Source of the DNA: Limonium bicolor
Taxonomy: Eukaryota > Streptophyta > Magnoliopsida > Caryophyllales > Plumbaginaceae
Assembly (NCBI GenBank): GCA_023374045.1
Contig: CM041776.1
Location: 117,199,000 to 117,262,999, forward strand
Direction: 5' to 3'
Length of the DNA: 64,000 nt
The position numbers and the translations under genes are program-made. The notes under the pieces are model-generated. The model searched no databases. It had not been told where the DNA came from and saw nothing but the letters and a program-made list of their open reading frames with translations. This document shows positions 1-64,000 of this stretch, in pieces (position 1 is the stretch's first letter; every line of letters starts with the position of its first letter).

Positions 1-3000
1 TTGTGCAACAGAGGATATGTTTCGCCTTCACCATGGGTGGAATGATTAGACTGGTTTTGATAACCTTTATTGATTTCTACGGGACATCATTGGTCCTTCT
101 GATTTGGATTTCTCCTCCTTGCCTCTTCTGGTGTTTGATTTGAACTTTCTTCTCATTTTGTTTTTTGAAATTGCATTTGGCTCATCAACTTTCTTAAGCG
201 TTCTCTGCTTCGTATTTTGGCTTTCAGCTTTGGAGTTGCATTGACTCATCGATCTTCTTGAACATTTTCGGTGTTCTTTTTTTGTGTTTGACTTTGGAGT
301 TGCATTGACTCACTGATTTCTTCGAACAATTTATTTGTTGTTTTGTGAAAGATGGTGGGGGAGAGACCATGGCTCCAGCTCCTTTGAGATCCTCTATTGC
401 AAGGGTGAGTAAATATGTGTATGTGAGTTGGCATGTTGTGGAGTTCGTAGAAAAAAGTTTATTGTGAAAGGCTCAGCGGGGCTCACTAAGGGATTATGTA
501 CAGGGCAGTCAAAGTTTTTTTTTGGTTTTGTGGAGATTTTTATTCCTAAGTGCCTCGTCAATCTCATTATTCAATAATTGTTTTCTTACTATTCTCGAAT
601 CTTTGCATGAACCACAGTTCGTATCTTGCTATCGACATTGATCTCACTCTAAATTATGCCTCTCCATGTGCGGAAGGAAAGCACAAGTCGCTCATGGTTT
701 TACCTTGATTGGCTCTCTCTACTTTCCCTCGTCGCTCCGTGGATGGTCCAATACCCTCTCTTGGAATTCAAGAGAAAATACCGCTCTTCGCGCACTACTC
801 ACTTGGTTTGTGGTGCTGATTTTGATGAGACCCTTGTGTTCATTGATGGGTCGAGAGTTAAGTGGTTCACGCGCTCTATTCAAGCAATCAATCAAGATTT
901 TCGCCAAAGACGTCGTTTTGATACGGGAGTATGCAAATGCAACGATCTACCATGCAATGTGTTGTGATAATATGGAGTTATTATGTATAGGATGTGTCAA
1001 ATGCTGAAAATGATGAATGAAGATGGTTGACTTCAAGTTTTGACTGAATGTTTGTTTGTTTGTTTTTTTTTTGGATGCAATGCATGCGTGGTAAGGCTAC
1101 ACCTAGTCTCGCTTGAGTCGGCTCTAGTTGATGGTCCATGAAATTCATCCCGTCAGTGTCGGTCTTGGATATGGTCTAACAGTTGGGGTTGTTGTCTAAG
1201 AAGTAACTCTCGAGCGAGGTCGGGTTGGTGATTGGCTCCTGGATTTTGGATTTTAGGGAGTGACAACTCCCGCATGGTAGCCCCACGATATGGAAACGAC
1301 TGCACTCTTCTTCTTCTTCTTCTTCTTTTTTTCAATCATTCTGGTCACTGGTGCCCATGGTGATTCTGGGTTTAGAAAAGGCTCAAACTCTCTGGTGTTC
1401 TTCACCATCCTATTGAAGATTTTTGGAGGTTGAGATATTGGGATGAAGGCTGGTGTGTGGTGATAATGAAACACATGATTATGAAAATCTTCTGAGGTGG
1501 ACGGGAGTTGTGCATGTTTGACAAATTCGAACTGACCGAGAATGCATGGGACTTTTTTGCAATGAATGCAATGCATGGGGTTTTGCTTTGTGCTCAGTTG
1601 TATTTGTTGGTGTTTTTTATTTAGGGGATGCCTCCTGTAGATACCGTTAATTTTCACCCCATAAAGCAAGGTTGATGAATGGTATATGACAGTGAGGGGT
1701 CGCTCCTTATTTGTTCTTTTCGTTATACGTGCATGCCAAAAGAAACCAAGTTTTGGAAAAACAATTTTGAAAACGTGTGTTTTCCAAGTGGTGGATTTTC
1801 TCAATATGATTTTTGACGCTTGGTCATTTGCAAATAAAATAGGGAGTGGGGAACCCTATACACATTGATCTAAACAAATTCAAAGGGAATGTATAAACCT
1901 ATACATGTAATCTGTTCAGAAATTGACAAGAGAGAAGAGAATGCTAGGGGAAAACCTATACATCATCAATCCTAAAAGTCATTAAAAGGGGGAATTTTTA
2001 GCTGAACTTCCTCTGAACTCTTATGGTCTGTCTTCGGGCTTCTAGCTGACCGCTCACGCTCGAGCTCCTGGTTGGCTACTCGCTCGTCTTCAGGCTCCTG
2101 GTTGGTAGCTCACTCGTCTTCAGGCTCTTGACCGGCTGCTCGCTCACTTTTGGGTCTTGACCGACTGCTCGTCTTTCGGGCTCTTGCGGCGAAGCAGTGC
2201 TGTGATCACACAAAATGGGTCTGGTGTTCCTCTGATTTTCAACAATTTGAACTCAAACAGTCGTTACCAGCCTCCATGTCGCTTGACTCGGGCTGGTACA
2301 ACTCTGATTTATGCTCGAATCACGTTGTCCTCCTTCATGCGCTCCACTTGCTCCGACGTGGGGAATGAGGGATATTTTTGAGAAAGGAAAGATTAATGAT
2401 CGAGCACAAAATCTCATGTAAAAAAATCCACCACTTTTGTGAAAACACAAAATGACTAGTACGCTCCACGGTAATGACCGTTGCTCTTGAAGGTGAGGAG
2501 AACTTCAAAAATAGCGGATCACAACATGGGGACTAAATCATTTATTTTGAAATACATTTGCGAAAATCAATTTTTGAAAACTATTTTCGAAAACTATTTT
2601 GAAATGATGTTGAAAATTGTTGTTTGTAGAAAGTAGGTTTTTTAAATCTATTTTTGAAAATTGTTTTGGAAAAAACATTTGAATGAAATAATGGTTTTCA
2701 ATGATGAAGTGGCGGGTCTGAAAACCCCAAGTGTTTATGAGTAGGATTTAGGTGGGATTCTAAATTAAACGAGCTCGTAAAACAGCTTTAGGAGATATGC
2801 AAAAGAGAATTCCGAACGTTTTGAAACAAATTGGTTTGAAGAAGTGATTTGCACACATGTATAGCATAAAGTAAATCATGGCTATTGTTCGATGTGGAGC
2901 TGTAAGTGTTAATGTTGGGATAATCACTTTCTAGGTCAATTATGATTCCGTCTCACCGGGGGAACCATCGTCCCTTCACTATCATCTCTCGGGGTTTTTC

Positions 3001-4038
3001 TCTGCTATGCCTTTGTGGGGCACGTTATCAAGAAAGTCCGGAGTGCTTAAGTTCGAAAGGTCAGGACACCCGAGATGATAAGGAAACATATGCCACGGCC
3101 AGTGATGATCCGACAACACCCCACTTTTCGGAAAACTCGGGGAAGTATTGCATGGGAACGGGTCTCTCGTCACCTGCACGGTCAGGTGTGTCTAAAGTCC
3201 AAATTATTCACTCACTACGTTGTGCCATGTATGGGTATCCGGTAAATACGGGATCCTCTATGGACGTATAGCGTGACATTGGGCTTTAGAGACACCCGTG
3301 GTGCAGATGAACAATGGAGAACTGAGCCCATGCAATCTTCAAGGTAAGGTAGAAGGACGGTCAGACAGGCGGCATACAAGGGGGTGACTCCCATAAACCC
3401 GTCTTAGACACCGGACCAGGTAGCTGGACACTGAAGGCTCAGAGTTCACTATATGCTGGCTTTGACTCGGATAATGGAGGATATTTTTGGATCATGAGCT
3501 CAAGGTGTTGGTCGGAGACCGTACCGCCTCGTGGGTTTGTTCACTGAGAGAGTGACCCTAGCTCATGGGGAATCAACCGTGGACCGGTTGGGGATCCCGT
3601 GACATCGTGGGTAAATCGGGTGACACAGAGGAATGCATGTCCTAGGCTACCCACCCCATGCACCCCACAATCGCAATATAAATATGAAAGCAATAAATAA
3701 ACCAGATGAAATTAGCACCAACCTATGTACTAAGTGTTTTATCTTGAGAATAGTGATTCCAAATTTGTTGTTTATTAACCTAAAGGGAAGTTAGCTTCAT
3801 TCAGTACTAAGTGTCTCTTTCTAATCGTGAGCTAATCATTAACCCAATTGTTGTAATGTTTGTTGAGGATCTAACAAATCCTTTCTGTCCTCATCAGATA
3901 CACACTCAAAGTGTGGAGTAGAATAATCCTAGAGGCTTGGAATGAATCTCTTGAAGGTTTTGAAAGAAGTGGGGAATCCTGACAATCTTGAATGGAGTTC
4001 AGTCTTCCTTGAGTTTGAGAAAAACTTACTCAAGTTTT
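1..4038 (-). other. Internal leader of left Ogre/Tat element, no intact gene
   Basis: The region between PBS and gag, about 4 kb before the window edge. It matches 56082-60100 in reverse complement over most of its length. It contains AAAT/GAAAA-rich stretches (2520-2720), a (TTC)n run at about 1306-1330, and a block at 2940-3640. An antisense open stretch (plus strand, about 656-1007) is partly conserved in the other copy; see findings. I recognise no protein domain. Confidence 0.55.
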
Positions 4039-4055
4039 CCCCAACAGAGTCGCCA
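4039..4055 (-). other. Primer-binding site, tRNA-Arg type
   Basis: In element sense it reads TGGCGACTCTGTTGGGG, three bases after the LTR end. The equivalent site in the right copy is TGGCGACTCTGCTGGGG at 56064. The pattern matches the 3' end of plant tRNA-Arg (ACG) with one or two mismatches; the tRNA comparison is from memory. Confidence 0.65.
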
Positions 4056-4904
4056 TTCTGTGGAGGGTTATTTTTCGGTATGAGGGGGGGTCTATATAAA
4101 TATGATCTGACTGAAAAGCCGAGATCCTAGAAAATGCCATTCTGTGGAGGGTGAAAACCCGTTATCCGGCATCCCTCAAATACCTATTAAATCGTCCATC
4201 TTTCCCAGAAAGCATAAGGGGAATGCTAGTGAGCACTACACCCGCTCTCGATGGGCTCCACGCGGACTTATGCCCTAAGGGCGGAAATTGACTAGAGTCG
4301 CCACCTAGTTTGACCTAAGGAACTAGGAAGGGATGAGAAGGGTTCTTAGAACCGTTAGCTGACTCTGAGATTGTTGCCTATGGATAGGACTTATCTGGTC
4401 ATGTCAGAGATTCTGTGTTGGGTTCGCACTGGGTTACACCCCTCAGAAGTGGCAACGACCACGACTTCGGATTGGTGCCCGAGGAAACCTCGGTCTCCAA
4501 TTGTCGGGATTGCCTTCTTTCAAAACCTTATTAGAGACATTCAGTTAAAGCCAAAGGATAGGATTAGGACAGGAGGAGAGAAAGAGAGTGGATGAGGCGA
4601 GCTTTTCTGCCAAGCTAGCGCCAAGAAGAAGAATTGATGAATTTGAATGAGTATAGAATGAAAGATTAGAAGTCTGATTTTGAGAGTTGAAGAAGTCGGG
4701 AGTTTGTGGGAGTTAGAGGGATTTGAATGTTTGAAAGACATGAATATCACCTTGGAGTTGGGAAAGAGGTTTTTTTGGATTGGAATGGGGTCGCACCCTA
4801 GATGGGCTGCCTACGTACTCAACTCCCTGTTGAGATCAGACCTTACGTAGTTCACGGTTTTTTTGGAGATGTTTGAAGTTTCAGGTTTGAGGGGGTAGTC
4901 TGTG

Positions 4905-5430
4905 AGACGCTCGGGTCTATGAGACGTTTGAAACCTTGAGATGTCGAAGTCTGTGAGACGCTCGAATCTGTGAGACGCTCGGGTCTGTGAGATGTTCGGG
5001 TCTATGAGACATTCGAATCATTGGGATAACAAAGTCTGTGAGACACTCGGGTCTGTGAGACGATACGGGGTTGTTTGGAGGTGAGGTGGTTGAGTGAAAA
5101 AATGCATTTTGTTCGATGTGGGGTCGCACCCTGTGTGGGTTGCCTACGTACTCAACTCCCTGCTGAGATCAGACCTTACGTAGTTCAGAAGATTTGGGGT
5201 TTGGAAGTTTGATGTTTGAGGGAGCTTGAGATTCGAAGGAGCTTGGAGTTTTGAGAAGTTTTGTGTTTGGGATGTTGGTCTGTAAGACGCTCGGGTCTGT
5301 GAGACGTTTGAAACCTTAAGTTGTCGAAGTCTGTGAGACGCTCGGATCTGTGAGACGCTCGGGTCTGTGAGACATTCGAATCATTGGAATGACAAAGTCT
5401 ATGAGACGCTCGGGTCTGTGAGACATTTAG
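4905..5430. repeat. Degenerate tandem array, GTCTGTGAGACGCTCGG motif
   Basis: Many copies of a 17-20 bp motif in two blocks (about 4905-5065 and 5275-5430). They are separated by a second copy of the sequence containing CTACGTACTCAACTCCCTG. The right Ogre copy has a related array at 54640-54940 (GACCGTCTCAGCAGCTC), consistent with rapid turnover of LTR tandem repeats. Confidence 0.8.
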
Positions 5431-5489
5431 AGTGGAGGTGAAATTGGAATAGAATTGAAACCGAAGTTGAATCGGGGTTGAATGAATAT

Positions 5490-6065
5490 TGATTTGAATT
5501 GGAATTGAAATGAATTTGAATTTGAATTGAATTCGGATTTGAATTTGGAATTGAAATGAATTTGAATTTGAATTGAATTCGGATTTGAATTTGGAATTGA
5601 AATGAATTTGAATTTGAATTGAATTTGGATTTGAATTTGGAATTGAAATGAATTTGAATTTGAATTGAATTCGGATTTGAAATGAATTTGAATTTGAATT
5701 GAATTCGGATTTGAATTTGGAATTGAAATGAATTTGAATTTGAATTGAATTCGGATTTGAATTTGGAATTGAAATGAATTTGAATTTGAATTGAATTCGG
5801 ATTTGAATTTGGAATTGAAATGAATTTTAAATTGAATTAGGATTGCATGAATTTGAATGAATTTGAATGCGTTTGGAATTGAATGAAGTTTTGAATTGAA
5901 TTGGAATTTACAAATTGAGTTTGAATCGAATTGAACTAAGAATGGAATTAAATTGAGAATTGAATTGAATTGGTGTGAATTGAATTGAATTGACTTTGAA
6001 TTGGGCTTGGATTGAATTGAGTTGGCTTTGAATGAATTGAATTGAATTTGAATTTGGATTTGAAT
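5490..6065. repeat. AT-rich tandem array, about 46-bp unit
   Basis: Repeats of GAATTGAAATGAATTTGAAT followed by an ATTCGGATTTGAATTTG-type segment, regular from about 5490 to 5830, with one shortened unit near 5670. It then decays into irregular TTGAATTGAATTG repeats to 6065. The 82-residue minus-strand ORF at 5908-6156 is a low-complexity by-product. Confidence 0.85.
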
Positions 6066-6137
6066 TTATTCTCTTCTTTTTTTTTGTAAAGTTTTTTAAT
6101 GAGATTAGGGATGATTTGGGATAGGCTTTAAAAGTTT

Positions 6138-6365
6138 GGAAGGTATTGTTCCCCACAGAGCAAATCAGAAATAGGCTAGCTGTGGGGTACCTTCAAAGGC
6201 TTACAAGAGATCTTCAAAGTATTGGAAGGTATTATTCCCCACAAAGCAAATCAGAAATAAGCTAGCTGTGGGGTACCTTCAAAGGCTTAAAAGATTTTCA
6301 AAGTTTTGGATGGTATTGCTCCCCACAAAGCAAATCAGAAATAAGCTAGTTGTGGGGTACCTTCC
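6138..6365. repeat. Three tandem copies of an about 85-bp unit with inverted ends
   Basis: Units start at 6138, 6224 and 6308. Each opens with a GGAAGGTATT...CCCCAC segment and closes with GTGGGGTACCTTC, so each unit can fold on itself. The interior (AGCAAATCAGAAATA) is nearly invariant. Confidence 0.8.
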
Positions 6366-8524
6366 AAGACTTATCATAAATAACAAATGGGTGACCTAAT
6401 GGGCTGTCTAGGGCCAGTAGTTCTATATGTAAAAAAAAATAAGAATAATAGATAATAAAACCAGCAAGTAATGAAGTGAATCTTTCAAACTTCAAGCATT
6501 GAAGAAACAAAAACCAACATATCTCAAATTGGTGACGCAAGAATCACGACAAGGGTTAAAACAGCTAGAAGCAAGATAATGTCAAAATCCACATCAGTGT
6601 GCAAAGGGGACAATTAATATGACAAATAGTTTAGTTCCACACCAAACAACCATACGCAAAGGGCAGATATCCAGCTAGGCACAGGAGCAGATTATCAAGT
6701 TATAATCAGGAATAACCGACCAATTGGGTTTCTGAACCCATGAGATGGCGAGCCCAAAGCACATCAATACAGTCCATCTACATGACCCAAGCGAATGCAG
6801 GCCCAAATCCAGACGTTCGCCACCTCATTCAAGTCGTGAGAAAAGAAATGAGAGATAGTGAGTAGTCTTAAAGAAGTAATAATATAAACACTAGCCCAAA
6901 TATTCAAACACACCACGGAACCAGACTGAAACAATGATCCATGTAACAGAAGATGAATTAATAGGACCGTGGACCTGAAAGTCTCAAACCCATACCCGAC
7001 ACGAATGTGGCCACACAAAAAACACGGTCTGCTAGATAAGCATCAGTCATCACAAGGACCAACATGTTCGTGAATGATATCAAATTGATTGCAAACACGG
7101 TGAACTGACCAAGCCAGCACCAAATTGATTGAACCCATTGTTTGTACCACCATATCAAACCTAATCGTCCAAACACAAAGTAAGGTCAAGGTGGGACCAA
7201 ACCCAGAACAGCAGCAACTTGTGAAAACAACGCAAAACTGGAATCAAACTACCGCAAGCAAGATCAGGAATATCCACAACGGAAAACTAAACATCTAGCT
7301 TCTCAAACGCATCCGACGGATAAATAGGTTAGGACTAAATACCACGCGAAGGAGACACAACAAAGATTCCCTATGAAGCCCGAAGATCAAACGAAACAAA
7401 GTAAACGTTAAACCATACCAATCCCAAACCAAACAGAAGAGTGTTCAGATAGAGGGACTATAGATAGAGGATGTCGTCCACGCCTGTCAGAGCCAACTGC
7501 TAGCGGTGAGGAAGCCCAGCGTTAATGGAAATCGGCTCCACCTCCAAATACTCAACCATAATAAACTTCGACAGAGACAACGATTCGATGAAGAAGAATC
7601 AAACAGAACAGAAATTAGCATTTGACAAACTGATGATCAGACGTTAGTAAAATCATAAACGAACAGATGAGAGTGAAAGCTAACTCCCGAAGAAGGAGAT
7701 TCGACATGGGGATGTGGTCACTGGAACTCGCCGGCTGGGTTTTGAGCGGTGGAAAGGATATGCTTTGCAATCGCCAACGATTCGAATAGAAAGAGAGGGG
7801 TAGAGCATGAAGGGGATGAAGGTGTCGGCTGGGTATTCTCCTGGTGTTGAAAGCGACGGAGGATGAAGATTGGGTTATCTACGGTTTCCGAAGTAAGAAA
7901 CAAAGAGAAGGGGAATGAGCAAGAGAGGAAGGAGGTCGGTGAAGCAACCGAGAATGGGAAGAAAAAATGACATATGGGATTGGTGATGTCGGCTGCCACC
8001 ATGCTCTGCTACAGTAGGGTTCTTGTGATGTTTTTTTTATATCAAGAGGGTAGGGATTAGATGGTAGGGTTTGGGTGGGCTTTTTGAAGCTATGGGCTGA
8101 AAGTAGTGTGGGTTTAGGGAATTGGGCTAGGACAGATTTTAACCAAGTGTGGATTGGGTTTGAAAGATGAAAAATGAGTGTGTATAAACAGAAATGAAAA
8201 TAAAAATACTAATGTTAATAGTAGAATAAAATAAAATATAAGAAAAAGTGGATAGATGAGTAAATAAATAAATAGAATATAAACAATAAAAAAAGATAGT
8301 AAAATAAGTGAATAAACAAAGAGAGATGATTTTGAAACTGGACTGTCGTTGGAAATTCATTTTTGAAGAATTGTGTTTTTTTTTCTGAAATGTTTTGAAA
8401 AAGATTATAAAATGATGGTTTCGTCTTAGCACGCACGTTAATATGTTTTAAAAAAAAGAAAGGCGACGACCCCTCTTATTATTTCGGAATTTGCTTTATG
8501 GGGTGAGAATTTTTGGTGTCTACA

Positions 8525-11500
8525 CCTATAGGTCACCTAGTCTTGTTCGTGTTTAGATGTATAAACTTCCAGTCATAAGACGTTCGCGTAAAAATAAAAC
8601 GCAATGGTGTCGAGCAATACAGTATACAATATATCATATACATAAATCACAGATATCGCTCTTTGCAATTAAACAGACAACATCTGGACCTCAGGAAAAT
8701 CCTTAGGACATTCAGACCACACAATTAACATACCGTTCACCGTGTAACTGCTAGCTTGACATTTCACGCTTTAGTAGTTTCTTCCCGTACGCTGTTATAT
8801 TTACATGCAATACCGGGTAACGTTAATACAACTATTCTCTTAGTATTACAGTACTGTCACAGCAGAACTAATACTTGTAGTATACTAACCCCGTACATTC
8901 TTTATTTCTCCCTGTTATTTAACAGTGGTTCGAGGTAGTTTAACAGCTCGTTATTTTATGTAGTAATCACATGCGATAATGAATTTCCATTTTATGGTAT
9001 ATCCTCATCTCATTAATTATATATTCATAATTGTTTTCACTTATTCTATACGTATGTCAATATGATTTGGTTATTTTTATTATAACCACCATTATTTTAC
9101 AAACTTTATATTATACTCCATAATATACCATATTACTTAGTTTTAATTCCTTTCTTTATTAAATTACAAAACCAACCTTATAAATTCGGTATTTACAAAT
9201 TGAACACATAACTTTCGCAAATTACCATATGGCCACCTATAATTTCGGTTTCAACATATAACTTTCCTATATTTACAGTTTAACCCAAAAACTTTATATA
9301 AGTTACATACTAATTCATAAACTATAGTTTTAATATTTAATTTACTAAAATACCGAAAAGACCCTTATAATTTCACTAATTATGTTTCCGCCCTACATAT
9401 AATTCGGTTTTACACACCAACTTTTATAAATTACATTTTCACCCCATAACTTTTATAAAGTTAATATTTTATGTCATAAATCATTTTAACCCAAAGTTTT
9501 TGGTCAACACTTTGACCAAAGCCCAATTTCATAATTAATACTTTAATATACCCAGAAAATCATATATGTTTTGGTTTTACTCCATACTTTCCAGAAATTA
9601 AAAAATAGCCCCAAAACTTTATAAAATGTTATTTTAACACTTAAACACTTGTTTAAATTCACCAAAATTCATAATATTAATTGCTACCTTATATTATGTT
9701 GTAACTATGCCAAATACATTCCTTAATTCTCGACAATCATATATAGTACACTAATCTATTCCAAATTTACATTTTGACCATATAACTTTATAAAGTAGCT
9801 ATTTAAATACTTGTAGCTGTTTTTAATAATCCCAAAATTTATATTATAAGCTAATTCACTTATATACCTCAAAAATCACTAAATGAAATACTTTGCTCTC
9901 TGTTTTAATAATCTTTTATCATATGGTTTTAAAACTTGACTTATATCTTATAATAAGTATATATAAATTTATATAAGCCATATAACACTTCTAAAATTTA
10001 TGTTAATGACTTAGAATGATTATAAGCTCAAAATAAACCATTTATCTCCTGAAACATTCGGCTAGAATAAATATGCATCTTAATTATTTTTTGTGACACA
10101 AATTTATACCTTAAGGTAATAATCTTACCTTGTATGTTATAAGTTATTTTCTTGATATTATAACCTATAGTTTTCGGTCTTAATATTACTAAGGGTTGTA
10201 TATAAATTTTATACTAAAGTTCGAAGCTTAAATCAAACTTAAACTTAATAGTTTTAATTATAGAAACTTACTCCTTAAATCAAGATGATTCTTGAACTTG
10301 ATTTCCTCTTTATTTCCAAGCTCCTCCAATGGTTTCTTGATGAAGTATTTTCGGCCTCCATGTACAAGTTTAGGAGATCCAAGTGTTAGACTTCTAACAA
10401 GGATTTATAAGTAAGATTTGGAGTAGTTTTACAAGAGTTTACCTTAGGTATTTTCCAAGTAATTTTCTGTATACCTTGGGATGATTGTAGATCCAAGTTT
10501 CCTTCATGAAATGATGAAGAGAACATAGGTTTAGAAGTTCATAATTTTCGGACATTAATTTAGGAATTTGCTAGGATTTTTAAACATGAAAATATACCTT
10601 AATTTGATCTTGTTGTTCCTTGTGTTGTTGTTGAATCAAGACAACGCCTTGGAGTACTAATGCTTGGCGAAAATTGCAAAGGTTGCTATGATGATTCTTG
10701 CTTCAAGACTTAGTAGATTTGACTAGGAAAATTACATAGAAATGGTGTTAGAACTTAATGTACCATTAATGGAGCTTTGAGGCTCACAAGAATAACTAGC
10801 TAAGAAAGAAAGAAAATAGAGGGAAGTGAAGCTTACCACAATCGTCTGAATGAGGGCAAGGAGGATGCTAGACTACCATGAGAGTTTTAGATAAAACAAA
10901 GGCAAGGAATGAAGGAATCTCACTTTGACAAAATAATGTCAAAATTGTCTAGCTTTCCTTTGTTTATTAATTTGACCCATGGCTCCATAAAATGCACTCA
11001 TTATTGATCAAACTTTCGGCTGAGTCAAGGAAGGGAGGAAGACTTTGGTTGTCAATTGAAGCAAGAGGACAAGAGCAAAGGTAGATAGGTGTTTCTTTTG
11101 AATTTCCTAAGATGATTATCAATTCTAACTTGTCTTCTTCTCTTGCTAATTTTTGGTAATGTGCTGCTGTAGGTCTTTGATTGTTTTGTTAATTAAAGAC
11201 ATGAGAACATGCCTAGGTAGGTAAGTGTTTTAGTTTGATTATTGTACATCAATTAAACCTCCTTTTCCTTGCTTGATTTCGGTAATGGGTGCTGTTGCTA
11301 GACAATTGATTTTTGTTTATGGAAGGCATAGGCTCATGCTTAGTTAGGTCCATGTTCTCACTTTAATTTTAATAAGGAAATCAATATTGTTTCTCCTTGA
11401 TTCTGATCGGTAGCATTAGGCTAGAACATGGGCTGCTTCCTTGTTTATTTACAAAGTATAAAGCTAGATCTAGATTTATTCTTTATGTATTTTAATTTCC

Positions 11501-12820
11501 ATGATTTTTCAAAGACTAATCTATTCTCATTTTCTTGCAGGCTTTCGGTAATGAGAGGCTCATTTGACTGAGATTATTTGACATAATATCACATGGCCTG
11601 TGGGAAGATGAGTCACCATTCCATAAGATAATTTTTAAGCTAAAACCATGTCAAAAACACCCAAAAAGACGCCCCCTTGTGTGCCCATGTGGGACAGATT
11701 TTTAATTAGATTCCAGTCACACTATATTGTATTAAGATCATATTGTAACATGTTATAAGTCACAACATTTAATTGGTACATTTATACCAAGGTAAAAGAT
11801 GAAAGTTTCTAAGGTAAAATGCTGATTTTATACTACTTTTTGATTATAAAATCGGCCCTATTTGTGCTATGTGTTTAGCACTGGATTTAATTGATATAGA
11901 TGGTAAACTTATCCCCATTTACGATTCCCAACTCGTGGCTCTTCAAAGACTTCAAGGTAATAGCATAGAACGCGTTTTTATGACACCCGAAGGTGCGTTT
12001 TTGTGCTTTAAGGATATTCTGGAAAATAAGTAGTCGCTACGAGTTCCAAGTGTTGATAAACATTGTTTATAGTCAATAATGATATACTAAGGTGTTACAT
12101 TGAGTTATATGGGGTTATATCAACTCGTGACACAATATCTGGGCTACCGGGACACTCCTGGGGCAAAACAGGAGCGTTAAGAATTTCCCCCGAGTGCTTT
12201 GTTTATTTTTGAAAACATAGCTGGAGGTTTCTTTTTATAATGATGAATAATGATTTTAGGAACTCTAAGAATGAATTATATAGGAGTTCATGCCGCTTCG
12301 GCACTTCCCTAGGGCATTCTCAGGGGTTTATGGGACCCCCATCGGGAACCTCCGAGCGCTTTGCGTTTAATTGAAAATTTGGCGTGAGGACTTCATATTA
12401 TATGTTTAATAAATTGTTATGGTGCATTTGGAATGAAGTGTAATGCTTTACTTCATCCTATAAAGTATTTCCAGGACTTTCGGGCCCTTAAGGGAACTCC
12501 CGGGCATTTTGCATTTTTACTCAGTTTTAGATGAGGTCCTGTGTTCTAAGGGTCATATAATGATCCTTGATTAACTTCATATGAGGTTTATAGCTTATAT
12601 ACTTTGGTTAGCTTAAGGTCCGGCTTAACGCTCGTTTTTGACCTTAAGGAGTTTAGGTGCGTTTTTAACGCCTAGGCGTTTATATGCTTTCTTAGGGTTT
12701 CATAATCCCCCAAATAATATTTATTTACCATTATTTAATTATTTAAAAGTTAGAGGTATTTCACCCTCAAATACCATATTAGAATTATTTAGTCACCATT
12801 TTTAAGTTCGGGGTATTTCA
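8525..12820 (-). repeat. Truncated LTR of a Ty3/gypsy element (3' LTR, minus)
   Basis: The right end reads GGGGTATTTCA at 12820, the same terminus as the element A LTRs (element sense TGAAATACCCC), followed by a PPT-like TCTACCCA. The left end is lost at the Ogre boundary at 8524. Part of 8640-8760 resembles 38440-38540 in another minus-oriented LTR. It is strongly AT-rich, with many decayed TATAAC/ACTTTTATAA motifs, so it looks old. No gene is visible in 4.3 kb. Confidence 0.6.
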
Positions 12821-14159
12821 TCTACCCAGGATCAAGTTCGATCTCCCTCGTCAAGTTCAACCAACCATTTTATTTAACAGGTTCTAATCTTATACTCTTA
12901 ATCTTGTCAAATTGTGTTCGATTGGTACACGAGTCTAGCTTGTATAATTAATCTAGTCATAAGTATAAATGATTGTATATACATCCTAAATCATGGAACT
13001 AAGTTCCCTTAGCTAAACACTCATTCACCTTTCCACTAGGTTACATAGCAGTTTCATATCGATTCTTATATCAAAGTTTTCCATACTCGGTTTCATATTG
13101 AGTCACAAATCACAATACCCCATACTCGGTTACATACCTAGTCACAAATCATGGTGTCACTGGAGTGTCTACTCCCCCTTACTTGTATCCTCACATCAGA
13201 GTTAGCAAGATTAACGCTTCTATGTCGGGTACTCGCATTCTATTGTGCAAGAGTACTCATGTTTAAGGTAAGAACATTCTTTCTATTCTCCCTTCCTATT
13301 CTCATTTAGTGGTGTGAACTAATACATACATATATTTTTGTGAATATGCAAACAAGACATCACAATATTATTGCAAGTAATATGCTACAATCATATAACT
13401 TGTACTATACGTACAATAATCAATTATACTATGCGTACAATACTACACGCACGAAATCGCTCTACCCCCCTTAAAAGGGATTATGCCCACGTAATCTACA
13501 TCATCCTTGAGCAACAAGCTCGAGATGTTTATCTCTTATTGAGTATTCTAGCTTCCATGTGGTCATTACTACCATGTGTTCCGACTAGAGGATCCTTGTC
13601 CTGTCGAGAGCTCTTATCAGAGTCTATACCCGTCTCCTTTTTTGGTCTGGTTAGTCTCTCAAGCCATGATACCTCTAATAGGTAGCGTATGTATATATTT
13701 GATTGGAGAAGTGAAACACATCATTCTTTCCCCAATTAGCTAGGTTTATCGACCTATCATGGGCCCACTCGCTCCATAGAGCAGTATGACCCAACGATGT
13801 TTAGGGTTCAGTTTGCCCTTATTGTTCTTCTTAATGCCTTGCACATTACTTTATATCTAATCATTTGTTGGCAGCAAGTTCTTGTTGACCTCTTTCTGAT
13901 GTGACGGTGTTTTACACGGTCTTTCATATTATGGAAATACGGGTATCTTAATCGGCACGGTATCCTTATGGTACGTGCACTTTATTAGGTCTAAGTTGTC
14001 TATCCGATGTTCTAGATTTCTAGCGCTCATGCGCGTAATACATTCTCAAGTGTTCTTTGTCTTCGCTCGCTGACTTTCAGTTGAGGCGAGCTGTGACATT
14101 GGGCTATAGTTAGTACTTAGTGCTCTTTGCACTTGTCCCAACATTCTTGAGATGTACTA
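12821..14159 (-). mobile_element. Internal remnant of old Ty3/gypsy element, 3' end only
   Basis: It begins with a PPT-like TCTACCCAGG beside the LTR end. Around 13460-13500 it has a CTCTACCCCCCTTAAAAGGG block also seen at 20085-20105, downstream of pol in element A, so this is the homologous 3' untranslated part. The remaining 650 bases contain no recognisable domain. The plus-strand ORF at 13371-13685 has no support. It is cut by the LTR that begins at 14160. Confidence 0.5.
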
Positions 14160-15691
14160 TGAAATACCCCTAACCAATTAAACATTGATTAAAAATTTAA
14201 TGAATTAAATGAAGGCCTAAACATGCCTTAAAACCAATTTAAAAACAACAATGGTCAACATAAAGCAAATATTGCACCCTTTGACCATTTAGGGTAAATA
14301 TATACCCAAATGAACTCCTTAGGACCTAAAATTTTTTCATAAGAATATTAACACATAAATGAACGTAATACAATTATTGGAAAACACTCTAACAACAATA
14401 ACCAACATTAACATGCTTAAAAGTCACTTAGAGCAAAATGTGCTCTAAACAAGTTTTAAAGGTCTTGTGACCTCCGTTTGATTCCAAATTGGATTCCTAA
14501 GCTTAGTAATCATGTAATGGATGTAAGTAAACTATTACCAAAGAAAACCAAGCTCAAAAGCAAGCTTTAACACAAAATGTGCACTAAGCTTCCTTAAAGC
14601 ATATTTTTGTGAGATTGTCTTCAAAATGAGTTTTGTTTGATTTTAGGGACTTGATTACCCTTAAATATACTAATGTGACGTAATGTATCACATTATAATG
14701 TCTAATTCAAAGTTTTTCAAAAAAAATCAGAAATATGTGCCTTGATTGTGTATAGTACTTTAATAACATGTAATTCCTTAATCTAGTCAATGGTTAACTT
14801 CTTTCTTTGACCTTGACCATATAATGCCGTCCAATTTACAGCTTTCCCTTATCAAGTAGCCGGCCATACTTATACATATACATGACTCCAAAAGTAACTT
14901 TATTAAAGGAAGATAAGTACTACTTTACAACAATAAACTAATCAAACTTACCTTTCCACCTTGGCTACTTACTTCCGCCTGCTTGGTGTGTCATCCTTAT
15001 CCATTTGCAGGCTTAAAATACCTACTAAAGAGTCATCAATTACCACAGATAAAATATGAGTTTTATAACATGTCTACACTTAACATATATTAAGCCAAAA
15101 CAAACATTTCCCCACATTAGTCCTGCATAGCCGGCAGTTGATGAGGCTTTCCCGATGCTTAAGAAACCCACAAAAATATCTAGGATGAGTCATGCTTGAA
15201 CTATTGACTAAAATATGACTTATCCCCTTATAAGATAATTTTTCTTCCTTCTCTCATTCACCTTTCTTCTTTCAGCCGTAAGCAACCCAAACCCTCTATT
15301 TTGTTGCTTCCAAAACTGGTGGCAACCACCAACTTCCATGGTCAACACCTCATGCTCTAGGTAAGCTCTCATTAAATGGATATGCTCATTATCTTACTTT
15401 CTTCTTCTCCTTTCCATTGAACTCACCCATTCCCATTTCCATCTAGCAACCTAGACCGAGTTTGTGCTTGAAGTAGAGGAAGTTTTCGGCTGGAACTAAG
15501 AGAAGAAAGGGAAGCAAGTTCTAGCAACTTCTTAAGGTAAAAATCATGCATTAAGCCACCTTATCCTCCTTCTCCATTTCCGGTTGTGTTGCTCAGCTTC
15601 CTTAACTTATTTCCTTGCTATTTTCATGTAAAAATCAGCTGAAACACTCACACCTTGTAGGGGTAAATAGATCCAAGCCAAGGAACACTAC
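14160..15691 (+). repeat. LTR, first part, interrupted by element A
   Basis: Starts TGAAATACCCC at 14160, possibly after target site TACTA, in the orientation opposite to element A. It is homologous to the LTR starting at 63241: both share blocks around AAAATGTGC, CCAAAGAAAACCAAGCT-type and AAAGCACATTTTTG. It is split at 15691 by element A and resumes at 30096. Confidence 0.65.
15687..15691. other. Target site duplication, left of element A
   Basis: ACTAC directly before the LTR terminus TGTAACACC, repeated at 30096-30100. It confirms the element limits. Confidence 0.9.
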
Positions 15692-17290
15692 TGTAACACC
15701 CCAACCGCTAATCCGTCCATTATCCTCTAATCATTCCCATAATTACCTTACTCGCAGCGGAATACTTACCTACTCCCGGCGGGTGATACAACGCCGTTAG
15801 CCATCCAAGACTAACAAGGTTACTACCACTTACAGTAACGGTCTGACGATTAGAATATACCAGATACATATTAAGTTACCTTACAATACCAAATACTTAC
15901 TTACACATTGATTACTGAGTTTCCAAAATATATAAATTACATTCCAAGACTATTCCCAAAATTACGAGTTTGTACATCCACTCCTTTCTATGCAATCATG
16001 AATTCATTATTCAAAAAAGTGTACCACATGGTACACCGGCTACTCAAAAAGGCCTTAGCCGAGTACAACTCGGTACACCATTCCAATCCTACTAACTACC
16101 CAAAAGAATTCAGCATGGTCCTTACTCGACCATCACGCCTCGCGGGTACCTGCAGAATAAAAACATTCCCCCTAGGGGGTCAGCTTACGCTGAATATGAT
16201 AACCGCATACCCCGCGTACTAGTGAGGGTACGCCAACTATTTTGTCGAATACATGCGGTTCGTTTCATTCATACATACATACATACATGCTTTATACAAT
16301 ACAATTCAATACATTCATTTCACAAGGCATACATACATTCAATTCATACAAGAGAGACATTACAAGTCAACCGTTCATGCATACCAGATACTCACCACAA
16401 TACGGAGATACACTTCTCCAATTCATACAAAGGTCTTGTTAGCTTCATTACACACCCGGGTTAATCGGGTGTTCAATACTCTTTTACTCAAGGTCAATGA
16501 CTTACAATAGTCAAGACCGATACACATACAATACTTACTTCTTACTTACTTTACTCAAGTCAAGTCGGTATGACCTCCGGGCAGGGATTACTACATCCCA
16601 CCACCGGGCTTTAGGGTGGCCCACTAATCCAGGATGCTACCCATTCAAGGGGATTGGTCCATGGAAAAGATTACAGCCAGGATTCGGATCCAACCTCTTG
16701 TTTTCCTTATCCTCACGCGTGGCCGAAACTATATCGGACTTCTACTCATTCCATTTACTCATTACTCATGTTAGGAGTTAGATTGTTAGGAATTAGTAGA
16801 AGTCAGTACTTCATTCCCATACATCAATACAATACACAAGTACTCATTACATACACATACATTCCATTCCCATTCATACATTTCATGAATTATACAAACT
16901 AAATGTTCAAGAAGATACACAAGAACAAAATAGTTCAAACATAGTTAAGTGCAATATAAGTCCGAATTGTGCATTTATCTTATTGGTGATCACATAAGCA
17001 CACAAATCGGGGTAACCAAGTTAGGATACAGGGCATGAAGAAATCATATCGTTCACCGTCGTATTCGTACTACCGGGTCCTTCGGTGTTCAACTATTCGA
17101 TTCCTATACATACATGAAGTTGTAGGATCAATGATCTATTACTGATCCAACTTATTCCTTCATTAATATTCCTAATGTACCCATACTATTCCTTTACATT
17201 CATACTGGATTATTAAACCCATTTTTTTCTCATTACCTCTTATTCTTGCTTTCTTACTCATGTACTTACTTTCTTACCTTTACTACTTCA

Positions 17291-17296
17291 TTTATA
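17291..17296 (-). promoter_or_regulatory. Putative TATA box of 3' LTR
   Basis: In element sense ACTATAAATG, downstream of the hairpin array and beside a (TA)n tract. Prediction from motif and position only. Confidence 0.4.
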
Positions 17297-17415
17297 GTGT
17301 ACTACTATATATATATATATATATATATATATGCATTTATGTATATAGGCATATATATGTATATACATATGATTACTATAATCATATAATAAAACATTTT
17401 TTTTTTGTTTTGACT

Positions 17416-17813
17416 CGACCGACCTTACCCAGGGTCGGACCCAAGGTCGGTCGAAGTCAGTAAGTTTCGTTAAGGCAAAATTCCAGGCTCGACCGACCTT
17501 GCAAGTCCGGTCCCAAGGTCGGTCCATTCCAGTGGGTTACATACGTGAAAATTTTAGGCCCGACCGACCTTGCAAGTCCGGTCCCAAGGTCGGTCCGTTC
17601 CAGTGTGTTCTGGGTTCGAGTTTCTAGACTCGACCGACCTTGCCCAAGTTTGGTCCCAAGGTCGGTCCATTCCAGTGGACTTCTGGCCTTCGCAATTTAC
17701 GACTCGACCGACCTTGCAAGTTCAGTCCCCAAGGTCGGTCGAAGTCAGAAGACTTCTCGTCTTTGTATTTTAAGGCTCGGCCGACCTTGCGGGCTCGGTC
17801 CCAAGGTCGGTCC
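17416..17813. repeat. U3 array of six GACCGACCTTG/CAAGGTCGGTC hairpins (3' LTR)
   Basis: Six copies, starting near 17416, 17490, 17561, 17631, 17704 and 17777, with spacing of about 69-74 bp. Each is a ~37-bp imperfect inverted repeat, CGACCGACCTTG...CAAGGTCGGTCG-like. In element sense the array lies about 120-520 bp upstream of a TATAAA, in the promoter-proximal U3. Confidence 0.9.
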
Positions 17814-19687
17814 GGCCCAGTACTTCAGTTTTAAAATCTGTTTTTGGGTGTTTTCTTTACCCATTGTTTCCCTAGTCTTAACTAATACATCCCCACATGA
17901 TTTAGCACTAACGTAACCCTCTAAATCACCTTGGTACAACCACCAAACTCGTTACTCAATCCTAGATCCACTTACACATTTCTTCTCATTTCAAATCAAC
18001 ACTTATACTAGTTCTCATTTCACCAATGCTACAGATTTTGGTTTTCTTCATTATGCTACAGATTTTTCCCTCAACTCTTATCCTCCAATAATCCTTTCAC
18101 TAATGCCACTCTTAGCATCTTAAATACATTAACTCACATCCTAGTTCCATCCCATTAACAAACTCATTCCCAAATCTGTTTCAAGACACCTAACTATCCA
18201 TTTTAACTCTTCAAATGCACCTAGTCACTACCTAGGTTATTTCCTCTTCTAAAACCACTAAGTCCTCAAGTTCCTAGACAAAATTTGACATAGTCTCCCC
18301 TATAATTCTCACTTTGCCCACACACTATTTCGTTCACCCATTGCTCATTTAAACAACCTGTTTATTCATTACATTATACTCATAAAATAACTCCACAACA
18401 CACATTAAAATTCCTATACATGCCCAATCAATACCCAAGGTTTACCCAAGCTTTTAAACATCTTTTACAAGTTAAAAAAAAAACTGTTTGATTCTCTTCT
18501 CCATTACACTACTACATTACTACTACTCATACTACATACATTACTCATTTTTGATACTTAAAATCTGTTACAATACAATACCCAAAACTAACTCAAGGTA
18601 AGAGTATTTACCTTGTCTTGCTAGTTTTTCTTTCTTTCCTTTCCTTCTCTTCTTTTCCCCTTTCCTTCTTCTTGTTCTCGGTTTATGTTCAAGGAATAGG
18701 CAATGCTACAGCAACCCTTACCAATACACATAAACACTTAGCATCCATTTTAACTAACCCTAGAATTTAGATGTTTTAGGGTTTAGAAAATAATATTACC
18801 TTCCAGCCAATGTATGAGGTCCTTGTCTAGCAAGAGAACAAGATTCCTAGCCCAAAAGAGTAGCCAAAATCAGCTGGAGCATGAAGAGCAAGGAGGTGAA
18901 GGTGCTTCTAATTGTGGACTCAAATCTTCAAATGGCCTCCACCCATAAAAACGAAACTTGAGCTTTTAGATTTTTGAAAGGAGGAAAGTGTTCTCCTTTG
19001 CAAGGGGATTCCAATGGTACTAATTTTGTAATTTTTGGAGAAGGATTAATGGGTTAACAAGAGGAGAGAAGGTGGAAGTTGAGTGAGCTCCTTCATTTCT
19101 CCATGGCTGTCGCAGGAGGAAGAAGAAAATTCAGAGAAGGAGGGAGATGGGTGCTTGAGAGAGAGGTAGGATAGGAGAGAGTGTGAGTTTTGCTTTTACT
19201 TATTTTTCTTGTCTTTTAGTAAATCAGAGAGAGTTAGGTGAGTATGAGAGAGAGGGGCAAATCGGCCAGCCCATACATACACACACACACACACACAGAT
19301 TTTACTTTTTATTTGCAATGAGGACACATTAACTTTGTTTATTTACACTCTCACCCCACAACTTCCCGGTTGTTACAGTTTTTACTAACCGGAACCCGTT
19401 TTCTGGAATTTTCTCGTTTAATTAATTTTATTGGTTCCCAACCTTTATTAATGTTTATTAATGACTATTTGGTTGACCAAAATCGTTACGAGTCTATTTG
19501 ACTCACTTAAAGTCGCGTTTTCCCGGTTTCCTCGAAGAACGCGCTTTAAGGTTCGTTTATGTTTTTAACCCATTTTAAAGGTCCGTTTTCTTCGGGATTT
19601 GTTCCCTCATATTTATTTGAGTGTAATTAAGCCTTTAACATTATAATTAGCCTAATTAATTACTGTTTTTAATTACGGGGTATTTCA

Positions 19688-19700
19688 ATCTACCCCCCTT
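19688..19700 (-). other. Polypurine tract
   Basis: In element sense it reads AAGGGGGGTAGAT, directly before the 3' LTR. It primes plus-strand DNA synthesis. Confidence 0.85.
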
Positions 19701-20144
19701 AAGGAACTTTGCCCTCAAAGTTGCTCAAGGTTTACGGTTTACTATTCTACTCATTTGGCAAGCCAATTGCCACAATTCTTGCACTACAAGCGTACACAAT
19801 TCAAATGCCATACACCACTCAATTCAAATACCATACACAATGCACAATCCAATTCACACATTCCACAATACATTTCACAATACCATTCACATACCATACA
19901 GCACAAATGCATTACTCATTACACACATACCATATACATACCGTACTCATTGTGTTACATACCGGAAACTCCTAGCACTACCTTGTGCCAATAAATACCA
20001 TTAGCACTACATGCGCCAACAAAATACAATTACAATACATACATACTATGCAATGCTAACCCGAAGCAATGCAAAAGCAAAAGGCTCTACCCCCCTTAAA
20101 AGGGGTACGCCCCGTACCCTCCATACTATACGGATACTAGACAT
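19701..20144 (-). other. 3' untranslated region of element A
   Basis: The region between the pol stop and the PPT. It is rich in CATACA/CAATTCA simple motifs, with a CTCTACCCCCCTTAAAAGGGG block at 20085-20105. No gene is visible. Confidence 0.6.
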
Positions 20145-20937
20145 CTAGTCTACAAATAGATTCGGGTACTTTGCCTTCATGGTGTCCTCTAATTCCCAAG
20201 TCGCTTCCTCGACATCGTGGTTAGACCACAAGACCTTCACCATTCGTACAGATTTATGGCGAGTGTCCCGTGTCTTTGTATCAAGGATTCGTAATGGAGT
20301 CTCGACATATCTCATCGTCGGCTCTAGGGATAGATGTTCGGGTTCTAATACATGAGAGGGATCGGCTATGTATTTCTTGAGTTGTGATACATGAAAGACA
20401 TCATGAACACGCCCCAATTCTTCAGGCAATGCTAGCCTATAAGCTACGGCTCCAATCCTCTCGGTAATGGTATACGGGCCTACAAATTTCGGGCTCAGTT
20501 TGCCCTTCTGGACAAATCGAAAGACGCCTTTCATAGGTGAGACACGCAGGAACACTTGGTCACCCACGGCGAACTCAAGGTCGCGTCGTCGCACGTCCGC
20601 ATAGGATTTCTATCTATCTTGGGCGACATCTTAATCGAAGCATGATAGCTATTGTTATACGAAAACTCGATAAGATGAAGCTTCTCAATCCAGCTCCCCT
20701 AGAAGTCTAAGGCACATGCCCTAAGCATATCCTCTAGTGTTTGGATGGTCCTTTCTGTCTGACCGTAGGTCTGTGGATGGAAGGCGGTGCTAAGCTTCAA
20801 CTCAGTACCGCTTCCCGTGTTGCTCTCCAGTATCTCGAAAGAAATCTGGTGTCGCGGTCAGATACTATGGTTTTCGGGACTCCGTGGTGTCGGATGATCT
20901 CCCTGTCGAATAGCTCCACAAGCTTCGCCAGCTTCTA
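20145..20937 (-). pseudogene. Integrase core end and chromodomain-like tail of element A pol
   Basis: After the TAG at 20935 the frame continues with [16 protein letters not shown] (second Asp) and a QTERT segment (Glu). It is broken by TAG codons at 20699 and 20610 and by a deletion near 20620-20630 that removes the usual loop before the QDRQKSYAD-type segment. The last 149 codons (20594-20145) are open and include GPYTITERIG, DVFHVSQLKKYI and a terminal VEEATWELED, typical of chromoviral tails that direct insertion to heterochromatin. Confidence 0.85.
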
Positions 20938-21825
20938 GGTGTCCCTCATCGGAATGAATCGGGCAACCTTGGTGAGACGATCGACTACTACCCAGATCAT
21001 GTTGAGTCCTCCCCTAGCAGGTGGGAGTCCAACAACAAAATCCATAGAGATATCGTGGAATTTCCACTCCGGAATGGGCATGGATTGCACCATTCCTCCC
21101 GGTCTTCGGTGCTCAAACTTCACCTTTTGGCATGTGAGACACCTCAGAACATACTCAGTCACGTCTGATTTCATTCCTGACCACCAGAAGTACCTCTTCA
21201 TGTCTTTGTACATCTTAGAGGCTCCCGGATGGACATGCAATGTCGAACAATGTGACTCTCGCAGAATGTGATCCCTTAGCTCAGCATTGCTTCGGGGGAC
21301 GCATAATCTGCCATTCAATCGGATCAGACCATCTTCATGCAGTTTGAAGTCATACTTTCGGCTCTCAAAGGTACCTTCTGTGATTTTCTGTCTGATCTCT
21401 GTGAAGTAAGGGTCGCTCAACTGAGCGTCTCGCACCTCGTCAACCAAGCTAGAAGAAGCGAGTAGCGAATGGAGCGAGTGTGCTCGACGACTCAGGGCGT
21501 TGGCTACAACATTTGCCTTCCCTTCTTTATATTGGAGGTTGATGTCGTAATCTGAGAGGAACTCCATCCACCTCCTCTGTCTTAAATTCAGTTCTTTCTG
21601 TGTGAATACATACTGCAAACTTTTGTGGTCGGAGTAGATGGTGATGCTTACCCCATAGAGATAGTGTCGCCATATCTTCAAGGCGAAGACAATGGCCCCT
21701 AACTCTAGATCGTGTGTCGGGTAATTCTCCTCATGCTTTTTCAGCTGGCGGGAGGCGTAAGCTACTACCTTGCCATGCTGCATGAGTACGCATCCCATGC
21801 CCTTGCCCGCTGCATCACAATACAC
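20935..21825 (-). pseudogene. RNase H and integrase N-terminal/core part of element A pol
   Basis: The RNase H block starts [11 protein letters not shown] (first catalytic Asp), followed by a Glu in DLELGAIV and an Asp in [10 protein letters not shown]. The fourth acidic residue, normally Asp in an ADALSR motif, is Asn here (NVVANALSR), so RNase H is probably inactive. The integrase HHCC zinc finger spans [12 protein letters not shown] to CLTCQK, and the first core Asp lies in SMDFVVGLP. The frame ends at a TAG (20935-20937) after PMRDT. Confidence 0.87.
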
Positions 21826-22951
21826 CTAAAATCCCTCTATGCCCTTTGGAAGTGTGAGAATTGGCGCTGAGGTCAATGAGTCTTTTAGGCTCTGGAAGGA
21901 TACCTCACACTCGTCTGTCCATACAAACAGTGCATCTTTCTTCATCAATGACGTCATGGGCTTAGCGACTTTTGAGAAGTCCTTTACAAACCTCCGATAA
22001 TAACCGGCTAAACCAAGAAAGCTCCGGATGTCGGTAACAGTCTTAGGTCTAGGCCATGATCGCACTGCTTCGATTTTGGATGGATCTACTGAAATACCTG
22101 TGCTCGAGATGACATGACCAAGAAAAAATACCTGATCTAGCCAAAACTCGCATTTGGAGAACTTCGCATACAGTTGGTTCTCGCGCAGTGTCATAAGTAC
22201 TCTTCTCAAATGGTTTTCATGTTCTTCTGCTGACTTCGAATACACAAGGATGTCGTCGATGAATACTACTACTGAAGTGTCCAGCTGATCACTGAATAAC
22301 CGATTCATTAGGTCCATGAACTTGGCTGGTGCGTTAGACAAACCGAATGGCATCACCGTGAATTCATAGTGGCCATATCTTGTTCGGAATGCTGTTTTCT
22401 CGATATCTTGCTCTTTAATAGCAATTTGGTGGTATCCGGATCGGAGATCAATCTTAGAAAAGACCGAAGCTCCCTTCAACTGATCGAACAGTTCGTCGAT
22501 GCGTGGCAATGGATATTTGATCTTTACAGTGACCGCATTCAATTCGCGGTAGTCGATGCAGAGGCAGACTACCGTCCTTCTTCTTCACGAAGAGGACCGG
22601 TGCTCCCCAGGGTGATACGCTCGGCCGTATAAACCCTTTGTCGAGAAGATCACGTAGTTGCTCTTTCAGCTCTGTCATTTCTGCTGGTGCCATACGGTAT
22701 GGAGCCCTAGCAATGGGACCAGTACCAGGTACAAGGTCGATTTCGAACTCTACTGCTCTCTGTGGTTGCATACCAGGTAGCTCTTTCAGGAATACATCAG
22801 GGAATTCTGAGACTACTATTACATCATCACTGAATTCTGGATCTCTCTCAAGGTCTTGCACATGGCATATATACACTTCATGTCCTTTCCTGAGCTCCCG
22901 GTACATTGCCATAGCGGAGATGACTGTAGTTGAAGGCTCTCTCGGTCTCTA
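21826..22951 (-). pseudogene. Reverse transcriptase part of element A pol
   Basis: Copies element RNA to DNA. Recognisable blocks in order are [95 protein letters not shown] and LGHVIS, then the connection segment [11 protein letters not shown] one-base loss near 22560 shifts the frame between KKKDG and the following [12 protein letters not shown] block. A TAG at 21826 replaces the Gln expected before VYCDA. Confidence 0.88.
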
Positions 22952-23379
22952 GCGGTATGAAACAGTGACCCCAGATGGACTCTTGAGCAGCAATCGGTGC
23001 TCGGCGCATAGGATCCGTCCCTTGTGCCATTCCAACCAGTTCATTCCGATTATTAAGTCGAATCCCAACCCGTTGAATTCGATGAAGGAGATGGGAAACG
23101 CTTCGCCTTTGATTTGAATTGTGGCGGTGTGGTAATACTTAGTACACTTCACACGCTCCTTCGACGGGAGAGTAACCAAGAAATTTGGTAGCTCATCTGC
23201 GTCTAGCCCCAACCTTGTAGCGAATGATGGCGATACAAAGGTGTGAGAGACGCCGGAGTCGAATAGTACTGAGGCTTCGATGCCGTTTACTGGGAATGTT
23301 CCCATTAGAATGGTGCCGCTTTTGCCGGCTTGCTCTTCGGTGAGGATACTTAGGTTACCTTCGGTACCGAGTCGACAAC
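22949..23379 (-). pseudogene. Aspartic protease part of element A pol
   Basis: The active-site motif is LFDSGVS and the second conserved segment is FDLIIGMNWL. The flexible N-terminus (TEEQAGKSGTILMG) is the usual chromovirus lead-in to the protease. The open frame ends at a TAG (22949-22951) just after a VSYR segment. Element B has a glutamine-containing linker at this place. Confidence 0.85.
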
Positions 23380-23522
23380 CTATGGATTCATAAGATTATA
23401 AGTAACGATGGTGGAACGCAAGTGGAATTTAATAACCAACTCTGCTTTTATTGAATAAACCAACCATCATACATAATGTGTCTCTAATACACATTACTAC
23501 TGGATTACATGCTACTACAAGA

Positions 23523-24262
23523 TTAATACTTTCTAAAGGTAAGGTTCAGGCGTCCTGGTTTCATGTGTGTGGCATTGATTATTGCCGGTGGTGCCGTATT
23601 CAACTTGATCTTATGGATACCGTGATACATCAACCTTGATTTCCCACCCATGATTAGGACATCTCCTGATCTCAATACCAATTTCTCTGCGAGGTCCACA
23701 CTCTTCTGCTCGCTATACAAAAATACGGTATCATCACCAATGGACCAAGACACTACGGGCACTCCTAGTTCAAGAGATTCCGTCGTCTCGTCCTTATCTT
23801 GGTGTAAGCCAAGTCGTCCTTCTTTCTCATAGAAGTTGACGATACATAAGTCTGCTTCGAGTGCAGGGACTGGTTCATCTTCGCATTGTTGTGCAATTTC
23901 TACAGCTTGAGTGACAAACGTTTGGTATTCTGGGGGTATTGGTGGAGGTTTTGCTCCGTCTCCTGCTCGCGTCATCTGGTTTGTCTTGGTATAAGGGTTC
24001 CAATCCTTTCCCAAGCACATCATTTTCAACTTCATTGTAGCTCCACCGGGGAATTCGGGTGTATAAAATCCTCCTGGACCCATTCCTAACTCGTTGCATC
24101 GTCGAATGATTGAAACTTGTGCTTCGGGTGTCAGGTATCCTTTTAATAAGATCATACCTGGGCAGATGACCTGACACTGCTCGTTGTTGAAGTAGTGAGT
24201 GGCGATGTCGGTCTCTTCATGAGGTGAGTTCGAAGGTATTGGGTAACAGATAAGGAATTTCC
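23523..24262 (-). CDS. AlkB-type Fe(II)/2-oxoglutarate dioxygenase carried by element A
   Basis: Predicted nucleic-acid demethylase of the AlkB/ALKBH1-like superfamily, inserted between gag and protease. The frame is open from a splice acceptor (CCTTAG|GG) at 24262 to the stop at 23523. The first Met in frame is at 24155 and gives 210 residues. Numbered from that Met, the fold markers are complete: N107 and Y109 in VNFYE, iron ligands H118 and D120 in GLHQDKDE, H178 in MYHG, and the 2-oxoglutarate arginine pair R202/R208 in GRLNLTFR. Family knowledge: such enzymes oxidatively remove methyl groups (m6A, m1A, 6mA) from RNA or DNA. The GMILLKGYLTPE-type start and overall pattern resemble plant cytosolic or nuclear ALKBH1-like proteins, which suggests capture of a host gene. 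No stop or frameshift is present, unlike gag and pol on either side. Substrate and activity are inferred. Confidence 0.9.
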
Positions 24263-24451
24263 CTAAGGTGGTACATTATATCTAGTGTGAGTTCTAGGCT
24301 TACTAGTTCATTTCATACTCAATACATACTTCCAAGTTACTTACTCATGCTCAATTTCATACTTCAAGTACTTACGCATTCATGCTCCCATTCATACAAT
24401 TACTTTGATACTTAGACATGCTCTTCAAGGATTAAAGGTTACGGTAGTTAC
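24263..24451 (-). other. Predicted intron joining gag to the AlkB exon (element A)
   Basis: 189 bp: donor CCCAG|GTAACT, acceptor CCTTAG|GG. The upstream exon leaves one base of a codon and the AlkB exon supplies two, so Gag and AlkB are in frame. The counterpart in element B is 186 bp (41891-42076) with the same phase. Confidence 0.65.
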
Positions 24452-24796
24452 CTGGGCCGGACTTAGTCTCGGTCCCGTCACGGTCAATGATGTGTAAGGC
24501 CGGCTGCCTCTGCGGTGCGCCCTTCTGCAGACCCCGAGATCCCTGTCCCTGTGAGGCATGCTGGGCATGTGCGTCGCCAGATGTAACCTCCTTGCCTTCA
24601 CGCTGCTTATAGCCCCGATAGTTGCCCTTGGGCCTAGAATTTTCTGGGCATGCATTAGCACGGTGCCATGGTTTCTGGCAGTTGTAGCAGCGGATCTCCC
24701 TTCCTTGGCAATCAGTGCCGGGATGATCCTTGTTGCAGTTTCGGCATATTTAGCTGTGGCCATCAGTTTAGTTCTTGCCATGGCCAAATCCAGAAC

Positions 24797-24889
24797 CTAT
24801 AGCTTCCAAGTTAGCAAGGTTCGGTATACTTACAATACTCCATATACATACTATTCCACAAGTGTACTAATTCGGTTTCGGGTTCTTAC
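24797..24889 (-). other. gag intron 2, element A (predicted)
   Basis: 93 bp in phase 1: donor AAGG|GTAAG, acceptor CTATAG|GT. It follows a PLRSQPYK segment, and the element B counterpart at 41457-41525 follows PLRSQPFQ. Confidence 0.68.
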
Positions 24890-25163
24890 CCTTATAGGGT
24901 TGAGACCTCAGTGGCTTCGCTGCCACTGGTGCGGTGTAGCCAAGCTGCAATGGCTCAGCTGCCTTGCCCTTCTCAGTATGGGCACCACCATCTCCTGAGG
25001 TGTTCTTCTGGTGGGAATGCTTCCCCTTCTTCTTCTTCCAAGGTTTGGCTTGGTTTTGGTCGTCGGAGGTGTTACCCTTGCTGCTCACCTTGCGCTTCAG
25101 CGCTTGCTCCTCATCTCTTAGTTGGCAGGTGATCTCAACTCGAGATGCAGCGTGGTTACACTC

Positions 25164-25252
25164 CTGAATTACTTAGGCATTAGGTTACACATTTACATAC
25201 GGGAATACTGATTCGCATTACTCATGGCTTTTAAGGGTTCATCATCGTTTAC
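25164..25252 (-). other. gag intron 1, element A (predicted)
   Basis: 89 bp in phase 0: donor CAG|GTAAACG, acceptor ATTCAG|GAG. It interrupts the reading frame between the FTSLQ and ECNHAA segments. It matches the phase-0 intron at 41179-41245 in element B. Confidence 0.7.
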
Positions 25253-25871
25253 CTGGAGGGAGGTAAACCGTGTGAAGCCCATGCCATACCGGAGTCGATG
25301 GCTCAATCCGCCATAGAAACGGTCGACCAAGACTTGGCCGGTATACCCAAGGTCGGGTAGAAGTCTGAGAAGAGAGGTGAAGGTGCGGTAATATTCATCA
25401 ACCGTCATCTTCTCTATCATTTTTAGGGCATCTAGCTCAAGCCGTTTCTTGGTCTTGACATGCTCGGGATAGTACTTAGATCGGAGGAGAGAGGTGAATG
25501 CTTCCCAACCGAATGCAGGGTCTGCTACGTGATCGGCCTTTATGAGCTTCCACCAGTCCATAGCCGCGTCCTTGAGGTAATACGCAGCTATCCTCACTCG
25601 AACTCCAGTGGGAGTCTCAAGTGTCTCGAATGGCGTCTCCATCTCGAAGAGGTCGAAGGTCGGCGACGGCCTTTACCCAATTTGTCTCACGGGGATGAGG
25701 TGGGTCGGGTTGTTGCTGCTGCTGCTGTTGGTTTTGCTGTGTTGCTTGTATAGCGGTGATTACTTACGGTAGCATCTGTGCTACCGTGGTGGCGACGATC
25801 TCAACTATCGTCTGCGCGCCCGGTCTATCAGATGTCTCTCCTCTAGGTCGGCCTCGACCTCGTCTTGACAT

Positions 25872-26080
25872 CTGAACAAGTGTGGATTACATTAGATACG
25901 GTGAACTATGACCACATGGTCTTGATTCAAGCAATGGTATCGTCTTTGCAGACGTCAAGGGGTATCCGTTATTGCTAACGGTGGTTCCTAGTTAGGTGTC
26001 TAATTCTCCGTTGTAAAACGGTTTATAACCTAACTCGGTAATCACTACACTCGGTATTCTAATCATCAGAGCGAGAATTC
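25872..26080 (-). other. 5' leader of element A between PBS and gag
   Basis: About 200 bases of untranslated leader. A GAGCGAATTC/GAATTCTCGCTC inverted repeat overlaps the PBS side and could form a stem near the dimerisation/packaging region. No ORF is visible. Confidence 0.5.
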
Positions 26081-26092
26081 GCTCTGATACCA
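26081..26092 (-). other. Primer-binding site, tRNA-iMet
   Basis: In element sense it reads TGGTATCAGAGC, five bases inside the 5' LTR. This is the standard plant initiator-Met PBS and sets the direction of the element. Confidence 0.92.
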
Positions 26093-27653
26093 CTTTTTAT
26101 AACACCCCAACCGCTAATCCGTCCATTATCCTCTAATCATTCCCATAATTACCTTACTCGCAGCGGAATACTTACCTACTCCCGGTAGGTGATATAACGC
26201 CGTTAGTCATCCAAGACTAACAAGGCTACTACCACGTACAGTAGCGGTCTGACGATTAGACTATACCGGATACATATTAAGTTACCTTACAATACCAAAT
26301 ACTTACTTACACATTGATTACCGAGTATCCAAAATATATAAATTACATTCCAAGACTATTCCCAAAATTACGAGTTTGTACATCCACTCCTTTCTATCCA
26401 ATCATGAATTCATTATCCAAAAAGGTGTACCACATGGTCCTTACTCAAAAAGGCCTTAGCCGTGTACAACTCGGTACACCATTCCAATCCTACTAACTAC
26501 CCAAAAGAATTACGCATGGTCCTTACTCGACCATCACGCCTCGCGGGTACCTGTAGAATAAAAACATTCCCCCTAGGGGGTCAGCTTACGCCAACTATTT
26601 GGTCGAATACATGCGGTTCGTTTCATTCATTCATACATACATACATACATGCTTTATACAATACAATTCAATACATTCATTTCACAAGGCATACATACAT
26701 TCAATTCATACAAGAGAGACATTACAAGTCAATCATTCATACTTACCAGATACTCACCGCAATACAGAGATACACTTCTCCAATTCATACAAAGGTCTTG
26801 TTAGCTTCATTACACACCCGGGTTAATCGGGTGTTCAATACTCTTTTACTCAAGGTCAATGACTTATAATAGTCAAGACCGATACACATACAATACTTAC
26901 TTCTTACTTACTTTACTCAAGTCAAGTCGGTATGACCTCCGGGAAGGGATTACTACATCCCACCACCAGGCTTTAGGGTGGCCCACTGATCCAGGATGCT
27001 ACCCATTCAAGGGGATTGGTCCATGGAAAAGATTACAGCTAGGATTCGGATCCAACCTCTTGTGTTTCCTTACCCTCACGCGTGGCCGAAACTATATCGG
27101 ACTTCTACTCATTCCATTTACTCATTACTCATGTTAGGAGTTAGATTGTTAGGAATTAGTAGAAGTCAGTACTTTATTCCCATACATCAATACAATACAC
27201 AAGTACTCATCACTTACACATACTTTCCATTCCCATTCATACATTTCATGAATTATACAAACTAAATGTTCAAGAAGATACACAAGAACAAAATAGTTCA
27301 AACACAGTTAAGTGCAATATAAGTCCGATTCGTGCATTTATCTTATTGGTGATCACATAAGCACACAAATCGGGGTAACCAAGTTAGGATACAGGGCATG
27401 AAGAAATCATACCGTTCACCGTCGTATTCGTACTACCGGGTCCTTCGGTGTTCAACTACTCGATTCCTATAAATACATGAAGTTGTAGGATCAATGATCT
27501 ATTACTGATCCAACTTATTCCTTCATTAATACTCCTAATGTACCCATACTATTCCTTTACATTCATACTGGATTATTAAACCCATTCTTTTCTCATTACC
27601 TCTTATTCTTGCTTTCTTACTCATGTACTTACTTTCTTACCTTTACTACTTTA

Positions 27654-27659
27654 TTTATA
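27654..27659 (-). promoter_or_regulatory. Putative TATA box of 5' LTR, element A promoter
   Basis: In element sense CTATAAATAAAG, at the position matching 17291-17296 in the other LTR. This copy would serve the element A transcript. Confidence 0.42.
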
Positions 27660-27748
27660 GTGTACTACTACATTTATATATATATGCATATATGTATATA
27701 CATATGATTACTATAATCATATAATAAAACATTTTTTTTGTTTTGACT

Positions 27749-28146
27749 CGACCGACCTTACCCACGGTCGGACCCAAGGTCGGTCGAAGTCAGTAAGTTT
27801 CGTTAAGGCAAAATTCCAGGCTCGACCGACCTTGCAAGTCCGGTCCCAGGGTCAGTCCATTCCAGTGGGTTACATACGTGAAAATTTTAGGCCTGACCGA
27901 CCTTGCAAGTCCCGTCCCAAGGTCGGTCCGTTCCAGTGTGTTCTGGGTTCGAGTTTCTGGACTCGACCGACCTTGCCCAAGTTCGGTCCCAAGGTCAGTC
28001 CATTCTAGTGGACTTCTGGCCTTCGCAATTTACGACTCGACCGACCTTGCAAGTTCGGTCCCCAAGGTCGGTCGAAGTCAGAAGACTTCCCGTCTTTGTA
28101 TTTTAAGGCTCGACCAACCTTGCGGGTTCGGTCCCAAGGTCGGTCC
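27749..28146. repeat. U3 hairpin array (5' LTR copy)
   Basis: The same six-copy array as at 17416-17813. Several substitutions weaken individual arms (for example GGTCAGTC), while the spacing is kept. Confidence 0.9.
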
Positions 28147-30095
28147 AGCCCAGTACTTCAGTTTTAAAATCTGTTTTTGGGTGTTTTCTTTACCCATTGT
28201 TTCCCTAGTCTTAACCATTACATCCCCACATGATTTAGCACTAACGTAACCCTCTAAATCACCTTGGTACAACCATCAAACTCGTTACTCAATCCTAGAT
28301 CCACTTACACATTTCTTCTCATTTCAAATCAACACTTATACTAGTTCTCATTTCACCAATGCTACAGATTTTGGTTTTCTTCATTATGCTACAGATTTTT
28401 CCTCAACTCTTATCCTCCAACACTCCTTTCACTAATGCCACTCTTAGCATCTTAAATACATTAACTCACATCCTAGTTCCATCCCATTAACAAACTCATT
28501 CCCAAATCTGTTTCAAGACACCTAACTATCTATTTTAACTCTTCAAATGCACCTAGTCACTACCTAGGTTATTTCCTCTTCTTAAACCACTAAGTCCACA
28601 AGTTCCTAGACAAAATTTGACATAGTCTCCCCTATAATTCTCACTTTGCCCACACACTATTTTGGTTCACCCATTGCTCATTTACACAACCTGTTTATTC
28701 ATTACATTATACTCACAAAATAACTCCACAACACACATTAAAATTCCTGCACATGCCCAATCAATACCCAAGGTTTACCCAAGCTTTTAAACATCTTTTA
28801 CAAGTTCAAAAAAAAAACTGTTTGATTCTCTTCTCCATTACACTACTACATTACTACTACTAATACTACATACATTACTCATTTCAGATACTTAAAATCT
28901 GTTACAATACAATACCCAAAACTAACTCAAGGTAAGAGTATTTACCTTGTCTTGCTAGTTTTTCTATCTTTCCTTTCCTTCTCTTCTTGTCCCCTTTCCT
29001 TCTTCTTGTTCTCGGTTTTTGTTCAAGGAATGGGCAATGCTACAGCAACCCTTACCAATACACATAAACACTTAGCATCCATTTTAACTAACCCTAGAAT
29101 TTAGATGTTTTAGGGTTTAGAAAAGAGTATTACCTTCCAGCCAATGTATGAGGTCCTTGTCTAGCAAGAGAACAAGATTCCTAGCCCAAAAGAGTAGCCA
29201 AAATCGGCTGGAGCATGAAGAGCAAGGCATTCAAAAACTGAAAATTCTCATAATGCAAACAAGGGCTAGAAATGGTGGGTTTTCGAATTTCTTTTTACCT
29301 CAAAGTAACAAGGAGGTGAAGGTGCTTCTAATGGTGGACTCAAATCTTCAAATGGCATCCACCCATAAAAACGAAACTTGAGCTTTTAGATTTTTGAAAG
29401 GAGGAAAGTGTTCTCCTTTGCAAGGGGATTCCAATGGTACTAATTTTGTAATTTTTGGAGAAGGATTAATGGGTTAATAAGAGGAGAGAAGGTGGAACTT
29501 GAGTGAGCTCCTTCATTTCTCCATGGCTGTCGTAGGAGGAAGAAGAAAATTCAGAGAAGGAGGGAGATGGGTGCGTGAGCGAGAGGTAGGATAGGAGAGA
29601 GAGTGAGTTTTGCTTTTACTTATTTTTCTTGTCTTTTAGTAAATAAGAGAGAGTTAGGTGAGTGTGAGAGAGAGGGGCAAATCGGCCAGCCCATACACAC
29701 ACACAGATTTTACTTTTTATTTGCAATGTGGACACATTAACTTTGTTTATTTACACTCTCACCCCACAACTTCCCGGTTGTTACAGTTTTTACTAACCGG
29801 AACCCGTTTTCCGGAATTTTCTCATTTAATTAATTTTATTGGTTCCCAACCTTTATTAGTGTTTATTAATGACTATTTGGTTGACCAAAATTGTTACGAG
29901 TCTATTTGACTCACTTAAAGTTGCGTTTTCCCGGTTTCCTCAAAGAATGTGCTTTAAGGTTCGTTTATGTTTTTAACCCATTTTAAAGGTCCGTTTTCTT
30001 CGGGATTTGTTCCCTCATATTTATTTAAGTGTAATTAAGCCTTTAAAATTATAATTAGCCTAATTAATCACTGGTTTTAATTACGGGGTATTTCA

Positions 30096-30100
30096 ACTAC
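30096..30100. other. Target site duplication, right of element A
   Basis: ACTAC directly after the LTR terminus GGGGTATTTCA, matching 15687-15691. Confidence 0.9.
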
Positions 30101-32130
30101 TTTGGCTAGTTTCTGTAAGGAAATCCAACCTATTTCCCCTTGTTTCTACCGGTTCTTTACCTTGATTGTAATGGTGTTTTAACACCTTGTTTTGCCTACT
30201 AAAAATAGGTGTGAGTAGCCTCCAAGAACAGCCCCATATAATGGTAAAACTCATGCCAAAATAAGCTGATTTTGTCCTTGAATAATCGGTCATATTACAA
30301 TTCTAATACTCTTGTGTTTCCTTGCATGAAATGCTGGTGAAAACACCTTGGAATCTTGGAAAAACTCTTCACAAAAATGAAGAACCAAGTCCAAGTATAA
30401 AGCTTAGCAAAGTGAGCATTTTAACCCTTAATGATGTGTATATACTAAGCTTAAGTGATTAATACTTCAAACCTAATTTAATCTTGTATTTAAAATAGGC
30501 AGAGAGGGTTAGAAGCTATTTGGTGGCTTGTGATTCAAAAGCTAGGTGAGGAAATCTTACCTTATGTTATAATATAGTTTTTATGAAATTTTGTTACATA
30601 TAAACATAAGCCGAGGGTCAATTGGGTTTTAAAAGACCTAACTATGTATTAAAATATTTAATAGCATTTTTGGTTAGTTAGTTTAGCGCTTAAATGACTT
30701 ATAAGGTCAAGGAAATAATTTAAGGGGTTAAAACATAATTTATAAAAATATATGGGCAAGTATAATTAAAGCCGCAACTTAATTATGTCATTAGGGACAT
30801 TTATGTGTAATTTCATTCTATGCTAAATGTTGTAATAAGGCCATGCATTTTTGGCCATTTAATTTTTATGTTATATTAAGTTTAAAATGAATTTAAAATG
30901 AAAATAAACACTTTCGGAAACCTTTAGGGGTTAATTTGTAATTAAAATAAATTTAGGGGCTAAATATGGAAAATAACCGAAAATCACATATTAAAGCTTG
31001 TTTTATGAATTTTATAAAACTTATTAAAATTTGGGGTCAAATTGTAATTTAGAGGAAGTTGTGGTCAAAAATGCAATTAGATAAACCCTTGGTCCAACTA
31101 ATAGTCAATGGGTCAACATAGACCATGTTGGGTGGTTTGACCAAATTTAATGTCATAAATAATTAATTTATGAACTTATAGTAACATTATAGGCTAAGTG
31201 TTGAATTTATAAAACTATTGGGGTATAAAAGGTAAATACCAAAAGTTAGGGTTTATATTGGTTAATATAATAGTTTATATCATAAGTATAAAGTTTAGGA
31301 ATTTTTGGAATTATATAAATGGCTATATTAATAAAAGTGTATAATATATGGTTTTGTGACATATAGAAAGTATATGATATAAAGTGGGGTCAATATGTAA
31401 ATAAGGAAAATGTTTGGGGCGGAAAAAGAATTTAAAAACCGGCTGGGTCTGTTCGGAAATTAAATAACACAAAACTATATGTTATATAAATAATACATGT
31501 TAAAACCATATAATATAACCTATATGTAACTTATGATGATAAATGTGGTAAATGTGTAAATAAAGAAAATATAATGTGTTGGAAAAATAAACCCAAAACA
31601 GGCAGAGGGATGTTCGGTAATTATAAGCTATATAAACAATAGGTTATAAGGATTAATGAAATAAAATGTTATAATATATAGTATGTATAGCATTATATAA
31701 AATATGTGGCAAGATTGTAATTATGAGAATGTAATTGTGCTGGAAATAAAAATTAAAACAGACCATAGGTATGTTCGAATTTTTGGAGTTTATAGAACTA
31801 TATACTATAACTATTATAATGTTTAAATGATATAAAGTATGATAAAAATAACATGTTATAAAATATTTGGTGTAATTATAAATATAAAGTGTGGGAGTTG
31901 GAAAAGAATAAAGGTATAATCCTTGGGCCTCTCGGTCATAATTGGAATATTATAAAACTATAGGTTATAATATGTTATAAAGTTTTAAATGTTATAAAAA
32001 TGATATTTATAACATGGTATAATAATGTGTTGTTATATTGTAATAAATGAAAACTATGGCAAATGAAGAAATAATAAGTGTGTAATATATATGCCTTGCG
32101 GCAATTAAATGTGGTTTTCAAAACTATATA
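30096..32130 (+). repeat. LTR, second part (continues 14160-15691)
   Basis: Begins with the duplicated target ACTAC (30096-30100), which matches 15687-15691, so 15691 and 30101 were adjacent before element A inserted. It is AT-rich with decayed TATAAAAT motifs and has no coding potential. It is interrupted at 32131 by another LTR start, so its own end is not seen. Confidence 0.6.
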
Positions 32131-32666
32131 TGAAATACCACGAACTTAATTATAGTGGTTAGGATTATTCTAATATGGTATTTAAGGGCCTAATAGTGCC
32201 CAAGGAATATTGGTGAAGGAAATAAAACCAAAAGAAAAGGGAAAACGCTTAAAAAGCGAAAAATGTAAAAATGAGTGTTACATAACCATAGGAGTTATGT
32301 GACCTTGACTAGGATCCTAGGTGGATTCCTAAGGCTTTTTATTCCTAAATAGTATGTAGAAACAATTCCCGAAGAAAACAGATCCATAAAATGATTAAAA
32401 CCACAAACGAACCTTAAAGCGCGTTTTTCGAGGAAACCGGGAAAATGTGACTTTAAGCGGGTTAAATAGACCCGTAACAATTTAAGTCAATCAAATGTCT
32501 ATATTTAGACATTAGTGAAGGTCTAGAACCATTAAAATTAATTAAACGAGAAAATTCCAGAAAACGGGTTCCGGTTAGTGAATAGTGTAAAAACTAGAAC
32601 TTGTGGGGTGTTAGTTGTAATAAGCCCAAAGTACCTACACTCAGTTACAAATTAAAATCAGACTTC

Positions 32667-32667
<1 letters not shown>

Positions 32668-32698
<31 letters not shown>
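32668..32698. repeat. (GT)n microsatellite
   Basis: An uninterrupted GT run in the LTR, at the place where the element A LTRs carry (AC)n on the opposite strand. Confidence 0.9.
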
Positions 32699-32700
<2 letters not shown>

Positions 32701-34230
32701 CCACGTTTTCCAGCCCTTCCCCCCTCCTCTTTATTTGCTTTTAGTCACAAAAGACAAAACACATAAAGTAAAGTACAAAAGTAAAGAGTAGTCTCACTCC
32801 TCCATTCTCTTGCTCTCTCTCATCTATTCTGATTCACTCACGTAATTCCTCGCCTTCTCTGAACTCTTTCTTCCTCCACAAAGCCAACAATGGCGATTTA
32901 GAAGACCCCTATTTAACCCTCTCTTCACCTCCATTTTTGAAGGCTCAAACAAGCTCCAAAAATTAAAAAAATTGTACCATTGAACTCCCCTCACTTGGGA
33001 GAGTATTTCCCTCTTTTCAAAATCAGAAACACACCACCTTCATCTCCATGGGTGTGGCTCCTCTTGAAGCTTGAAGACCACCATTGGAAGCACCTTCATC
33101 TCCTTGTTGTTTTGAGGTAAAAAGAGTCTTAAAAATCTATCTTTTTCTAGCTTACTCTTGCAAAACGAAAATTCAAGTTGAGCTCTTGTTTTCCACCCAT
33201 ACCAGCCGTTTATGATGTCACTGTGGAGCTGGAAACTTTGCCCCTTTGCTGTTCCAAACACCTCACCTAGAAGCACAAGGTAAGAACTCCTTTAAGCCTT
33301 AATGTGTATTAGATTCTAGGTTAGTTTAAGGGTAAGTTTTCTAAGCTAGTATTGGTATGTAGGGGTGGCTGTAGCATTTCTGGAATTGTGAGCCAAGAAC
33401 AAGAAACAAAGGAACAAAGAAGGAAGAGGAAAGGAGAAAGGAAGAAAAGAAAGAAAACTAGCAAGTTCAAGGTATATGAACTCACATTTGAGCTAGTTTT
33501 GTATGTAGTGAGAAAACAGAATTTTGATGCTTATGTATGAGGAAATTTACATGGTTTGAGTATTGGTTGTGTTATTGAATAATGAGGAAGAGGTTGAGTT
33601 GTTTAGTGTTGATTAAATGATGAATAAAGGCTTGGAAGCCAAGGGAAGTAGATTGTGTATGTGCAGGAATTTAATGTGTTGATATTGCTTAAGTGGATGT
33701 GAGTATTGGAATTGTGTTGATGAGCTGAGTAAACAATGTGGGCAATGTTAAAATTTTAGGGGAACCTCTGTCGAAATTTGGGTAGAAACTAAATGACCTA
33801 TTATTTTAGATAGGGAGGAAAGGGCCTAGGATTGACTAGGTGTTGTAGAGGTGAATTTAAGTGGCTAAATTGCCTTGGTTTTGGATTAGAAGTGAATGAT
33901 ATATTTGAGATGAATTTGGGAATGAGGAATGATGTAAGTGTGTGCTAGAATAGCATTAAGTGTAAACCATGGAAAGGGGTAAAGAAGAGGCAAAATCTGT
34001 AGCATAGAAGACTAGAGAATAAGTGCAAGCTCTTGGAGAATGTAAGTGTGGAATTTGTGTAATTTAGACATGGATTGAGTAATGAAGTTAGTAAATGATT
34101 TAAGAAGGGTTAAAGAGTATTTTAAGGTGTTTAAACATGTAGAAAACATGTTGAAATGATTAGGAAAGGATTGGGTAAGAATTGAGGCGAGGTTGGAGTC
34201 CAAACTGAGTAATTAAAATGGGTACTGGGC

Positions 34231-34402
34231 TGGACCGACCTTACGACCGACCTTGGTAGGGTCAGTCGGCCTAAAACATGCAAATCCGGAGTATTCTGAC
34301 TTCGACCGACCTTAGGACCGACCTTAGTAAGGTCGGTCCAGCTTAAATTTTGTAAACCCGTAACTTACTGACTCCGACCGACCTTGCAAGGGAGGTCGGG
34401 TA
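34231..34402. repeat. U3 GACCGACCTT array, degenerate (third LTR)
   Basis: Three clusters of GACCGACCTTA/CGACCGACCTTG with partial GGTCGGTC arms, in the same relative position as the six-copy arrays of element A but rearranged. It shows that the motif class is kept across related LTR families. Confidence 0.75.
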
Positions 34403-34449
34403 AAAAAAATATAGTAATCATGGATGTATATACACTAGTACAAAAATGG

Positions 34450-34669
34450 TCTATCGCAGCGCACCTACTGCAGCGGTTGTAAAATCAACCGCTGAGATAG
34501 GCCGTTTTTAAAAATCCCGCAAACCTATCTCAGCGGTTGTTACTTACAACCGCTGCGCTAGGCTCATTCAAAAAAAAACTCTATTGCAGCGGTTCCTACT
34601 AAGAACCGCTGAGATAGGTCTTTTTTACTGACCTATCTCAGCGGTTCTTAGTAGGAACCGCTGCGATAG
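34450..34669. repeat. CACTA subterminal repeats with a 40-bp near-perfect hairpin
   Basis: Repeated CTATCTCAGCGGTT and its complement. The best pair is 34581-34620 against 34630-34669: 40-nt arms with one mismatch and a 9-nt loop. Each arm contains a smaller palindrome, AGCGGTTC...GAACCGCT. Subterminal repeats of this kind are transposase-binding sites in CACTA elements. Confidence 0.8.
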
Positions 34670-34685
34670 ATCCCTTTAATTAACC

Positions 34686-34979
34686 CAGTCGCGCGCAGCG
34701 ACTTCTTCTTCCTCTTCACCTGTGGCTAAACCCTCTCTGTGCGACGGCGATTTCCAGAGCGAAGACGGCGCCGATTCGAGTTCGATGCCTGTGACTGCCA
34801 CCGCCACTGCCGCTGCCACCTTCTTCTCTGCGCACCAGCAGGTCTGCCTCCGTCGCCGTCGCCATAGCACACCGCCGGTTCGCAGGCGTCGATTTCTTGT
34901 GAGCTGTACAGAAAAAACGAGGTTAGAATTTCTAACTTCGTTTTTTGTTTATTTAATTGAAATGTTATTTGTATTGTAG
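34686..34979 (+). other. GC-rich exon-like block inside the CACTA element
   Basis: GC content jumps here. A plus-strand frame from 34722 reads through Ser/Ala/Thr-rich then Arg-rich codons to 34979, and an antisense frame is also open. I recognise no family. It may be a first exon of the transposon or a captured host 5' region. Confidence 0.25.
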
Positions 34980-35242
34980 TAGATTCGAAACTGCTGTTTT
35001 CTGATTGTTGGATTAGTGTGATTTTTAGGGTGTGAATTAGTGTTTGAGATTGTAAAAATGTTAGATATGCGATTAGAAATTAGGGTGTGATATCTGTGTA
35101 GTTTAGGGTTACTAATTTATGAATTGGGGTGAAATTTGTGTAGTTTAGGGTTACAATTAGAAATTTAGGGTTTTAAATTATTGCAAAATTTAGGATTAAC
35201 TTGTATGTTTTTATGATTCCGTAAATAACAAGGGATTATATG

Positions 35243-36101
35243 CGGGGGCATAGCCAGAATTTTGAATTTGGGGGGGCAAAGATTTTTTTTTCCGCAACAT
35301 ATAGTGTACACTTGATTATATATTGAGCAACCAATATCGTGTGTTATAGTATCGACAACAAAAAACAACACACAATATGTATCTATTATACGACAACCTT
35401 TAAACAAAAGATAACTAAGAAATAATTTCTTATTCGTTACGAAAATAATTCTTACTACATAATCAAAAAACCAAGTAGCTGAAAGTTATTTCAAGATAGT
35501 TGTCTTCGGGAAGGTATTGCAATCGAATTGAATTTGAACGTGATAAAAAAGAAGTTTTCGGGAAGCTTGTGTCAATTTGAGAGGAAACTCGCGTACCTCT
35601 TTCTTTAACGTTAATATTGTTTAAGAACACTTTGCTCCTCTCCTCTCTTTCATCATCATAATAATAATTAGAAATGGAATCAAATTATCTTATTGATTTA
35701 ATTATTGTAGTTTCATTTTGTCAATTTGGTTTATTAAACTATAGAAAACTAAATAGAAGAAATCTAAAACTTAATTTTAATATAAAAAAATCATCAATTA
35801 TCAATTAACCGACGCTTAGACTTGGTTAATCGAAACTGAATCCTCAATTGGTGTATTTTGTTTTTAATCTTGATATGTTAGTTTCAGTGTTATACGCTAT
35901 AGAAAAAAGAATCTTTTTTTGTTACTTTCCACTCCACATTAATCTCTACATAAAATACAAAAAGAGAAAAACATTATATGCAGTTAGAAGATTTATATAT
36001 ATTGTGGGCCACCATAAAAACTAATATATATTTCTGTTGATTTTTTATTTTATTGGGGGGGCTAAACACCCACCTGCCCCCCCCCCCTTCCCTCCGCCTC
36101 T
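35243..36101. mobile_element. 859-bp non-autonomous DNA element with 9-bp target duplication
   Basis: Flanked by GATTATATG at 35234-35242 and 36102-36110. The left end is CGGGGGCATAGCCAGAATTT and the right end is C-rich (CCTTCCCTCCGCCTCT), giving loosely inverted GGCGGAG/GGCATAG ends. A 9-bp duplication suggests a Mutator-like element. The interior is AT-rich with no ORF. Confidence 0.65.
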
Positions 36102-37117
36102 GATTATATGTGAACTTGAATTACGGATTTAGCTTTGGAATTAAAGTTAAATTGAAGTGGACAAAAAATTTGAATTGATAAAATTAAGGTTTCTGGAAAA
36201 TTTGGGTAAAATGATGATTATGAGAAAATTGTGACCGGAAATGCAATTGAAGAAATCATTGTTTACGAAATTTGAAATTTTGTTATACTTTGTGGTTCAT
36301 TTGCTCATGTGGGTTTGGTCTTGTTGCAGTTGCTCATCTGGTTAATTAGGCCATTTCATTAAGCCATTGATCGGATCTGGCTGCTTAGTGTGACGTACCG
36401 CGCGAGCTGCCGGTCGTCGCAAGATTCGAACCAGGCCGCACACAAGCAGCAAAAAAGGTTAGCATATTTAATCCGAATTTATGAATTGTAATTGGCATAA
36501 TTATGGTATGATTTATTAATAAAAAATGTTGTAATGCAGTTGTTGATTTCTAATTTAGTTGTGTGTGGATAATTGTATATAGTTATATTGTTTAGTTAGT
36601 TAATTAGTTATGCATACAATGTTTGAATTTGTTTGTCGTGGTAAATAAGATATTGGTGAATGCTTAATGATAAGCATGGGATTAGCATGATTACACAAAG
36701 GTCATGCCGAATTTTTTCAAGAATTGTATTAGTTTTATTAATTAACTTCAATTATTTGTTGTTTGTGTGTAACAATTAATCTTAACTTTTCTTTGACAGG
36801 TCTTCTGCATATTCAGTCGACTTCGTACCAGTATTTCCTTGCCCATCATCAGATAAGTCTCCTACCTTTCCCCTTTGCACAACTTAAAGCAAGTAAGTAT
36901 TTAAATTTTAGTTTTTTGTTTTAATAAATTAAAATGTCATGAGTTGTTGATGTTATATAAATAACTACTGTCTTAATTACTTGTGTTGGAATTATTAGAG
37001 TATTTAGGCTAGCTATGTTAGTTTGGTTGGTATCGTAGAGCAGTGCTTAGTTTGGTTGGAACCTTGGAGCAGTGATTAGTTTTCACATATAGAATGGAGC
37101 GTGACTGGATGTACGGT

Positions 37118-38984
37118 TGTAACACTCCTACTAATCCGACTCCTAATCATAGTATAAACGTCATACTTAGTAATTAAATCGCAGCGGTAAATAACAGAAT
37201 GTCGCTCTAACGGCGTCACTGTTATCACTCGCCCATACGGGTGATAACGAGATACACGATAATCAACATACGAAACGTATTCCTGCAGTGACCACAAGAG
37301 ATAGATAGTAATGCTTAAGTAAAACTAAAATATATACAACAACAACCGTCTTATACAAAAACCGTACACGTGAGCGTCTAACCAAATATATACACCTCGG
37401 TTTACAGAACCCGAGTCCAAAATAACTGTAGTATCAATCCATACCAAGTCTAACCAAAAGTAAAATACAACTGTTGCGCCCCTCGTCGACCCTCCAGCTA
37501 GTCTCCTGAAATAAAAATGGTTTGTGGTATGGAATCAGCCCCTGCTGAGTATGTTATCACATGCCCCGTCATGCCTCCTCAAGCCCCTCAATTAATTGGT
37601 CGAGAGCATGAGATTCGTTACATGCAATACCGTTTTAATATTTAAACTGTAAAACGTTTAATAGTAATATCCATACAATAACACAACCATCAATACACAT
37701 AATATAAACCACACAGTATAACCAATGAACAGCAAGGCGGAACAACGAGAATAATAAACAAGTATCAACTCCCGTCCTTGGTATAGAAACCAATATTGTT
37801 CGCCAATATACGAGTCTCAACTGAAATAAGTGTTCAGTTATACCTAGTGACAACATCTCGTTAAAAACGACGTGTCTCTAAATTACCCATATACTATGGC
37901 GGGTCACCCATGGTAGTAGCCACTCCAGCGGTAGAGTCTCCGACCAACGAGCCATCCTAGCTCACGGGAAATTTTCTTGATACTTGTGGACCCGTACGCG
38001 GACATCCTGGTATCGTTTTTGTGATCACAGCGCGCACCAAGAGCCACATCCTCTTGGCTTTGTTATGTTAATTAATTATACCATCGCATCGCATTACCAA
38101 TTTTTCTAACACAACAGACTAAGGTCGTTAGTCCAATCCGGAGTCTGTAAGCTCGGGATCCAGTGTTAGATACGAGAGCGGCGTTAGAAAGGACAATGCT
38201 CCGTATTAAAGTCTCGGATAATATGTATATCTTATTATCCTAGTGCTACAACGTTTTTCTGACGATCCTTATATTACATATAAGATAGCACCATAGCCGC
38301 TAGTTCGTTTTATATATATATGTCCATATATAAGAACCAATACTGTTAACGCAACAACAGTAATAATAAGCAGCTAATAATATACAGTTCATGCATATTT
38401 ATTCACACAATCAGACAAACAATCTTATCACAGATTACACAGAAGTCTGAACTGAGGAAGCCCTCAGAGACAATCAGTGACACATAACAACATACCGTTC
38501 ACCCTGAATGTATAACCGTGGAGTACGAATCAGCTAGATCCGATGCACCCCGTGTCGTCTCTAACAGTCTAATAATACATAACGCTACTGATTAGAATCC
38601 CGTATAACGACATAACTCTACGGTACCCCGTACCGTCACTAACACCTCCCGGTTAATCCCCTGTTATTAACTGTCAACGTTTGTCGGGTGTTTTGCTTTA
38701 ACTCGGGATTGGAAAAACGTTATATTACATGCGTAGTCTCGTCTTGTATATTAATATACTTAAAGTTTGAACTTTGTTATCGCATGTAATCCAATATACC
38801 CTTGTATATTATATAGCTTGTTTCTATATTGCATGTATAATTCTTAACCATATATTATACATTCCACCTTAGTATTTATTTTCCTAAGGTATGTTTTTCC
38901 TAGTTTAATGTAGTATAATTCATATATAAAAATACTTTGAATTATATAAATCCTTATTATTCCATTTAACCTCATAACATTAAA
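37118..38984 (-). repeat. LTR fragment, minus orientation
   Basis: Starts TGTAACACTCC at 37118 and then follows the element A LTR plan (AATCGCAGCGG, CTAACGGCGT and CGGGTGATAA blocks, ACATACCGTTCACC near 38490). The expected GGGGTATTTCA end is missing; it stops at the direct repeat starting near 38985. No coding sequence is visible. Confidence 0.6.
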
Positions 38985-40275
38985 CGATTAATCAGTAAGT
39001 GAAGAAGGCTGTTAGGTTTATAAGTCTCTTGACTAATCGACATTTGGGACACCTTAATTATAGGGTACTTTTGGGGAATCACTTATACGAGCTAGCTATT
39101 GTTCTTCACGTACCAGGTACGATTTCTCGTACTCAGCTTGTTGTGTTTTGGACTCTATGGAATGTTTTGTACGATTCCTCGTACTCCGATATTTTTGATG
39201 ATTGACTTGTGGAATGTTTTGGGAAACGCTAACTAACTTTAAGAGGAATTTCTAAAAAGGAATTGGTTGTGTGACTAACTCAGCTTGTGTGACTAACTGA
39301 GCCTTGAGTATGAAACTTACATGGTATTGGTTCCTTCTATTTGGTGTCCCGTTAGACATTGACTGCTTAGGGTTTACGCTTCTGCACTCTGTAGGACTGA
39401 GTGTTTTGGTATTGCTCTGGGTAGTTGGTGATCTAGTGGGGATTTGGAAAAGGTCAATCTTGGAAATCTTTCCTTCGACGTGCGCGCGTCTTTAATGGTA
39501 ACAGCAAGGGGCTGTATATCCCTCGCCCATAGGGGCATTGATATTTGACAGCAGGGGGCTGTATATCCCTCGTCCACTAGGACATTGATATTATGACAGC
39601 AGGGGGCTGTATGTCCCTCGTCCATACGGACATTGATATTTGACGGTGGGGGCCATCTCTCCCAGTTAAATTATTCCACTCTTGAGTTCTTGATTCTTGG
39701 ATCTATTTCATCATTCCTAGTCCTTTGTGACTATCTGAGTTTTCTACTCCTAACGGGAATTGGGTTTAACTAAGGAAATGGATGTCCACTACTTCATGGT
39801 GTGATTTTGTTCACTAACTTTATCTTTCAGTGATTAACTTTTGTTTTATCTTGATATTTTGATTTGGTGAATTGTGAAATGCTTTATTCCTCTGAGTGTT
39901 TTAAGTGTTTGTTTTCAAGTTATTATTTATTTAAGAATTGTATTTTAAGTTGTTTTTGGAGGATCGTACCAGTTCCATTCCAGGGAACTGACCCACCCCA
40001 CTCGGGGTGGGCTGCTTGGTTTTATCTTGCAGGTACGTGTTATCTTACAGGTGGCCACGAAGAGAAAGAGTGATTGGGATGGGATTAGGCTTGGAGAGTT
40101 TATACGTTTTATTACTGCTTATTTTTTGTTAAAGTTTTCTCGTGGTTCAGGCCGTGACTTTTGTAATCATTAAGTTGTGCTTTGGTGAGGTTGGTACCGG
40201 GTGTTTGGAACCCGATGATCTGTACGTCTTTAGTATTTTATTTCCGCTATAAATATGTTAAATAGGGGCGTTACA
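38985..40275 (+). repeat. 3' portion of element B 5' LTR
   Basis: Ends GGGGCGTTACA at 40275, five bases before the PBS. The left limit is the point where similarity to 44420 starts. The plus-strand ORFs inside it (38999-39205, 39304-39495) recur in the second copy only because the DNA is duplicated. Confidence 0.75.
39499..39645. repeat. Three tandem copies of an about 49-bp unit in the LTR
   Basis: Units begin with a CAGCAGGGGGCTGTATATCC-type segment at about 39502, 39550 and 39598, each ending CATTGATATT. The second LTR copy (44937-44988) contains only one unit before it is cut. Confidence 0.85.
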
Positions 40276-40280
40276 GAAAT

Positions 40281-40292
40281 TGGTATCAGAGC
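40281..40292 (+). other. Primer-binding site of element B, tRNA-iMet
   Basis: TGGTATCAGAGC, five bases after the LTR terminus TTACA; the same spacing and tRNA as in element A. Confidence 0.92.
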
Positions 40293-41178
40293 GTAGTTAC
40301 GCTCTGAACCCGAGAAAAACAAGCCGAGTGAAATACTTAGATTATAAGTGCACTTAAAACTGGGGAACTGGGGTAGAATTGGGAAGTGAGAATTCTAGAA
40401 AGGCGCGTGACCCTACCCCATACTTACTACTTATGTTTTAATTCATGTACATACGAACCGTCCTTAGGACGTTATAAATGTTAATACATAGATAGTTAGA
40501 CTTTACGATACGCCTTCTGAGTAACAACAACCGTCATACCAGCTAGATGTCTCGAAGAGGAGGAAGACTGGACCCTCAGGAGGCTTTGGACCAGACGCTG
40601 TCACCCCGGAGGTCATAGCACAGATAGTGACAGCTGCATTGGCCCAGCAGCAGGCTCAGATCCCACAGCCACCACCACCACCACCGAATGGTCCCCGGGA
40701 GTTCAACTGGCTGAAGGCGGTTAACGACCTTCGTCCTCCCATCTATGAAGGCCAGCCAGAACCGAGGACGTTGGAGAAGTATATAGACGAGATGCAGAAG
40801 GCCTTCACCTCTCTGCATGTTCCAGTGAATCGTCAGGTGGACATAGCGGCCTACTTTCTTCAGGGACCCGCGCATCGATGGTGGCAGACCGCTAGAGCCG
40901 AGCTGACGGCCCAGGCGAACTTCGACTTCCAGGCATTTCTGGTGGCCCTGAGAGCTAAATTCTATCCATCCTATCTACAGAAGAGGATGAGGAGCGAGTT
41001 CGAGCAGTTGAAGCAAGGGAGTCTTTCTGTTGCTGAGTACCACAACAAGTTCGTGGAACTACTTGCTGTTATTGGAGAGGGAGCTTACGCTCCAAGATAT
41101 CTGGTGGACAAATTCCATACCGGCCTGAACTTCAAGATCATGACTATGATCGGGTCCACCAGAGGGATGACTCTACAG

Positions 41179-41245
41179 GTATGGAATGTGATTTAAAATT
41201 TCTGGTACACAAAGGTTTCTCCACTAACATATATTGTCACCACAG
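41179..41245 (+). other. gag intron 1, element B (predicted)
   Basis: 67 bp in phase 0: donor CAG|GTATGG, acceptor CACCACAG|GAG, with a CTAAC branch-type motif near 41224. It contains an in-frame stop, so removal is needed for Gag continuity. Confidence 0.72.
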
Positions 41246-41456
41246 GAGTTAGCGGAGGATGCGAATGACTGTGAGACGACCATTGCCTACCAGGACTCTG
41301 TGCTAGGCAAGAGGAAGGGGAATGGAGAAAGAGGGAATGGAGGAAACTTTTCCCAGAACTACGAGAGGAAGGGAAAGTTTTACAAGGGGAGGGATGAGAA
41401 GGCTATGGTCCCCGCCTATACTAATGCTGAGCCACTCCGCTCTCAGCCATTTCAGG

Positions 41457-41525
41457 GTAAGATAAATTAGAAACCCTAAAGTGATTACATCTTGTTATCA
41501 ATTACTAACCTTGAGACTGAAACAG
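41457..41525 (+). other. gag intron 2, element B (predicted)
   Basis: 69 bp in phase 1: donor CAGG|GTAAGA, acceptor GAAACAG|GG, with an in-frame TAG. It joins the lysine-rich linker to the zinc-knuckle exon, as in element A. Confidence 0.72.
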
Positions 41526-41890
41526 GGAACCAACTTGCGAGAAAGTTCTTTTGCAAATGGTGCAAGAAGGACCACCCGGGCAAGGATTGTAAGGGCAACC
41601 TGGTGAACTGCCACCACTGCGGCAGGAAGGGCACAGATCATTCTAATGCCACAAGAACCCGGATTCTTGGAACTACAAACCCACCACCGGGACCACTGCT
41701 AGAGCCCCAGTTGCTACTACTACTGGAGGAGGTCGAGGTAGCACAGGAGGTGCTGGACCATCTACCGGTCGCCCTGCCCAGAGTCATCCACAGAGGCCGG
41801 GACAGAACTATCCCTAGAGGCTGGGCAAGGCACCGATCCTCAACCTGGTAGACCGTGTCGAGGCAGCCAGTGATGACCCGAGCCCACCTG

Positions 41891-42076
41891 GTGAGGACTA
41901 CTTCCCTCACGAAGAGGCTTAGACTTTTACTTTCTTTACATTTCATTGACTAGTTTTCCTTTTCGTTGTCAATGTAAAAAGGGATGAACTATAAACCCTT
42001 CATTTTATTTCGTTACGAACCTTTCAATTCCATTTGTGAACCATGACTTATTTATTTAATGACAATTGTTCCTCAG
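41891..42076 (+). other. Predicted intron joining gag to the AlkB exon (element B)
   Basis: 186 bp: donor CACCTG|GTGAGG, acceptor TGTTCCTCAG|CT. The phase is 1 on both sides. Length, phase and location match the 189-bp intron of element A. Confidence 0.65.
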
Positions 42077-42790
42077 CTTTCGATATTTGCTGTCCTATTT
42101 TGCCCTATACCACACCCAATATCCCTTTTGAAGCCAAACCACACCCACCAGAGAAGTGTGAGGTCTTGAGACCCGGGATGATCTTACTACGAGAGTACCT
42201 GACCCCGGCAGTCCAGTATGCATTGATCCTCAAGATCAGGGAGTTAGGTGTGAAGGAAGGAAATTTTTACACCCTACCTTCAAGAACGGTTCGACCATGA
42301 AGGTGAAGATCATGTGGCTAGGTAAGAAGTGGAACCACACCACCAAGACCTATGAAGAAGTGGAGGTGCCACCAATCCCGGAGGAACTGGAGACCATCAT
42401 TAGAGCTGCAGTTAAGGCAGCACAAGAATTGGAGGATGAGCCCGTCCCAGACCTAACCTCAGACGTCTGCATCATCAATTTTTATGGAAAATAAGGTAAG
42501 CTAGGGTTGCATCAAGATAAGGATGAATCCCTAGAATCCATCACCAAAGGAGTTCCAGTGGTTTCCATATCACTTGGAGACGACGCGGAGTTCCTATTTG
42601 GTGACCAGAAGAGGATGGACCTTTCCACCAAGATCCTCCTGAAGTCAGGTGATGTACTGATCTTTGGTGGGGCAGCTAGACTCATCTACCATGGAGTGAA
42701 GAGAATCAAGCCCAACACAGCCCCACATCCGTTATTAACCAGACTCACCTGAAACCTGGCAGATTAAACCTGACCTTTAGACAGATCTAG
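42077..42790 (+). pseudogene. AlkB-type dioxygenase of element B, mutated
   Basis: Same domain and position as in element A, at roughly half amino-acid identity by eye. The exon opens after acceptor CCTCAG|CT at 42077 and ends with TAG at 42788-42790, right after the NLTFRQI segment. Key residues survive in the DNA: INFY, GLHQDKDE (iron ligands His and Asp), LIYHG (second His) and RLNLTFR. Breaks: one frameshift near 42280-42290 (the frame containing the KVKIMWLGKKW segment follows), a TAA at 42492-42494 in the catalytic loop, and another frameshift near 42735. The N-terminal FDICCPILPY resembles FLICYPIPS at the same place in element A, so the whole exon is homologous, not just the catalytic core. 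Confidence 0.87.
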
Positions 42791-42885
42791 CTTTGTACTT
42801 TACAATTTCAGCCTTGTAATCATTAAAACTGCTCATGAAGCTTTCAATAAGAATGGGAATTCTAAGAAGTTATTTCTTCATGTAG

Positions 42886-44397
42886 GAGCTGGAAATTTAG
42901 AGGTCAGGCTGAATGTGTTGGACCAGGCTCAAGCAAAGAGCAATGGAACGGTCATCACAGGTATACCAATTAACCTTGAACAACTGCCTTGGAAAGAGTT
43001 ACTAGAAACCTTAGAACTTAATTCACTCAATAATTGCAGGCACATTCCAAATTAATGGAGTGGAGGCCACCGTCCTGTTTGATTCCGGAGCCTCCCACTC
43101 CTTCATATCCCAAGCATTTCATACTAAGGTAAATGCCCCCACAGAGGATATCCATGATTGCTCAGTTTTGTTGCCATCCAAGGAGTTGATCAAATGCAGC
43201 AAACAGTGCAAGAATCTGAGCATGCACATCAAGGGAGCAGACTTCCTACTTGATGCCATTGTCTTCCCTGGCATGGGATTTGACATAATCGTGGGCATGG
43301 ACACGCTACAGAGCTACAGAGGTAGACTACACTGCGCAGAGCATCGTCTCCTCTTGAAGTCAGCCACAGGGATCACAGTATCTTACCGAATGCAGCCTAA
43401 GCAGCCGACTGTGAAGGTTGTATCAGCATTATCCCTGATGAAGGAAGTGTCCAAGGGCGCTACTGCCTACTACTGTTATGCCCAGGATCTGAGGACGGAT
43501 CCGAAGTTCAGGAGCGACGTTCCCATTGTGTCGGAGTACTCCGATGTTTTTCCAGAAGAGCTACCTGGACTACCACCGCTGAGAGAGGTTGAATTCAACA
43601 TCGACCTCGTACCGGGCACGGGACCGATTGCTAAGGCTCCCTACCGGATGGGCCCTGCAGAGATGGTCGAGTTGAAGAAGCAGTTGCAGGAGCTACTGGA
43701 TAAGGGCTTCATTAGACCCAGTGTCTCACCTTGGGGCGCTCTTGTGCTGTTCGTCAAGAAGAAGGACGGGAGCATGAGACTGTGTATAGATTACAGAGAG
43801 TTGAACAATGTCACGATCAAAAACAAGTACCCACTGCCCAGGATCGATGACTTTTTCGACCAGCTGAGGGGAGCAAGGGTGTTCTCTAAGATCGATCTGC
43901 GATCCGGATATCACCAGATAGCTGTAGCTGAGCCAGACATTGAGAAGACAGCCTTCTGGACCAGATACGGCCACTATGAGTTCACAGTGATGCCGTTTGG
44001 ACTGACCAATGCACCAGCGAGATTTATGGACTTGATGCAAAGAGTCTTCCAAGCCCAGCTAGATAAGTCGGTAGTCGTATTCATAGACGACATTCTAGTC
44101 TTCTCCAAGAGCAAAGAGGAGCATGAGCAGCATTTGAGGACAGTCTTGGAGACGCTGAGGGAGAAACAGTTATATGCCAAGTTCAGCAAGTGTGAATTTT
44201 GGTTGGACAAGGTGTCATTTCTTGGACACGTGATCTCAGCTGAGGGAGTTTCTGTAGACCCAGCTAAGATCGAGGCAGTGCAGAGCTGGCATAGACCTCG
44301 CACCGTCACAGAGGTTAGGAGTTTCCTTGGGTTGGCTGGCTACTATAGACGCTTTGTGAAGGACTTCTCCAGGCTAGCCAAGCCCAAACCTTTGTAA
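42886..44397 (+). pseudogene. pol: Element B protease and reverse transcriptase, truncated pol
   Basis: A short exon at 42886-42960 (GNLEVRLNVL then DQAQAKSNGTVIT) joins the main exon at 43040 across a 79-bp intron (42961-43039, GTATACC...TTGCAG, phase 1). Protease: [10 protein letters not shown] and [87 protein letters not shown] and FLGHVIS, ending in [10 protein letters not shown]. The frame is open through the whole RT, then leaves homology at about 44390 and stops at 44397. RNase H and integrase are deleted. Element A lacks the 79-bp intron at the matching place. Confidence 0.88.
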
Positions 44398-44419
44398 GAG
44401 AATAAGGGTAAACCTGGAA

Positions 44420-44988
44420 CTATTAATCAGTAAGTGAAGAAGGCTGTTAGGTTTATAAGTCTCTTGACTAATCGACATTTGGGACACCTTAATTATAGGG
44501 TACTTTTGGGGAATCACTTATACGAGCTAGCTATTGTTCTTCACGTACCAGGTACGATTTCTCGTACTCAGCTTGTTGTGTTTTGGACTCTATGGAATGT
44601 TTGTACGATTCCTCGTACTCCGATATTTTTGATGATTGACTTGTGGAATGTTTTGGGAAACGCTAACTAACTTTAAGAGGAATTTCTAAAAAGGAATTGG
44701 TTGTGTGACTAACTCAGCTTGTGTGACTAACTGAGCCTTGAGTATGAAACTTACATGGTATTGGTTCCTTCTATTTGGTGTCCCGTTAGACATTGACTGC
44801 TTAGGGTTTACGCTTCTGCACTCTGTAGGACTGAGTGTTTTGGTATTGCTCTGGGTAGTTCGTGATCTAGTGGGGATTTGGAAAAGGTCAATCTTGGAAA
44901 TCTTTCCTTCGACGTGCGCGCGTCTTTAATGGTAACAGCAGGGGGCTGTATATCCCTCGCCCATAGGGGCATTGATATTTGACATAAC
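44420..44988 (+). repeat. Direct repeat of 38985-39556 (second LTR piece of element B)
   Basis: It starts ATTAATCAGTAAGTGAAG, exactly where the first copy starts, and ends GATATTTGACA. Differences seen are one T deletion near 44600, a G/C change near 44861 and an A/G change near 44941. The upstream neighbour is broken RT sequence and the downstream neighbour is unrelated. Confidence 0.85.
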
Positions 44989-46024
44989 TCAGACAGCTAC
45001 GAGAACATTCACGGGATATAATCCGACAGGACTACAGAAGTAGTGCCTAAACAAGCTAAAGCTCGGTAACCACGGTAAACGTATGGGAACGAGCGACAAG
45101 GAGAACACGGAATTAAATAAATAGGGATCTTCAAGGATTGGAGAAGCACCCTGATCAATGAAAACCATGTCAAGATCACTGAGGAGTTGCTCAGAAGATC
45201 TATTAACCCAAGTGAAGGATCAGTGGATTAATGGTAGAGCCGACAAGGCTACCGAATACACAAGGAAACAATACCGTGATCGGTACAGGTAAACCTAAAA
45301 ACTACCAATACCACGCACTTGCCACGGCAAGTGCAGCAATAACTGTACTATTCAGAAAGACTTTTAATAAACCACAAGTACTTAGTAAAGTACCTTGATC
45401 GCAAAGAAGCAACTACAGGACCACAAATCCTATGGATTTAAGAATGATACCTTGGAAGGGCCTAACAGCCTGACCATTGCATTAAAAGATATACTAGTCA
45501 ACAAGAAGCTAGACTTGGTTAGAATAAACCGACATTGAAATGCCATGAAGATTTTCCTTCCAAACCCAAAAGTTTCTTTCAAAACTCAAATATTCCTTTA
45601 AAACCTCTAGATTTTAAAACCAAACCAAAAGATAACATATGACGATATAAGAGGAGCTGATAGCAGAATACTTCACCTAGGTGTGTGACGAACACTACAT
45701 GTGTACAACAATGAGATGTGGGACGACTGCACTCCGATAGGAACTTGCGGGCCTGACAGACCTACTCATAGGTTAGTCAGGTAAGTAGCAATGTATCAGT
45801 AAGGTACCCCACATATGTATACGAGTAGAGTACGGAACACGGGAAGTAGTCAACTCCGTTCTACGGACCGTAAGTAAGTTCAAACAAGAACAGATGGACA
45901 TCTCGGAAGATTAAAGAGGAAGAACACAGTTAAGCTAACGAGTGTAAAGGAATCAGTGAATTCATCTAAGGATCATGAACAAGAATTAGAAGGTGTAAGA
46001 AGTAAAAATTATTACGTTTAGACA
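44989..46024. other. Unassigned non-coding stretch
   Basis: Starts where the second LTR piece of element B is cut. It is moderately GC-rich at first (44990-45350), with no open frame of note and no match to the other elements that I can see. It could be decayed retrotransposon interior. Confidence 0.3.
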
Positions 46025-47827
46025 TGGTATCAGCCTTGATTTTAAACCCTATCCTATGTTGATTAAAGCTGATTAAGATCTAACCGGGTTTTAGGTCCAC
46101 TTATAACCTAAGATTAATAACTATGTCATATAACAATAATTATTAAAAACCTAAGCTAGCTCACTGGAACATATTATGAGTCGCCACCTAATTTTAACCT
46201 AGATCAAATTAGGAAAGGAGAGTTCAGGTTCGGGGGCTTGATATTCGACTTAATTAGGGTTCAAATTACTTTCATTACCATTCCTAGGTTGTTTTTCCTC
46301 TACTTGCTTTATTTACGGCTTATTACGAGTCATTTTAACCTAAGTGCGCGAGCTTCTGTTTTTTTAGGTTTTTAAGCATTTTTTGACAGAAAATAAATGT
46401 GGAAATTAAAACAAACTAAACTAAGGTTTCGGAGGCAGAATTAGGTCAAATTTTGTTTTTGTCCGTGGCTACGGACCTAATGTCCGAACCCACAGACCCT
46501 AGTTAACCTACGTGAACATAAAAGTCGAATTAAACAGAAAACGAAAATTTGAAAAGTCCGGGGCCACGGACAGGATGTCCGTGGGCCCGGACATTGTTTA
46601 AGAAAACCTAAATTTTGAAAATTTAAAAAACCCGCCGCCGTCCGTGGGTGTCCGTGGCCACGGACAACCCGTCCGTGGTCCCGGACCAGAGGTCCGAGGT
46701 CACGGACCACCCACGGACAGGGGTTTTCTGGTGGTTCCCGAAGGTGTTTTTGGCTAAACAATTATGCACGTGTAGCCTGAAAGGTATACAATATGTTAGT
46801 AATTGAAAGATTGCAGTTAGAAGTCTAATTACGCACGAAACTTGACAAACAAGTAACAAGGCAGAAGCAAAAGTGATTAGCAATACAGAAGCGTAAAAAG
46901 GTTAGTTTGAGCCCAAAATTTGACAGAGAGTTAATGAGGTCGTGGAGAGTTAGAAAAGTAGAGTTGTAACCTGTTTTACCTTTGAATTCAACATGCTACT
47001 TCACGTCGGGATTCTTCGGAGGCTCCGATGGTGCTGGTTCTGGATTGAGTTCGACCCGAGCTTCTGGTTGTTGATTGTTGAAGGTGTTCTACACATTTTG
47101 GAGGTGGTTTGGTTGATGTTTGATGATTTTTGATGTGTTGGGAATTGGAAAACGTGTTTCGGTGTTGATTTCGGTGAGATTTCGGGGTTGTTTTGGTGCT
47201 TGAAGGTTCAAAAACGTGGGAGGCTGGCTATGGAGAAGAGTTTTAGCTGCCTAGGGTTCTAAGAGCTTATGAGATTCTCATTTTATCAAAAGACCTATCC
47301 CTTTGTATAGACTTTCTAAAAGATAAAGAAAATCTAGTAAAAGTAAGATTTTTTGGCATTTTAATTAAATGACTTCCCAAAAGAATTTTGCTGTGAAATT
47401 TTAACCACGTGTCAAGGATGGCAATTATGATTTTTCTAAAGTGCAATCGGATTTTTTAAATGTTGGAATATTTTTAAATTGAATTTCTCGTCAAATTCAG
47501 TCAGAAATTGCTAGAAAATTATTGGAAATTCAAAAAATCAAAATTCCAACGCCATTATGCTTAAAGTGTCATCTTATATCATGGGTTAAAATTTCAAATC
47601 ATTTCAAGCTGATTTGGGCATCTTTTGGAGGAGAGAGAAAGCTCACGGGGGGCTTAGGAGCCTTGAAAAATCACGAAAATACCCTTGAAGGTGACTTAAC
47701 TGCCCTTGATGCCCCAGAATGTGCCAATCGAACCGGGAATTCTTGCTGTTTGACCAAACTACCCTTTTTGCACCAAAACCTCAAAGGACTCCCCTGGGGG
47801 GGGGGGGTTAAAATTTTGGGTATAACA
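46025..47827 (-). repeat. 3' LTR of a minus-strand Tat-like element
   Basis: In element sense it starts TGTTATACCCAAAATTTT (right end 47827), directly after a PPT-like GACGGGGGGCAATC. It holds a GGTGGCGACTC block about 150 bp before its far end, like the Ogre LTRs. The left limit (TGGTATCAGCC at 46025) is a best guess. The ORFs inside are unsupported. Confidence 0.6.
46461..46735. repeat. Cluster of GTCCGTGG/CCACGGAC inverted motifs in the LTR
   Basis: Many head-to-head copies: GTCCGTGGCTACGGAC, GGCCACGGACAGGATGTCCG, then a dense block at 46640-46730 with GTCCGTGGCCACGGAC-type perfect palindromes. The GC content is far above the surroundings. Confidence 0.85.
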
Positions 47828-47841
47828 GATTGCCCCCCGTC
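47828..47841 (-). other. Polypurine tract of the Tat-like element
   Basis: In element sense GACGGGGGGCAATC, touching the LTR start. Confidence 0.65.
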
Positions 47842-49849
47842 AACTAGACTTTGTAATGAATATGAGAAGGCTAGTTGATGCTTGAGTGATACCCCAAAAT
47901 TTTGAATCTTAGAAGACCCTACACGCAATTGAAATCCGTCAAGTTGTGTCGAGCTGTTCTAAGGCGTTGACTACCTATGAGTAAAGTGGAAGGATGTCGA
48001 GCGATTTTAAGGTGTCGACCGCCTAAAGGTAAAAAGAAGTAATGTTGGACTATTCTAAGGTGCCGACTACCTATAATTATGATGTCAAGCTATTCTAAGG
48101 TGCTGACTACCTATGATAAAATGTTGTCGAGCTATTCTAAGGTGCTGACTACCTATAAGTAAAGTGAAATGAAGTAATGTCAAGCGATTCTAGGGCGTTG
48201 ACAACCTAAAATGTAAAAACTGGGTGGTAAGCAAATGCAAGAATGTTGGAATGCTAATGGTGCTGATAGTGTCGATGATGCCGATGATGTTGATGATGCT
48301 GATGATGCTAATGATGCTGATGATGCTGATGATGCTCGGATGCTTGTGGAGACCAAAAACCCGTGCTAATGCTCCTGGCTGGACCCAATGTGGACTTATT
48401 GCCATCGCCCCCCAAACCGGTGTGCAGGGATAACTCCTGGTAAAAACCCTGGGGACTTATTGCCTTCGCCAACCATTCGTTGATCCCAAAAATAAGTTGA
48501 CATCGCAAAAGGAGGATTTATTGCCATCACCTCGCCAACTTACTGTCGCCAGGTCTTGTGACGTGCCTGGATAATGCAACTAGGTCTTATGACGAGCCTA
48601 TATGAATGAGATGAATGCGATATGTTTGATGAGAGTGGGTAAGCTAAAGGGTTATGCTAGGTCTTACTACGAGCCTAAGGGAATGCAACTAGGTCTTATG
48701 ACGAGCCTAAAGGATGGTTCTAGGTCTTATGACGAGCCTAAAGGTTGGATCTAGGTCTTATGACGAGCCTAAAGGATGTTTCTAGGTCTTATGATGAGCC
48801 TAAAGGATGGTTCTAGGTCTTATGACGAGCCTAAAGGTTGGATCTAGGTCTTATGACGAGCCTAAAGGATGGTTCTAGGTCTTATGACGAGCCTAAAGGT
48901 TAGATCCAGGTCTTATGACGAGCCTAAATGATGGTTCTAGGTCTTATGACGAGCCTAAAGGATGGTTCTAGGTCTTTTGACGAGCCTAAAGGTTGGATCT
49001 AGGTCTTATGACGAGCCTAAAGGATGGTTCTAGGTCTTATGACGAGCCTAAAGGATGGTTCTAGGTGAAAGTGAGTAAAATGTATGATGGGTCTAAATGA
49101 ATGTAGAAGGATTGGGGTTCATGTCAAACCTGGAGATGGTAGAGCTCAAGATGGGCCTGTGGATGCTTGAGTGTGGAGGTAGGGTTTAGGACGGGCCTGA
49201 GGAAATTTGATGTGGATGTAGGGCTTAGGACGGGCCTGTGGATGTTTGAGTGTGAAGGTAGGGCTTAGGATGGGCCTGAGGAAATTTGATGTGGAGGGTT
49301 TGATCCTGTAGGTTTTGGGTTTTTGGGCCTCAAACGGTATCGTTGTTGCAATTGTTGGGACCAACAATTGCCCCTAGTATTTTTCCTTAACGCAACCTGA
49401 GTTTTTTAGGATTTGTGGCAATCGATCGGAACGATCGATTGCCCCCAGTATTTTCTTTGATTAATTGCGCAAAAACAAGTCTCATTCTCACAAGGTCAAG
49501 GCTTATCTTGATGTGGTGCTTTCTGTCCTACACTCAAAGTGTTTAATGCTTGCACTCATGTTCCCCTTTCGGTCAAAACATCTCAACCATTGAATTAGAC
49601 ATTTGACAGATTTACGCGTTCAACCTGTTACTTTCACGTGATTGGATACACAACCACTAAGTCGAAAGTCTTTTAAGCTTGTAACGTGGCTATGGGGTGT
49701 GATGAATGATAACAGGACAATGGAGGAATGTTTAGGATATGTGGAGCTATAAGGGTGACCAAAGCTACAACTTGCACTGTCTCTCGGACTTGTCTTCTTT
49801 GCCTTGAAGTTGTTTGGCTACTTCGTGATGACTTCGCTTGTGAACTTGG
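47842..49849 (-). mobile_element. 3' internal region of the Tat-like element, cut by the right Ogre element
   Basis: Non-coding region upstream of the 3' LTR in element sense. It holds degenerate repeats (TCGAGCTATTCTAAGGTGCTG, about 47945-48195), a GATGATGCT microsatellite (about 48255-48340), a 31-bp tandem array, then unique sequence with two ...ATTGCCCC(T/C)AGTATTTT blocks at 49365-49455. It ends at 49849, where TGTAGACACC begins. Confidence 0.5.
48535..49068. repeat. 31-bp tandem array, CTAGGTCTTATGACGAGCCT core
   Basis: Irregular first copies (48565-48700), then about 12 regular 31-bp units alternating GGATGGTT and GGTTGGAT spacers. The core is the reverse complement of the AGGCTCGTCATAAG core in the 180-bp array at 61915. 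Each array lies upstream of a 3' LTR in its own element. Confidence 0.9.
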
Positions 49850-52800
49850 TGTAGACACCAAAAATTCTCACCCCATAAAGCAAATTCCGAAATCATAAAT
49901 GCAATAAAAGGGGTCGTCGCCTTTCTTTTTTCAAAACATATCAATGCGCATGCCGAAACGAAACCATCGTTTTATGACAAAATTCTTAAATCATTTTTTC
50001 AAAGCATTTCAGAAACACAATTCTTCGAAAATGAATTTCCATCGGCAGTCCAGTTTCAAGGTTGTCCCATTTTGTTTATTCACTTATTTTACTACCTTAT
50101 TTTGTTTTGTTTATATTCTATTTATTTATTTTTTTTATTCATCTATACACCTTTTATTATATTTTATTTTATTCTACTATCAACATTGGTATTTTTATTA
50201 TCATTTCAGTTCACTTCTATTTTAGACACTTTTATTTTCATCTTACAAACCCAATCCATACTTAGTTGAACTCCAGCCTAGCCCAGGCCCTCAAACCCAT
50301 CCCAGCCCCTAGCATTGGACCTACCAAGCCCAAACAACACAAAGCCCAACCCCCCAAAAAAACCCTACTGTTCCCTCCATCTCCATCATCGGCCGCCACC
50401 ACATTCTCGTTCCCTAGTCGATCTCCATTTCAGAAACGACGATCACCGTCAATCTCAAAAAATTTCCTTCTCTGAAGCCGACGCAGTACCCAAAAAAAAA
50501 ACCTGGTTTAATCTCATTCCTGTATATTCTTCATCTTCTTCACATTTGTTCTCCACACACCGAATATCTTGGAGAAACCCACGCCTGAATACTCTGGCCA
50601 GGAAGGAAAATCATACTCCTTAGCATCATCTCGATCTTCTTCAAAAACAAAAGAACCCAAAATTGTTACCCAGGTCGATCTCCATTCTCCTTCAACTGAA
50701 AACAACCAGAAAATCAAAAACACCATTGCTCATTCCCCTTCATTCGTCGATCTCTTCAGCCACCTTCATCCTCCCTTCATTTTCGAAACCAAAAAACCCT
50801 ATCCTCCCACGCTTTACTTCACCAGAGCTTTCCATTTCACTTCACCATCAGAAACATTGCAACCCTACTTGCGAACTCGCTCAGCGCTTCATCCTGTTCA
50901 CCCCTCGGAGATATTTTGCAATCCGAACTGGAGAACAAGGAACAATATGCTCAGACCTCTCTTCACTCTTCTTGACCCGTTAATTTTGCTCGCCCAACTA
51001 ACGATAAGGAACAATCAGTCGAATCGTGTTTTTTGTTGTTCCGCGGTGGTGAATCCTTACCAGCCTTGGGACATCGCCATCGCCACCTTATCGGAGTACC
51101 GGCCTTCTTCGATTCTTGGTATGAGCATCCTGATTTTTGGTGGTGAAGAACCTCTTTCCTAGTCGAATCAATTTTTCATCATCATCTTTCCGCCGCTCTG
51201 AGGTAAAATGGAGTCCCAGCCTACTTCTGCCTCTTGATGACGCTCTTTTTCTGGATTTCTTCTTCTTGTCGGTTAAATCCGAATGAAGAAGCTAAGTTCT
51301 CTTATGGTCCATTTCAATTCTTACTGACTGTTTCTTTACTGATTATTGCCTATTTGGTTTCGAAGTAAAAAGGGGTTTTCAGTTTATTATCTTAACGCCT
51401 CTTTCAATTGCTTGTTGATTATGAGGAAATGCTGGCGATTCACTCTTTTGTTACTCTCTTTTCGCGATGAATTTGGTCCCGCGTCGGCGATGCCCCTTTC
51501 CGGCCTTTGGGTGTCATTGTCGCAGCCAGATCATGTGAAGATTTGTATATTTCCTTATCGGTAATCTCGAATTTGAGGTGTCCAGGTTGTCTTCCTTCTC
51601 CCTTTTTCCGTGCTTTGACCTGGTGAACTTTACTGTATCACTACTCTACTCTCTTAGCTTACACAATCTACTGCCATTTCTGGTTCACGCACTGGGCTTG
51701 CTAAATTTGGTGAGTTTGGAGATTGGTTCAGCTCTGATAACTCGGCCCTTGCGTTGGGATCTGATTGCCTGGAAATGCTTATGTTGAGAGTTACTCAATT
51801 CGTTTCGCCTCTTGCGCACTATATGTTTGAGTTTGGGAATCCCACCTGATGGCTTTTATTTAATCTGTTGATTGCCGATTAATCTTGCTTACGTTGGTGA
51901 TTAATTTGGTGTTATAGAGGAATTCGTCAGTCCCATGATGACTGATTCTTGTTGAGGCTATTCGACTCTGTTTAAGGCTGGGATTCATGCCGATATTGGG
52001 TTTTGCTGTTGGGCCTCGATAATTTGTCAATATACTGATTTGGCCCCATCACTCTTTCCGGCCTTTTGGTGAATTGGGGCCCCTTTGCCTATTTGGGGTG
52101 ATTGCCTAGGCGGGCTCATCACATTTGTCGGCCTGAGACTCTTTTTACTTTACAATTTCCTCGTACCTGCAGCTTCGGATGTAAGCTGGCTACTTTATGG
52201 GCCCGGTGCGATCAGGGCATTTGGTTTAAACTGGAATTGTCACACTCGTTTCTAATGGGTTTCATCTTTTGACTGAGGTGCACTTTGATCTGAATGGACT
52301 TTGAAAATTTACCATGCCGGGACTTGGGCTACATTTGTTCTACCCGGAGGTTGATGTTGGAGTAAGCAAAGCGCTCACTGATGCACTTTGGGCTTGATAC
52401 CTTCTATGGGTTTGGAAATTCTATCTCTTGATCTATACTATGATTCACTTGCCTTTGATATTTAATTGCTCCTTGCGCATTGATAATGGTTTGGAAATAA
52501 TTTGAAACTAGCATGACTTGTCTCTTGGGCATAGATAAGAACATGAATTGAGTGATAGTTGCCCGAATGTTATGACTGTTAAAATAAATCACACGTTGGT
52601 TGGTTGGTCCTTATTACCTCTTCATCTTAGAGGGAAATGATATAAACCCTTCTAGGTATGATCCCACATGACTCACAACTTCATCTCTTTGAGACTACAC
52701 TTTGGTTTGAGTCATAATCTAAGATGACGAATTAATTTGAGTAGCAACCCCAATGCTTGGTTTATCCTACAATCCTTAGCATTTGTTGGCAGCTTAATAC

Positions 52801-53854
52801 TCTTTTCTGTGTTCTCGGTTGGGGTGTGGGAGATGATTAGATTGCCCCCTTTCCTCCCATTGAGAGGGGCCGTATGATCCCATTGCACACACCCCAACCC
52901 TTCTACATTTCATTACTAATTTTCTCGTACCTATTTGTTTTTGTTCTATGGCATGTACATATTGCTTGAGGAACGAGGAACTGTTGGATTAAGGAGCTGG
53001 ACCTTAGCTAGGACTACCGGGGTCTCCACTTCAAACACGTGTATCGGTTGGTGCACTTCTTGCTGATCCTATCAGCTCAAGTGAGGCGGCGTCGATGAAC
53101 CCCCCCCCCATAGCAGCTTTTTATCTAAAAATTTTATTCGTATTTGTATCAATTTGTAATTCTTTTGTTGTTTTTACTTTCAGTTGCAATCTTACGATTT
53201 ATTCATTATTGTGATTTCACCCCATGACCCTTGTATTATTCTCTTGCTTTCAACCTTTGTTTGACTATTGAAAGATAGTAAATAGGATAAGACTAACAAT
53301 TGGTTAGCAACCCATACAGACTACTTTTGAAATTCATTTCATATGCACATAACTTAAAATTTTAAAATCCATGTCCACATGTATATAATTACATGGAAAG
53401 ATTCGGAATTATTTTCTTACATATATTTGTTTTATTCGGATAGCTTTTAAAATCCATGTCTACATGTATATTTGTTTATATAGCTTTGGAAATTCATCTC
53501 TACCTATCATTTGTTCATCATTTCTTGCCTATGATTTTGTAAATATATGGACTGATCCTGTTTGGGCCCATGTAACTCTTGGCCCAAATCAAATTTTGTT
53601 CAGGCTCGGTTCATAACCAGCCAAACGGGCTGGAGCAGGTGGCCCTAGAAAGCCCATTAGGTTGCCCACTTTATAAACGCCTTAGGTTTGGGTATCCTCC
53701 ATGAATACGGGTCCTAGACACGGTCCATGTGAGGAATATCCGTTTTCCTTGAAAATTTTCAAATCATCCTCTAAAGTGATAATAAAATTCACAATCAATC
53801 AATCATCTAATCCCAAATCAATCTAAAGATCCAATGAGTCAAATTCTACTTCGA

Positions 53855-54190
53855 AATAGTCTCTCTCATACTCTCTCAGCAAACACCCTTTAAATCAACC
53901 TCTCTCATACTCTCTCAGCAAACACCTTTCAAATCAATCTCTCTCATGCTCTCTCAACAAACACCCTTCAAATTAATCTCTCTCACACTCTCTCACCAAA
54001 CACCCTTCAAGTCAATCTCTCTCAAACTCCCCCATCAAACACATTACAAAATCAATCTCTCTCATACTCTCTCATCACACACTCTTCAAATCAAACTCTC
54101 TCATACCCTCTCCTCAAACACACCCCAAAATAAATTCCTCTCACACTCACTCATTATACACTCTTCAAAACCGATCCTCTCATAGTCCGA
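53855..54190. repeat. Degenerate tandem array CTCTCTCATACTCTCTCA...AAACACCCTTCAAATCAAT
   Basis: About eight units of roughly 38-48 bp in the LTR. The 79-residue ORF across it is repeat-derived. Confidence 0.8.
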
Positions 54191-54639
54191 AACCAGATAT
54201 TCTTAATGAATTCTTCAAAATCAAAGCTTTTCGCACCCAACATTAAATACTCTTCATACACTCATTAGACATACTTCAACCTCACAAAGCATTTGAAATG
54301 CTTCCAAAAGTTCTAAGATCAAACTTCAAACTCTTTTCAAACTCCAATTGTCTCATAGATCCAAATCATCTTCCAATTTCAATTTCAAGGCCCATATCCG
54401 GCCCATTACCTCAATTGGATCCCGATTTAGTTTCAAATCCAATTCAACTTCAATTTCAATTCAAATTCAATTTCAATCCAATTCAATCAAATTCAATCCA
54501 ATTCCGATCCCGAATCAATTCGATTTCAATCCAATTCAATTCAAAATTCTTTTCATTTCCAATTCAAGTCAACTTCATTTCAATCCCGAATAATTCTAAA
54601 CATCATAAATCTCAAATTCCGGAAAACTTCAATCTCCTT

Positions 54640-54940
54640 GAAGTCAAGCATCTCGAATCTCTAACCGTCTCAGCAGCTCAACAAACTCGACCGTCTCATC
54701 AGCTCAACTGACTCGACCGTCTCAATAGCTCAACAGAATCGACCGTCTCAATAGCTCAACAGACTCGACCGTCTCAACAGCTCAGCAGACTCGAACGTCT
54801 CAGCAGCTCAACAGACTCGACCGTCTCAGCAGCTCAATAGACTCGACCGTCTCAGCAGCTCAACAGACTCGACCGTCTCAACAACTCAACAGACTCGAAT
54901 GCCTCCGCAGTTCAACAGATTTGAACATCTCTATAGACTC
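54640..54940. repeat. Tandem array, about 25-bp unit CTCAACAGACTCGACCGTCTC
   Basis: About ten units of CAGCAGCTCAACAGACTCGA-type sequence. It lies at the position corresponding to the GTCTGTGAGACG array of the left Ogre LTR, with a related GAGACGGTCGA core. Confidence 0.85.
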
Positions 54941-56063
54941 ATCAAATTCAAACACTTCAAAAATCCTCAGCTCCTCAAAAAGCCGAACCTCTTGAAATTT
55001 GATAGCCTTTTCAAGCCTCAAACATCTCACAGACCCGAGCGTCTCGCAGACTTCATCATTTCAAGAATCTAAATGTCCCACAGAGTTGAGGATCTTACAG
55101 ACTCTCACACCTCAAACTCCAAAATGAACCAGACAATCTATCAGACCTCACAAAATGACCACAAAACCTCTTTGACCCTTCAAAGACCCAAAAGGTCAAA
55201 ACCCCAATTCCTTCAAAACCCCAAAACTCCCAAATCTCAAAACCCTGAACTACGTAAGGTCTGATCTGAACAGGGAGTTGAGTACGTAGGCAGCCCATCT
55301 AGGGTGCGACCCCATTTCGATCTAAAAAACCCTTTCCCCCCACTGAGGTGGCTCTCATATCTCTCAAAACACTCAAACCTTCTTCGGGTCCCACAAACTT
55401 CAGACCATCAGACTCCAAGCCTTGTCTATTCACTCAACCTTAGATTTTTCCCAAAACATCATTCTATACTCATCCAAAATCACCAATTCCTCTTCTTGGC
55501 GCTAGCTTGGTAGAAAAGCTCATCTCATCCACTCTCTTCCTCTCTTCCCGTCCTAATCTTATCTTTGGCTCTTAATTGAATCTCTCTAAAAGGTTTTGAA
55601 AGAAGGCAATCCCGACAATTGGAGACCGAGGTTTCCTCGGGCACCAATCCAAAGTCGTGGTCGTTGCCACTTCTAAGGGGTGTAACCCAGTGCGAACCCA
55701 CATATAATCTCTGAAATAACCAGATAAGTCCTATCCATAGGCAACAATCTCAGAGTCAATTAACGGTTCTTAGAACCCGATCTTCCTCCTAGTTATCATA
55801 GGTCAAACTAGGTGGCGACTCTAGTCAATTCCGCCTTATAGAGGCATAAGTCCGCGTGGAGCCCATCGAGAGCGGGTGTAGTGCTCACTAACATTCCCCA
55901 TAAGCTTTCTGGGAAAGACGGACGATTTAGTAGGTATTTGAGGGATGCCAAGAATAACGGGTCTTCACCCTCCACAGAATGACATTTTTCTAGGGTCTTT
56001 ACTTCTCAGTCAGACCATATTAAGATAGACCCCCCTCATACCGAAAAATCACCCTCCTCAGAA

Positions 56064-56081
56064 TGGCGACTCTGCTGGGGA
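56064..56081 (+). other. Primer-binding site, tRNA-Arg type
   Basis: TGGCGACTCTGCTGGGGA. From memory, the complement of the plant tRNA-Arg (ACG) 3' end differs at one base. Confidence 0.7.
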
Positions 56082-59000
56082 AAACTTGAGTAAGTTTTTC
56101 TCAAACTCAAGGAAGACTGAACTCCATTCAAAATTGTTGGGATTTCCCCACTTCTTTCAAAACCTTCAAGAGATTCATTCCAAAACCATAGGACTACTCT
56201 ACTCCACACTTAGCGTGTGCTCTGAGAGGATAGTTAGGATGAAAGTTCAGAGTTCGAGATTGGCCTTGAGTGCCGCTTGTGTGCCTTGATATTTGTATGC
56301 TTTACTTTTGCTTACTGTTGTGTGTTTACTGTCTTATGTTTGCTGCTCTTCACGCATGACATAATATTTCAATTGTTATTGTCTATTTACTACTTTGGTA
56401 AATGGGACCTTCCTAGAAGGAGTCAACCCATTGTTGCATCGGGTAGCGTAAGACATGCATTCCTCTGTGTCACCCGCTTCATCCACATGTCACGGGATCC
56501 CCAACCGGTCCACGGTTGATTCCCCATGAGTTGGGTCCTTCCTAGAAGGAGTTAACCCATGAGGTAATACGGTCCCAGACCAACGCCTTGAAGCTCATGA
56601 TCCAAAATATCCTCCATTACCCGAGTCTAAGCCAACATATAGTGAGCCATGAGCCTTCAGTGTCCAGCTGCCTTATCCGGTGTCTAAGATGGGCTTATGG
56701 GTAGTCACCCCCTTGTATGCCGTCTGTCTGACCACCCTTTGCCTTACCCTAAAGATTGCATGGGCTCAGTTCTCCATGATTCCTCTGCACCACGGGTGTC
56801 TTTAAAGCCCAATGTCGCGTTACAAATTCATAGCGGATCCCGTATTTACGGATACCCATACATGACACAGCGTAGTCAGCGAATAATTTGGACTTTAGAC
56901 ACACCTTATCGTGCAGACGATGGGAGACCCGTTCCCATGCAGTTCTTCCCCAAGTTTCCTAAAAGTGGGTATGTTGTGATAATCCCCGGCCGTGGCTCGT
57001 GTGACTGTATCACTTCGGGTATCCTGACCTTTTGAACTTAAGCACTCCGGACTTTCTTGATGACGTGCCCCACAAGGCATAACAGAGATAAATCCCGAGA
57101 GATGAACAGTGAAGGGACGACGGTTCCCCCGGTGGTATGGAAGCACTGATTGACCTGGAAGGTGAATATCCCAATCATTCACACTCAGCTCCACCTAAAT
57201 TCAGCCACGATTCTCATTTTGCGCTTACATCTCTGTGTGATCATGTTTCAAAAATGAGCAAAAATTTGAAAATGAATCAGTTTGAACACTCTAATGAAAT
57301 CTCTTCAAAGCCGTTCATCTCGAATGATTTTCAAAAAGTAATGATTTTCAAAAGTGTTATTTCCAAAATAGTTTTCAAAATCGATTTCAATCAAAGTCTT
57401 CCAGAACATAAACTTTGTCAAACGGTTTGCAAAGACCAGATTTCAAAAATCTACTGTTTACAAATGATTTTCAAACACTACTTCCCATGAATTTCATTTC
57501 AAAAACCTACTTTCTACAAATGAATTTCAAACAACATTCTTCACCAACATGACTTTCAAAATAATTTTCGAAAACAGTTTTCAAAATTGAATTTCACAAA
57601 CGTATTTCAAAATAAATGATTTAGTCCCCATGTTGTGACCCGCTATTTTTGAAGTTCAACCCACCTTCAAGAGTAGCGGTCATTACTGTGGAGTGTACTA
57701 GTCATTTTGTGTTTTCAAAAAGTGGTGGATTTTCTTAACGATTTTGTGCTCGATCATTCACCTTTCCTTTCTCAAAAAATGCCCCTCATTTTCCTTCATC
57801 GGAGCAAGTGGAGTGCATGACAACCAACAACGATTCGAGCCGAAAACCAGAGGTGTACCAACCCGAGTCAAGCGACACGAAGATCAGCAACCTCGGTTCA
57901 AGTTCAAACTGTTGAAAATCAGAAGAACACCAACCCATTTGGTTTGATCACATTACTAATTCGCTACAAAAGCCTGAACTCGAGCGAGCAGCCAGTCAAG
58001 AGCCCGAGGACGAGTGAACAACCAATTGAGAGCCGAACACGAGCGACAACCAACCAGAAGTACGAGTGTGAGCAGTCAGCCAGAAGTTTGAAGACGGACC
58101 AGGAGAGTTCAGAAAAAGTTCAGCTCAAAATTCCCCCTATTAATGACTTTTTAGAATTGATGATGTATAGGTTTTCCCATGCGATTCTTTTCTCTCTTGT
58201 CCATTCCTGAATAGATTACCTGTATAGGTTTATACATGCCTTTCGAGTTTATTTAGGTCAATGTGTATAGGGTTCCCCACTCCCTATTTTATTTGCGAAT
58301 GACCGAGCGTCAGAATTCATACCGAGAAAATCCACCACTTTGAAAATGCACGTTTTCAAAATTGTTTTTCCAAACTTGGTTTCTTTTGGCATGCCCGTAT
58401 AATGAAAAAAGCGAATAAGGAGCGACCCCTCACAGTTATATGCCATTCATCAACCTTGCTTTATGGGGCGAAAATTCACAGTATCTACAGGAGGTATCCC
58501 CGAATAAACAACAACAAAATACAACCGAGCACAAAGCAAATCGCATACACTGCATTCATTACAAAAAGTCCCATGTATTCTCGATCAGTTCAAATTCGTC
58601 AAACACGTACAAGTCCTGTCCACCTCAGAAAAATTGCATAATCATGTGTTTCATTGTCACCGCACTATACACCATCTTTCATCCCAAATATCACGACCGC
58701 CAAAGCCCGATCTCAGAGGGATAGAAAAGAAAACTGAAGTTCAAACCTCTTCTAATCAGAATCACCATGCGCGCCAGTGACCAAAAGAGAAGGAGTGTCA
58801 TATCGTAGGGCCACCATGCGAGAGTTGTCACTCCCTAAAAATTCAAAATCCAGGGGCCAATCACCAACCCGACCTCATTTGAGAATTACTACCCCAACAG
58901 TGACCTCAACTGCTAGACCACCTTCAAGGCCAATGGTGATGGGATGAGTTTCATACACCATTAACTGGAACTGACTCAAGCGAGACTAGGTGTAGCCTTA

Positions 59001-60640
59001 CCACGCATGCATTGCATCCAAAAAGAAAAAACACAAAAAAAAAACATTTGGTCAAAATCCAAAGTCAACCATCTTCATTCATCATTTTCAGCATTTCACG
59101 CATCTTATATGGAGTAATTCCATATTACCACAATAGATTGCATCTGTAGATAGTTGCATTTGCATACTCTCGTATCGAAACGACATCTTTAGGAAAATCT
59201 TAAGAGATTGATTGAACAAAGTGCGTGAACCACTAAACTCGCGACCCGTCAATGAACACAAGGGTCTAATCAAAATCAGCACCACAAACCAAGTGAGTAG
59301 TGTACGAAGAGCGGTATTTTCCCTTGAATTCCGAACGAGGATCTTGGGCAATCCCCTGGGCGATGAGGGAAGGTAGAGAGAGCCAATCGAGGTAAAACCA
59401 TGAGCGACATGTGCATTCCTTCAGCACATGGAGAGGCACAATTCAGAGTGAGATCAATGTCGATAAACAAGATACGAACTGTGATTCATGCATAGATCCG
59501 ATAAGTAGTAAGAAAACAATCATTGACTAATGAGGATGACGAGGCACTTAGGATCAAAAATCTCCATAAAACCAAAGAGCTTTAACTGCCCTCTACATAA
59601 TCCCTTAGTGAGCCCCGCTGAGCCTTTCACGATAAGCCTTTTTCTATGAACTCCACAGCATGCCAACTCACATACACATACTTACTCACCCATGCAATAG
59701 AGGATCTCGGAGGAGCCAGAGCCATGGTCTCTCCCCCACCATCTTTCACAAAAACAACAAATGAAATGTTTGGAGAAATCAGTAATTCAATGCAACTCCA
59801 AAGCCAAACACCAAAATATAACACCAAAAATGTTCAAGAAGATCGACGAGTCAATACAACTCCAAAGCTGAAAACCAAAATGCAAAGTAAAGAGCACATG
59901 AGAAAGTCGATGAGCCAAAAGCAATTTCAAAAAACACCAAAAATGAGAAGAAAGTTCGAACCGTACACCAGAGGAGACAAGAAGGAGAAATCCAAATCGA
60001 AAGGACCACTGATGTCCCGAAGAAACCAATAAAAGGTTATCAAAACCTGTCCAATCATTCCACCCATGGCAAAGGCGGAACATATCCTCTATTGCACAAA
60101 AACTCCATAACTTCCATACAAATCCTCCAGTCCCATATGACATACATCATACCCCTCAGCCCCGTTATAACCCAACAAAGACCTTTGACTCATAAGTCGA
60201 TGAGCGTTAACTGAAAGTACCGGATCTGAAACATGAATCATAAGTTTCATACTTGTTATCAACATGTCCCGTCATACCAAAGGGACCATGAACGAATGAG
60301 TGTGACCTTACACCACAAGGTCTTATGAGTGCGAGTGAATCTTCATTCTAAACACCAAGACATAAACAGCCTACCCCATTAAAGGTGAGAAATTTGTAAG
60401 GATCGGAAAGTCCAGAACCACAAAAGGAATTCTAAGGAAAATACTACTCCGACCATCAAGAGTATCATCACGCCATTTAGCACACACGACCATACTCACG
60501 AGAGATTGACCCACATCCCTCCATGAGAGGAAAGCGATTCACACATTTCAGTTCAACAGTCACTCAAGATCAAACCGAAGATGTCTTATATTCATAAACC
60601 TCATAGTAATAGAGATAGAGCCATATCTTCTCTAAAAAAA
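56082..60640 (+). other. Internal leader of right Ogre element
   Basis: Matches 1-4038 in reverse complement. It contains a TTTCAAAA-rich stretch (57240-57620) and the region 58640-60060 corresponding to 1-1500. No intact gene is visible. Confidence 0.55.
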
Positions 60641-61910
60641 AACTATATATGCATCTTGCATCTCATCTATCACTTAGTATTTGCATGCATCATAACCACT
60701 TCACCTTCAACATCCGACTGGTAAGAACTCTACCTAGTCTAGCTGAAAATCGACTTCAGTTGCAGTTGTTGAAGCATAACTTTAGATCAAAAGATGTCAA
60801 CTGGAGCCATCCCAGACCAACATCAAGCTACATCGAACCATCTCGGAGCCATCCTGGGCTATCCTCGAGCTACATCGCACCAAACTAAGGCCATCCGGAG
60901 CCATACAATGATCTTCCCGGAGCCATCCAGTGCCATCGGGCCTCATCAACACCATATCCAAAACCAAACTGGATCCATCCGGGAGCCATCATCCGACATT
61001 GAAACCATCCTTGGAACTACACCGGGGCATCCTAACAGTCCGAGAACAATACGGGAGCCACCTCAAATCCACGTCAGATATATTTCATCACCAAGGTCTT
61101 GCCTACAGAATTTCGAACTACGTTAGGTCTGATCTCAATATGGAATTGAGTACGTAGGCAGCCCGCTCAGGGTGCGGCCATCTCAAAAGAAAGTTCCCCT
61201 TTTGTTCCCCACTATCATTAAGTGAAGCCATCCCATATCCTCCCCGGAGCCATCCCAAGCTATCCCGGAGCCATCAATCTGAAGCCTTAACAGACCATAC
61301 CAAAGCCATTCGTCCACTACAAAAAAAAACTGTCAACCACATCAAACCACAGTAAATCGCATTGACCCACCACTCGACTCAAAATCCAAATCAAATCAAA
61401 ACCCCCAACTATCCCGAAAATCTCAATCCGAATCAAAACCCACCAACCATCCTAGAGTAGTTGCTCACAAGGGAGCCACATATCAAACCAGAGCCATTTG
61501 ACCGCACTGGAGCCATCCAATCACATCGGAGCCATCTGACTATACCAAAGTCATTCGGTCATATCAAAACCATCAAGTCTCCAAAGTCACTCATTCACAA
61601 AACCATCCTTTCGAAAACCGACCACAAAATCACAAAAATCAAAAACTCAGGAGCCATATCGGAGCCATCTCAAAACTCTGGTGCCAAGAGTCCTACCAAA
61701 TCCCAAAACTATAATGCACATCGGGCGAGACTGTCAAAACAAAACCGAAACACAAGTCCCACACTGACGAAGTCAAGGGCCACATCAACAAAAAACATTC
61801 GACTATCACATCCCTCATGAAAACAACCCTAAAACATCTAATCCCGGATCAATCCACAACCAGAATCATCCTCAAATCAACCACTCAAAGCAGCGAGTTT
61901 CGTACAACTC
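60641..61910 (+). other. GGAGCCATC-rich internal stretch of right Ogre element
   Basis: Some 15-20 scattered copies of GGAGCCATC or near variants between about 60800 and 61680, in otherwise irregular sequence. A CTACGTTAGGTCTGATCTC...GAGTACGTAGGCAGCCC block at about 61118-61165 repeats one found in the LTR at 55250-55300 and, inverted, at 4800-5180. Confidence 0.6.
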
Positions 61911-61914
61911 CATA

Positions 61915-62805
61915 AAGTATCATAGGCTCGTCATAAGTCCTATGGCTAGATATCAAGAGGTCTAGTTGAGTCTCGTCATAAGTCCTCGTACTTTCAATTG
62001 CATTATAGGCTCATCATAAGTCCTATTGCTAGATGTCAAGATGTCTAGTTGAGGCTCGTCATAAGTCCTCGTGCAGCCCAATCAATCAAATTGTTAGTAT
62101 CATAGGCTCGTCATAAGTCATATGGCTAGATGTCAAGAGGTCTAGTTGAGGCTCGTCATAAGTCCTCGTACTTTCAATTACATTATAGGCTCGTCATTAG
62201 TCCTATAGCTAGATGTCAAGAGGTCTAGTTGAGGCTTGTCATAAGTCCTCGTGCAACCCAATCAATCAAATTGTTAGTATCATAGGCTCGTCATAAGTCC
62301 TATGGCTATATGTCAAGAAGTCTAGTTGAGGCTCGTCATAAGTCCTCGTAATTTCAATTGCATTATAGGCTCATCATAAGTCCTATAGCTAGATGTCAAG
62401 AGGTCTAGTTGAGGCTCGTCATAAGTCCTCGTGCAACCCAGTCAATCAAATTGTTAGTATCATAGGCTCATCATAAGTCCTATGACTAGATGTCAAGAGG
62501 TCTAGTTGAGGCTCGTCATAAGTCCTTGTACTTTCAATTGCATTATAGGCTCGTCATAAGTCCTATAGCTAGATGTCAAGAGGTCTAGTTGAGGCACGTC
62601 ATAAGTCCTCATGCAGCCCAATCAATCAAATTGTTAGTATCATAGGCTCGTCAAAAGTCCTATGACTAGATGTCAAGAGGTCTAGTTGAGGCTCGTCATA
62701 AGTCCTCGTACTTTCAATTGTATAATAGGCTCGTCATACGTCCTATAGCTAGATGTCAAGAGGTCTAGTTGAGGCTCGTCATAAGTCCTCGTGCACCCGC
62801 ACCCA
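61915..62805. repeat. Five-copy 180-bp tandem array upstream of the 3' LTR
   Basis: The period is exactly 180 bp: CATAGGCTCG-type starts at 61921, 62101, 62281, 62461 and 62641, with no length change between copies. Each unit is two related ~90-bp halves, each with a TAGATGTCAAGAGGTCTAGT block and two CTCGTCATAAGTCC cores. Confidence 0.95.
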
Positions 62806-62890
62806 TAGGAACAAATCATAAACTCTAGTGAGAATTTTTGGCGCCCCGTCAACCTTGATCCAATTCTGCAAGGGCATGCAAAATTGAATC

Positions 62891-62903
62891 AAGGGGAGCC
62901 ATC
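62891..62903 (+). other. Polypurine tract of right Ogre element
   Basis: AAGGGGAGCCATC abutting TGTAGAC. It includes the GGAGCCATC word that is scattered upstream. Confidence 0.7.
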
Positions 62904-63240
62904 TGTAGACACCAAAAATTCTCACACCATAAAGCAAATTCTGAAATCATAAATGTAATAAAAGGGGTTGTCGCCTTTCTTTTTTCAAAGCATATCAATG
63001 CGCGTGCCGAAACGAAACCATTGTTTTATGACAAAATTCTTAAATCATTTATTCAAAGCATTTCAGAAACACAATTCTTCGAAAATGAATTTCCATCGGC
63101 ATTCCAGTTTCAAGGTCGTCCCTTTTTATTTATTCACTTATTTTACTACCTTATTTTGTTTGTTTATATTCTATTTTTTTATTCATCTATACACCTTTTA
63201 TTATATTTTATTTTATTCTACTATCAACATTGGTATTTTT
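62904..63240 (+). repeat. 3' LTR of right Ogre element, first 337 bp
   Basis: Near-identical to 49850-50187, then interrupted by TGAAATACCCC inside a T-run. Confidence 0.85.
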
Positions 63241-64000
63241 TGAAATACCCCAAACCTAGTTATGTTGTTTAAACATTTAAATATGGTATATTAAGACTAA
63301 AAAGAGTGTTAGAAGCATTAGTAAGCAATTTAAACCATAGGAAACACAAAATGTGCTTTAAGGTCAATAAGAGCCAAAATGTGCTCTAAGCTTGGGATAA
63401 GCTTGGTTATGACCTAATGAACTTACCAAGACCTTATTTATATACTAATGAACATATTAAACCAATTAGCAAAGAAAACCAAGCTTGAAAACAAGTTAAA
63501 ACACAAAATGTGCTTTAAGGAGTCTTAAAGCACATTTTTGAAAAATTGTCTTGTAAATGAGTTTTGAATGGCTAAATGTCCGTCATTACTCTTTAATTAA
63601 CATGTGTACTATATAGTGTCACATTTGGAAGTCTATATCAATGGGAAATCAAAAATTTCACTTCTATGTGCCTTGTTTTTATGAATAGTGACTTTTATAA
63701 GCTAGTTTGTAACATATGTTATTATAAGTAATTAAATTGACAAATAAAGACTAAAGTACCCCTAAGTACTTTTGGGGGCCGGTTTTTAAGGTGTGGTGAC
63801 TCACCACCCTTGTTAATATGTTAAGTAAATAAAAGATGACTACTTAGTTACTATTTACTTTATTAAGTACAAATATCTTCTAAAAGCAAGACTTATCTCA
63901 TTTGCTTCATTCTTTCTTGCATTCCCACCGTCTCCAACACTTCACCTTCTCCATTTCCTTGCTCTCTCTCACGGTAATACACCACCTCCATCAAAACTCC
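63241..64000 (+). repeat. LTR start of another Ty3/gypsy element, runs off the window
   Basis: Starts TGAAATACCCCAAACC, in the same family as the LTR at 14160 (shared AAAATGTGCT, GCAAAGAAAACCAAGCTT-type and AAAGCACATTTTTG blocks). It is inserted in the Ogre 3' LTR, so it is the younger of the two. Confidence 0.7.

What the first reader, a model, noticed from the sequence alone, without database searches (positions are those of the whole stretch)
23523..24262. Retrotransposon carrying an intact AlkB-type demethylase domain
An open frame with all Fe(II) and 2-oxoglutarate ligands (H118, D120, H178, R202/R208) sits inside a chromovirus between gag and protease. AlkB domains are known in host proteins and in some plant RNA viruses, where they are linked to removing methyl marks from viral RNA. 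A retrotransposon-encoded copy suggests the element may erase m6A/m1A on its own RNA, or 6mA on its DNA, to avoid host control. I do not know whether this has been published.
Basis: partly seen in the sequence, partly recalled or inferred. Interest (0 to 1): 0.97.

Follow-up and report, generated by a model that had tools for sequence, protein, structure and literature searches.

The report
Retrotransposon with spliced-in Gag-AlkB demethylase
A many-copy plant retrotransposon family carries a conserved AlkB-type gene between its coat and protease genes, and genomic copies of spliced joints suggest it is likely made fused to the coat protein, where it would bring an enzyme predicted to strip methyl marks from the element's own nucleic acid.

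Summary
A 14.4-kb LTR retrotransposon (15692-30095, minus strand, TSD ACTAC) carries an AlkB domain (PF13532, E 5e-41) with all Fe and 2OG ligands between gag and protease. It is not a chance insertion: 30 of 30 copies chosen by protease (the window's own included) carry it at the same place, in-frame dN/dS is 0.22, and a second, diverged element in the window (40.6-44.4 kb) has a broken one. The new part is how it is wired. Gag is split by introns, and one gag donor site faces two acceptors in matching phase, one before AlkB and one before protease. Genomic copies carry the joints: intron 1 removed at 69 loci, intron 2 at 22, gag|AlkB at 4, gag|protease at 4; reversed patterns and a decoy joint gave 0. 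So the element likely makes a Gag-AlkB fusion and Gag-Pol by alternative splicing. The enzyme is of the plant OsALKBH1 type; its substrate is untested. A retrotransposon-borne AlkB is already published (orchid Ogre-type elements, ALKBH5-like, separate ORF). This is a different element type, a different AlkB and a different expression scheme: a new variant of a known kind.

The parts
26098..30095 (-). 5' LTR of element A (3998 bp)
   Evidence: limits read by comparing both copies (left end TG in one copy, TA in the other; right end CA); K2P 0.029 to the other LTR
15692..19687 (-). 3' LTR of element A (3996 bp)
15687..15691 (.). target site duplication ACTAC, left copy
30096..30100 (.). target site duplication ACTAC, right copy
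26081..26092 (-). primer binding site TGGTATCAGAGC (complement of initiator tRNA-Met 3' end, recalled)
19693..19700 (-). polypurine tract AAGGGGGG
25253..25642 (-). gag exon 1 (from first ATG of the frame; true start not determined), capsid domain PF03732
   Evidence: exon end
25164..25252 (-). gag intron 1 (GT..AG); joint without it at 69 genomic loci (up to 3 mismatches, 23 exact)
24890..25163 (-). gag exon 2
   Evidence: phase 0 in, phase 1 out
24797..24889 (-). gag intron 2; joint without it at 22 genomic loci (up to 3 mismatches, 8 exact)
24452..24796 (-). gag exon 3 with two zinc knuckles (read from sequence); 2 stops in this copy; ends at the shared donor site
24263..24451 (-). intron 3a: removal joins gag exon 3 to the AlkB exon; joint at 4 genomic loci (0, 0, 2, 3 mismatches)
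23523..24262 (-). AlkB exon: leader 24156-24262 (F[D/L]IC..CQVxxPGM) and 210-aa AlkB domain, own stop codon
23447..23452 (-). AATAAA 70 nt after the AlkB stop (possible internal poly(A) signal, use untested)
   Evidence: 28 of 28 copies; 29 of 30
23380..24451 (-). whole AlkB-containing intron: removal joins gag exon 3 to the protease exon; exact joint at 4 genomic loci
22952..23379 (-). protease exon start and protease (PF08284)
21829..22912 (-). reverse transcriptase region (PF00078 in 21829-22542), frame split in this copy
20938..21825 (-). RNase H and integrase zinc-binding domains
20148..20594 (-). integrase C-terminal SH3 and weak chromodomain (22 bits, cut-off 25.1)
40627..41193 (+). element B: gag capsid
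42077..42790 (+). element B: AlkB exon, broken, 56% identical to A over its longest match
   Evidence: acceptor
43060..44394 (+). element B: protease and RT

Best explanation
The AlkB frame is a fixed exon of a many-copy plant Ty3/gypsy retrotransposon, and genomic copies hold two joints from one gag donor site, one to the AlkB exon and one past it to protease, so the element likely makes both a Gag-AlkB fusion and Gag-Pol by alternative splicing. Shown: conserved position, selection on the reading frame, conserved splice sites in matching phase, and genomic copies of the joints. Inferred from these: that the joints are footprints of spliced RNA and that the fusion is translated. Predicted: the AlkB domain is an active Fe(II)/2OG demethylase of the plant OsALKBH1 type. 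Inferred: as part of Gag it is carried into virus-like particles and removes methyl groups (m6A or m1A on the genomic RNA, or methyl adenine on single-stranded cDNA) that would otherwise let the host hold back the RNA or block reverse transcription. Untested: the substrate, packaging and any benefit to the element.
For: AlkB at the same place in 30 of 30 loci chosen by protease, the window's own included. AlkB dN/dS 0.22 in that sample against 0.80 and 1.17 off frame. Donor 3, AlkB acceptor and protease acceptor canonical in 30 of 30; all seven sites canonical in 23 of 28 copies of a second sample, with AlkB in frame in 23 and protease in 25 of 28. Joints: gag|protease 4 exact hits; gag|AlkB 4 hits at 0, 0, 2 and 3 mismatches; intron 1 removed 69; intron 2 removed 22; reversed patterns 0 in each of these four, decoy joint 0. 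In the gag|AlkB loci the phase at the joint is that of the gag exon 3 frame. One gag|protease locus lacks introns 1, 2 and the AlkB intron together and has no stop in exon 3. The leader before the AlkB ATG is alike across diverged groups, which fits translation from upstream. Model against OsALKBH1: TM 0.90.
Against: No RNA or protein data. None of the four gag|AlkB loci is open on both sides of the joint: their gag exon 3 holds 2, 5, 2 and 4 stops in the joint frame, and the AlkB side is open to its normal end in one of four. They keep introns 1 and 2 and still hold the downstream protease region, so they show neither a fully spliced gag-AlkB message nor use of the internal poly(A) signal. 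Two of them are 99.3% alike, so events may be as few as two. Leader dN/dS is weak (0.66 and 0.73) and its frame is broken in 5 of 28 copies. Intact AlkB in only 12 of 30 protease-chosen loci. In subfamily B, 19 of 20 copies have the last 14-24 residues, with the 2OG arginines, in another frame, yet B copies spread.
Confidence: 0.6

Rival explanations
1. The AlkB domain repairs alkylation damage (m1A, m3C) in the packaged RNA or cDNA and has nothing to do with regulatory m6A marks.
For: The fold is nearer to E. coli AlkB (TM 0.74-0.79) than to human ALKBH5 (0.56). The discussion of PMC9289625 cites RNA repair as the postulated role of plant-virus AlkB domains.
Against: None here; the two roles cannot be told apart by sequence. 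In plants the published transposon link is m6A (review PMC12786077, passages).
Confidence: 0.25
2. AlkB is made as a separate 210-aa protein from its own ATG, as the orchid ORF2 is separate, and the gag joint is splicing noise.
For: The ATG ORF is complete; leader constraint within subfamily A is weak; the four gag|AlkB loci are not open on both sides.
Against: The leader keeps its motif and frame across A, D and P0002, and in C as far as it was fetched; the acceptor phase fits gag in A (23 of 28), B (15 of 20) and D; only 7 of 28 A copies have an upstream in-frame ATG.
Confidence: 0.2
3. The joints are ancestral copies that never had the introns or AlkB, not footprints of spliced RNA.
For: AlkB-less relatives with one open frame from the zinc knuckles through RT exist in the genome (L082, L083).
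Against: The joint loci are 88-98% identical to subfamily A copies, whereas the AlkB-less relatives share only 39-43% of protease residues with A. Different loci lack different introns: gag|AlkB loci keep introns 1 and 2; one gag|protease locus lacks all three.
Confidence: 0.08
4. A neutral passenger: a host gene fragment captured once and dragged along.
For: Many copies are broken (18 of 30); in subfamily B the end of the domain is out of frame in 19 of 20.
Against: dN/dS 0.22 with an off-frame control; catalytic residues kept between groups about 60% identical.
Confidence: 0.06

Closest known systems
Phalaenopsis Gypsy_Pa_2799 family (PMC9289625; abstract, introduction, methods, results and discussion read)
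   Same: LTR retrotransposon of the Ty3/gypsy superfamily with an added AlkB (PF13532) domain, many copies, Fe and 2OG ligands kept
   Different: There: Ogre/Tat lineage, 25 kb, tRNA-Arg PBS, separate 565-aa ORF2, ALKBH5-like. Here: chromovirus-type order, 14.4 kb, TGGTATCAGAGC PBS, AlkB exon with a joint to gag, OsALKBH1-type. The orchid sequence itself was not in hand, so it was not aligned.
EVADE shGAG of Arabidopsis (PMC8892269, passages; review PMC12786077, passages)
   Same: One LTR element makes a short spliced gag mRNA and gag-pol; a termination signal lies inside the element
   Different: Ty1/copia; the short product is Gag alone. Here the splice would add an enzyme exon, and the gag-pol frame itself needs splicing.
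Ogre intron (PMC6317226, passages)
   Same: Partial splicing restores the whole polyprotein frame
   Different: [quoted passage not shown] here three introns between capsid and protease, the last containing AlkB.
Rice OsALKBH1 (PDB 5xeg, 5xoi; PMC10469495, abstract)
   Same: Best structural match, TM 0.90, 50% identity; same ligands
   Different: Host gene; ALKBH1 is reported there for 6mA in single-stranded or unpaired DNA; not part of an element

Membership tests
AlkB (2OG-FeII_Oxy_2) | profile and fold | tested here: met
   PF13532 E 5.4e-41; TM 0.90 to OsALKBH1, 0.74-0.79 to E. coli AlkB
AlkB (2OG-FeII_Oxy_2) | HxD..H iron ligands and RxxxxxR for 2OG | tested here: met
   H118, D120, H178 invariant and R202, R208 at least 90% in A1 and A2
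AlkB (2OG-FeII_Oxy_2) | demethylase activity | not testable with these tools
   none
Plant ALKBH1 group (OsALKBH1, ALKBH1B/C/D) | nearest relatives are these proteins | tested here: met
   Many of the named hits are called ALKBH1C/D or DNA N(6)-methyladenine demethylase; 5xeg best in PDB
Plant ALKBH1 group (OsALKBH1, ALKBH1B/C/D) | nested among host genes in a rooted tree | tested here: inconclusive
   12 element rows and 49 host rows are two sides of one branch, SH-aLRT 100 unrooted; with two distant outgroup rows 73/70, not nested
Ty3/gypsy chromovirus | LTRs, TSD, gag, PR-RT-RH-INT order | tested here: met
Ty3/gypsy chromovirus | chromodomain after integrase | tested here: inconclusive
   PF00385 E 1.5e-4, 22 bits, below the cut-off of 25.1
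Tekay/Del clade | RT places it in this clade | not tested
   reference RTs not held; the resemblance is recalled
Orchid AlkB elements (Gypsy_Pa_2799 kind) | ALKBH5-type AlkB | tested here: not met
   nearest is OsALKBH1 (0.90); human ALKBH5 0.56
Orchid AlkB elements (Gypsy_Pa_2799 kind) | PBS antisense to tRNA-Arg; AlkB in a separate ORF2 | tested here: not met
   PBS TGGTATCAGAGC; AlkB exon has a joint to gag in matching phase, though a separate start at the ATG is not excluded
EVADE-type shGAG | splicing coupled to internal polyadenylation | not testable with these tools
   splice footprints and a conserved AATAAA are seen; use of the signal needs RNA

The most novel reading that the evidence does not exclude
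A Ty3/gypsy lineage turned an old host AlkB gene into an alternative exon of its coat protein, so that each particle carries its own nucleic-acid eraser: a packaged epitranscriptomic counter-defence, regulated by a choice between two splice acceptors and kept through the radiation of the lineage into several groups.
Probability: 0.38. Interest if true: 0.92.

Novelty: new variant of a known kind. Interest (0 to 1): 0.8.

Why it matters
Two unlike retrotransposons, with AlkB domains of two different types, would have gained an eraser independently, which suggests that nucleic-acid methylation is a recurring front between plants and their transposons. The Gag fusion would place the enzyme where the genomic RNA is, and makes testable whether RNA or DNA methylation limits LTR elements. 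It also gives a plant Ty3/gypsy element with several gag introns whose splicing can be read from genomic footprints.

Tried and rejected
One-off capture: rejected, 30 of 30 protease-chosen loci carry AlkB. AlkB inside long annotated polyproteins: 194 proteins at E<=1e-3 among 930 candidates, 120 listed, none of the 120 with a gag, protease or RT Pfam domain; the top three (Smallanthus) read to me as host-like proteins with repeated AlkB stretches. Viral contigs: 3 loci, only 28-39% identical. Host ALKBH1 gene of this species: not found; P0128 as query returned 81 scored matches, each in one open stretch, 54-61% identical, which I read as a fourth group, D (four fetched), and a query with a piece of P0128 did not complete. 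Species: not identified (8 large chromosomes, 2.9 Gb); Ranunculus was considered because P0128 comes from it, and dropped on chromosome lengths. Copy number: first-look candidates of about 35,000-50,000 per query are unconfirmed; 150, 150, 150 and 81 were scored. Selection in the first sample was biased by choosing on AlkB, so the protease sample was used.

In the open PMC set they listed no paper on AlkB in a chromovirus. Most listed papers were seen only as title and start of abstract; subscription papers and preprints were not searched.

Full report
What is there. On the minus strand, 15692-30095 is an LTR retrotransposon: LTRs of 3996 and 3998 bp (K2P 0.029, about 1.1-2.1 Myr at the two substitution rates that I assumed), TSD ACTAC on both sides, PBS TGGTATCAGAGC and PPT AAGGGGGG. 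Pfam finds gag, protease, RT, RNase H, integrase pieces and a weak chromodomain. Between gag and protease lies the AlkB frame, PF13532 at 5.4e-41. The pol of this copy is split over frames.

A second element. At 40.6-44.4 kb on the plus strand another, diverged element has gag, a broken AlkB (56% identical over its longest match) and protease-RT in the same order. RT protein identity is 81% between A and B (195 residues), against 72-75% between A and two AlkB-less relatives (L082, L083), in which the zinc knuckles, protease and RT share one open frame.

Fixed and selected. The genome was searched with the protease of A: 30 loci were fetched of 150 scored, one of them the window's own, and 30 of 30 have AlkB at the same distance; 12 of 30 have an unbroken AlkB frame. 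dN/dS over all 30 is 0.22 for AlkB, 0.80 and 1.17 in the two wrong frames, and 0.039 for protease, on which the loci were chosen. In 28 copies chosen by AlkB itself (L004-L031, the window's included) the values are 0.145 for AlkB and 0.126 for protease. The stretch from the AlkB stop to the protease acceptor differs by only 0.029 per site, below the AlkB synonymous figure of 0.0995, so it may hold signals.

Introns and two acceptors. Reading A and B side by side showed GT..AG limits at matching places: intron 1 after the capsid, intron 2 before the zinc knuckles, then a donor at the end of gag exon 3. From this donor both the acceptor before the AlkB leader and the one before protease are in phase. 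In 28 A copies all seven sites are canonical in 23; AlkB is in frame in 23, protease in 25, and exons 2 and 3 are both open with the expected phases in 6. In 20 B copies (element B included) donor 3 and the AlkB acceptor are canonical in 20, the protease acceptor in 19 and the intron 2 acceptor in 17; an extra intron before protease is canonical in 20 (donor) and 19 (acceptor). The exon 3 phase fits in only 7 of 20, the AlkB phase in 15 and the protease-exon phase in 17. In subfamily D all four fetched copies show an AG acceptor before the FDIC motif, and in three the leader frame is open up to it in phase 1.

Footprints of splicing. If spliced RNA is now and then reverse transcribed, the genome should hold the joints. 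Patterns of 37-38 bases, up to 3 mismatches, gave: gag|protease 4 (all exact), gag|AlkB 4 (0, 0, 2, 3 mismatches), intron 1 removed 69 (23 exact), intron 2 removed 22 (8 exact). The reversed pattern gave 0 each time, and a decoy joining the same gag end to the AlkB ATG gave 0. Of the gag|protease loci one lacks all three introns, two keep introns 1 and 2, and one keeps intron 2 with intron 1 outside the stretch. The four gag|AlkB loci keep introns 1 and 2 and lack only intron 3a; the phase at the joint is that of the gag exon 3 frame. Against my reading: these four loci are decayed. Exon 3 upstream of the joint holds 2, 5, 2 and 4 stops and keeps its 345-base length in two; downstream the frame is open for 246, 36, 185 and 48 residues, so the AlkB side is whole in one. 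For comparison, of the 28 A copies 13 have exon 3 stop-free and in phase (counted from the rows). Two of the four loci are 99.3% alike, the others 90-93%.

The enzyme. AlphaFold2 model pLDDT 82.5; best solved structure OsALKBH1 (TM 0.90, 50% identity), E. coli AlkB 0.74-0.79, human ALKBH1 0.52-0.61, human ALKBH5 0.56. Fe ligands are kept in subfamilies A, C and D and in P0001-P0004, and the 2OG arginines wherever the sequence reaches them (P0003 ends before). In B, 19 of 20 copies have the end of the domain out of frame, so B is probably inactive; B was sampled with a B query.

Origin. In a tree of 61 rows (12 element-type, 49 host proteins that I picked from those held) the two sets are the two sides of one branch with SH-aLRT 100. 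With two distant outgroup rows (of three read, one is not in the tree) support falls to 73/70 for the element side and 58/88 for the host side. One old capture is likely, its source unresolved. In the last database search (7993 candidates scored, 3576 at E<=1e-3, 120 listed) only P0001-P0004, all unnamed, score with the element type (348-407 bits; the next is 304).

How it works. Shown: position, selection, sites, joints. Inferred: alternative splicing makes Gag-AlkB and Gag-Pol. Predicted: the domain is active. Inferred: Gag brings it into the particle. For a role there is precedent in papers: m6A on ONSEN RNA leads to sequestration in stress granules, and ALKBH9B releases it (review PMC12786077, passages; the primary paper is not held). 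ALKBH1 is reported to act on 6mA in single-stranded or unpaired DNA (PMC10469495, abstract), so single-stranded cDNA is a second candidate substrate, and alkylation repair a third.

Novelty. The orchid elements (PMC9289625) set the precedent for a retrotransposon AlkB with activity in vitro; that screen of 121 genomes reports it only from two Phalaenopsis species. The review names Ogre and EVADE as notable intron-containing plant LTR elements. In what I read of the papers found (PMC9289625 in full sections; passages of PMC12786077, PMC6317226, PMC11963269, PMC8892269; the other listings only as titles and abstract starts) I saw no gag fusion by a second acceptor, no such set of gag introns and no OsALKBH1-type domain in an element.

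Noticed in passing
42077-42790 (+) and L062-L081: Subfamily B of the same lineage: 19 of 20 copies have the end of AlkB (2OG-binding arginines) in another frame, yet they spread.
   Followed up: partly
42961-43039 (+): Element B has an extra intron (GTATAC..TTGCAG) just before protease that A lacks; donor canonical in 20 and acceptor in 19 of 20 B copies.
   Followed up: partly
23380-23522 (-): Non-coding stretch after AlkB differs less between copies than AlkB synonymous sites.
   Followed up: partly
genome-wide: Loci with the intron-1 joint (69) far outnumber those with the gag|protease joint (4), so RNA with intron 1 spliced out may be packaged more often.
   Followed up: no
17477-17813 and 27821-28145: 71-73-base tandem repeats inside both LTRs of element A.
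   Followed up: no
61916-62795: Tandem array of 180-base units, 94% matches.
   Followed up: no
38983-39550 and 44418-44984: 568-base direct repeat, 99.3% identical, around element B, without TG..CA ends.
   Followed up: partly
1-4861 and 55239-60099: Inverted, 82-86% similar stretches at both ends of the window, probably two copies of another element.
   Followed up: no
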